In this document: in pieces, positions 1-30,659 of the stretch | Layout: each line of letters starts with the position of its first letter | Numbering within the stretch: position 1 is the first letter of the stretch | IMG/VR virus record: IMGVR_UViG_3300035698_002641 | Coordinates: 1-30,659 of that record | Direction: 5' to 3' (one strand) | Length of the DNA: 30,659 bases | Source of the DNA: a virus | The notes under the pieces: generated by a model | Database searches by the model: none | What the model saw: the letters and a program-made list of their open reading frames with translations, nothing else | What the model was told of the DNA's origin: nothing | Position numbers and translations under genes: made by a program

Positions 1-429
1 AATAGCAGGGCCATCTGTTCTGTGAAGTTTGCCATCATTATACCAATTCTTTTCACCACCTGACCAGATAACAGCCGGACCATCTTCTCTGTGGAGTTTG
101 CCGTTTTGCCACCATGCTTCTGTGCCATCTGTATAGGTAACAGCCGGGCCATCGGTTCTGTGGAGTTTTCCATTTAGCCACCATTCTTGTTCGCCATCTG
201 CCCAAATTCTAGCCGGGCCATCTTCTCTGTGGAGTTCGTCATTTAGATACCAAAATTTTGTGCCATCCACTCGAATAACAGCCGGACCATCTTCTCTATG
301 GCACTTGCCATTTAAATACCAAGATTCTGTGCCGTCTGCCCAAATAATAGCCGGGCCATCTTCTCTGTGGATGTTCCTATATGAATCATGATATTTAATT
401 GTGCCATCGGCTCTGACCATTTTCGACAT
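1..429 (-). CDS. HREDGPA-repeat (MORN-like) protein, 3' end beyond window
   Basis: The frame is open from an ATG at 427-429 to the left edge, 143 codons, with no stop seen. The protein begins MSKMVRADGTIKY and then consists of about 23-residue units of the form HREDGPA-x-I-x-x-DGT-x-x-W-Y-L-N-G-K, at least six of them, spaced by 69 nt in the DNA. This resembles MORN-variant or YwqK-type repeat proteins. Such repeats form extended beta-hairpin arrays, but no biochemical role can be assigned. The start lies 4 nt after the stop of the neighbouring repeat gene, and a GGAG overlapping that stop is the likely ribosome site. The same junction (TGGAGTTGATAGTATG) recurs at the right end of the window. 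The repeat architecture is certain; the function is unknown. Confidence 0.8.
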   Translation of the reverse strand, partial: MSKMVRADGTIKYHDSYRNIHREDGPAIIWADGTESWYLNGKCHREDGPAVIRVDGTKFWYLNDELHREDGPARIWADGEQEWWLNGKLHRTDGPAVTYTDGTEAWWQNGKLHREDGPAVIWSGGEKNWYNDGKLHRTDGPAI

Positions 430-433
430 ACTA

Positions 434-937
434 TCAACTCCACTTCATCATGAACATTGTTTTCTCAGGACAATCATTTGGGTATATTTTGTTAACATAG
501 TCTTGGAAACTGAGCTGTTTTCCATTTACCCACCACTCCCTTGTGCCAGTTGAATAGATAACAGCCGGGCCATCTTCTCTATGGATTCTGCCATTTAGAT
601 ACCATGCTTTTCTGCCATCCGGATTGGTAATAGCAGGACTATCTTCTCTATGGAGTTTGCCGTTTAGGTACCATTCTTGTCTGCCACCCGTATAGATAAT
701 AGCCGGACCATCTTCTCTATGGAGTTTGCCGTCTTGGTACCAAACTTGCTTCACTATATCTGCATTCTCGGTGTTACATGGTTTGGCACAATGAGTTTGG
801 TGCATTGTTCTAGAAAGGATAAACAATGGTCGTTTATAATAGGTTCTTCCGCCATGTTTATTGAATCGAAAATTCAATGGAATTATACCAAAAGTAGTAC
901 CAAAGTTAAATATCTTTTTCCAGATCGATAAAGTCAT
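434..937 (-). CDS. HREDGPA-repeat (MORN-like) protein with unique N terminus
   Basis: The protein has 167 residues. About 65 N-terminal residues are unrelated to the repeats and contain a cysteine pair (HCAKPC). Three to four HREDGPA...WYLNGK units follow, then a conserved tail, DYVNKIYPNDCPEK followed by MFMMKWS. The same tail closes the intact repeat gene at the right end of the window, so it defines the family. No good Shine-Dalgarno sequence precedes the ATG at 937, and a later start at Met45 is possible. The gene is translated just ahead of the left-edge paralogue. One repeat reads HREDSPA, a mild decay of the motif. Function is unknown; a YwqK-like antitoxin label would be name-only. 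Confidence 0.75.
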   Translation of the reverse strand: MTLSIWKKIFNFGTTFGIIPLNFRFNKHGGRTYYKRPLFILSRTMHQTHCAKPCNTENADIVKQVWYQDGKLHREDGPAIIYTGGRQEWYLNGKLHREDSPAITNPDGRKAWYLNGRIHREDGPAVIYSTGTREWWVNGKQLSFQDYVNKIYPNDCPEKTMFMMKWS

Positions 938-960
938 GTTTTTATTATAGAGAGATAAAA

Positions 961-1701
961 TTAGTTGTCAAGTGTAAACGTCATTCGTTCTTTACCGAAA
1001 CTTGTGTCTAACGGGTTCGGGGAGCCATGGAAAACAGCAATCGAACAATCAGAAGGAATAACATATTCTACCTCGGGTTGATAATAATCAATTGTTCCGC
1101 CGGTCTTCAGCCCGCCGTGCAATAGTTCCCATTTGTAACTCATTATCCATTCTCGAGGCCACCAGACCAATCCTGTGTGTGCAGAAAAGTATGCAGTAAT
1201 CCAATCTTGATCGCCCCTGTACATCTTCACAGCTTCTTCGCGGCCCTGTGAAAAAGATTCCCAAATGTTATAACTCATGTCAGGATGCCATTTCATGATA
1301 CTACTATTGCTAACCTGATACGTGGGTAAAAACTGTCGATTAAAATCCTGGCAAATATAGAATTTAGTAGAATCATTATGTGTATTGATTAACTTATCAA
1401 TTTCATCAAAGACTACTACGTCTAGATCTAGGTATAATACCCAATCATCGAATTCCATTAGTGATTGATTGAACAAGAACATTTTAAACCACCATGCTTC
1501 ACGTGGGCCGGTCATGTTTTCCCATTTCGGAGCTCTAACCACACGGCACGGAATATGTGAAAATTCTGATTCATCTCTATCGGTTAATATCACAAAATTA
1601 AAATCAACCTTAAGGTATGTTTTAACACTGTTGTATAACGGGATTACATATTCTGTCGGAGAATATTTGTCCCCAATACAAACACAAGCAACATTAATCA
1701 T
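961..1701 (-). CDS. Glycosyltransferase, GT-A fold with DxD motif
   Basis: The protein has 246 residues. An N-terminal beta strand (INVACVCIGDKY) leads into a nucleotide-sugar-binding type fold, and the metal-binding motif LYLDLDVVVF places Asp92 and Asp94 as the DxD pair. The stretch GPREAWWFKMFLF before it, and a histidine near the C terminus (VFHGSPNP), fit GT8-like enzymes that transfer a sugar from a UDP- or similar donor. Donor and acceptor cannot be predicted. An AAAGG precedes the ATG by a few bases. The gene follows the cupin gene by 36 nt, and the two probably share the late promoter at 2138. Family assignment is by motif only, so a remote GT-A relative outside GT8 is possible. Confidence 0.75.
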   Translation of the reverse strand: MINVACVCIGDKYSPTEYVIPLYNSVKTYLKVDFNFVILTDRDESEFSHIPCRVVRAPKWENMTGPREAWWFKMFLFNQSLMEFDDWVLYLDLDVVVFDEIDKLINTHNDSTKFYICQDFNRQFLPTYQVSNSSIMKWHPDMSYNIWESFSQGREEAVKMYRGDQDWITAYFSAHTGLVWWPREWIMSYKWELLHGGLKTGGTIDYYQPEVEYVIPSDCSIAVFHGSPNPLDTSFGKERMTFTLDN

Positions 1702-1737
1702 ATTAACCTTTTACATCTAAAATATACTTATTTGGGC

Positions 1738-2112
1738 TTAACTTTCAAAAAGAATTTTTTTCTGTTTAGCAATCGGCGTGTCGACAATCTTTTCTACATC
1801 ATCTTCATCTAACTCGCAGTGGTGGATTTCTAGAAATTCTGCATCAGTAAAAGCTTCAATTTGATGAATGTGCCCGACCGGAATCATAGTAAACTCGCCC
1901 GGGTTTAATGTTGTATTATCAACTATTCCATTATTCTCAGGATCCCATACATGAACTATTACTTTGCCAGATATGATATATAATGCATTATTCTTAGAAA
2001 GGTGTCGGTGTTTCTCCGAGTAAGAACCTGCAACAATCATAATCCTATTTAACAAATAAGAACTATTTGCTTCTATTTCTTCTGTTACGCCCCATAGACT
2101 GCCTTGTTTCAT
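1738..2112 (-). CDS. Cupin-domain protein (sugar-phosphate isomerase type II-like)
   Basis: The 124-residue protein is a single cupin barrel. Motif 1 is visible as SEKHRHLSKNNALYIISGKV, with two metal-ligand histidines (HRH) and a downstream glycine. Motif 2 follows as PGEFTMIPVGHIHQIEA. The arrangement matches the C-terminal cupin of mannose-6-phosphate isomerase/GDP-mannose pyrophosphorylase proteins. That suggests a sugar-phosphate or nucleotide-sugar step feeding the neighbouring glycosyltransferases, but a purely binding role is possible. An AAGGAA lies just upstream of the ATG, and a perfect TATAAATA on the same strand lies 26 nt upstream. It is divergent from the plus-strand glycosyltransferase at 2176. 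Confidence 0.75.
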   Translation of the reverse strand: MKQGSLWGVTEEIEANSSYLLNRIMIVAGSYSEKHRHLSKNNALYIISGKVIVHVWDPENNGIVDNTTLNPGEFTMIPVGHIHQIEAFTDAEFLEIHHCELDEDDVEKIVDTPIAKQKKILFES

Positions 2113-2137
2113 ATTTTTCCTTATTATGATAGCATAT

Positions 2138-2145
2138 TATTTATA
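2138..2145 (-). promoter_or_regulatory. T4-type late promoter for the cupin-glycosyltransferase pair
   Basis: TATAAATA on the minus strand is the T4 late consensus. It lies 26 nt upstream of the cupin ATG, leaving room for a short leader with AAGGAA. Confidence 0.6.
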
Positions 2146-2148
2146 AGA

Positions 2149-2156
2149 AATAAATA
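2149..2156 (+). promoter_or_regulatory. T4-type late promoter for plus-strand glycosyltransferase
   Basis: AATAAATA on the plus strand is one mismatch from the late consensus. It lies 20 nt upstream of the TTG start at 2176, with AGGAGA in between. It sits 3 nt from the opposing minus-strand element, making a compact divergent promoter pair. Confidence 0.5.
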
Positions 2157-2175
2157 TATTCATAGGAGAACAACA

Positions 2176-2856
2176 TTGAACAATATTTACATAGGATGGG
2201 ATCCTCGCGAGGATATTGCATTCCAAGCTTGCGAACACAGTATCCTTAAACGAGATACTAGCGGAGCAACAATTATACCACTTAAACAACCTCAATTAAG
2301 GGACATGGGGGTATATTGGAGAGAAGCTGACATACTTTCGAGTACAGATTTTACTTTTACAAGATTTTTGGTTCCTCATTTAAACAACTACCAAGGGTGG
2401 GCTGTTTTTTGTGATTGCGATATGATCTGGAAAATAGATGCACAGGAAATATTTGACTTATGCGACGACCAATATGCCGTCATGGTGGTTAAACACGACT
2501 ATACTCCTGCCGAAGGTATGAAAATGGATGGCAAGGCGCAATTGCCTTATCCTAGAAAAAATTGGAGCTCTATGGTGTTGTGGAATTGTGCTCACCCTAG
2601 TAATCAAATAATCACATGCGATACAGTAAATTCAGAATCAGGCGCATTTTTACATAGGTTCTCATGGTTAGATGACAATGAGATTGGTGAGATCAGCCTA
2701 GAGTATAATTGGTTAGTTGACTGGTATCATGAACCAGATAACGGAGAACCAAAAATTCTACATTATACCGAAGGTTCTCCGATTTTCAAAGAATACAGGC
2801 ATTGTAGTTATAGTCAAGATTTTATCAGCGAACTTATCGATATGTACAAAACCTAG
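2176..2856 (+). CDS. Glycosyltransferase, GT-A fold with DCD motif
   Basis: The start chosen is TTG at 2176 because AGGAGA lies 6 nt upstream and the protein then begins MNNIYIGWDPREDIAFQAC, a good first strand. The ATG at 2104 lies upstream of the promoter. The 226-residue protein has a DCD metal-binding motif at residues 80-82 (VFCDCDMIW), an acceptor-side region with WSSMVLWNCAHP, and a C-terminal His-Tyr (ILHYTEGSP). This is a typical layout of small bacterial and phage GT-A transferases. The gene stands alone on the plus strand, and its TAG shares the palindrome CTAG with the stop of the opposing methyltransferase gene. Substrates are unknown. Confidence 0.75.
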   Translation: MNNIYIGWDPREDIAFQACEHSILKRDTSGATIIPLKQPQLRDMGVYWREADILSSTDFTFTRFLVPHLNNYQGWAVFCDCDMIWKIDAQEIFDLCDDQYAVMVVKHDYTPAEGMKMDGKAQLPYPRKNWSSMVLWNCAHPSNQIITCDTVNSESGAFLHRFSWLDDNEIGEISLEYNWLVDWYHEPDNGEPKILHYTEGSPIFKEYRHCSYSQDFISELIDMYKT

Positions 2857-3530
2857 ATATGACAGATGTAGTATGGGCGTGTTGCAACTTGTCCGTCTAC
2901 CCTTGGTGAAAAATGGAAAAACTTTCTTAATACTTCTTCGAATTCTTGTTGTGAATAATCTGTTCCTGCTGTCCATTTCTTAGCTTTTGGATCATGCTCG
3001 GTTGGAAATTCAATCATAACATATTTGTTAGCCTTCATACATAATGCTTCGACAATAGATTCCATGCTATTAAATTGTTCAGTCCTGGAATACAGATGAT
3101 GTATTACGTTGAATGCTGAAACTAAATCATATCTCTGTTTTGATTTAGTCCACTCTTCAAGATTTGCAATAGCGAACCCAGCGTTTTTAATACTATACCT
3201 AGATGCCAACGATTTACACATGAAAATGTATTCTTCATTATAATCAATGCCAACGCTATGGATATTTTCTAATGCGTTCTTAAACACAAAAAATCCTAAA
3301 TTACTTCCAAAATCAGCATATGATTCATATTCTAACTCAGCAGCATATTCATCAAACAATGCGGCTTTCTTCTCAGTGTCGGTCCATTTTCTACTATTTT
3401 TGTCATTAGCAATACAACGAATTTGATCCTTGCTTAGATCATAATTTTGATAGCCACGAATCTCAGAACTATTGCCGGCTGGGCCTCCGTGTGTAATGCT
3501 AATAATATCAGCTTTTTCAAGTGTGGTCAT
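2853..3530 (-). CDS. Class I SAM-dependent methyltransferase
   Basis: The start at 3530 (MTTLEKADI) is preferred over the longer frame from 3596 because GAGG lies just upstream; it overlaps the kinase-like gene by 14 nt. The 225-residue protein has SAM motif I as YADFGSNLGFF (residues 71-81), an acidic strand-2 end (VGIDYNEEY), and a motif-IV-like YDLVSAFNVIHHLYSR. This is a Rossmann-type methyltransferase, and O-methylation of a sugar is plausible given the neighbours. It is translated directly after a kinase-like gene, matching the domain pair that is fused in the gene at 10567-11799. The acceptor is unknown. Confidence 0.75.
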   Translation of the reverse strand: MTTLEKADIISITHGGPAGNSSEIRGYQNYDLSKDQIRCIANDKNSRKWTDTEKKAALFDEYAAELEYESYADFGSNLGFFVFKNALENIHSVGIDYNEEYIFMCKSLASRYSIKNAGFAIANLEEWTKSKQRYDLVSAFNVIHHLYSRTEQFNSMESIVEALCMKANKYVMIEFPTEHDPKAKKWTAGTDYSQQEFEEVLRKFFHFSPRVDGQVATRPYYICHI

Positions 3531-4503
3531 GTATATACCTCGATGCGGTTTTCCAGGTGCTAGGCTCGCACCAATCGTAGTTTGCCATTTTTTCAAAAAT
3601 GCCTTTGGCTAATTGACTTGTTAACACGTTAGGAATTATATAATCCTTGATCTCTCTCGTTAATTCCGGAGATACTTGTATGGTACTGCTATGCACATTA
3701 ATTGTTGTAGGTTGTTTGCTATATCTGCAATACCAGTATTCTAAGTGCATGACAAATTGCAACATTATAAAATCACTCGAAGCTATAATAAGACTGCGTT
3801 TAGTAGCCTGAGGAGTAACTAACAATTCCGGATATTGATCAAATGATTCTAATCGTACTATGCCCGCGCCGCCATAGTCTGTCCATTTCACATTTCCTTT
3901 ATCGTCTTTCATATAATTTAAGTCACTAAATCCTAGATCCCAGATGCACATCTCAGTGTTAGCCAATAGCCATTTATTTGTTAGCGCGATTTCAATTGTA
4001 TCTTTGTAAAATGCCTCTAGGTTACGTTCTGCAGGAGTATATGTATCATGGTCATTGCTAATCGGCCGATACATAAAATCAGATTTGACAATCCATTTGT
4101 CAAACGCAACATGAGTCTTTACGCCAATCTTTCCTAATCTTGCAAATTCACTCATTATCATTTTTGCATGATGGTAATAATCTTTGCCATATTGTTTGAA
4201 CACTTTAACTAGATAATATTCATCCGGATTTTGATACTTATGACCGATACATGCATATCCGTCTTTGCCATACCCCAAATTCTCTGTAATATTGAATCCA
4301 TATGCTGCCCTAATGTAGGTCCGACCTTCTATCACCTCTGCAATAACTGGGCGTAAATCTTGACATTGAATAGCCTGCAGGCAAACGTCTGGGCGATCCA
4401 AATTATTCCGAATATGAAGTACAGTTTCTTCATTGCAGTTATCTATCCCCGGAACATCGTTAATGCTTTCAAAATATTTAATTCGGGTTGGTTTGTTTTT
4501 CAT
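3517..4503 (-). CDS. Protein-kinase-fold (sugar or lipid kinase-like) protein
   Basis: The start at 4503 (MKNKPTRIKYFES) is chosen over 4521 because GGAAAG sits about 6 nt upstream. In 328 residues there is a glycine-rich loop (LGYGKDGYACIGHKY, about 77-90), an ATP-contacting lysine (YYLVKVFKQY, Lys100), a catalytic-loop-like segment WDLGFSDLNYM (Asp189, Asn196) and a metal-binding Asp in WTDYGGAG (Asp209). These match the eukaryotic-like kinase fold shared by aminoglycoside, LPS and sugar kinases. With the overlapping methyltransferase gene it resembles a split version of a WbdD-type kinase/methyltransferase that caps O-antigen chains. That functional reading is inference; the fold call is moderately strong. 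Confidence 0.6.
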   Translation of the reverse strand: MKNKPTRIKYFESINDVPGIDNCNEETVLHIRNNLDRPDVCLQAIQCQDLRPVIAEVIEGRTYIRAAYGFNITENLGYGKDGYACIGHKYQNPDEYYLVKVFKQYGKDYYHHAKMIMSEFARLGKIGVKTHVAFDKWIVKSDFMYRPISNDHDTYTPAERNLEAFYKDTIEIALTNKWLLANTEMCIWDLGFSDLNYMKDDKGNVKWTDYGGAGIVRLESFDQYPELLVTPQATKRSLIIASSDFIMLQFVMHLEYWYCRYSKQPTTINVHSSTIQVSPELTREIKDYIIPNVLTSQLAKGIFEKMANYDWCEPSTWKTASRYIHDHT

Positions 4504-5389
4504 CGATATCTTTCCATGCATATCCAGAACGAATCTCGGATATGGTATATTGGCTATTGCTTAACCAATTAACTAAATCTTGTCTAGCCGGTTCCTTATC
4601 AAGCAATGGTGATTGTATTCCTTCTGCTAAATCGCCAATAACAAACCTAATAGGAAAACAACAAGAATGTTGATTGACTATTACCGGAATGCCTCTAAGT
4701 GTAGCAGTCAATGCAATTATACTATTGTACGCTATTACACAACCAGAAGATTGCAAATCTTCTTCAAGTGGACATGATGGTTTATTCTTTGCAACTCTAA
4801 TTAGGTTTCCTAATTTGTCTACTATAGGTTCATTGGGTTTTGATCTAACTATGACTTGTTCAAATTCATCTGCGGGTAACACTTCTTTTAAGTTATGCAA
4901 TATTTTCTCTGTCCAATTATGTGCATTAAAATACCAAGCTACTGCGTTTGTTGGAGGGCAGATTAGGATTTTCTTACTTCGTTGTGTGCCTGTCTTCCAT
5001 GGCTTCATAGTATAATTCTCTATAAAATTCTGTGTAAATCTAGAAGAATCTATAGTATCCAGCCACGACATGCTATGATGATTTTTAGTGATTCGGAGCC
5101 ATGCATTAGGACTATACCCGGCATTGAAATAAGCGTGATCGACGTAAAATCTATCGATGCCTCGAGAAGCTGCGGTTTGTAACATAGTACCTGTGCCACG
5201 TAAGATGCCTAATGTAGCAACTGCGTCAACGTCTTCTGGAATTCCGTATTTTATAAAATGTTCTATAGGATAATGTAATACCTCTGATGTTGGCGACGCA
5301 ATCCTAGCACCAGCAGCAAACACTTCTGTAATCTCTGACGTTAATGCCCGACCTGTTCCATAGACTACAAGCTTTTTATAATCTGCCAT
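4478..5389 (-). CDS. Capsule-synthesis-like (KpsC/KpsS-type) protein, paralogue 1
   Basis: The protein has 303 residues. The N-terminal half starts as a nucleotide-binding-like strand (KKLVVYGTGRALTSE). The C-terminal half carries the pattern of capsule polysaccharide synthesis proteins: VIVRSKPNEP, then an aspartate-leading segment, CVIAYNSIIALTATLRGIPVIV, and a tail with SEIRSGYAWKDI. The NS...A...GIPV block is the typical acceptor/donor cleft of Kdo-transferase-like GT-B enzymes. The C-terminal half is clearly related to 5365-6204 and more weakly to 13458-14327. It overlaps the upstream paralogue by 25 nt and the downstream kinase-like gene by 26 nt, so these are translationally coupled. 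The exact reaction is unknown. Confidence 0.6.
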   Translation of the reverse strand: MADYKKLVVYGTGRALTSEITEVFAAGARIASPTSEVLHYPIEHFIKYGIPEDVDAVATLGILRGTGTMLQTAASRGIDRFYVDHAYFNAGYSPNAWLRITKNHHSMSWLDTIDSSRFTQNFIENYTMKPWKTGTQRSKKILICPPTNAVAWYFNAHNWTEKILHNLKEVLPADEFEQVIVRSKPNEPIVDKLGNLIRVAKNKPSCPLEEDLQSSGCVIAYNSIIALTATLRGIPVIVNQHSCCFPIRFVIGDLAEGIQSPLLDKEPARQDLVNWLSNSQYTISEIRSGYAWKDIDEKQTNPN

Positions 5390-6204
5390 GCAACCCCCGA
5401 TTCTATTTCTTCATGGGTGAATTGTCGATTAGCTAGTAGGTTAATGTGATCGTTTATTACAGCTAACGGATATGGATCCTCGCAATCAATATATTTAATA
5501 AAGGAATCCGAAGGATCGTGCGAACAGTAAACCGCTGATGATACGGGGCCAGTATAAACTACCTTTCTTGCAAGCAATGCATCGACGGCTACATTGCTAG
5601 CTAAAGTGTATACAATTGATACGCCGTCTAGATCTTCTTGCAATGTAGGGCCGGGGCCAACAGCATCTGGCCCCGAAGTGGTTTGATTACGAGGTTTACG
5701 CCGTATCCTGATCTTCTTATTTGTATGCGGTTCGATACGAAGAATGGATTTCGTAATCCATTCTTCTTCTGAAATGCCTTCTAGATATTGTGTTATATAA
5801 TTTGACGAACTAGCAATTAAAATATCTCCATGGATGTGATAAGAAGGTTCTTGCGCCTCAATGCCCATTTCTTGCCGACGGGTTTTGTCCTCGCCCGCAT
5901 GAAAACAATTAACAAACGTATTATGAATAGAATTCTTGCTTACTCGCCAGTAAAACTTCTTGTCGGGTTCAAATTTAGAATACCGATGAAAATAAGGCAT
6001 GTCCCAAAAATACCACGTAACCCCCTCATCAATATGCTGTTGTATAATTTCTCTATTATTTTCGATAAATCCCCAAAACATACTGGGTTCGCCGGTGTAT
6101 TCTCTCTTTGTAACCATTTTTGCGCCTGGGATGCCTTTGAGAAGACTTTCCATGACCCAATTGCATTTACTCGCAGGGTTCTGTGTGTTCGGGTATAACC
6201 ACAT
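5365..6204 (-). CDS. Capsule-synthesis-like (KpsC/KpsS-type) protein, paralogue 2
   Basis: The protein has 279 residues. A GT-B-like C-terminal domain shows IRIRRKP, an aspartate-leading segment and VYTLASNVAVDALLARKVVYTGP, the SN...A...(G/R)KPV-like block of KpsC/KpsS-type proteins. It ends HEEIESGVAWQIIKSL, which parallels SEIRSGYAWKDI of the downstream paralogue. The N-terminal half (WLYPNTQNPASKCNWVMES) differs from paralogue 1, suggesting a different acceptor. The start follows the upstream fusion gene's stop by 6 nt. A sugar-transferase role in making a surface glycan is the best guess; sequence alone does not name the sugar. Confidence 0.55.
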   Translation of the reverse strand: MWLYPNTQNPASKCNWVMESLLKGIPGAKMVTKREYTGEPSMFWGFIENNREIIQQHIDEGVTWYFWDMPYFHRYSKFEPDKKFYWRVSKNSIHNTFVNCFHAGEDKTRRQEMGIEAQEPSYHIHGDILIASSSNYITQYLEGISEEEWITKSILRIEPHTNKKIRIRRKPRNQTTSGPDAVGPGPTLQEDLDGVSIVYTLASNVAVDALLARKVVYTGPVSSAVYCSHDPSDSFIKYIDCEDPYPLAVINDHINLLANRQFTHEEIESGVAWQIIKSL

Positions 6205-6210
6205 TTTGTA

Positions 6211-7581
6211 TTATTTTTCACCTTTGTAATGTGTTAAGAAATGGTCTAGGTCTTCTGGAGTTCCTATTCCCCACATTCCGGGAATCTCTTTAATTCTCAC
6301 TTTTCCGCCTCGTGCTATAAGTTCATTGAATGCTGGGCAGACGTAAAATTCCCCGTTGGTGCGAATGTTCTTTTCAATCATCTGTTCTACTGCCCATACA
6401 TAATCTTCACCTTTGCCCCAATAATAAATTCCGACTGTTGCGTTGGTACTGATTGGGTCTTTCTCTGCTACTAGATCAACCCAATTATCTTCATCTAACC
6501 TCGCATAACTCCATTTCGGATGTGTATTCGGAAACGTGATAATGCCGCCGTCGATGCCCTCTGTTGAAAATGCATACAGAACTTCATTGCTATTCCATTC
6601 TAAAAATTGATCACTATTTGCAATCAACAATGGTTCATCATTATCTATCAGTTCTTTTGCTAGCATTGTAGTACATGCTGCGCCCTCTGTCAATCCATTA
6701 GTTTGTATTATCGTGCAGCCAGGTTTGATCAGATTCAACACGGTTTCTAGATTGTATTTTTTGTAATGATCCTCTTGCACAATGAAGATATAATTAGCTT
6801 CGATGTTCAGATTTTCAACTACTACTTGGATCATTGGTTTCTGGTTAACTTCTATCAAGGGTTTCGGAAAAGTGTATCCTGCTTGTTGAAAACGAGAACC
6901 GGCGCCCGCCATTGGTATTAGTACATTCATCTTCTTATTTCTCCATGGAATAGAAGGCCTGCGCGAATTGCTTATTTCTTCTATTGTTAATTTAAGTTTT
7001 GCTAATGTTAGGTCTGCTGGATCTTTCACCGGGAGTAAATTACAACCGGCATTAATCACCGCTTGCCGACCTATATGACTGTCTTCGATAACTAACGTCT
7101 CCGAAGGGTTTGCGTCAGCTTTTAACATGCATTGAAAATACATCTCAAAATGAGGCTTGGATTTAACAACGTCTTGGTTGCTATACCAAAAGTCAAGATA
7201 TTCTATAATACCAAGTTGTAACAAACTCATCTTCACTGTATTGCGAACAGCGTTACTCGCACAAGCTATTGTATATCCTTGTTTCTTGAGATATCTCATC
7301 ATTTCAATTAATTTAGGATCTGCAGATATCTTCTCTTTCAATATTGTTATCGTGTGTGTTTGTTTTTCTGCTGCAATTGAAGAATGAGTCTCAATCGGCA
7401 ACCCTTTAGTCTTTGTTAACAATTTGAGCTTTTCGTTAGTAGGCAACCCATCGTATGTGCTTAGGTGTTCTTCGATTGGAATTTGGTATTCTTTGGGAAG
7501 CGCGCGATTCAAAGCAAGAAAATGTGTTTCTTTGCTTTCTATCAAAACCCCGTCTAGATCAAATATAATTAACTTGAGCAT
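6211..7581 (-). CDS. HAD phosphatase-sugar nucleotidyltransferase fusion
   Basis: The protein has 456 residues in two domains. Residues 1-210 are a HAD hydrolase of the phosphoglucomutase/phosphatase type: motif I FDLDGV with Asp8 and Asp10, a motif II serine in ACASNA, a lysine in VKSKPHFEMY and the acidic motif IEDSHIG (Glu166, Asp167). Residues 218-456 are a nucleotidyltransferase with MAGAGSRF (Gly225-Arg230 region), FPKPLIEV and ANSDQFLEW. Such enzymes make NDP-sugars from sugar-1-phosphates, so the fusion may dephosphorylate or isomerise and then activate one sugar. The second domain starts at an ATG (6928-6930) with GGAG 10 nt upstream, so a separate nucleotidyltransferase chain may also be made. 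It overlaps the upstream GDPD-like gene by 13 nt. Confidence 0.8.
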   Translation of the reverse strand: MLKLIIFDLDGVLIESKETHFLALNRALPKEYQIPIEEHLSTYDGLPTNEKLKLLTKTKGLPIETHSSIAAEKQTHTITILKEKISADPKLIEMMRYLKKQGYTIACASNAVRNTVKMSLLQLGIIEYLDFWYSNQDVVKSKPHFEMYFQCMLKADANPSETLVIEDSHIGRQAVINAGCNLLPVKDPADLTLAKLKLTIEEISNSRRPSIPWRNKKMNVLIPMAGAGSRFQQAGYTFPKPLIEVNQKPMIQVVVENLNIEANYIFIVQEDHYKKYNLETVLNLIKPGCTIIQTNGLTEGAACTTMLAKELIDNDEPLLIANSDQFLEWNSNEVLYAFSTEGIDGGIITFPNTHPKWSYARLDEDNWVDLVAEKDPISTNATVGIYYWGKGEDYVWAVEQMIEKNIRTNGEFYVCPAFNELIARGGKVRIKEIPGMWGIGTPEDLDHFLTHYKGEK

Positions 7582-8033
7582 TTGCGTTTATACATCTCTA
7601 TATTATCGGAACAAATTCCACCAAAGGTACTTATATCTAAATTTGGGCTCTGTTCTGGTAAAACAGCGATAGTAGATGGTCCGCCAGGAAAGCCTGGGTA
7701 TGCCCAAATCCATTTCTTACTAGTAAGAGTGTATGCATCGTCTCCGTGATAGAAGACATTTGCATCAAAATTATCTATCATATATTGCAAGGCATCAAAG
7801 TTCTTTGCATGAAACCAACAGTAATCAATGTGTTCTAATATCCATGCATGGTCAACTTTATGAGTAGGTTCGTCGTGCCCAAAATAAAGTTGATCATTTT
7901 CTGGATATTTTCTAACATCTACTTCAACGTCATATCCCAGCCGGATCGCAACTTCTAAGTACGATGGATGATTTTCGATTTCTGTTACGTTTATTGGAAA
8001 CACTATATTTCCTCGATGGGCGATAAATTTCAT
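7569..8033 (-). CDS. Short glycerophosphodiester phosphodiesterase-like protein
   Basis: The 154-residue protein begins MKFIAHRGN and continues with DVEVDVRKYPENDQLYFGHDEP. The HRGN, the E-x-D pair and the later GHDEP match the active site of the GDPD/PI-PLC-like TIM barrel (His6-Arg7, Glu-x-Asp, His). Typical GDPD enzymes exceed 230 residues, so this is a compact or C-terminally reduced form. It could hydrolyse a glycerophosphoryl or phosphodiester linkage in the glycan path. AGGGAGA precedes the ATG, and TATAAATA lies about 30 nt upstream. It leads the minus-strand operon running down to 2853. Confidence 0.65.
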   Translation of the reverse strand: MKFIAHRGNIVFPINVTEIENHPSYLEVAIRLGYDVEVDVRKYPENDQLYFGHDEPTHKVDHAWILEHIDYCWFHAKNFDALQYMIDNFDANVFYHGDDAYTLTSKKWIWAYPGFPGGPSTIAVLPEQSPNLDISTFGGICSDNIEMYKRKCSS

Positions 8034-8064
8034 ATTTCTCCCTTACTAAATATCTCTATAGAGG

Positions 8065-8072
8065 TATTTATA
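8065..8072 (-). promoter_or_regulatory. T4-type late promoter for the GDPD-led operon
   Basis: A perfect TATAAATA on the minus strand lies 31 nt upstream of the ATG at 8033. AGGGAGA falls in the leader. Confidence 0.6.
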
Positions 8073-8076
8073 AATT
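8069..8076 (+). promoter_or_regulatory. Overlapping plus-strand late promoter for the GT61 gene
   Basis: TATAAATT on the plus strand shares its first four bases with the minus-strand element, so both directions are served by one 12-base AT-rich block. The ATG at 8100 has CAGGAG 9 nt upstream. Confidence 0.5.
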
Positions 8077-8099
8077 CTACAAAACAGGAGTTTTTTTTA

Positions 8100-9119
8100 A
8101 TGATTCGACAATACATGCAAGACAACATAGCACATTTTGAAGATGTCAGAATTTTCGATTTTCAAGATACTAAATTCTCAGAATTGATACAGGTAAAGAA
8201 TAATTATATTCCGTTGCACTTAGGAAAGAATGCAGCGAAAATCTACGATAAAGTTATAATCCCATCGAAAACAGGAACAGAACGAATAGACGGAAATTTC
8301 TATCTTTGGTACGGGACACCATTACACAATTATTACCATACTATCCTAGATGGATTAGGACAACTGTACTATTATCTAAAACTTAAAGAAGAAATTCCTT
8401 CTTTGCAATTGCTAATAAATGCGACACCTACTCCCAAGATCACACACTATCCGCCGTTTGTGTTTGAGTTGTTAGATCTGTTAGATATCGAGTACGAATT
8501 TACCACCGACGGATTTCTATACGAACATCTGTATTTCGGAGATACACTAGGACAGGATGCTACTGGTAAAAGAATTCATCCACATCCTGAATATTATCGG
8601 TTAATAGACAGGCTTATTTCTGTTGCTAAAAATAGATCACCTATGGATAAGATTGAGAAGATTTATCTTAGTAGAAGGACCCATGCAAATCCTCAATACA
8701 ATTCTTCTGTTATAGGCGAAGACAACACTCAAAAAAGAGGATTAATCAATGAAGATCAGGTTGTCGAAATTATGAATGATAATGGGTATACTGAGGTATT
8801 TGGAGAGAATTATACATTATCAGAAAAGATATCGTTGTTCTCGCAATGTGACAAATATGTGTCTGCCGCTGGAGCCGGCGTTACAAATATACTATGGTGC
8901 AAGGATAGAGAAGTTTCAATAGGAGGAATACATACCCCAGGATTTCCATTTCCGGGCAATGACCATACTAGGCATGTTTGCACTGCTCGACCAGAAGTCA
9001 AATGCACAATCAAAAACTACGATGGAACTGTATCGTATGTTAGCGTAGCCGAATCATATAACTCACCATGGAAGATAGATAATCTTGTCTATTTTTCAAA
9101 TTGGGTTATGGGAGTATAA
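8100..9119 (+). CDS. GT61-family glycosyltransferase (DUF563-type)
   Basis: The start at 8100 is set by CAGGAG upstream and by the promoter; the longer frame from 7968 crosses the promoter and the opposing gene. The 339-residue protein has the GT61 hallmarks: WYGTPLHNYYHTILDGLG (about 70-87), IYLSRR (about 188-193), the segment NEDQVVEIMNDNGYTEV, then VSAAGAGVTNILWC (254-267). GT61 enzymes include bacterial capsule and LPS transferases and plant xylosyl- or arabinosyltransferases. It is a lone plus-strand gene whose 3' end overlaps the opposing sulfotransferase gene by 31 nt. Donor and acceptor are unknown. Confidence 0.8.
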   Translation: MIRQYMQDNIAHFEDVRIFDFQDTKFSELIQVKNNYIPLHLGKNAAKIYDKVIIPSKTGTERIDGNFYLWYGTPLHNYYHTILDGLGQLYYYLKLKEEIPSLQLLINATPTPKITHYPPFVFELLDLLDIEYEFTTDGFLYEHLYFGDTLGQDATGKRIHPHPEYYRLIDRLISVAKNRSPMDKIEKIYLSRRTHANPQYNSSVIGEDNTQKRGLINEDQVVEIMNDNGYTEVFGENYTLSEKISLFSQCDKYVSAAGAGVTNILWCKDREVSIGGIHTPGFPFPGNDHTRHVCTARPEVKCTIKNYDGTVSYVSVAESYNSPWKIDNLVYFSNWVMGV

Positions 9120-9763
9120 CCCAGGATTTCAAAATCTTCTCTATGTACATCATTAATGTATAAGATAGATTCCTTTGTCAATTCATCTTGCCACTTAGTC
9201 TTCTTTGCAAAATTCTGCTTAAGGTGCAGTTGTTCTGCAGGATATCCTTGTGTTGTTAACCATTCGTTTAATTCCTGTAATTCTTCCATCTTGAACACTT
9301 TTATATCAGTGCATCCTTCTACATAATGATATTGCGAATGATAAATTTTGTCAGGTAATTGAAAATTCCAGGTCAATCCTCCGGTTGTTACGTCAAACTG
9401 TCTAATCCAACAAGGCAACCGATCGAGATTAAACAATGTGTTATTGATGCCCATGCTTTCCATAAGGTGAATACGTTCATGAAAAATCTCAATCGGCAAT
9501 CCTTTAGTCGAAAGCAATCCGTTCGCTCTTTTAGAATCCCATTCTAATTGATAGTGGTACCAAGAATGATATCTTTCATACGGATTTCTTGCAAGAGTAA
9601 ACCATTGTTCTGGTTCCTCGAGTATGCTAGTCGTAAAGCTACTATATGAGGTATGAGCATAGAAAATAGATCTAGCATCTGTTGGAAGGGATCTAAAAAC
9701 TGTAGTACCACCAGTTTTCGGAATATGAATGAATCCTAATTTGTTATCTTTAGTGAGAAACAT
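9089..9763 (-). CDS. Sulfotransferase family protein
   Basis: The 224-residue protein carries the PAPS-binding signature. The 5'-phosphosulfate loop is FIHIPKTGGTTVFRSL (residues 11-26). The 3'-phosphate site is RNPYERYHSWYHY (59-71), with the conserved arginine. This resembles carbohydrate sulfotransferases of the Sulfotransfer_2 group. It would move sulfate from PAPS to a hydroxyl of the glycan; no PAPS synthesis genes are present in the window, so the host would supply it. The ATG abuts the stop of the upstream methyltransferase (TGAATG), showing translational coupling as last gene of the 13459-9089 operon. Confidence 0.8.
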   Translation of the reverse strand: MFLTKDNKLGFIHIPKTGGTTVFRSLPTDARSIFYAHTSYSSFTTSILEEPEQWFTLARNPYERYHSWYHYQLEWDSKRANGLLSTKGLPIEIFHERIHLMESMGINNTLFNLDRLPCWIRQFDVTTGGLTWNFQLPDKIYHSQYHYVEGCTDIKVFKMEELQELNEWLTTQGYPAEQLHLKQNFAKKTKWQDELTKESILYINDVHREDFEILGYTPITQFEK

Positions 9764-10567
9764 TCAATACCTTGCGCTAGTGTGATTCGACTGTCTCATG
9801 TCAACATTTGTATCACTGTATTCAGTTCTTAGCCCATCAACAACATCATTTACGTATCTACCTTGCATCGGAACACGAAACGGTTGATCTGTTATCTTTC
9901 GATAAGCTGCTACTAAACTTACGTTTTGTGGTTTGTTGCCTGTTGCATTATGCAATTCTGTATATGCTTTTTCTAAAGTACTAGGCGGTGTTAATGCTTT
10001 CTTCTGTTCGTAAAATGCCCAATCATCTACAGGCAATTCTATATATTTTCCTGTATTTTGTGCTAACCAAAGAAATTGCCATTCGTATTGATTAGCTGCA
10101 ACAATGTCTCGAAATAAACAAGGATGGTAATTATAGAATCCATGATTAATCCATGGGCCAAAAGGCAATACACACAACATAGTGCCACCTACGTTACATA
10201 AGTTATGCATATTCTCAAATACAGTTCTTTGGTCAAATATGTGCTCACCTGTTCCGTTGTTTGTTACAAGATCAAATGTATCTGTATATTGATATTTGTC
10301 TGCTAGAATGAAATTCAAATCCATAGCAATACTTTTCAGCTCAGTGTTTATGTCGATTGCAAGGTAGTTGTTGTAGCCAATGTCTTCGAAGAATTCCCAA
10401 ACAAATTCAACAGGTTTTCTTATTGTCTTTCCGGATGCCTGTTGACATTTATCAATCCAGGCTTCATTATACCTAAATCGTTGGTTACCCCATTCAACAA
10501 CGCTACTCTCTGTTACATTTTGTGCAACTATAGAAGTCGCGAGTTGCATGATGTTGTTAAAAGCCAT
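9764..10567 (-). CDS. SAM-dependent methyltransferase-like protein
   Basis: The 267-residue protein has a class I methyltransferase outline: SVVEWGNQRF in place of motif I, an acidic strand-2 end (YLAIDINTELKSIAMDLNF), DLVTNNGTGEHIFDQ as motif IV and GGTMLCVLPFGPW as post-motif strand. The GxGxG of motif I is not evident, so SAM binding should be treated as likely rather than certain. It could methylate a sugar or an acyl group. The ATG overlaps the upstream fusion gene's stop by 1 nt (TAATG), and its own stop touches the sulfotransferase start. Confidence 0.6.
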   Translation of the reverse strand: MAFNNIMQLATSIVAQNVTESSVVEWGNQRFRYNEAWIDKCQQASGKTIRKPVEFVWEFFEDIGYNNYLAIDINTELKSIAMDLNFILADKYQYTDTFDLVTNNGTGEHIFDQRTVFENMHNLCNVGGTMLCVLPFGPWINHGFYNYHPCLFRDIVAANQYEWQFLWLAQNTGKYIELPVDDWAFYEQKKALTPPSTLEKAYTELHNATGNKPQNVSLVAAYRKITDQPFRVPMQGRYVNDVVDGLRTEYSDTNVDMRQSNHTSARY

Positions 10568-11799
10568 TAGGCCTTCCTAAAGACGTAATATTCGCGGCCA
10601 CCGCCTGCTCTTGCTGCGCCATGATCAAGTTGGGTAAACTTTTCAGAAAATGCTGTTATCATCTTATTTGTATGATCTTGGTTGTTTGGGCGATTATGTA
10701 ATTTCTGTGTTTCATGAATAACAATGCCATCGTCGTCTAATAAATCATGATAGCGTTCTACTATTTCTTCTTCAGTCAATCCGCCGAAATCTCTAAGCTG
10801 AATGCTTACAGCCAAACTCAGAATCACATTAAATTTATGATCAAACGGCTCATTCACCTTGTTCTCTTCTACAAACTCGTTAAACGTCTTCGTGTACCAG
10901 TGAACGTTACCTGGTTTATCGTCAGGCAACTCAACATGTGGCTCTATGCCGACAACCGATGAAACATGATCCGCTAGATTGCAACTAAAATAACCATCAT
11001 TGCATCCAATGTCTAGCATTCTTGTATCCTCTGACAACCACGAGAGTATCCCAATCTTCTTTATTCGATCTATAGCTTCGTCTTCTCCAAATCTCTTTTG
11101 ATAGTTCTTCCATTCGTTAACTATCTTCTTACTTGGTTCTGTAAATTCTTTCATACCGTTCCATACCTTTCTGGGATTCTCTAGTTTAATTGTATCAAAT
11201 TCTTCTTTGTTAACTAATTTAGCCATAAGTTCTGCTTCGTAACTTGGTCTAGGGTGTGTTAATGCTGCAATAATGCTTTTGCGAAAATGATCCGGGTTAT
11301 AATGCGAATACAGGAATCTCAGTCGTTCACTGCTCCTAGTCTCAACTTCACTTCCCACTGGATTTGCTAATTCAAAATCAATCAAAGATAATTCATTGTC
11401 GTCTATACAAAAATTACTCAATGGAAATTTTGCATATTTTTTCTTCTGGCTGTTTGGATCCATTCCTGGATAAAAATATTGTATATTGCTATCCTCAAGT
11501 ACATCACATATACGATGCGCCTGTTCTAAATATGCTGTTAAATCATGTTCCTGCCAGGAATAAAACAAGCTGTCGCCTTGGTTCGATAAAGCAATTCCCA
11601 TAATAGAGGCATCATGATCAATTAGCACAGGAAATCCTTCTTTTCCTTGTAATCGTGTTAAGCATTCAATTTCTCTATCGAATGAATCTTTGTATGACCC
11701 ACGTGCTGCTTTTACTGCTTTCTTCTTTACGTTAAAGACTTTTACAACCCTATTCGATTCTATAAAACAGCCACTTGTTTTGCCAGCAGCATATCTCAC
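10567..11799 (-). CDS. Kinase-like/methyltransferase fusion (WbdD-like domain pair)
   Basis: The protein has 410 residues. Residues 1 to about 200 look like a small kinase fold: NRVVKVFNVKKK (Lys20), a DREIECLTRL helix with Glu43, a catalytic-loop-like KFPLSNFCIDD and LSLIDFELA with Asp141 in the DFG position. Residues about 225-410 are a class I methyltransferase with MLDIGCNDGYFSCNLA (261-276), VVGIEPHVELP and a motif-IV-like FNVILSLAVSIQL. In WbdD of E. coli O9a a methyltransferase and a kinase together cap the O-antigen chain, though there the methyltransferase comes first. A chain-terminating role here is inference. Start and stop overlap neighbours by 4 and 1 nt. Confidence 0.65.
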   Translation of the reverse strand: MRYAAGKTSGCFIESNRVVKVFNVKKKAVKAARGSYKDSFDREIECLTRLQGKEGFPVLIDHDASIMGIALSNQGDSLFYSWQEHDLTAYLEQAHRICDVLEDSNIQYFYPGMDPNSQKKKYAKFPLSNFCIDDNELSLIDFELANPVGSEVETRSSERLRFLYSHYNPDHFRKSIIAALTHPRPSYEAELMAKLVNKEEFDTIKLENPRKVWNGMKEFTEPSKKIVNEWKNYQKRFGEDEAIDRIKKIGILSWLSEDTRMLDIGCNDGYFSCNLADHVSSVVGIEPHVELPDDKPGNVHWYTKTFNEFVEENKVNEPFDHKFNVILSLAVSIQLRDFGGLTEEEIVERYHDLLDDDGIVIHETQKLHNRPNNQDHTNKMITAFSEKFTQLDHGAARAGGGREYYVFRKA

Positions 11800-12569
11800 T
11801 TCTTTTCAATCACTTTCCACATACGACGACCATTGTTAAATTCTCCAATGATGTTGACGCTTCTCCTCGTTTGCACTGGTGTAATCCTAGGAGTTACACT
11901 ATGCACAGAATTGGGTACGTTTAGGAACATGCAGAATTGGTTCGGTTGATATTTCACAACCTTCGCAGGCCGAACCAATGAATCATCTACTTGTCTGCCC
12001 AATTTTTTATCTACTTCTTTAATATCAGCAATTGCCTCATGCAATCGAAAATCTCCGCCGATTGAAGAATCGTTATGCTTTTTCATATACAACAATCCTG
12101 CATATATTTCAACTGGATTGTCTAAATGGGGAGACCTAGTAGATATCTCAACTGGCTTATGCACAACAAATTGGCAATCTGTTACATATTCTGAACGCAT
12201 GAGCAAATGAGGTGCCGGAACTCCGCGGATTGAACAATTTCCTTCGACTAACTTCTCATACAATCCTGGGTAATATTCGTCTAGAGCAGGCTTAAACAAT
12301 GCATTGACTTCATTGAAGAATGCTCTACTCGTATGATATTCGAAGAATTCTTTCCACAAACTAGAATGATGATCTGTTTCAAAAAACATATCTGACTTGT
12401 ATCGATATGTAACGCCGTTGTCATGCGGTTCTGTCTTACAAATCTCTTCTTCTGGAAATGCTGCTTCTAACTCTAAATACAATTCTTTTGGTAATGCATT
12501 ATTGATCACAATATGAGGATAAGGATCCATTATAATTCCGTCTGCGTTTTGCAATACTGAAATATTCAT
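11796..12569 (-). CDS. 2OG-Fe(II) oxygenase
   Basis: The 257-residue protein has the iron triad of the 2-oxoglutarate dioxygenases: SPHLDNPVEIYAGLLYM gives His148 and Asp150, and PNSVHSVTP gives His223. A downstream arginine pair (TRRSVNI, 235-236) would bind 2-oxoglutarate. It resembles the prolyl-4-hydroxylase-like proteins common in T4-like cyanophages, which may hydroxylate proteins, sugars or lipids. N-terminal DPYPHIVINNALP is the usual entry to this fold. ATGA overlaps on both sides tie it to the glycosyltransferase before it and the kinase/methyltransferase after it. Confidence 0.8.
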   Translation of the reverse strand: MNISVLQNADGIIMDPYPHIVINNALPKELYLELEAAFPEEEICKTEPHDNGVTYRYKSDMFFETDHHSSLWKEFFEYHTSRAFFNEVNALFKPALDEYYPGLYEKLVEGNCSIRGVPAPHLLMRSEYVTDCQFVVHKPVEISTRSPHLDNPVEIYAGLLYMKKHNDSSIGGDFRLHEAIADIKEVDKKLGRQVDDSLVRPAKVVKYQPNQFCMFLNVPNSVHSVTPRITPVQTRRSVNIIGEFNNGRRMWKVIEKK

Positions 12570-13459
12570 ACCTTCTTAATTCCTTTGCTCTTTACTAATT
12601 GACTTGCGTCATATTCGTGTGGCTTCTTTTCTTTCTGAACTTTAATTTCAGCTTTGGTAATATTCTGCATATCCTGCCACCATGGATTCGACTCGTGTGA
12701 GAAATTTCCAATCAAATCATTCTTAAGGCTCTTGCCAACTTCTTTCCTAAACCCTTTGAGATGATCCATATATTTTCCTAAGACACTGTTAATAAAGATG
12801 TGTCCACTAGCAGAATCAGATCCCAGGTCGTTAAATTTTACACCAGCTGCTTTGTACTCTTGCACTAGCTCTCCAAAAATATAACTATCGTGTGTCTCAG
12901 TATGAGAGAATATATCATCACTAGTATAAATCCATTCCCACTTATCAACAAATTCTTTAAATTTGGGATGCGTTGTATTAAACATCATCCATCCACATTC
13001 TGGCCAAGTTGCTCGTCCTAGATAAGTCGCAAGCTCATCCTCTTTAGGCGCGATACTATGCAAAAATTCTATAGGCATATTTGTGTGCGTTCGAACATCA
13101 CCGTCACACCAGATCACTATATCATCTGTAGTGTTTCTAACATAATTCCAGATCGCATATGTCTTGTTTGCAAACCTAGAAGCATCCCACAAAAAGCTTT
13201 TCTTAGTTTTGTCTTTGTTCCACCCGTTTGCATGAGGATTGTCTTTGTGTTTTTCCTGCCATGCTCTTAATTCGGGCAATGTATTCGCTTGGTCAAGGAC
13301 TGTAATGCTTTCTAATCCTCTGTTATCCGGGGTGTGATTCTCGGCATAGATTGTTAATGGAACAGTCTTTGGCCAATTATTGACATATCCTTCTATGAAA
13401 TCTTTCCCATATTTTTCGTAGCCTGGAGGGTGCCAAGTAGTAAATACTGATATATTCAT
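12566..13459 (-). CDS. Glycosyltransferase-like protein with DGD motif
   Basis: The start at 13459 (MNISVFTTWHPPGYEKYG) is preferred to 13507 because the first strand begins there and a GTAAATA promoter-like element lies 5 nt upstream; the next gene also starts MNISV. The 297-residue protein has DIVIWCDGDVRTH (Asp119, Asp121) as a metal-binding DxD, preceded by FANKTYAIWNYVR and followed by GRATWPECGWMMFNTTHP, in keeping with a GT-A acceptor loop. A basic tail (IKVQKEKKPHEYD) ends the protein. It heads the five-gene minus-strand operon to 9089. Its ATG shares the palindrome CATG with the start of the plus-strand gene. Confidence 0.65.
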   Translation of the reverse strand: MNISVFTTWHPPGYEKYGKDFIEGYVNNWPKTVPLTIYAENHTPDNRGLESITVLDQANTLPELRAWQEKHKDNPHANGWNKDKTKKSFLWDASRFANKTYAIWNYVRNTTDDIVIWCDGDVRTHTNMPIEFLHSIAPKEDELATYLGRATWPECGWMMFNTTHPKFKEFVDKWEWIYTSDDIFSHTETHDSYIFGELVQEYKAAGVKFNDLGSDSASGHIFINSVLGKYMDHLKGFRKEVGKSLKNDLIGNFSHESNPWWQDMQNITKAEIKVQKEKKPHEYDASQLVKSKGIKKV

Positions 13460-13471
13460 GAAAGTATTTAC
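13440..13471. promoter_or_regulatory. Divergent late-promoter-like inverted repeat
   Basis: GTAAATACT (13440-13448) and AGTATTTAC (13463-13471) are exact inverted copies, 14 nt apart. Each reads GTAAATACT outward from the divergent gene pair's start region, close to the T4 late sequence TATAAATACT. The two ATG codons overlap at CATG between and beside the arms. A shared operator is an alternative reading. Confidence 0.45.
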
Positions 13472-14327
13472 CATGCTCATTTCTGTCTGGCCAGATAATT
13501 TACCCAATAACCATACTCTTGTATTTCCTCAATTAATTGACGAGATTTCAAAAACCGATACCATTGTTGAAAACTCTTACGACTGTGACGCTGCATTGAT
13601 TTGGAGCGTGTTGTGGAATGGAAAAATGTTGAAAAATAAAGCCGTTTGGGACCACTATAGAAAACAAGAAAAACCAGTCTTTGTGATTGAAGTTGGTGGA
13701 TTAAATCGAAATCTTTCTTGGAAACTAGCAGTCAATGGCATTGATTCTAACGCACAATATGGACTGGAACATGGCTACGACGGTGATAGAAGATGTAAAT
13801 TCGACATTCCTCTATCACCACTTCAAACCGGTGAGAATATCTTAATAGTTGGCCAACATCAGTTAAGCGAACAATGGAAGAATATGCCTGTTACCGAATT
13901 GTATTATAAGAAAATTGTTGATGGTATTCGACAGATTTCCGATGATCCTATATTAATTAGAAGCCATCCTAGATGGAAAGAGAATATACATTTTGAACTA
14001 ACTACTCCAGATTGGTTCTCACAACGAGATTGTCGTTTTGTTTCACCGACTCTAATTGCAGGATCATATGATTCTTTTGACTTTGATACAACGTTGCATA
14101 ACACAAAAGTTGTTGTTAATCATAACAGCAACACCGGCGTTCAGAGCTTAATAAAAGGCATTCCGATAATTGTAGATCCTAGTAGTATGGCCCACGAACA
14201 TTCTAGCAAATCTGTTAACGATCTAGTATTAGCTGATCGTGAAGATTGGATAAACAAGATTACTTATACGGAATGGTATGCAGATGAAATAGGCGTGCAA
14301 TGGAATCGTATACGATCCATGCTTTAG
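13458..14327 (+). CDS. Capsule-synthesis-like (KpsC/KpsS-type) protein, paralogue 3
   Basis: The protein has 289 residues. The start at 13458 gives a first beta strand (MKVFTMLISVWPDN); an alternative ATG lies at 13473. The C-terminal domain has ILIRSHPRWKEN, an FDFDTTLHN segment, and VVVNHNSNTGVQSLIKGIPIIVDPSS, the NS-x-x-G...GIP block of capsule polysaccharide synthesis proteins, then a W-rich tail. It is related to paralogues 1 and 2 of this cluster but lies alone on the opposite strand. Its TAG overlaps the uvsY stop by 4 nt, marking the border between glycan cluster and phage core. The sugar handled is unknown. Confidence 0.6.
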   Translation: MKVFTMLISVWPDNLPNNHTLVFPQLIDEISKTDTIVENSYDCDAALIWSVLWNGKMLKNKAVWDHYRKQEKPVFVIEVGGLNRNLSWKLAVNGIDSNAQYGLEHGYDGDRRCKFDIPLSPLQTGENILIVGQHQLSEQWKNMPVTELYYKKIVDGIRQISDDPILIRSHPRWKENIHFELTTPDWFSQRDCRFVSPTLIAGSYDSFDFDTTLHNTKVVVNHNSNTGVQSLIKGIPIIVDPSSMAHEHSSKSVNDLVLADREDWINKITYTEWYADEIGVQWNRIRSML

Positions 14328-14782
14328 ATTGAAGCATCTTCTAGCCCCGCTGTCCGTAACTTGGTTATGTGCCCTAGCATGAAATTTTTAGATTCGAGTC
14401 CTTTGATTACCCCCATCCATTTATTACGAAGTAGAGCTACTTCGTTGATCAAATGTGTGTACGCAATAACTTCATCTTCGGCGTCTGCATATTTTTCTGC
14501 GTCTCGCCCCGACAATGCCTTCGCATAGGTCTCAAGATATTTTCTATAATGCTTATTTCGAATCTTCCGTAGATTTATGTTCAGGAAATTCAAAACAGCT
14601 TCAACTTCTTGAAGTTGGTTAAATCGTTCTTCTGTGATACCAGGAAGCATAGAGAGATTTTTCTCTATGCTTCCTTTGATTGAAGTTTCTATCCTTGCAG
14701 CCTCTAATTCTTTTTCATAATAAGATATGAAATTTGGAATAAGAGAAAGATCAGATACAACCCGTTGGTACCACTGTGCCAT
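14324..14782 (-). CDS. uvsY: UvsY-like recombination mediator
   Basis: The 152-residue, largely helical protein ends GLESKNFMLGHITKLR, which parallels the C-terminal ALDAIKSRGFAIKHIQDMR of T4 UvsY. Length (T4: 137) and position, three genes after the uvsX pieces in the same operon, support the call. UvsY loads UvsX recombinase on gp32-coated ssDNA and acts in recombination-dependent replication. The ATG lies 3 nt after the stop of the small upstream gene. The similarity is partial, so the call rests on the tail motif and context together. Confidence 0.7.
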   Translation of the reverse strand: MAQWYQRVVSDLSLIPNFISYYEKELEAARIETSIKGSIEKNLSMLPGITEERFNQLQEVEAVLNFLNINLRKIRNKHYRKYLETYAKALSGRDAEKYADAEDEVIAYTHLINEVALLRNKWMGVIKGLESKNFMLGHITKLRTAGLEDASI

Positions 14783-14785
14783 ATG

Positions 14786-15013
14786 TTAGTCTTCTATTTC
14801 TTCTTCGGCTAGTTCGTCGTTTGTTTCTCCAGCAACATTATAAAGGTCTAGAGCATTGTCTAAGAATTCGTCTTCTCCCTTAATGTCGGCAAATGTGCCT
14901 TCATCGACTCCAACGTCAATCAAACTGCTTACAAAATTGTCAGCAGCGGGTTGTATGTCCTTGATATAACGAGACAATGTTCTCCATGATTCTAATATAA
15001 TCTCTGATAGCAT
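14786..15013 (-). CDS. Small acidic protein between uvsX and uvsY
   Basis: The 75-residue protein is strongly acidic, especially the C terminus (DELAEEEIED). It starts MLSEIILESWRTLSRYIKDI, a probable amphipathic helix. AAAGGA lies 7 nt upstream. It sits between the uvsX C-terminal gene and uvsY with short gaps, so it is probably co-expressed with recombination genes. I do not recognise a family; its acidity could fit a protein or ssDNA-binding-protein mimic role, but that is only a guess. Confidence 0.6.
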   Translation of the reverse strand: MLSEIILESWRTLSRYIKDIQPAADNFVSSLIDVGVDEGTFADIKGEDEFLDNALDLYNVAGETNDELAEEEIED

Positions 15014-15032
15014 GTTAATCCTTTCAATATAC

Positions 15033-15599
15033 TTAGTCTGTAATTTCTTCTGACACGTCGTTAATCATTTCTTCTATGTCAGTTTCGTCATCGCTAATTA
15101 TAGCATCTACTTGGTCTAGCGCCAATATATCAGCTGCAAGAACCTCGTTCATCACAACTAATAATTGTGCTGGTGTCCAGTTTTTGCGAAATTCTATAAT
15201 CTCCGTCCCATCCTTGCTAACGAACTTCAACCTGTTCCCGACCTTGGTTAAGATCTCTTTCTTCTCAAAAAGGTCAATAAGTCCACTTTCTGCCTGCATA
15301 CCATGGGCGTAAGGAATCTTCACCGAAACCGCTTCAAACGGTTTTGAGTAACGAGTCTTCATCACTTTGCACTTGGCACGAATGCCTCTAACATCACTTA
15401 TTTTATTGCCATCCTCGTCTTCTTTCAACTTTAATTTCTTCATTGCGATAACGATTGAGCTGGCATAGATAAATCCGCTGTTATGACTTACTATTCCATT
15501 CTCAAGTATATAATGATGGGCATCTGGCACACATATGTCATGTACTGTGTTCGTTCCCAGTGATTGTTTTTTTGCAATAGTGATTGGTTGTAATTTCAT
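15033..15599 (-). CDS. uvsX: UvsX C-terminal part with N-terminal C-intein (split gene)
   Basis: The protein has 188 residues. Residues 1-40 are a C-intein, with TVHDICVPDAHHYILENG and the terminal VSHN; residue 41 is Ser, the +1 nucleophile. Residues 41-188 are the C-terminal part of a UvsX/RecA-type recombinase, starting SGFIYASSIVIAMKKLKL and ending with an acidic tail as in T4 UvsX. The gene has its own ATG with GGAG 8 nt upstream and is in a different frame from the N-terminal gene, with a 199-nt spacer. It is thus a separate cistron rather than a sequencing break. Joined to the N-extein it would give a 368-residue recombinase (T4 UvsX: 391). Trans-splicing is required for a full-length enzyme. 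Confidence 0.85.
   Translation of the reverse strand: MKLQPITIAKKQSLGTNTVHDICVPDAHHYILENGIVSHNSGFIYASSIVIAMKKLKLKEDEDGNKISDVRGIRAKCKVMKTRYSKPFEAVSVKIPYAHGMQAESGLIDLFEKKEILTKVGNRLKFVSKDGTEIIEFRKNWTPAQLLVVMNEVLAADILALDQVDAIISDDETDIEEMINDVSEEITD
15480..15599 (-). other. C-intein (40 residues) of split uvsX intein
   Basis: Codons 1-40 carry intein blocks F and G: VHDI-x-VPDAHHYILENG, then IVSHN with the terminal Asn, followed by Ser. The length matches the 35-40 residue C-inteins of known naturally split inteins. Confidence 0.85.
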
Positions 15600-15762
15600 C
15601 GATTTTCTCCATAATATAAGTTAGTTTATCTAATTTGTTGGCTGACTCCCGGCCAACAATGGTCTCAATACCCCTGCTTTTTAATAAGCATTTTTGTTTC
15701 TCATGATCCTTTTGCCATATGTCACTAGCTCTTAATTGTGACTGTTTGTGAAAATATTCAGC
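15600..15762 (-). pseudogene. Probable remnant of an EDxHD/VSR-type homing endonuclease in the uvsX spacer
   Basis: An open frame, entered after a TAA at 15763-15765 and lacking a start, reads AEYFHKQSQLRASDIWQKDH, then EKQKCLLKSRGIETIVGRES and KLDKLTYIMEKID. The order D...K...L...GI...I..E is that of the last strands of VSR-like homing nucleases; compare KTKMCDDIGLRLIHIWEHDW in the intact endonuclease at 27592-29214. The catalytic residues would lie upstream and are absent. In fractured phage genes described from metagenomes, a free-standing endonuclease of this family sits exactly between split-intein halves. The reading is inference from one short frame. Confidence 0.4.
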
Positions 15763-15798
15763 TTAGCAAAAAAGAAGATTTGCGGTGGCCAAAGCTAA

Positions 15799-16743
15799 TC
15801 AATTACATACTTGTAATATCGAATCTCCATCATTTAATTCCGAAACCGTTTTCCACTCATGGGTTCCATTACTAGATTCTACTAAAAATTTATGCTCTCC
15901 TGTTGCTTGAATAATCTCACCATTTTCTAATATAAGTTCAAATATTTCCTTATCTTCATACTTAAATGTCTCTGATACAGCAATGTCGCCATCTAGAGTA
16001 ATCACAATATCGCCTATGTTAATATCCTCGATATTCTTAGTCGTCTGGTCTGCCATTACTATCTTGTGACCTGCTGTTAAACAACCGCCGGAAATTTTAT
16101 CGTCTGGATCAAACATATCCTGGCTTGCATAAGTATGGTTTGTGCAGACCATGCCTACATTATAAGATCCGAACATGTTTACACAATTTCGAACCAAGGA
16201 AGTTAATGCCTTAGGTTTCCGTCCCATATCACCCTTCATATCACCCTTGTTAAACTGGTCAATATCTGTGGGTGTTAACAGCATTCCTAGACTGTCGATA
16301 ACAAACAATACCTTTGGTCTCTCCTCGGCGGGCATTTCCTTATAATCTTTCATGAAAGTAGATATTGTCTTTGCTACATTGTCTACCATCGCCATAGACA
16401 ACTTTAGAAGTTTGCTTTCATCTGTATCAACACCTAGCCGCTGTAGCCAATCTTCATCAAGTGCATTTTCACTATCAATTAAGACTACGAATATTCCCTG
16501 TTCTTGTGCATTCTTTACAATATTGCCAGCGCAGAAATAACTCTTACCACTTCCGCTCTCGCCGGCGAAGACTGTTACTTTACCAAGCGGAATTCCTTTA
16601 AAGAAATCTCCACTAACAAGATAGTTTAGAGCATAATTGCCAGTTGATATCCAATCTGTGGGATCATGAAATCCTATGCTTAATCCATCGATACTCTTAG
16701 TAATATCTTTTCTAAATTTTGAAATGTCAAACGGTCTAGACAT
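15799..16743 (-). CDS. uvsX: UvsX N-terminal part with C-terminal N-intein (split gene)
   Basis: The protein has 314 residues. Residues 1-220 are the recombinase core: Walker A GESGSGKS (61-68), VVLIDSENAL (87-95), Walker B VLFVIDSLG (145-153) and the TNHTYASQDMF segment (201-211) that matches T4 UvsX INHTYETQEMF. At Gly220 the recombinase stops and an N-intein begins at Cys221 (CLTAGHKIVM). It runs 94 residues to a TGA. The break lies at KISGG^SGFIY, the glycine-rich ssDNA-contacting loop region of RecA-type proteins (T4: GGGTGPMYSA). AAGGAGAA lies upstream of the ATG. UvsX catalyses strand exchange in replication and repair. Confidence 0.9.
   Translation of the reverse strand: MSRPFDISKFRKDITKSIDGLSIGFHDPTDWISTGNYALNYLVSGDFFKGIPLGKVTVFAGESGSGKSYFCAGNIVKNAQEQGIFVVLIDSENALDEDWLQRLGVDTDESKLLKLSMAMVDNVAKTISTFMKDYKEMPAEERPKVLFVIDSLGMLLTPTDIDQFNKGDMKGDMGRKPKALTSLVRNCVNMFGSYNVGMVCTNHTYASQDMFDPDDKISGGCLTAGHKIVMADQTTKNIEDINIGDIVITLDGDIAVSETFKYEDKEIFELILENGEIIQATGEHKFLVESSNGTHEWKTVSELNDGDSILQVCN
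15802..16083 (-). other. N-intein (94 residues) of split uvsX intein
   Basis: Codons 221-314 of the N-terminal gene: block A CLTAGHKIVM with catalytic Cys, block B ATGEHKFLV with the TxxH-type pair, then WKTVSELNDGDSIL before the stop. The length is close to that of other naturally split phage N-inteins. No endonuclease domain is present. Confidence 0.85.
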
Positions 16744-16767
16744 TGGTTCTCCTTATGAGTCAGTTAG

Positions 16768-16773
16768 ATTATA
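16768..16773 (-). promoter_or_regulatory. Sigma70-like -10 box upstream of uvsX
   Basis: TATAAT on the minus strand (GGACTATAATC) lies about 25 nt upstream of the uvsX ATG, with AAGGAG in the leader. No clear -35 or MotA box was found, so use by a phage-modified polymerase is possible. Confidence 0.4.
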
Positions 16774-16816
16774 GTCCAACTGCTTTGATTTGATTATTTT
16801 AATTAATGTGAAAGGG

Positions 16817-16848
16817 TATTGGGGCGATGATCTCTCATCGCCCCAATA
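16817..16848 (-). terminator. Strong stem-loop terminator after gp32
   Basis: A perfect 14-bp inverted repeat (left arm 16817-16830, right arm 16835-16848, 4-nt loop) starts 5 nt beyond the gp32 stop. The arms contain GGGGCGATGA/TCATCGCCCC, unusually GC-rich for this genome. The following T run is weak (CCCTTT), so it may act partly as an mRNA 3'-end stabiliser. Confidence 0.7.
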
Positions 16849-16853
16849 AAGAC

Positions 16854-17831
16854 TTACGTCTCTTGACGCTTTCTTCGGATGACAGCCAGAATATTTTCTG
16901 CAGTCTGCGCCTTCTTATCTTCAACAACTGGTGCAACTGTCTCTGTTGCAACCGGTAGCTCTGTTGAAACTGTAGGCTCTACCGGATCAGCAGTTGACGT
17001 TTGTGTAACAACTGGCGTAACTGGTGCCTTAGTTGCATCGTTGTCTTTTCTCTCCATCCCGTATGGACGATAATACTGCCCATACTTGCTTTCGTCATAT
17101 GGTTCACCGTTAACCGAATCATTAAACATCTGTTCAATTATCGATACACGAATAGCATCTGGTTCATCTGGTAGGAAAGATCTCAAATCACTTAGTCCGT
17201 GAGTGTTAATCGCTTCCTTCTGTGATTTTAGTATACTCGTTTCTTTTCTTGCCCATTTTGAGGTAGAGTAACTTGCGTATTGCCCATTATTAGTCTTTGA
17301 TATACGGAAGTCTAATCCCTTATCAAAATCTGTAGGCATTTCTTCAAGCTCGGGATCTAGCAGCGCGCTCTTAATTATGTCAAATATACTCTTTGTCATA
17401 ACAAACCGTCGAATTGGATTCTCTGGTTCTTTTTCGTCTGCAATAGAATTTTCGTTAACAAACCCCTGGAAGATATAACTGCGTTTCTTCCAATACTTTC
17501 GTCCCATCTCTTCTAATGAAGGATCCTTAAACCAACCGCGAACTTCTCGTAACACTGGACAATCCTTGCCATACATTTCCATGCATGGAACTTGAATTGT
17601 CATAGGCTTCGAATTCGGATCGCCTTTGACTCCGGTAAATGGTAGTTTGATAACCAAACGCTCTACCCAGAAAAACGTGTTAGAATCATTGCCATCTGGT
17701 AGAAAGCGAATAACTGCTGTCTGTCCTTCGGGCATATTCCAATGTGGGTAAATTGCGTTGTCTAGGGTCTGTCCGCCTGCGCGGTCGTCCTGTTGTTTTA
17801 GCTTCTCTCGTATTTCTGCTAATGTTGCCAT
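16854..17831 (-). CDS. 32: Single-stranded DNA-binding protein gp32
   Basis: The protein has 325 residues. The N terminus has a basic KLKQQ helix as in the self-association (LAST) region of T4 gp32. A core OB-fold segment follows (VIRFLPDGND, FFWVERLVIKLPF), with a zinc-binding-like VPCMEMYGKDCPVL (Cys83, Cys91). Then GWFKDPSLEEMGRKYWKKRSY and SYIFQGFV match gp32 homologues of marine T4-like phages. The C-terminal 80 residues are a Pro/Thr/Val linker and a tail that ends in a basic AVIRRKRQET rather than the usual acidic end. gp32 coats ssDNA in replication and works with UvsX and UvsY. The gene is bounded by the terminator at 16817 and a leader with a late promoter. Confidence 0.85.
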   Translation of the reverse strand: MATLAEIREKLKQQDDRAGGQTLDNAIYPHWNMPEGQTAVIRFLPDGNDSNTFFWVERLVIKLPFTGVKGDPNSKPMTIQVPCMEMYGKDCPVLREVRGWFKDPSLEEMGRKYWKKRSYIFQGFVNENSIADEKEPENPIRRFVMTKSIFDIIKSALLDPELEEMPTDFDKGLDFRISKTNNGQYASYSTSKWARKETSILKSQKEAINTHGLSDLRSFLPDEPDAIRVSIIEQMFNDSVNGEPYDESKYGQYYRPYGMERKDNDATKAPVTPVVTQTSTADPVEPTVSTELPVATETVAPVVEDKKAQTAENILAVIRRKRQET

Positions 17832-17901
17832 TATATTTCCTTTTTATGAGTGCATTTGTTATGCTTTATTGTGTGCTTTATGTGTTCTATACTTGTAAGC
17901 A

Positions 17902-17913
17902 ACTGTATACAGT
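17902..17913. repeat. 12-bp palindrome in the gp32 leader region
   Basis: ACTGTATACAGT is a perfect palindrome in the 196-nt gap upstream of gp32, 13 nt from the late promoter. It overlaps the larger pair AACTGT...ACAGTT. It could be an operator or an RNA hairpin in the leader; T4 gp32 represses its own mRNA through a leader structure. Confidence 0.4.
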
Positions 17914-17925
17914 ATATAACAGTTT

Positions 17926-17933
17926 TATTTATC
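17926..17933 (-). promoter_or_regulatory. T4-type late promoter upstream of gp32
   Basis: GATAAATA on the minus strand, with a leader of about 90 nt to the ATG at 17831. An AAAAGGAAA precedes the ATG. The rest of 17934-18027 holds nothing recognisable except a poly-T/A tract near 17964. Confidence 0.5.
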
Positions 17934-18027
17934 ATATCAATAAAAAGAAAGGTATAAAAGTGAATTTTTTTACTTAAGAAGAAGGTCATCTATTAAGAGC
18001 TAGGATAGGCCTATAGGTGATTGTTGA

Positions 18028-18351
18028 CTAGGTCTTTTTAGTCTTTCTAGTCTTTCCTGGTACATAGTCAGTAATTCCTGCGGTAACTTCATCATAATCA
18101 GCGTCTGTAGTGCCATCTGCTGCCATCTTTGGTGTGGCATTTGGCGTGGTACCAAATGCAGGATTGTCAACGTATACCTTTGGTTCGATGTATTTTTTAG
18201 ACTTATTCTTCTCTAATATTTCTACATTGGACAGTGGAATCTTTCCGATATAGCCAAAAGAATATTCTCCGCCCATATTAGCTAATGATCGGTAGGCTAT
18301 ATATTGTTGAAATTTTTGAAATACTTCTTCGGTAATTCCCATTTTTTGCAA
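18028..18351 (-). CDS. Unknown protein, non-AUG start after a double stop
   Basis: From a TTG at 18351 the frame encodes 107 residues (LQKMGITEEVFQKF, then GGEYSFGYIGKIPL) with a Lys/Thr-rich tail. An in-frame ATG lies three codons later. The frame stays open another 25 codons upstream with protein-like sequence (DALFQNLRQLLHRPDYHGRT) to TAA-TGA, the stop of the preceding gene, and has no ATG or GTG. GGAAGA lies about 10 nt before the TTG. The true N terminus may therefore be longer, using an unusual start or readthrough. I do not recognise the family. It lies downstream of a large unknown protein and upstream of gp32. Confidence 0.55.
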   Translation of the reverse strand: MQKMGITEEVFQKFQQYIAYRSLANMGGEYSFGYIGKIPLSNVEILEKNKSKKYIEPKVYVDNPAFGTTPNATPKMAADGTTDADYDEVTAGITDYVPGKTRKTKKT

Positions 18352-18429
18352 AAGGTCTGTTCTTCCATGATAATCTGGACGATGAAGTAATTGACGAAGA
18401 TTCTGAAATAATGCATCGTGATGGTCTCA

Positions 18430-19932
18430 TTATTTGTTCCTTGCTGCATCTTGCTCTGCACGAAGACGTCTTGCAACAATACTCCTAGGAGTCATGTATG
18501 GTTGCATATTTACCGCAGCATAGTTAACTGACTCGTTTCCTATGCCTGCTAAGGCCTTGATTGCAGCCAATTCAGCCTCTTCATTTACTGAAGGATTTTG
18601 CTCAATGTCATCAGTCGGGTCTTCATCCTGGTTGTTGTCTTTATTCTTCCAATCTCTTAGGATTTCGATAAATCCATCGATCATGCCGGTGTCGTCTTCA
18701 AATTTAAAATCGCCGTCACGGTGTCCTTTGACAAATTTTGCAATCCAGTTAATTACCACAAACCTAACGTCTGCGGTTGGGTCATCGTCTTCGTCGCGGA
18801 AAGTGTTATTAATGCTATCAAACAAATCATCGTCGCCAATTAGATCGTATAATGCATTAGAGGCATTTTGATTTGATTGGCCGGCCTCTAATGGGTGTTG
18901 TAGAAGTGCTCGTAAATTTGCCATTTGATCCGGTGTTCTTGGCAATGCCCAAGTACCTTCTGCTACTACAGCTTCTTTCATCTCTTTCATCTTAAGAGCG
19001 CGGCTGACATTCTCTAATGTGCCTTCGATCCTATTGTCGAACATTGACCTAGTAAGTGTTTGTTTTATTCCGGCAATGTCTTCTTCAGATATAACAAGTT
19101 CTTTTGGATCTAGGTTCTCAAAATACTTAGAATATCCTCGTTTGTTTGAAATTCTAGATAAGGTCGACTTTAGTTCGTTGTAATGTTCGCGTACAGTTTG
19201 GATAATATTTGCTGCATCATCGCCTTCGTAAATTCCAGATTTTGCTTTACGAACAAATGTTTGCAAATTTAGCATTTCATTCATAACAGAGACAATGTGT
19301 TTGCCCTTTTCGTCATTTAAATAGCCGCCGTAAGATACGTGCCGTGCCATTGCTCTGGCGCCTGGAAGATAATTCTCAGGAAACCGGAAACGCTCGCCTT
19401 GCGAATTTTCTATAAAGATTGCAGAGATGTCACGTGATCTGGATCCGTGCTTTCCTTCGTCAACTACTTTCTTATGTTGGACTATTATTTTAGCATCAGC
19501 TAACTTTTGATAACTCTTTTTCTTAGAGCCAAACATCTTGCTTTCTGATAACCCATCGGGGTTATGGTGGGTCTTCACCATTAATTCAAAGTCTTTACGA
19601 TCTAATCTTCGTTTGTTAACGTTCTTCATCTCAAATTTAACCATATTCCTATGAGCAAAATGCCTAAGATCGCGAACGAAAGTATACCATTCGTTCTTTT
19701 CAAGTTGATCCATTTCTTCCAATACTAGAGAACTAAAGTAGAGTTCTAAACTGTTATCGTCTATCAAGTTGATGACAACGTTTCCCTTTTGGTGTCCGTT
19801 GACTTCAAAATCGAAATCAAAAAAGACAGCATCATTCGGATCAAGTGTAATTTGACTATCGGCGTCACCTAGTTTAATGTTTCTTACCCTAGATTGGATC
19901 TTGTCGTGAAGATTTACTGAAATTTCGCTCAT
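18430..19932 (-). CDS. Large unknown protein next to terminase
   Basis: The start at 19932 (MSEISVNLHDKIQSRV) is chosen over the TTG at 19947 because a late promoter element ends 5 nt upstream. The 500-residue protein has an N-terminal beta-rich segment (FFDFDFEVNGHQKGNVVINL), a basic helical stretch (NVNKRRLDRKDFELMVKTHH), and an acidic, low-complexity C-terminal third (DDDPT, NQDEDPTDDIEQ) ending in a basic helix. No catalytic motif was recognised. Position directly after the large terminase suggests a virion or packaging role, but this is context only. Confidence 0.65.
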   Translation of the reverse strand: MSEISVNLHDKIQSRVRNIKLGDADSQITLDPNDAVFFDFDFEVNGHQKGNVVINLIDDNSLELYFSSLVLEEMDQLEKNEWYTFVRDLRHFAHRNMVKFEMKNVNKRRLDRKDFELMVKTHHNPDGLSESKMFGSKKKSYQKLADAKIIVQHKKVVDEGKHGSRSRDISAIFIENSQGERFRFPENYLPGARAMARHVSYGGYLNDEKGKHIVSVMNEMLNLQTFVRKAKSGIYEGDDAANIIQTVREHYNELKSTLSRISNKRGYSKYFENLDPKELVISEEDIAGIKQTLTRSMFDNRIEGTLENVSRALKMKEMKEAVVAEGTWALPRTPDQMANLRALLQHPLEAGQSNQNASNALYDLIGDDDLFDSINNTFRDEDDDPTADVRFVVINWIAKFVKGHRDGDFKFEDDTGMIDGFIEILRDWKNKDNNQDEDPTDDIEQNPSVNEEAELAAIKALAGIGNESVNYAAVNMQPYMTPRSIVARRLRAEQDAARNK

Positions 19933-19937
19933 GATAA

Positions 19938-19945
19938 TATTTATC
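19938..19945 (-). promoter_or_regulatory. Late promoter with start codon 5 nt downstream
   Basis: GATAAATA on the minus strand; the ATG at 19932 follows after TTATC. No Shine-Dalgarno sequence fits between, so transcripts from it would be nearly leaderless. Confidence 0.5.
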
Positions 19946-19947
19946 AA

Positions 19948-21504
19948 TTAGAACATGATAAAAGGCATCGGTGCTTCATCATAGTCGTTAGTGTCTCTGA
20001 TTTGTTTTTCTAGTTCTGGAAGGTAATTTTTAAGCTCGTTTGCAACCCTTATCGCTAAAACCGTGCTCATAACTAAATCGTCTGTTTCTCCAGACTTTGC
20101 TGCATAACTTGCTCCGTTGCTTATAAAAGACTTCAATTCTGAGATTAACGCCTTGCTATGTATTTTCATCTTCTCAGTCTCAATTAATGTCTTTAGCTTT
20201 GCGCAAGTTGTGAGTTTAGATTTCTGTGTTGTGTTAAATCCTCTACGAAAAGCTCTTGTATTGCCCTTTCGTTTTGATTCGCTCATGAACACGCCCATAA
20301 TATTCTCTTCTCCCACATCAGCTATGCTAACAAGGGCGGCTTCACCTAGTGTATTATTTTCAACACTATAGAATGTGTCAGTTACAGACCCTGTTGTCTC
20401 GTGGATGTAACGGCATATTTCTCTTAGTATAGTAATCTGTTTTGGAATAGGCGTAGTATTATGACACCATTCGCCTACCTGTTCCATACTAGGCACCTCA
20501 AAAACTTGGATGGCTGCAGGATCTCCTCCTGTGCCTAGGCTTGGATCCAATGCTATAATATATGATCCGTTTTTCTTAATTGGTTTATACCAACGAACTT
20601 GTCCTTGTTTAAAATACGGATCAGATCCATGCATGGATGCCAGATACATACTACTGATTAAAGTTTCGTCTGCTGTAATGAATTCTAGGCCATGTTCACG
20701 TCGGAACCGCTCTTCGCCGATACGAGCAATTTCTTCATCTTTCCATTTATCATCTCGGTCTGGATGCTCCCACCATTCCGCTCGAAAAGCTTTAAACCCA
20801 TTTACCCCAACACCAGTCTCATTTCCATGGGCATCTACGGTCTTGTTAGCAAGCCTCCATAATTCAGCAAATTGATCCTCATCCGAATTTGGCGTAGATG
20901 TAATAATCGCATCTCCACCTGTTGATAGTGTTGGCGACATTGAAGTCCAGAATTCTTTTGCAATGTTTGGATTAACAAAAGAAAACTCATCCGCATATAA
21001 TAACGAGATAGCCATACCTCGACCGGTATTTTCTGTAGTTGCTTGTGACACAAGTCGACTGCCGTTGTCAAACTCGATACTGCCTTTGTTATAAGTCACT
21101 ACGCCCGCTCTAATATGATCCGGGCAGTCTTCGTATGCATACCTAATACGTTGCATAATTTCTTGCGCGCCACTGAATTGATGTGCTGCTATCAAGATTA
21201 TAGAATCTGGAATGAACATCGCACGCCACAATAAATATCCAGCCGCGGTTGTCGTTTTTCCAGTTTGCCTGGGCATCATATTGATATTAAATCGATGCGA
21301 ATGATATACGTTTAATAATCGCTCTTGATATTCATACGGTTGATATAAGAGCTTTCCTTTAACAGGATGTTGAATGTAGAAAAAATTCTTAATGAAATAC
21401 ATGGGTCCGTCAATAGGATCTACACATTTCATAAATTCTTCAGCTTGAGCTATCGTCCATTTTTGTGGAACATTGCCCTTTTTGATTAATTTGTTTTCTA
21501 TCAT
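19948..21504 (-). CDS. 17: Terminase large subunit gp17
   Basis: The protein has 518 residues with both packaging domains. The ATPase has Walker A MMPRQTGKTTTAAGY (76-90), Walker B SLLYADEFSF (167-176) with the catalytic Glu173, and a motif III-like IITSTPNSDED. The RNase H-like nuclease has IIALDPSLGTGGDPAA with Asp320, then YSVENNTLGEAAL, and a final acidic site near SGETDDLVMSTVLA. It cuts concatemeric DNA and pumps it into the prohead at the portal. Full length and intact (T4: 610; marine relatives are shorter). A weak GCTAAATA element ends 6 nt before the ATG. Confidence 0.93.
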   Translation of the reverse strand: MIENKLIKKGNVPQKWTIAQAEEFMKCVDPIDGPMYFIKNFFYIQHPVKGKLLYQPYEYQERLLNVYHSHRFNINMMPRQTGKTTTAAGYLLWRAMFIPDSIILIAAHQFSGAQEIMQRIRYAYEDCPDHIRAGVVTYNKGSIEFDNGSRLVSQATTENTGRGMAISLLYADEFSFVNPNIAKEFWTSMSPTLSTGGDAIITSTPNSDEDQFAELWRLANKTVDAHGNETGVGVNGFKAFRAEWWEHPDRDDKWKDEEIARIGEERFRREHGLEFITADETLISSMYLASMHGSDPYFKQGQVRWYKPIKKNGSYIIALDPSLGTGGDPAAIQVFEVPSMEQVGEWCHNTTPIPKQITILREICRYIHETTGSVTDTFYSVENNTLGEAALVSIADVGEENIMGVFMSESKRKGNTRAFRRGFNTTQKSKLTTCAKLKTLIETEKMKIHSKALISELKSFISNGASYAAKSGETDDLVMSTVLAIRVANELKNYLPELEKQIRDTNDYDEAPMPFIMF

Positions 21505-21544
21505 GCGATATATTTAGCCATCACTAAGTGTATATTAGGTATTA

Positions 21545-23479
21545 TTAACGACGCTTAAACATCTGATATTTAGAATCCATAGATTCATAAGTATGCATCC
21601 TTTTTGCATCCTTAGTTTTTCTAGGTGTCTGGCTCATCGGATTATCGCCTGGTGCTGCTGCTGGATACATTTTCTTAGGGCCGTTCATTCCACCTGATAG
21701 ACCAATTAATTGCTCTTCTGCATCCATATACTCTTCATCGGGCTCGTTCGCATATTCCTCATGGACTTCGTCATCAGTTAACCAACCATCAACATATTCT
21801 GTGGCATCATTGATGTAGCCGAATAATCCCAAATCTCTATCCTTAGTATCAATTTCGGAGGCTACTTCTGGTTTAATTTTTGATAATAGATCCCAAAATT
21901 GAGCATTGTATTGCTCCATTTCCGCGGAATGCCCGTCTGATGTTTTATTATCTCTGTTAAGATACCCTTTGTGTTCTTTATTACGGGATGCTTCATATTT
22001 CGCAACAACATCAATTAACTGTAGGCGCTGTGAAGAAGTATCTTCACTATGTTCATCGCCCATTAAAATATTTTCATCATCAGTTGGTTCAAGTCCAGAA
22101 TTTCGACGAATTTGCGCTAACTCCTCATCATCAGTATCTGCATGCCCATAATCATCATCTTCCCAATCAAGCTCTGGAAAATCTGGATTCTCTATTTCGT
22201 CCCAGTTTATCGGACCATCTTTAACAGGCCGTGCTTCGTTAATTGGTTCTTCTCCAGTGCCGTCGCACGATGAACATGGAGGAGATCCATCATGGTCATA
22301 ATGGCCGGATCCATTGCAAGCGCCGCACTTCTGTGTCTTCTTAGCAGAAGATTCATCTTTAGGCACAATAGAATGATTTCTATGACTACCTTCTTTTACA
22401 GATTCTGACTTTGCTCTTTTTTCATTCATTTCTTTTGTGCCTACTGCATCTTCCCAATCATCTGTGTGATAATCGCCATCCTCATGTCGTTTGCCGTTTT
22501 TATAACAACGAACAATAAACTCACCGGCTTCATCTTTTTTCCTGTTGAGTTTATATGTATAGCCTTCTTCTCCAGATTCAGCGAGGTGCCTGTCACCTTT
22601 GTTAAGCCATGAAGATAATCCGTTGGCCACAGCTCGTGTGCTTTGTGCAAAATCAGAAAGTTCTTCTCGGGTCATTGTTTTTGATTCTAGCCCTTTGCCA
22701 GATCTCCGTAATTTTCCAATTCGATCTACTATTTTTTTATAAAATGGCGCCTTTTTATCTTCGTCATTTAATTCATTACCTAATGCACTTTGTATCTCAT
22801 GCATCGCGTTAACTACTGTATTAGGAAAATTACCAATCTGTCCTTCTAGTTCACTTAGATCTTCTGGAGATTGCACATTACGCAGAGCTTTAACTACGTT
22901 CCATGCTGCATCATCAATGTTATCAGCATACGAAGATAATCCTCGTCTAACATCTCCGAATCCTTCGTCTAATTGTTTACGGATACTTTCGCTTACTCTA
23001 GCCATGTTATTTTGACTCATGCCCATTACGCCAGAATTTCCAGATAATGTCATAATTCGACCTAATTCGTTGTTCTCGTTAGTCGAATCTTCTCCATATC
23101 CTAGATCCATATTATCATCGCTTATTTGGTCTTCGTACCATTTATCAAAGTCTTGATTTTCTTTCCTTTCGATATATTGGATAATTTCTTTAAATATTTT
23201 TCTGTCGCCTTTTAGGTGAGCTTCTACAAAATAATCAATCGGGTCTACTCCGTCACTGTGTAGCTCATAAATGCTATCCATAAACTGTTGTGCAAGGTTT
23301 CTAATAGGTAGGTCCGGACCAGATTCAACTACACATTCTTCATTCTCGTCAGCGTCTGTTTCATCTTCTTCATGAACTTGAGTCTCTGCAGACTCGATAC
23401 CTTTTTGAATATCTTCATTATCATAAGTCTCTTGAATTTTTCTGAGTTGCTCTAATACATTAACCATTTTCATTTTCAT
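21545..23479 (-). CDS. Large acidic protein with DnaJ-like zinc motif
   Basis: The 644-residue protein is very acidic and hydrophilic. It has N-terminal helices (VNVLEQLRKIQETYD), a helical centre (residues about 160-310), and near residue 384 two zinc-ribbon knuckles, KCGACNGSGHYDHDG and PCSSCDGTGEEP, of the CxxCxGxG type found in DnaJ. Acidic stretches (ELDWEDDDYGHADTDDEE) follow. The last residues are basic (KYQMFKRR). It lies between the small and large terminase regions. No J domain is present, so a co-chaperone role is not supported; a scaffold-like or packaged protein is possible. AAGGAA precedes three closely spaced in-frame ATGs. Confidence 0.7.
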   Translation of the reverse strand: MKMKMVNVLEQLRKIQETYDNEDIQKGIESAETQVHEEDETDADENEECVVESGPDLPIRNLAQQFMDSIYELHSDGVDPIDYFVEAHLKGDRKIFKEIIQYIERKENQDFDKWYEDQISDDNMDLGYGEDSTNENNELGRIMTLSGNSGVMGMSQNNMARVSESIRKQLDEGFGDVRRGLSSYADNIDDAAWNVVKALRNVQSPEDLSELEGQIGNFPNTVVNAMHEIQSALGNELNDEDKKAPFYKKIVDRIGKLRRSGKGLESKTMTREELSDFAQSTRAVANGLSSWLNKGDRHLAESGEEGYTYKLNRKKDEAGEFIVRCYKNGKRHEDGDYHTDDWEDAVGTKEMNEKRAKSESVKEGSHRNHSIVPKDESSAKKTQKCGACNGSGHYDHDGSPPCSSCDGTGEEPINEARPVKDGPINWDEIENPDFPELDWEDDDYGHADTDDEELAQIRRNSGLEPTDDENILMGDEHSEDTSSQRLQLIDVVAKYEASRNKEHKGYLNRDNKTSDGHSAEMEQYNAQFWDLLSKIKPEVASEIDTKDRDLGLFGYINDATEYVDGWLTDDEVHEEYANEPDEEYMDAEEQLIGLSGGMNGPKKMYPAAAPGDNPMSQTPRKTKDAKRMHTYESMDSKYQMFKRR

Positions 23480-23484
23480 TTTCC

Positions 23485-23760
23485 TTATTCGGTGCCAGCA
23501 TCATCATTAATGTAATTGCTAAGAGTTTCTTCATAATGATATGTTATGCCTTGCATATTAGCATCGTCGGAATACTCACGACCGAGTGTGCTTAATAGAT
23601 CTTGAAACAATGATATAACTTGTGATGCAAGATCTTGATCGAGCACGTCTGTGCCGCGGTGTTCGTTTGGTTCAGGATCATCAAATCGTTCCTCAATAAT
23701 GTCTGCATCAGATTGGTCGATATGGGCTAGGCTCTCTAATAGAGTTTTCATTGTAGACAT
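23485..23760 (-). CDS. Small acidic protein, terminase region
   Basis: The 91-residue protein starts MSTMKTLLESLAHIDQSD and is acidic throughout. The MKTLLESL start loosely recalls T4 head-targeting peptides. Its ATG overlaps the stop of the upstream gene (TAATG), so the two are co-translated. No family is recognised. It may be packaged or head-associated. Confidence 0.6.
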   Translation of the reverse strand: MSTMKTLLESLAHIDQSDADIIEERFDDPEPNEHRGTDVLDQDLASQVISLFQDLLSTLGREYSDDANMQGITYHYEETLSNYINDDAGTE

Positions 23761-24272
23761 TATTTTGTATCCTTTGCAAATTCATATTTTCTAGTGTCGA
23801 GAGATGAAAGGAATGACGCATTATACTTGTCACCAAAATGGTCTTCTGGGTTAATATCATCTCCATCTTTATATTCACTATCGGTTAATTTAGTTTCGTA
23901 CGGAGTATCTTCATCAATACCGGCTTGTTCTTCTCGTGCAACTTCTTCAGGATCGTTCCTGTTAACTACTACAAGATGACTTGCTGGTAGTGGCAACTCA
24001 ACTTGAATATATTGAAATAATTCGTTTGCGGTTACTGGATAGGAAAAATCAACATCTACCATAAAAACTTCAACGTTTGTTAGAGTTTGAAAATCTGCAG
24101 GATGTTCTTGTATCGGGGTCTTTCTAGGTTTTGAAATAGTCAAAAGCCCGTACTTATCAAGACAAGTTTCTAACTTATCAAGTTGGTCATCGTCTAGTTC
24201 TTCCGCAATTTTAATACGAAAACCGTAAATCTTTTCACTTTCTGCTAGATATGTTCTAAAACTCTTCATCAT
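23760..24272 (-). CDS. Unknown protein with T4-like capsid-targeting N terminus
   Basis: The 170-residue protein begins MMKSFRTYLAES. T4 internal proteins carry the capsid-targeting peptide MKTYQEFIAE, cut by the gp21 prohead protease after a (L/I)-x-E site. MKSFRTYLAE|S fits both the length and the LAE cleavage site. The rest has KIYGFRIKIAEELDDDQLDKLE, a ferredoxin-like alternation (VEVFMVDVDFSYPVT) and an acidic C terminus. GAGG lies 4-7 nt upstream of the ATG pair, and a late promoter lies 14 nt upstream. A head-internal role is inferred from the N terminus only. Confidence 0.65.
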   Translation of the reverse strand: MMKSFRTYLAESEKIYGFRIKIAEELDDDQLDKLETCLDKYGLLTISKPRKTPIQEHPADFQTLTNVEVFMVDVDFSYPVTANELFQYIQVELPLPASHLVVVNRNDPEEVAREEQAGIDEDTPYETKLTDSEYKDGDDINPEDHFGDKYNASFLSSLDTRKYEFAKDTK

Positions 24273-24284
24273 AAACCTCTATTG

Positions 24285-24785
24285 TTATTTATCATTTTTT
24301 TCTAAAATAGCTTTTAGCAGATCATTTCGATTAAGTATCTGGCCTTCAGCTTCTTCTATGTTACCCGATCCGTCTTGTTTTTCACGTAACAAATCCAATC
24401 TGGCCTTTTTCAACTGTAATTCAATCATTCGTAATTTCTTATCAATTTTTGCATTCTTAGCTACAATTGCATGACCTAACATTTGGCTTGCTGTTTCAAA
24501 TATCTTTCCACTAAACCTCGATTCAACATTCATTCCTAAATCCATTAGTTCGTTGAATTTATCAGTTGCCTTCTGTGCAAGATCATCCATTTCTTTATCA
24601 TTTGCTTCGAGGTCCTGAACCATGGGAAGGGCTTTGTCAATAATATCAATTTCGTCTCGTTCTTCTTGGAACTTAAAAACCTTTTCTCTGTTCTCTTCGA
24701 TTAAAGATTCTGCTATTGCTTGTTCTTCACCAGTAGAGACTTCTTCATTTCCTAAATCAAATAATTCTTCTAATTGTCGTGTCAT
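24285..24785 (-). CDS. 16: Terminase small subunit, gp16-like
   Basis: The 166-residue, almost wholly helical protein has coiled-coil-like centres (KATDKFNELMDLGMNVESRF, IFETASQMLGHAIVAKNAKI) and KKLRMIELQLKKARLDLLRE. This layout (central long hairpin helices, acidic N terminus) and the LGHAIVAKNAKIDKKLR stretch resemble gp16 of marine T4-like phages as I recall it. Small terminase forms a ring that recognises DNA and stimulates gp17. It lies upstream of gp17, though three genes intervene where many T4-like phages have 16 and 17 adjacent. The call is reasonable but not certain. Confidence 0.6.
   Translation of the reverse strand: MTRQLEELFDLGNEEVSTGEEQAIAESLIEENREKVFKFQEERDEIDIIDKALPMVQDLEANDKEMDDLAQKATDKFNELMDLGMNVESRFSGKIFETASQMLGHAIVAKNAKIDKKLRMIELQLKKARLDLLREKQDGSGNIEEAEGQILNRNDLLKAILEKNDK
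24286..24293 (-). promoter_or_regulatory. T4-type late promoter
   Basis: GATAAATA on the minus strand, inside the last codons of the gp16-like gene. It serves the gene at 24272 with GAGG in the leader. Confidence 0.55.
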
Positions 24786-25214
24786 TTATTTTCCTTGGTA
24801 TTCTATTTCGTAACCTTCATCTGCTGACCCAAATGTATCCACGGCTATTGTAAACCCGTTCTTTTCATACCATTGCAATAACCGATCAGTTGATTGAATA
24901 TAATCTGGACTATCTATGTAAGTTTTTGCAGTGCCTGATATTTTAACTTTGTGTTCGTCAGCTAGAGATTTGAGGAACTCTAACGCCTTAGTGCCGGATC
25001 CGGAATTTTGCCCAGAAAAAGTACGAATATCACTGAGGTGTATGTCACCATGAAATATAGACAATTCGATAGAAACTGGTCCCCATAATCGAGCTCTGTT
25101 ATCTATTGGATGAGGCGTTGTGTGTTTGTAAAAATTTGTCATGAACTCGGCCAATGGATCGTTCGGATTGCCCGAATTGGACCCTAGTTTTATTGTTATC
25201 TCAGTTAGCCTCAT
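24786..25214 (-). CDS. GNAT-like protein of unknown role
   Basis: The 142-residue protein has features of a degenerate GNAT acetyltransferase fold: a central SGQNSGSGTKALEFLKSLAD segment where the acetyl-CoA loop (Q/RxxGxG/A) would be, and DRLLQWYEKNGFTIAV as the usual GNAT C-terminal strand. The N-terminal part (LTEITIKLGSNSGNPNDPLA) is less typical. Function is unknown; it lies between head completion and small terminase genes. AGGAG lies close before the ATG, with a late promoter upstream. Confidence 0.5.
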   Translation of the reverse strand: MRLTEITIKLGSNSGNPNDPLAEFMTNFYKHTTPHPIDNRARLWGPVSIELSIFHGDIHLSDIRTFSGQNSGSGTKALEFLKSLADEHKVKISGTAKTYIDSPDYIQSTDRLLQWYEKNGFTIAVDTFGSADEGYEIEYQGK

Positions 25215-25233
25215 TATGAATTCTCCTAATACC

Positions 25234-25241
25234 TATTTATT
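25234..25241 (-). promoter_or_regulatory. T4-type late promoter
   Basis: AATAAATA on the minus strand, 19 nt before the ATG at 25214, followed by AGGAG. It overlaps the last codons of gp4. Confidence 0.5.
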
Positions 25242-25671
25242 TCTTTTTGCCGGTGTGAAATATGTCGCCTTCGTTAACAACTCTGAATTTAATGTTCTTC
25301 ATTCGACACCATTTAGCCGCCATTTCCCATTTAGCATGGTTTATAGCAATGGACAATTTGTCACGTTTGCTGCTCTTCTCTGTTAACATTGTTTCTTTTA
25401 GAGGCTTGACTTCGATCAATTCGCTATGTTTCTTGCCATTCTTATCAACATACATTACAAAAAAGTCAGGTACATATATAGATTGTTTGCCGGTTAATGG
25501 GTTCCTATAGGGAATCTTAATAGACTCGCTAGCCCATGATAAGACACTAGGATTGTTGTCAGCAAAAGACATAAAAGCATATTCCCACGAACTTCTGTAA
25601 GTAGGATGACGATTCCCGGCGTATTTACTAGGATTTTTCGGAACAAATATACCAGATGAATATTTTGCCAA
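25237..25671 (-). CDS. 4: Head completion protein gp4
   Basis: The 144-residue protein shows the conserved gp4 series: FVPKNPSKYAGNRHPTYRSS, WEYAFMSFADNNPSV, WASESIKIPYRNPLTG, YVPDFFVMYVDKNGK and ELIEVKPLKE. The PDF...E-V-K arrangement is that of a PD-(D/E)xK-type nuclease core, which agrees with its proposed DNA end-processing role when filled heads are completed. The start is TTG at 25671, 2 nt after the upstream stop, with AGGA upstream. Length is normal (T4: 150). Confidence 0.88.
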   Translation of the reverse strand: MAKYSSGIFVPKNPSKYAGNRHPTYRSSWEYAFMSFADNNPSVLSWASESIKIPYRNPLTGKQSIYVPDFFVMYVDKNGKKHSELIEVKPLKETMLTEKSSKRDKLSIAINHAKWEMAAKWCRMKNIKFRVVNEGDIFHTGKKK

Positions 25672-25673
25672 AG

Positions 25674-26048
25674 CTAAATCCTAATTTGCCTAGACACGTT
25701 AGTTGGTGGTACTAAGGCGCGAGAATATCCTAATAAGCTACCACCTGTTCTACTCATGTTTAGAAAAGCTGGTATCGTTGCTCGCAAATCTCCGGATTTT
25801 TTAAGCTCTTGTACTACATCAGGAATCAACAATCCGACATCATTTGCTGCTTGGATGATAGCAGCGGTAAGAGATGCTGTTGCTTCGATATTCTTGGTTC
25901 TTTCCATAAAAAAACTTTTTAACAATTCGTAGTCGTTTTGATTTACAGATACTGGTTTCTTAAAAAACTCTAAAAAATATTCATTAACCCGTAGATCAAC
26001 ATCATCATTTGGATTGATCACCGGAAGGTTTGTTGATTGTGTTGTCAT
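25674..26048 (-). CDS. Conserved phage protein, probable virion component
   Basis: The 124-residue protein has an N-terminal polar segment and a helical core (NDYELLKSFFMERTKNIEAT, ASLTAAIIQAANDVGLLIPD). Its C terminus SRTGGSLLGYSRALVPPTNV looks like an extended arm. It is grouped with gp4, tube and baseplate genes, so it is probably a structural or assembly protein. AAGGAA precedes the ATG. I cannot match it to a numbered T4 gene. Confidence 0.6.
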   Translation of the reverse strand: MTTQSTNLPVINPNDDVDLRVNEYFLEFFKKPVSVNQNDYELLKSFFMERTKNIEATASLTAAIIQAANDVGLLIPDVVQELKKSGDLRATIPAFLNMSRTGGSLLGYSRALVPPTNVSRQIRI

Positions 26049-26057
26049 CTGTATTCC

Positions 26058-26279
26058 TTATAAATTCTGATCTGTGTCACGAGGGGTAAACGAAAAGGTT
26101 GTAATTTCTGGATCAACATTATTTACTGTGTTCTTGTTAGTAAGATTTAAATATTGATGCCTGTAATCATAATATTTTCTTCGAGCAAATGAATTGTTTG
26201 GATCAGAAATAAATTCTATCCTAGACTTCATAAGCTGTTGTTTTACTCTTTCGGTTGTTCGTTCTACTGGTGTACTCAT
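26058..26279 (-). CDS. Small unknown protein
   Basis: The 73-residue protein is basic in the first half (ERTTERVKQQLMKSRIEF, RRKYYDYRHQYL) and ends with TTFSFTPRDTDQNL. AAGGAA lies before the ATG; gaps to both neighbours are under 10 nt. No family is recognised. Its place in the tail/head block suggests an assembly role. Confidence 0.55.
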   Translation of the reverse strand: MSTPVERTTERVKQQLMKSRIEFISDPNNSFARRKYYDYRHQYLNLTNKNTVNNVDPEITTFSFTPRDTDQNL

Positions 26280-26287
26280 GAGGTTCC

Positions 26288-27550
26288 TTAAAAAATAGTC
26301 CCGGTGAGACGTTTAGATATATCACTCAATCTAGCTGGAATTGATTTACTTGAGGAACCAGTCGGCCTGACTGTTGCCCCACCTACATTTGATCCGGTTC
26401 TGGGAATCATCTTATTAAACGCGACGCCGCCTATCATTTCAGTGTTGCTGCTAACAATTCCCGGGGTTGCTGCACTACTGAAACCAGTGTCCACTGCATT
26501 AGTTATAAAATCTTCTATCTTTCCTAGAGGAGGAGTTCCTGCACTTTTTGCTATTTGAGGAATGATTTCGTTAAGGGCCGATCCACTTAGTATAGCTGCG
26601 CCTGCTTTTTTGATTGTAGACGACAATATTCTTGTGCCGGCACTTTCTGGATCAATATTCCTAACATTGTCTAAAACATCGCCTAGTAGGCTACTATTGA
26701 GACCATCGCCGTCTATAAAATCTATCACTTGATCAGTTAATATGTCTGTTGCAGACCCATCGCCTAATGCACTCGACGAAGGATCATAGTATAGATTACT
26801 AGTAAAATGCTTAATGTTGTCTCCGTTAATCGAACCTTTTGCATACTTAACTGTTTCGTAATTAAGGACCATTTGATGTTCCATTACCCCAGATCCTTCA
26901 TACCTATGTTGGCCATGCCGGAACTCTGTAATCATCGGATTTACTAATGTATATTCGGTAAATCGTTTTTGAAGAACACTGTAAATCCTGATGTCTTTAA
27001 AGAATCGAGTGTTGCCAAATTGCATACCCCAGTTCTTAGCAGCTCTTTCAGTATACCTATCTTTGGTTGTATAGGGATCCTTCACTTCAGGCTGGCTGTC
27101 TGCAAACCTGGCCGCCGCGGCAGTTGTGTTTGGGGTCACTCGATTACTGTTGCCGCCATATCTAGAATCTTGGAAATACCAAGCATAGTATGCATACCAT
27201 AATTCTGTTATTCGATTACTTGCATCGTCATGGAACGATAAATTAACAGGCTGGTAATTTATTCGGCTATGGCTATATACCCTTCGGTTGTATTGATTAT
27301 GTTCATTTGTTTCAATTGCAAAAGAAGGAAGATCAACACTTTTTACGAGCAATGGAAATTCCATCTTTTCCTGAGAGTCAAAAATCTCAGATGCTTCTGG
27401 TGTAAAATTGAAAACTACATGAAATAAATGTTCGTATTTTGGTTGAAGTGCATATGTATTACTTCTAATGATACGAGATGCATGAGTGAAATCACGAACA
27501 TATCCGCCGCGTCCTAATAAAGAAAAGAGTTTGTGGTTGCTATTGGCCAT
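26288..27550 (-). CDS. Tail-tube-fold baseplate protein (gp54/gp48-like)
   Basis: The protein has 420 residues. Residues about 40-260 have the tail-tube fold pattern: FHVVFNFTPEASEIF, FPLLVKSVDLPSFAIET, NQYNRRVYSHSRINYQPVNL, SFHDDASNRITELWYAYYAW and RIYSVLQKRFTEYTLVNPMI. The VDLP and FHDD...N...LW motifs are shared with tail tube and tube-initiating proteins. A C-terminal Gly/Ala/Ser-rich region (about 270-420) is specific. In T4 gp48 and gp54 start the tube on the baseplate; I cannot decide between them. No Shine-Dalgarno is present, and the late element GATAAATA ends 5 nt before the ATG. Confidence 0.7.
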   Translation of the reverse strand: MANSNHKLFSLLGRGGYVRDFTHASRIIRSNTYALQPKYEHLFHVVFNFTPEASEIFDSQEKMEFPLLVKSVDLPSFAIETNEHNQYNRRVYSHSRINYQPVNLSFHDDASNRITELWYAYYAWYFQDSRYGGNSNRVTPNTTAAAARFADSQPEVKDPYTTKDRYTERAAKNWGMQFGNTRFFKDIRIYSVLQKRFTEYTLVNPMITEFRHGQHRYEGSGVMEHQMVLNYETVKYAKGSINGDNIKHFTSNLYYDPSSSALGDGSATDILTDQVIDFIDGDGLNSSLLGDVLDNVRNIDPESAGTRILSSTIKKAGAAILSGSALNEIIPQIAKSAGTPPLGKIEDFITNAVDTGFSSAATPGIVSSNTEMIGGVAFNKMIPRTGSNVGGATVRPTGSSSKSIPARLSDISKRLTGTIF

Positions 27551-27555
27551 ACATG

Positions 27556-27563
27556 TATTTATC
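27556..27563 (-). promoter_or_regulatory. Late promoter with start codon 5 nt downstream
   Basis: GATAAATA followed by CATGT and then the ATG at 27550. The transcript would begin at or next to the start codon. Confidence 0.5.
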
Positions 27564-27591
27564 CACAGAAATACATAACCATAGAAGGAGA

Positions 27592-29214
27592 TTAGTTAGA
27601 ATAAATCCAAACAGAATTTCCGCAATCCCAAATTCTATCAAATCCGAATGTTTTCATGTTTTGCCACGCGGTTTGCTCTGGGTCATAATTTTCTGACAAC
27701 GCTGCAAGTTTGTGCTTTTGGTATTTGAGTCTAGACTCAAATTCTAGATAATTCTTTGTATAAGCATACGACGGCGAAGAATAGTGTAAGAAATCAAATC
27801 CTAATTCCTTATAAAGATTTCCGGTTGACCACATTCGATCAGCATATGAAATTACAGAAGTTGGATTTACACATGATACAAACCTTGAAAACAATTTACT
27901 CGCGCCGCCAATTACTACAGTGTTCAATTTAGAAGAAAATCTTAATAATTCATATTCGTACGACTTGTTGAATCTCGGTCGCCCAAATGACATTGCAGCT
28001 ACTATCTCTTCATCGTACATTAATCCATAACATGTAGAAAAAATGCATGATCCTTGCAAGTGTGTTTCATTAAAGAATTTGTTAGCTTGTGTTCTAGAAA
28101 GTTCCACAATCTTGCATTTTCTTGCAAAAATCCTATCTGCACAGTTAGCTATAGATTTTAATCTAGATCCAACTATCTCCTGTTTAGTAATCCAATCATG
28201 TTCCCATATGTGTATCAATCGAAGGCCGATGTCATCACACATTTTCGTCTTCATTAAATGGTAATCTCTTGTCTTTCCTTGATTCTCAGCATGCCAATAT
28301 GATCCATTGCATTCAATTGCGATTCTATTATCAATCACAATATCTAATTCGTATGGCATGATTGTGGTATTGTTATTTGCATCAAAATTTATATTGTTGG
28401 TTACGAGGAAATCCTGCACAGACGATTCGAAGTTTGAAATTGTTTTCGGGAAACATAATAAGCATATAGGAATTTTACCATTGTCTAAGTGGTCTATAAA
28501 CTCTGCAGAACATTGTGTGCATTTCCATTTATATTCGTTTTTTGCACCAATGTATTCATCTCGCAAAAACAACGGTTGAACTAATCCGTTGGTTCGATCC
28601 TCTAGTTTATCAAAGAAAGATGTACGTTGCGCGATTCTTCTCTGAGATTCTAGCTGACCATGTTTTGCTTTGATTTTCTGTTTAATCTTATTTGATTTCG
28701 ATGGATTATCAACTCCGTATCGAAATAGGTTTGTTTGTCTAATCTTCTCTTTAACTTCTTTGGATTGAGACGGATAACAAGTCCCTCGCCTTTGCAAATT
28801 AGTTTCAGTTGATTTTCTTTGAGCCTCCGGCGTGCCCAAATATGATTTCGATCCATACCTAGATAAATTGGTTTCTTCTCTTTTTTGTTTTGTTAACGAC
28901 GAGTTGTCTGAACACTTACTAGAACAAAATACTTTATAGCCTTTTTGAAAATTTTGAAACGATACATTATTATCGCATTCTATACAGGCTGTTGTATTTG
29001 TGATACTATTAACCACGCAATAGATGCGTTCTGACATTGTGGCATTTTTTAAAAGGAAGTTTGTCACCGAAAGGATTTCGTTATATAGTGGCGATGATAA
29101 GAATTTTGATCCTTTGACAAAGTTCTTACTGTAGAGTTTCCTGGATCTTGTAAATAATCCAGGAAACTCCATAATCTGTTGTTTTAAAGTAGACATGTTT
29201 AAGTATATAGCCAT
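27592..29214 (-). CDS. Free-standing homing endonuclease, EDxHD/VSR-like
   Basis: The protein has 540 residues. Order: an N-terminal helix region; a zinc knuckle (CIEC 77-80, CSSKC 97-101); three DNA-binding repeats of the TNLxRYG type (about 116-175); a second zinc ribbon (CTQC 232-235, CLLC 251-254); a VSR/EDxHD-type nuclease with PYELDIVI (Asp291), IAIECNGSYWH (Glu301, His308) and LIHIWEHDW (333-341); and a C-terminal domain (CKIVELSRTQANKFF to the end) often found beside such nucleases. It would nick or cut an allele lacking it and promote its own spread. It is inserted between the tail tube gene and the baseplate gene. The start may be Met7 instead. Confidence 0.85.
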   Translation of the reverse strand: MAIYLNMSTLKQQIMEFPGLFTRSRKLYSKNFVKGSKFLSSPLYNEILSVTNFLLKNATMSERIYCVVNSITNTTACIECDNNVSFQNFQKGYKVFCSSKCSDNSSLTKQKREETNLSRYGSKSYLGTPEAQRKSTETNLQRRGTCYPSQSKEVKEKIRQTNLFRYGVDNPSKSNKIKQKIKAKHGQLESQRRIAQRTSFFDKLEDRTNGLVQPLFLRDEYIGAKNEYKWKCTQCSAEFIDHLDNGKIPICLLCFPKTISNFESSVQDFLVTNNINFDANNNTTIMPYELDIVIDNRIAIECNGSYWHAENQGKTRDYHLMKTKMCDDIGLRLIHIWEHDWITKQEIVGSRLKSIANCADRIFARKCKIVELSRTQANKFFNETHLQGSCIFSTCYGLMYDEEIVAAMSFGRPRFNKSYEYELLRFSSKLNTVVIGGASKLFSRFVSCVNPTSVISYADRMWSTGNLYKELGFDFLHYSSPSYAYTKNYLEFESRLKYQKHKLAALSENYDPEQTAWQNMKTFGFDRIWDCGNSVWIYSN

Positions 29215-29236
29215 TTACGACTATATACCTATAATA

Positions 29237-29854
29237 TTAACCAGTAGCGGTTACGCCATTACCACGTGCAACACTTGATCCAACACCAGCACCAAGTGGC
29301 GTCTGTACTGCATTATCAAATCGTATACTTAACGAAATTGATGCTGGTTCGCTAGATGCATAGTTCATATCATTGTAGTTCGCGTTCTGTATAAAGCAAC
29401 CATACATTTCCCATGTTTCTAGAATGTTTGGATCAATCGACCCATTGGCACCGTCTGTCATTTCGTATCTCATTGTAAACTTATAATCGATACCGGAAGC
29501 TGCACCAGACTGTTCCATAAAATCAAACTGCTTCTGTAACTGTTCTCCTACTAGTCTAGAAACTGTGCCTTGCATGTCATCTTTAAAGTTGACTGTTGTT
29601 GGTTCCCAGGCATGCTTTCCTGCTAGGTAAATGCGTGAGTTGTAAACCGGAATCTCGATTTCTTCAAAATTCACAGTCGGTCGTACAATGTCGATTACCT
29701 GTTTAGTAAGTTCAGTTCGTGGTGTTGTGACTCCGAAATTATCGAAGAATGCACGGAAGCGGAACTTTAGTTTCGGCATTAATAGTCCCTGGCTGCTCGC
29801 ACTCTGGTCGCTGCTTAGTGGAACTGTAAACTTCTGCAATGAAGAAACTGACAT
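29237..29854 (-). CDS. 19: Tail tube protein gp19
   Basis: The 205-residue protein has the tube fold: LKFRFRAFFDNFG, EEIEIPVYNSRIYLAGKHAW, PTTVNFKDDMQGTVSRLVGE, KQFDFMEQSGAASGIDYKFT and ILETWEMYGCFIQNANYND, then EPASISLSIRFDNAVQ. The last block is the usual LTVRYDNA-type strand. It polymerises as hexamer rings inside the sheath. AAGGAGAT lies 8 nt before the ATG, and a GATAAATA late element lies 32 nt upstream. It is slightly longer than T4 gp19 (163), with a Gly-rich tail. Confidence 0.85.
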   Translation of the reverse strand: MSVSSLQKFTVPLSSDQSASSQGLLMPKLKFRFRAFFDNFGVTTPRTELTKQVIDIVRPTVNFEEIEIPVYNSRIYLAGKHAWEPTTVNFKDDMQGTVSRLVGEQLQKQFDFMEQSGAASGIDYKFTMRYEMTDGANGSIDPNILETWEMYGCFIQNANYNDMNYASSEPASISLSIRFDNAVQTPLGAGVGSSVARGNGVTATG

Positions 29855-29886
29855 ATTAAAAAATCTCCTTAGTTATTTGTTATAGT

Positions 29887-29894
29887 TATTTATC
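29887..29894 (-). promoter_or_regulatory. T4-type late promoter for gp19
   Basis: GATAAATA on the minus strand, 32 nt before the ATG, with the strong ribosome site AAGGAGAT in between. Confidence 0.6.
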
Positions 29895-29932
29895 ATATCT
29901 CATGAGTAAATCTAGCCTGGTTTTCTTAGTGG

Positions 29933-29960
29933 TTTACTTTTTCTGAAAAAATGCTATAAT
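29933..29960 (+). promoter_or_regulatory. Sigma70-like promoter for right-hand repeat-gene array
   Basis: TTTACT (29933-29938) and TATAAT (29955-29960), 16 nt apart, preceded in the -10 by TGC. The downstream reading is the decayed repeat gene and its paralogues. It differs from the late promoters in the window and could give early or host-dependent expression. Confidence 0.5.
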
Positions 29961-29990
29961 TAATCATTAATAACATAAGGGAAAACTGTA

Positions 29991-30272
29991 ATAGACCGTG
30001 ATAACAAATACGTTGCAGACTTTATTGCCACAGTCGGTGATGTAGAGGTTCCCAAAGTTGTTGTTGTTTGTAAATCTCGGCGCGAGGCCACAAAAAGGTT
30101 TCGTCAGAAAACAATCATGGATCAACGCCACAGAGAAGACGGCCCGGCTGTTGTCCATTATGATGGCACAAAATTTTGGTTCCTAAATGAGAACTATCAT
30201 GCGTTCGAAAGTTAGGTTAACAAAATATACCCAAATGACTGTCCTGAGAAAACACAATGTTCTTGTTGAAGT
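29991..30272 (+). pseudogene. Decayed HREDGPA-repeat gene
   Basis: One frame runs from ATA at 29991 (no ATG until 30117) through RHREDGPAVVHYDGTKFWFLNE to a TAG at 30213-30215. The family's tail follows in the same frame after the stop (VNKIYPNDCPEK), where relatives have YVNK: the TAT tyrosine codon has become TAG. Two extra bases (ACACAATG for ACAATG) then shift the frame before the MFxMxWS end. So it carries a nonsense codon plus a frameshift, with one repeat left. A 42-codon non-repeat N-terminal part (DRDNKYVADFIATVGDVEV) has no counterpart in the paralogues. Confidence 0.7.
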
Positions 30273-30284
30273 GGGGTTAATAGT

Positions 30285-30635
30285 ATGACAAAAGAGATTG
30301 GTGCTGACGGCTCGATTAGATATTATAATTCAGATGGTCAACTCCACAGAGAAGACGGCGTCCCGGCTGTTATCTGGCCAGATGGCACAGAGTATTGGTA
30401 TATAAATGGGGAACGTCATAGAACAGATGGGCCCGCTATTATTGAGGCAGATGGCACAGAGTATTGGTATATAAATGGGGAACGTCATAGAGAAGACGGC
30501 CCGGCTGTTATTCGGGCAGATGGCACAGAGTATTGGTTTCTAAATGGTCATCATTGTAATTTCGAGGCATATGTTAACAAATTATATCCAAATGACTGTC
30601 CTGAGAAACCCATGTTTATAATGAGATGGAGTTGA
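30285..30635 (+). CDS. HREDGPA-repeat (MORN-like) protein
   Basis: The 116-residue protein begins MTKEIGADGSIRYYNSDGQL, then has HRED/HRTD repeats at a 23-residue period (HREDGVPAVIWPDGTEYWYI, HRTDGPAIIEADGTEYWYI, HREDGPAVIRADGTEYWFL), and ends FEAYVNKLYPNDCPEKPMFI, MRWS. The first unit has one extra residue (DGVPA). GTGGGG lies about 10 nt before the ATG. Its stop is followed by an in-frame TAG and, 4 nt after the TGA, by the start of another gene with the same first seven residues. It is the only complete copy on the right side. Function is unknown. Confidence 0.78.
   Translation: MTKEIGADGSIRYYNSDGQLHREDGVPAVIWPDGTEYWYINGERHRTDGPAIIEADGTEYWYINGERHREDGPAVIRADGTEYWFLNGHHCNFEAYVNKLYPNDCPEKPMFIMRWS
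30379..30491 (+). repeat. Exact 44-bp direct repeats at 69-bp period
   Basis: 30379-30422 and 30448-30491 are identical (CAGATGGCACAGAGTATTGG and onward). A third, shorter copy starts at 30519. They lie inside the repeat gene and encode consecutive protein units; identity at synonymous sites points to recent duplication or gene conversion. Confidence 0.8.
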
Positions 30636-30639
30636 TAGT

Positions 30640-30659
30640 ATGACAAAAGAGATTGGTGC
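30640..30659 (+). CDS. Start of another HREDGPA-repeat gene, cut by window end
   Basis: ATGACAAAAGAGATTGGTGC encodes MTKEIG followed by the first two bases of an Ala codon, identical over all 20 bases to the start of the gene at 30285. The junction TGGAGTTGATAGTATG matches that between the two left-edge repeat genes. The rest lies outside the window. Confidence 0.65.

What the first reader, a model, noticed from the sequence alone, without database searches (positions are those of the whole stretch)
15033..16743. uvsX recombinase gene fractured into two cistrons by a canonical split intein
Seen: the first gene ends in an N-intein (Cys221, block A CLTAGHKIVM, block B ATGEHKFLV) and a TGA. The second gene has its own GGAG and ATG, starts with a 40-residue C-intein ending VSHN, then Ser. 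The two frames differ and a 199-nt spacer separates them. Known: naturally split inteins in phage replication genes have been reported from metagenomes. Inference: phage recombination and replication depend on protein trans-splicing to rebuild a 368-residue UvsX.
Basis: partly seen in the sequence, partly recalled or inferred. Interest (0 to 1): 0.9.

Follow-up and report, generated by a model that had tools for sequence, protein, structure and literature searches.

The report
Phage recombinase gene split by intein
A phage's DNA-recombination gene is broken into two genes whose protein products carry matching halves of a self-splicing protein (an intein) and should be stitched together after translation; this is a known kind of arrangement, but the gap between the halves still holds the dead remains of the homing endonuclease that probably once helped the insert spread.

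Summary
Window 15033-16743 (minus strand) holds uvsX as two cistrons: extein 1-220 plus a 94-aa N-intein, TGA, 199 nt, then a 40-aa C-intein and a 148-aa extein in another frame. Relatives with an uninterrupted gene show the empty site exactly there, so the insert is one 604-bp block. A contiguous relative models as a HINT fold (pLDDT 94.8) and both halves are under purifying selection. Trans-splicing is the best reading, though not shown by experiment. The arrangement is not new in kind. I found 34 distinct inteins at this UvsX site, 30 of them split, including in isolated phages (Yersinia TG1, Vibrio EniLVp02, Proteus Pm5461) where a homing endonuclease gene (HEG) lies between the halves and no intact uvsX was found. 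Near-identical cassettes in diverged uvsX genes show that intein and HEG move together, so the window is a late, HEG-dead stage of that cycle. Some relatives have uvsX in three cistrons, with two different split inteins.

The parts
16084..16743 (-). uvsX N-extein, residues 1-220 (Walker A GESGSGKS, Walker B VLFVIDS), preceded by AAGGAGA
   Evidence: phrog_97 E 4.5e-54, Pfam RecA
15802..16083 (-). N-intein, 94 aa, Cys1, block B TGEH
   Evidence: Pfam Intein_splicing 36.0 bits over cut-off 35.8; 60% identity to split and contiguous inteins at the same site
15799..15801 (-). TGA stop that ends the first cistron
   Evidence: sequence
15600..15798 (-). 199-nt spacer
   Evidence: sequence; no Rfam match, fold z-score -1.2
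15595..15762 (-). Fossil of the last ~56 codons of a Vsr-like homing endonuclease; catalytic motif missing
   Evidence: 47.4 bits, E 2.6e-15 to a profile of spacer HEGs; best of 1000 shuffles 8.0 bits; tblastn 48% over 54 aa, E 2e-12
15607..15613 (-). Approximate ribosome-binding site (GGAGAAA) of the C-cistron, inside the HEG fossil
   Evidence: sequence; same place in HEG-bearing relatives
15480..15599 (-). C-intein, 40 aa, ends VSHN
   Evidence: 58-69% identity with flank to C-inteins at the same site
15033..15479 (-). uvsX C-extein, 148 aa starting SGFIYASS, with stop TAA
   Evidence: phrog_97 E 8e-13 and phrog_18112
14324..14782 (-). uvsY-like recombination mediator (context)
   Evidence: phrog_231 E 1.9e-12
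16854..17831 (-). gp32-like single-strand DNA-binding protein (context)
   Evidence: phrog_1192 E 1.5e-57

Best explanation
A mobile intein block (604 bp here) sits in the uvsX recombinase gene of a tailed phage at the end of DNA-binding loop L2 (between G220 and S221 of the spliced protein; E. coli RecA TTGG|N). It codes for a canonically split class-1 intein: the 94-aa N-half ends the first cistron and the 40-aa C-half starts the second, each cistron having its own ribosome-binding site. The two polypeptides should associate through the intein halves and trans-splice (Cys1 acyl shift, transfer to Ser+1, Asn cyclisation) into one 368-residue UvsX that acts with the neighbouring SSB and UvsY. 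In relatives the gap holds a homing endonuclease gene (HEG), and the cassette N-intein/HEG/C-intein moves between phages as one unit. In the window the HEG is deleted down to its last ~56 codons, probably kept because they contain the C-cistron's ribosome-binding site. The allele should no longer home by itself, yet UvsX still depends on splicing. Shown: anatomy, empty site, HEG fossil, selection, horizontal movement in relatives, no other uvsX in complete relatives. Inferred: that splicing occurs, why the fossil was kept, and loss of mobility in the window.
For: Exact two-cistron anatomy with all splicing residues. Empty site in 78 of 80 relatives. Contiguous intein at the same site (L004, one 490-aa ORF) models with pLDDT 94.8 and matches solved inteins: NpuDnaB TM 0.85, gp41-1 TM 0.82, NpuDnaE TM 0.82. 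Purifying selection on both halves of the window intein where dS is not saturated: dN/dS 0.12-0.20 (N) and 0.21-0.36 (C). Same split site in 30 distinct inteins and three complete isolates, where a UvsX profile finds only the two halves (plus weak helicase hits). HEG fossil in the spacer. Cassette 99% identical in L125 and L126 while flanking exteins are 79% and 76%.
Against: No splicing experiment. The window is a fragment, so another uvsX cannot be excluded. The C-intein alone is below the Pfam cut-off (E 0.18). The PHROGs library does not recognise the HEG fossil.
Confidence: 0.9

Rival explanations
1. Gene in pieces without splicing: the two halves associate non-covalently into a working UvsX, as reported for split NrdA of phage Aeh1 and split gp43 of phage 25, and the intein halves are inert relics.
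For: Such unspliced split phage enzymes exist (PMC2988022).
Against: Both intein halves keep every catalytic residue and are under purifying selection; contiguous inteins at the same site keep the same residues. A 94-aa tail would otherwise hang from the L2 DNA-binding loop.
Confidence: 0.05
2. uvsX is a dying pseudogene in this phage and another recombinase, or a second uvsX outside the fragment, does the work.
For: The record is incomplete (30.7 kb); the spacer HEG has decayed.
Against: Both exteins and both intein halves are open and constrained, Walker A and B are intact, gp32-uvsX-uvsY order is kept, and complete relatives have no second uvsX.
Confidence: 0.03
3. Assembly or sequencing artefact: a contiguous intein or an intein-less gene broken by errors or chimeric joining.
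For: Metagenomic contig; no reads available here.
Against: The gap has stops in all frames, contains a HEG fossil shared in kind with independent contigs, and the same architecture occurs in separate metagenomes and complete isolates.
Confidence: 0.01

Closest known systems
Fractured genes: split inteins with homing endonucleases between the halves (Dassa et al. 2009, NAR 37:2560; cited by held papers, text not held)
   Same: Phage-type replication/recombination gene in two cistrons, canonical split site, short C-intein, HEG of Vsr-like type in the gap of relatives
   Different: Host gene is uvsX at the L2 loop; in the window the HEG is only a fossil. Whether this allele is listed there could not be checked
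uvsX of Yersinia phage TG1, Vibrio phage EniLVp02 and Proteus phage Pm5461 (complete isolates)
   Same: uvsX in two annotated CDS with N- and C-intein halves at the same codon
   Different: Intact GIY-YIG/NUMOD3-type HEG in the gap, Thr instead of Ser at +1, 35-45% N-intein identity; the records' product names do not mention an intein
gp41-1 split intein (PDB 6qaz, 6riz)
   Same: HINT fold, phage replication gene, fast canonical split type; Foldseek TM 0.82 to the L004 model
   Different: About 25% identity; different host gene and insertion site
Pyrococcus horikoshii RadA mini-intein (PMC5790916)
   Same: Intein in a RecA-family recombinase, HEG lost; splicing there responds to ssDNA
   Different: Contiguous, inserted in the P-loop; the window's P-loop is empty. 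ssDNA control was not tested here

Membership tests
Class-1 intein (HINT domain) | Cys/Ser at intein position 1, block B TxxH, C-terminal His-Asn, Cys/Ser/Thr at +1 | tested here: met
   C1, TGEH, HN, S+1
Class-1 intein (HINT domain) | HINT fold | tested here: met
   Model of the contiguous homologue L004, pLDDT 94.8, best matches all inteins or intein-like domains; the window's two halves could not be folded together
Naturally split intein | N- and C-halves on separate ORFs with their own starts, split at the usual endonuclease position | tested here: met
   Frames differ, TGA then ATG with RBS; split falls at residue 92/93 of the L004 model between strands 88-91 and 96-115
Naturally split intein | Trans-splicing activity | not testable with these tools
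   Needs co-expression
Fractured gene with intervening HEG | Homing endonuclease gene between the halves | tested here: not met
   No intact HEG in the window; only a 3' fossil without the catalytic motif. Intact HEG present in relatives
UvsX recombinase | RecA-type ATPase core across both exteins, with uvsY and gp32 nearby | tested here: met
   Joined exteins match PDB UvsX 9gbg E 7e-41 and RecA chains; uvsY and SSB neighbours
Vsr-like homing endonuclease (parent of the fossil) | Vsr nuclease fold and motif | tested here: inconclusive
   Only Vsr structures come up by sequence (E 0.06-0.5); Foldseek to 1vsr probability 0.99 but E 0.055; invariant GDYWH motif

The most novel reading that the evidence does not exclude
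Splitting of this intein is one stage of a reversible cycle within a single gene: a split intein carrying a HEG spreads by homing, the HEG decays (window, L085, L120, L123), and the halves are sometimes re-fused into one gene (L004 group, L147). The cycle plays out in the very recombinase that phage homing requires, and trans-splicing may tie UvsX supply to infection stage.
Probability: 0.4. Interest if true: 0.6.

Novelty: new member of a known kind. Interest (0 to 1): 0.45.

Why it matters
One insertion site in one gene shows most stages of a split intein's life: empty, contiguous, split with an intact HEG, split with a decayed HEG, and (with a second site) a gene in three pieces. That makes questions about how split inteins arise, move and persist testable, and it supplies about 30 natural split inteins for protein engineering. 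UvsX is also a recombinase that phage intron homing depends on (PMC2988022), so the element parasitises its own mobility machinery.

Tried and rejected
RNA-level explanations: no Rfam match in 14000-17500, spacer fold z-score -1.2. Promoter or terminator in the spacer: none convincing. Literature on a uvsX split intein: none found in the held library; Dassa 2009, Burton 2020, Aranko 2014, Carvajal-Vallejos 2012 and Bachmann 2015 are not held. Formal proof of re-fusion: the contiguous L004 intein nests inside split ones with good support (99/93, 98/89), but AU tests of the alternative give p 0.096 and 0.067, so it stays suggestive. PHROGs does not recognise the HEG fossil. The contiguous intein of L131 has a stop codon just upstream in the extein and is not relied on.

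Full report
OBSERVATION. Every stated feature was found at the stated place. On the minus strand the first cistron (16743-15799) is 220 residues of UvsX followed by a 94-residue N-intein and TGA. After 199 nt the second cistron (15599-15033), with GGAG and ATG, starts with a 40-residue C-intein ending VSHN and continues SGFIYASS... for 148 residues. The frames differ and stops occur in all three frames of the gap. The N-cistron exceeds the Pfam cut-offs for RecA and Intein_splicing, both halves match phrog_97 UvsX, and the neighbours are a gp32-like SSB and a UvsY-like mediator.

EMPTY SITE. Of the first 80 viral contigs fetched with the C-cistron, 78 carry one uvsX frame in which extein residue 220 and the C-extein are adjacent. 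The insert is therefore a single 604-bp block. With the exteins joined, the site aligns with RecA TTGG|NALKFYAS, the end of loop L2 (loop assignment from general knowledge of RecA).

SAME SITE, MANY STATES. Scans with the intein halves brought in further loci, tabulated and reduced to 34 distinct inteins at this site: 30 split, 4 contiguous. Most split ones have a HEG in the gap: Vsr-like in L086, L111, L115, L116, L121, L125, L142; phrog_3339-type in L088; HNH in L096, L130, L153; GIY-YIG or NUMOD3 type in L099-L101 and L135. Some have short gaps: window 199, L003 67, L120 74, L123 164, L146 12 nt. Contiguous ones are the L004 group, L147, L131 and phage SCTP-2. Three split cases are complete isolate genomes (Yersinia TG1, Vibrio EniLVp02, Proteus Pm5461), in which a UvsX profile finds only the two halves, apart from weak hits that look like the replicative helicase in two of them.

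THE SPACER IS A FOSSIL. The third frame of the gap reads AEYFHKQSQLRASDIWQKDHEKQKCLLKSRGIETIVGRESANKLDKLTYIMEKIDE (15762-15595). A profile of eight HEGs taken from gaps at this site (window excluded) scores it 47.4 bits, E 2.6e-15; the best of 1000 dinucleotide shuffles in three frames was 8.0 bits. tblastn against 1.38 Mb of fetched loci hits only Vsr-like HEGs, 48% identity over 54 aa, E 2e-12, and still E 8e-12 with the last eight residues (the RBS-coding end) removed. The part lost includes the conserved nuclease motif (CVEFYGDYWHCNP). L085, L123 and L120 have fossils of other lengths at the same end (123, 36.5 and 21.6 bits). In HEG-bearing relatives the HEG frame overlaps the start of the C-cistron, so the RBS of the C-cistron lies inside its 3' end; this would explain why that end is the part kept (inference). 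The HEG's kinship with Vsr is likely but not proven.

MOBILITY. In L125 versus L126 the N-intein, the gap with HEG and the C-intein are 99% identical, while the flanking exteins are 79% and 76% identical; L125 versus L121 gives 92-98% against 70-79%. The cassette has moved recently as one unit between diverged phages. L120 carries the same cassette with about 960 nt of HEG deleted, a recent parallel of what happened in the window's ancestor.

FUNCTION. All catalytic residues are present. A contiguous relative gives a confident HINT model that matches solved inteins. Both halves in the window are under purifying selection in the comparisons where dS is not saturated. Trans-splicing to a 368-aa UvsX is the best explanation (0.9); it has not been shown experimentally. 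Whether ssDNA controls it, as for RadA of P. horikoshii (PMC5790916), is open.

EVOLUTION. In the intein tree the contiguous L004 intein nests among split ones (99/93, 98/89) and L147 nests with L133 and L148 (100/100), which suggests re-fusion; L004 even keeps a Met at the position of the C-cistron start. AU tests do not reject the alternative (p 0.096, 0.067). If right, it would qualify the usual view that split inteins derive from contiguous ones (PMC12707363).

NOVELTY. The kind is known: fractured genes with split inteins and intervening HEGs (Dassa et al. 2009, cited in held papers but not held). No held paper was found that describes a split intein in uvsX; I recall, unverified, that a uvsX split intein from Lake Vida has been named. 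The window is a new, HEG-less member. Interest 0.45.

Noticed in passing
L121:2391-6543 (L122 same); also L003:4480-6543, L088:4862-8409, L085:3692-6616: uvsX in three cistrons: a second, atypically split intein (N-half about 15 aa, C-half about 124 aa) at the Walker A motif (GxSG|SGKS) plus the canonical split intein at L2 (L085 ends before its C-half is complete). In L121 and L122 each gap holds its own Vsr-like HEG.
   Followed up: partly
L004:407-1879, L089-L095: Contiguous 132-aa intein at the window's site, nested among split ones in the tree and keeping a Met where split C-cistrons start: a possible natural re-fusion of a split intein.
   Followed up: partly
L157, L158, L159, L160, L161, L162, L154: Further uvsX intein insertion sites about 13-17 codons upstream of the window's site, mostly split; L154 seems to have two inteins in this region.
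   Followed up: no
window 27592-29214 (-): Intact 540-aa homing endonuclease (phrog_3339; DUF7487 and REase_MTES_1575 domains) between two tail-tube-like genes; 31% identical to the HEG inside the uvsX gap of L088.
   Followed up: partly
L098:2486-4471 (Salicola phage SCTP-2): One uvsX ORF with two contiguous inteins, at Walker A and at the L2 site; annotated as a hypothetical protein.
   Followed up: no
window 1-937 and 30285-30635: Proteins made of repeats of the type HREDGPAVI..GTEYWYLNG at both ends of the window, on opposite strands.
   Followed up: no
window 961-14327: Cluster of genes that look like sugar, nucleotidyl and methyl transferases, from reading the translations only.
   Followed up: no

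What the first reader, a model, noticed from the sequence alone, without database searches (positions are those of the whole stretch)
15600..15798. Spacer between uvsX halves appears to hold a dead homing endonuclease tail
A start-less open frame in the spacer has the D...K...L...GI...I..E order of the C-terminal strands of VSR/EDxHD nucleases, and resembles the end of the nuclease domain in the intact gene at 27592-29214. In fractured genes the free-standing endonuclease normally sits exactly here. If real, this is a post-homing state: the nuclease has been lost while the split intein is retained because uvsX needs it.
Basis: inference. Interest (0 to 1): 0.7.

Follow-up and report, generated by a model that had tools for sequence, protein, structure and literature searches.

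The report
Dead homing-nuclease tail in split uvsX
Between the two halves of this phage's split recombinase gene lies the leftover end of a DNA-cutting "homing" gene that related phages still carry whole in the same spot, so it records how a selfish gene dies while the protein-splicing element it travelled with stays behind because the phage needs it.

Summary
The start-less frame at 15541-15762 (-) is the C-terminal end of a Vsr-like (EDxHD) homing endonuclease. A profile built only from relatives' spacer nucleases, window excluded, hits this frame at E 5.5e-14 (47.5 bits, profile positions 274-332 of 335). The best of 10,000 shuffles scores 12 bits, and it is the best hit among 877 open frames of the window. 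In related phage contigs the same spacer, between the same split-intein halves of uvsX, holds an intact 331-394-residue nuclease. Its catalytic domain (model pLDDT 94) matches Vsr (Z 9.9) and I-Bth0305I (Z 9.2). The window's copy lacks the start, the DNA-binding region and the E, D and H of the motif; a near-invariant Trp and the normal stop are also lost. Other contigs show parallel decay: 91, 29 and about 14 codons left, or a bare 21-nt spacer. In four of five shortened spacers the 3' end survives; it carries the ribosome-binding site of the downstream uvsX half. The intein motifs look intact. The gene at 27592-29214 is only a distant cousin, not the source. This is a new member of a known kind (a fractured gene), caught after homing.

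The parts
15799..16743 (-). uvsX N-terminal half: N-extein (220 aa, 16084-16743) plus N-intein fragment (94 aa, 15802-16083), own stop
   Evidence: RecA and Intein_splicing Pfam hits; phrog_97 UvsX; extein 60-90% identical to other UvsX
15033..15599 (-). uvsX C-terminal half: C-intein fragment (40 aa, 15480-15599, ends HN) plus C-extein starting at Ser (148 aa)
15583..15759 (-). C-terminal remnant (59 codons) of a Vsr-like EDxHD homing endonuclease; frame open 15541-15762, no start codon
   Evidence: HMM of spacer nucleases, positions 274-332/335, E 5.5e-14; 43-44% identical to the intact L172 nuclease
15541..15582 (-). out-of-phase continuation of the remnant frame inside the C-half gene, past where the nuclease stop lies in intact relatives (26-nt overlap)
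15760..15798 (-). junction stretch: remains of the nuclease leader (TTTTTTGCTAA) joined to nuclease codon about 268 by a deletion of roughly 0.8 kb (deletion size inferred)
   Evidence: comparison with the L172/L187 leaders and tails
15607..15610 (-). GGAG ribosome-binding site of the C half, lying inside the nuclease 3' coding end (IMEKI codons)
   Evidence: sequence, and same position in L171, L184, L219
15635..15659 (-). perfect 8-bp hairpin TTGTTGGC-CGGGAGTCA-GCCAACAA covering the mutated VVWESDN codons (now VGRESAN)
27592..29214 (-). separate intact EDxHD-class homing endonuclease (phrog_3339, MTES_1575); distant cousin, not the source of the remnant

Best explanation
This is a fractured gene in its post-homing state. 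uvsX is cut in two by a naturally split intein, and the protein is expected to be rejoined by trans-splicing. A free-standing Vsr-like (EDxHD) homing endonuclease gene once lay between the halves, as it still does in related phages, and would have spread the whole cassette by cutting intein-free uvsX alleles. In this lineage a deletion of about 0.8 kb removed the nuclease from its leader to roughly codon 268, leaving 59 recognisable 3' codons that have since drifted. The intein halves remain because the split uvsX is useless without them. The 3' tail remains at least partly because it contains the ribosome-binding site of the C half. Shown: homology, location, intact orthologues in the same spacer, parallel remnants, the Vsr fold of the intact domain, loss of catalytic residues. 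Inferred: nuclease activity in relatives, trans-splicing, deletion size, the reason for retention.
For: Profile hit at E 5.5e-14, 47.5 bits, against 12.0 bits for the best of 10,000 shuffles. Intact nucleases in the homologous spacer: L172, L176, L178, L187, L193, L195, L200, L218, L219/L220, L177, L180/L182/L198. Catalytic domain: profile matches Vsr 1VSR/1CW0/1ODG at E 2e-4; model pLDDT 93.7; Z 9.9 to 1CW0 and 9.2 to I-Bth0305I 3R3P. Parallel remnants: L184 91 codons, L201 29 codons (E 8.6e-7), L171/L183 last about 14 codons, L192 bare 21-nt spacer. The near-invariant Trp (W108 of A5) is Arg only in the window. Codon-position differences to L172 are 0.36/0.20/0.69, so most divergence arose while the tail was coding and death is recent. 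Intein motifs are intact: CLTAG, ATGEHKF, HN|S. Intein identity exceeds extein identity for some pairs (L171-L172 0.79 vs 0.69), consistent with horizontal movement.
Against: The remnant frame has no internal stop or frameshift, which could mean recent death or some residual use. Neither trans-splicing nor nuclease activity of any member was tested. The decay series rests on a handful of contigs.
Confidence: 0.93

Rival explanations
1. The tail has been put to use: it is kept as a translated peptide, as a structured mRNA leader, or for translational coupling of the C half, so it is not simply dead.
For: The frame is still open over 74 codons. The C half's GGAG lies inside it, and four of five shortened spacers keep this end. 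A perfect 8-bp hairpin has formed over the mutated VVWESDN codons.
Against: No start codon upstream of the remnant. A conserved Trp and the normal stop are lost. Fold z-score is only -1.9 for the hairpin half. L192 does with 21 nt and no tail.
Confidence: 0.15
2. The deletion is an assembly or chimera artefact and the real phage has a full nuclease here.
For: Single contig; the junction was not found elsewhere.
Against: The tail carries its own substitutions against every intact copy (only 44% identical, Trp to Arg, stop lost), which a chimera of a known intact gene would not show. L171 and L183 show the same kind of loss in two different metagenomes (2 differences over 469 bp).
Confidence: 0.04
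3. The tail derives from a duplicated copy of the nuclease gene at 27592-29214.
For: Both are EDxHD-class; the spacer-nuclease HMM gives that gene 20 bits. L235 carries a nuclease with the same layout (EDxHD core plus long C-terminal part) in the uvsX spacer, so such a gene can sit there.
Against: The remnant scores 47.5 bits with phrog_22677-like spacer nucleases, which end right after the EDxHD domain as the remnant does. The 27592-29214 protein continues about 190 residues beyond it.
Confidence: 0.02
4. Chance open frame with a coincidental residue pattern.
For: Pfam and PHROGs find nothing in the bare frame.
Against: E 5.5e-14, end-to-end match to the C-terminus of orthologues located in the same spacer and joined to the same C-half start.
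Confidence: 0.005

Closest known systems
Fractured genes with split inteins and Vsr-like nucleases (Dassa et al. 2009, PMC2677866; paper not held, known from memory and citations)
   Same: Conserved DNA-metabolism gene cut in two by a split intein with a Vsr-like nuclease gene inserted between the halves, in phages
   Different: Here the nuclease has decayed to a 59-codon tail; the state is after homing rather than during it
I-Bth0305I, type member of EDxHD homing endonucleases (3R3P; described in PMC3943268)
   Same: Intact orthologues of the tail have the same catalytic fold (Z 9.2) and conserved E, D, H and D residues
   Different: I-Bth0305I has a complete catalytic domain; the window keeps only the last strand and helices and no E, D or H
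Very short patch repair endonuclease Vsr (1CW0, 1VSR)
   Same: Fold and order of motifs DF..G.WH..D..K..W
   Different: Vsr is a mismatch-repair enzyme; the spacer nucleases carry about 200 extra N-terminal residues
Split uvsX of T4-like phages (Yersinia TG1, Proteus Pm5461, Vibrio EniLVp02, Escherichia ELT1, Salmonella SEA1, Shewanella Thanatos-1)
   Same: uvsX split by a related N-intein with a homing nuclease between the halves
   Different: Their spacer genes carry NUMOD3, with GIY-YIG annotated in TG1 and detected in Thanatos-1, not EDxHD, and they are intact
Homing-cycle decay of inteins (Gogarten and Hilario 2006, PMC1654191)
   Same: Nuclease selected only while spreading, then lost; splicing element retained
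   Different: Here the nuclease is a separate gene in a split intein, so loss leaves a spacer instead of a mini-intein

Membership tests
Fractured gene with naturally split intein | two halves of one enzyme, each fused to an intein fragment, encoded as separate adjacent genes | tested here: met
Fractured gene with naturally split intein | intein splicing residues (Cys1, block B His, C-terminal HN and Ser+1) | tested here: met
   CLTAG, ATGEHKF, HN|S; alignments A1 and A2
Fractured gene with naturally split intein | intact free-standing nuclease gene between the halves | tested here: not met
   Only a 59-codon start-less remnant in the window; intact in L172, L177, L180, L219
Fractured gene with naturally split intein | protein trans-splicing | not testable with these tools
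   needs co-expression of the two halves
EDxHD (Vsr-like) homing endonuclease: intact spacer orthologues | Vsr-like catalytic fold | tested here: met
   Z 9.9 to 1CW0 and 9.2 to 3R3P over 95-110 residues; profile E 2e-4 to Vsr chains
EDxHD (Vsr-like) homing endonuclease: intact spacer orthologues | conserved E, D, H, D in order | tested here: met
   E30, D45, H63, D89 of the L172 domain conserved in nearly all A5 rows; assignment of the motif letters is from memory and the Vsr alignment
EDxHD (Vsr-like) homing endonuclease: the window remnant itself | complete catalytic motif and start codon | tested here: not met
   Only the last D is present; E, D and H are deleted, near-invariant W is R
EDxHD (Vsr-like) homing endonuclease: intact spacer orthologues | cleaves the intein-free target allele | not testable with these tools
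   biochemical assay needed
phrog_3339-type homing nuclease (gene 27592-29214) | remnant should score best with this family | tested here: not met
   No phrog_3339 hit for the frame; it fits the spacer-specific phrog_22677-like family

The most novel reading that the evidence does not exclude
One uvsX site shows the whole life of a fractured gene: empty site, contiguous mini-intein, split intein with an intact nuclease of several unrelated types, graded remnants (91, 59, 29, about 14 codons), and a bare split intein. This would document directly that nuclease-free natural split inteins arise when a fractured gene loses its homing nuclease, and that the loss is channelled by the downstream half's ribosome-binding site, which lies in the nuclease's own 3' coding end.
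Probability: 0.6. Interest if true: 0.6.

Novelty: new member of a known kind. Interest (0 to 1): 0.5.

Why it matters
Natural split inteins without a nuclease are prized tools, yet how they arose has few direct witnesses. This locus and its relatives give intermediate steps at one insertion site: nuclease present, half gone, tail only, gone. They suggest a concrete rule for where the deletion can stop, because the next gene's ribosome-binding site is written in the nuclease's last codons. The locus also yields a ready set of naturally split UvsX inteins to test, and intact EDxHD nucleases with a predictable target (intein-free uvsX).

Tried and rejected
Pfam and PHROGs scans of the bare 74-aa frame gave nothing usable. 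tblastn of the frame against 50,697 phage records gave no match at E 10, and the back-translated pattern scan of viral contigs with the frame gave none. The relatives came instead from a DNA pattern for the uvsX intein junction. A full-length structure prediction of the nuclease had low confidence (pLDDT 66.7), so only the catalytic domain was used. Foldseek alone gave no E below 0.001, though Vsr ranked second. The hairpins in shortened spacers (window, L171, L201) were considered as a shared regulatory element, but their fold z-scores are weak (-1.9, 0.0, +0.9). The Dassa 2009 and Taylor 2011 papers are not held. TATAAATA is not enriched in the window, so no late-promoter claim is made for the window itself.

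Full report
What was claimed.

The setting. The window is an IMG/VR virus record of 30,659 bases. On the minus strand it reads uvsX N half (15799-16743), spacer, uvsX C half (15033-15599), a small gene of unknown function, then a uvsY-like gene at 14324-14782. The N half ends in an N-intein fragment (CLTAG..., 94 aa) and the C half begins with a C-intein fragment (40 aa...SHN|S), both recognised by Pfam PF14890, the second only weakly. Their motifs agree with inteins at the same site in L085, L086 and Salicola phage SCTP-2. About 155 related uvsX loci have no intein at this point (gap 0).

The frame is real and significant. It is open for 74 codons, 15541-15762. General libraries do not recognise it. 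A scan of viral contigs for the uvsX/Cys1 junction gave 31 loci. In about a dozen of them the frame's translation hits the spacer, just upstream of the C-intein, at 42-44% identity (36% in one, L177). Those spacers mostly hold open genes of 331-394 aa. A profile made only from the relatives' genes hits the window's frame at E 5.5e-14, 47.5 bits, covering profile positions 274-332 of 335, with the best of 10,000 shuffles at 12.0 bits. The gene at 27592-29214 reaches only 20.3 bits.

What the intact genes are. They match phrog_22677 (no function given) and weakly the homing-nuclease families phrog_3339 and phrog_559. A profile of their catalytic domain and more distant relatives finds Vsr structures at E 2e-4. 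The domain model (pLDDT 93.7) aligns with 3HRL (Z 10.8), Vsr 1CW0 (Z 9.9) and the homing endonuclease I-Bth0305I 3R3P (Z 9.2), above the rows that follow. E30, D45, H63 and D89 of the domain are nearly invariant. They are therefore EDxHD-class nucleases; cleavage was not tested.

What the window has lost. It lacks the start, the N-terminal region and the first strands, so E, D and H are gone. The near-invariant Trp (W108) is Arg. In intact relatives the nuclease stop lies 26 nt inside the C-half gene; here the frame runs on for 59 nt. Differences from L172 by codon position are 0.36/0.20/0.69, the pattern of a coding sequence, and the leave-one-out score of the tail (35 bits) lies within the range of intact genes. 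Death is thus recent relative to the divergence. The 5' edge joins TTTTTTGCTAA, like the leader of L172, to codon about 268, implying a deletion of about 0.8 kb (inferred).

Parallel cases. L184 keeps 91 codons including much of the catalytic core but no start. L201, whose intein is 98% identical to L172's, keeps exactly the last 29 codons. L171 and L183 keep about the last 14 (TAIMEKINESKKSKD, compare L219 NQIMEKINELKNSKN). L192 has a bare 21-nt spacer. In a tree of the exteins L201, L184 and the window/L171 pair sit on separate branches, so at least three losses are the simplest reading. In four of the five shortened spacers the 3' end is kept, and it contains the ribosome-binding site that serves the C half. 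This is a simple reason why tails persist. It is an inference; L192 shows that a new short leader can also serve.

Mobility. Intein identity exceeds extein identity for L171-L172 (0.79 vs 0.69) and L235-L172 (0.76 vs 0.67), although inteins elsewhere diverge faster (window-L171 0.61 vs 0.80). This fits lateral spread of the intein cassette.

Different occupants of the same spacer. L235 holds a 524-aa nuclease laid out like the window's 27592-29214 gene. L190 holds an IS607-like serine recombinase and a TnpB-like gene plus a nuclease N-terminal fragment (identified by reading the sequences, no profile run). Six T4-like phages hold genes with NUMOD3, one with a detected GIY-YIG domain. The spacer is a recurrent landing site.

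Literature. Gogarten and Hilario (PMC1654191) describe the homing cycle in which the nuclease decays after fixation. PMC3943268 describes EDxHD enzymes and I-Bth0305I. The founding fractured-gene paper (Dassa 2009) is not held; its content is cited from memory. T4 SegA, next to uvsX, cuts uvsX (PMC2988022), so uvsX is an established homing target.

Verdict. Observation confirmed, interpretation supported, one correction: the tail is not a relative of the 27592-29214 gene beyond the superfamily. It is a new member of a known kind in an informative state.

Noticed in passing
L190:8688-11053 (-): The uvsX spacer of this phage contig holds an IS607-like serine recombinase and a TnpB-like gene next to an N-terminal fragment of the EDxHD nuclease, as if a transposon had broken and replaced the homing nuclease.
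   Followed up: partly
L172:11305-11375 (+); also L187 and, shorter, L190: Before the intact nuclease start lies a 12-19-bp perfect hairpin (fold z -7.7 in L172) whose 3' arm holds the nuclease ribosome-binding site and whose loop holds CTAAATAC/GATAAATAG, resembling a T4 late promoter; this recalls the hairpin control of T4 intron nucleases.
   Followed up: partly
L179, L184, L187, L200, L235, L171 (uvsX between extein residues 64 and 65): Several of these uvsX genes are also interrupted at the P-loop by a second insert; in L179 and L184 it contains another EDxHD-like domain. The window's uvsX is not interrupted there.
   Followed up: partly
L235:2505-4079 (+) and window 27592-29214 (-): A 524-aa nuclease laid out like the window's 27592-29214 gene occupies the uvsX spacer in L235, so the window's other nuclease is of a type able to live in this spacer.
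   Followed up: partly
L236:1521-2954 (Pseudomonas phage PA5oct gp275): A free-standing 477-aa protein with an EDxHD-like C-terminus lies 3 bp upstream of an uninterrupted uvsX, with a Hef-like nuclease downstream: a possible collaborative-homing partner for an intein-free uvsX.
   Followed up: partly
window 15635-15659: The substitutions VVWESDN to VGRESAN turn a quasi-palindrome (7 of 8 pairs in L184) into a perfect 8-bp hairpin; a templated quasi-palindrome correction is conceivable.
   Followed up: partly
window 434-937 (-) and 30285-30635 (+): Two proteins built of the same HREDGPAVI...WYINGE repeats lie at opposite ends of the window.
   Followed up: no
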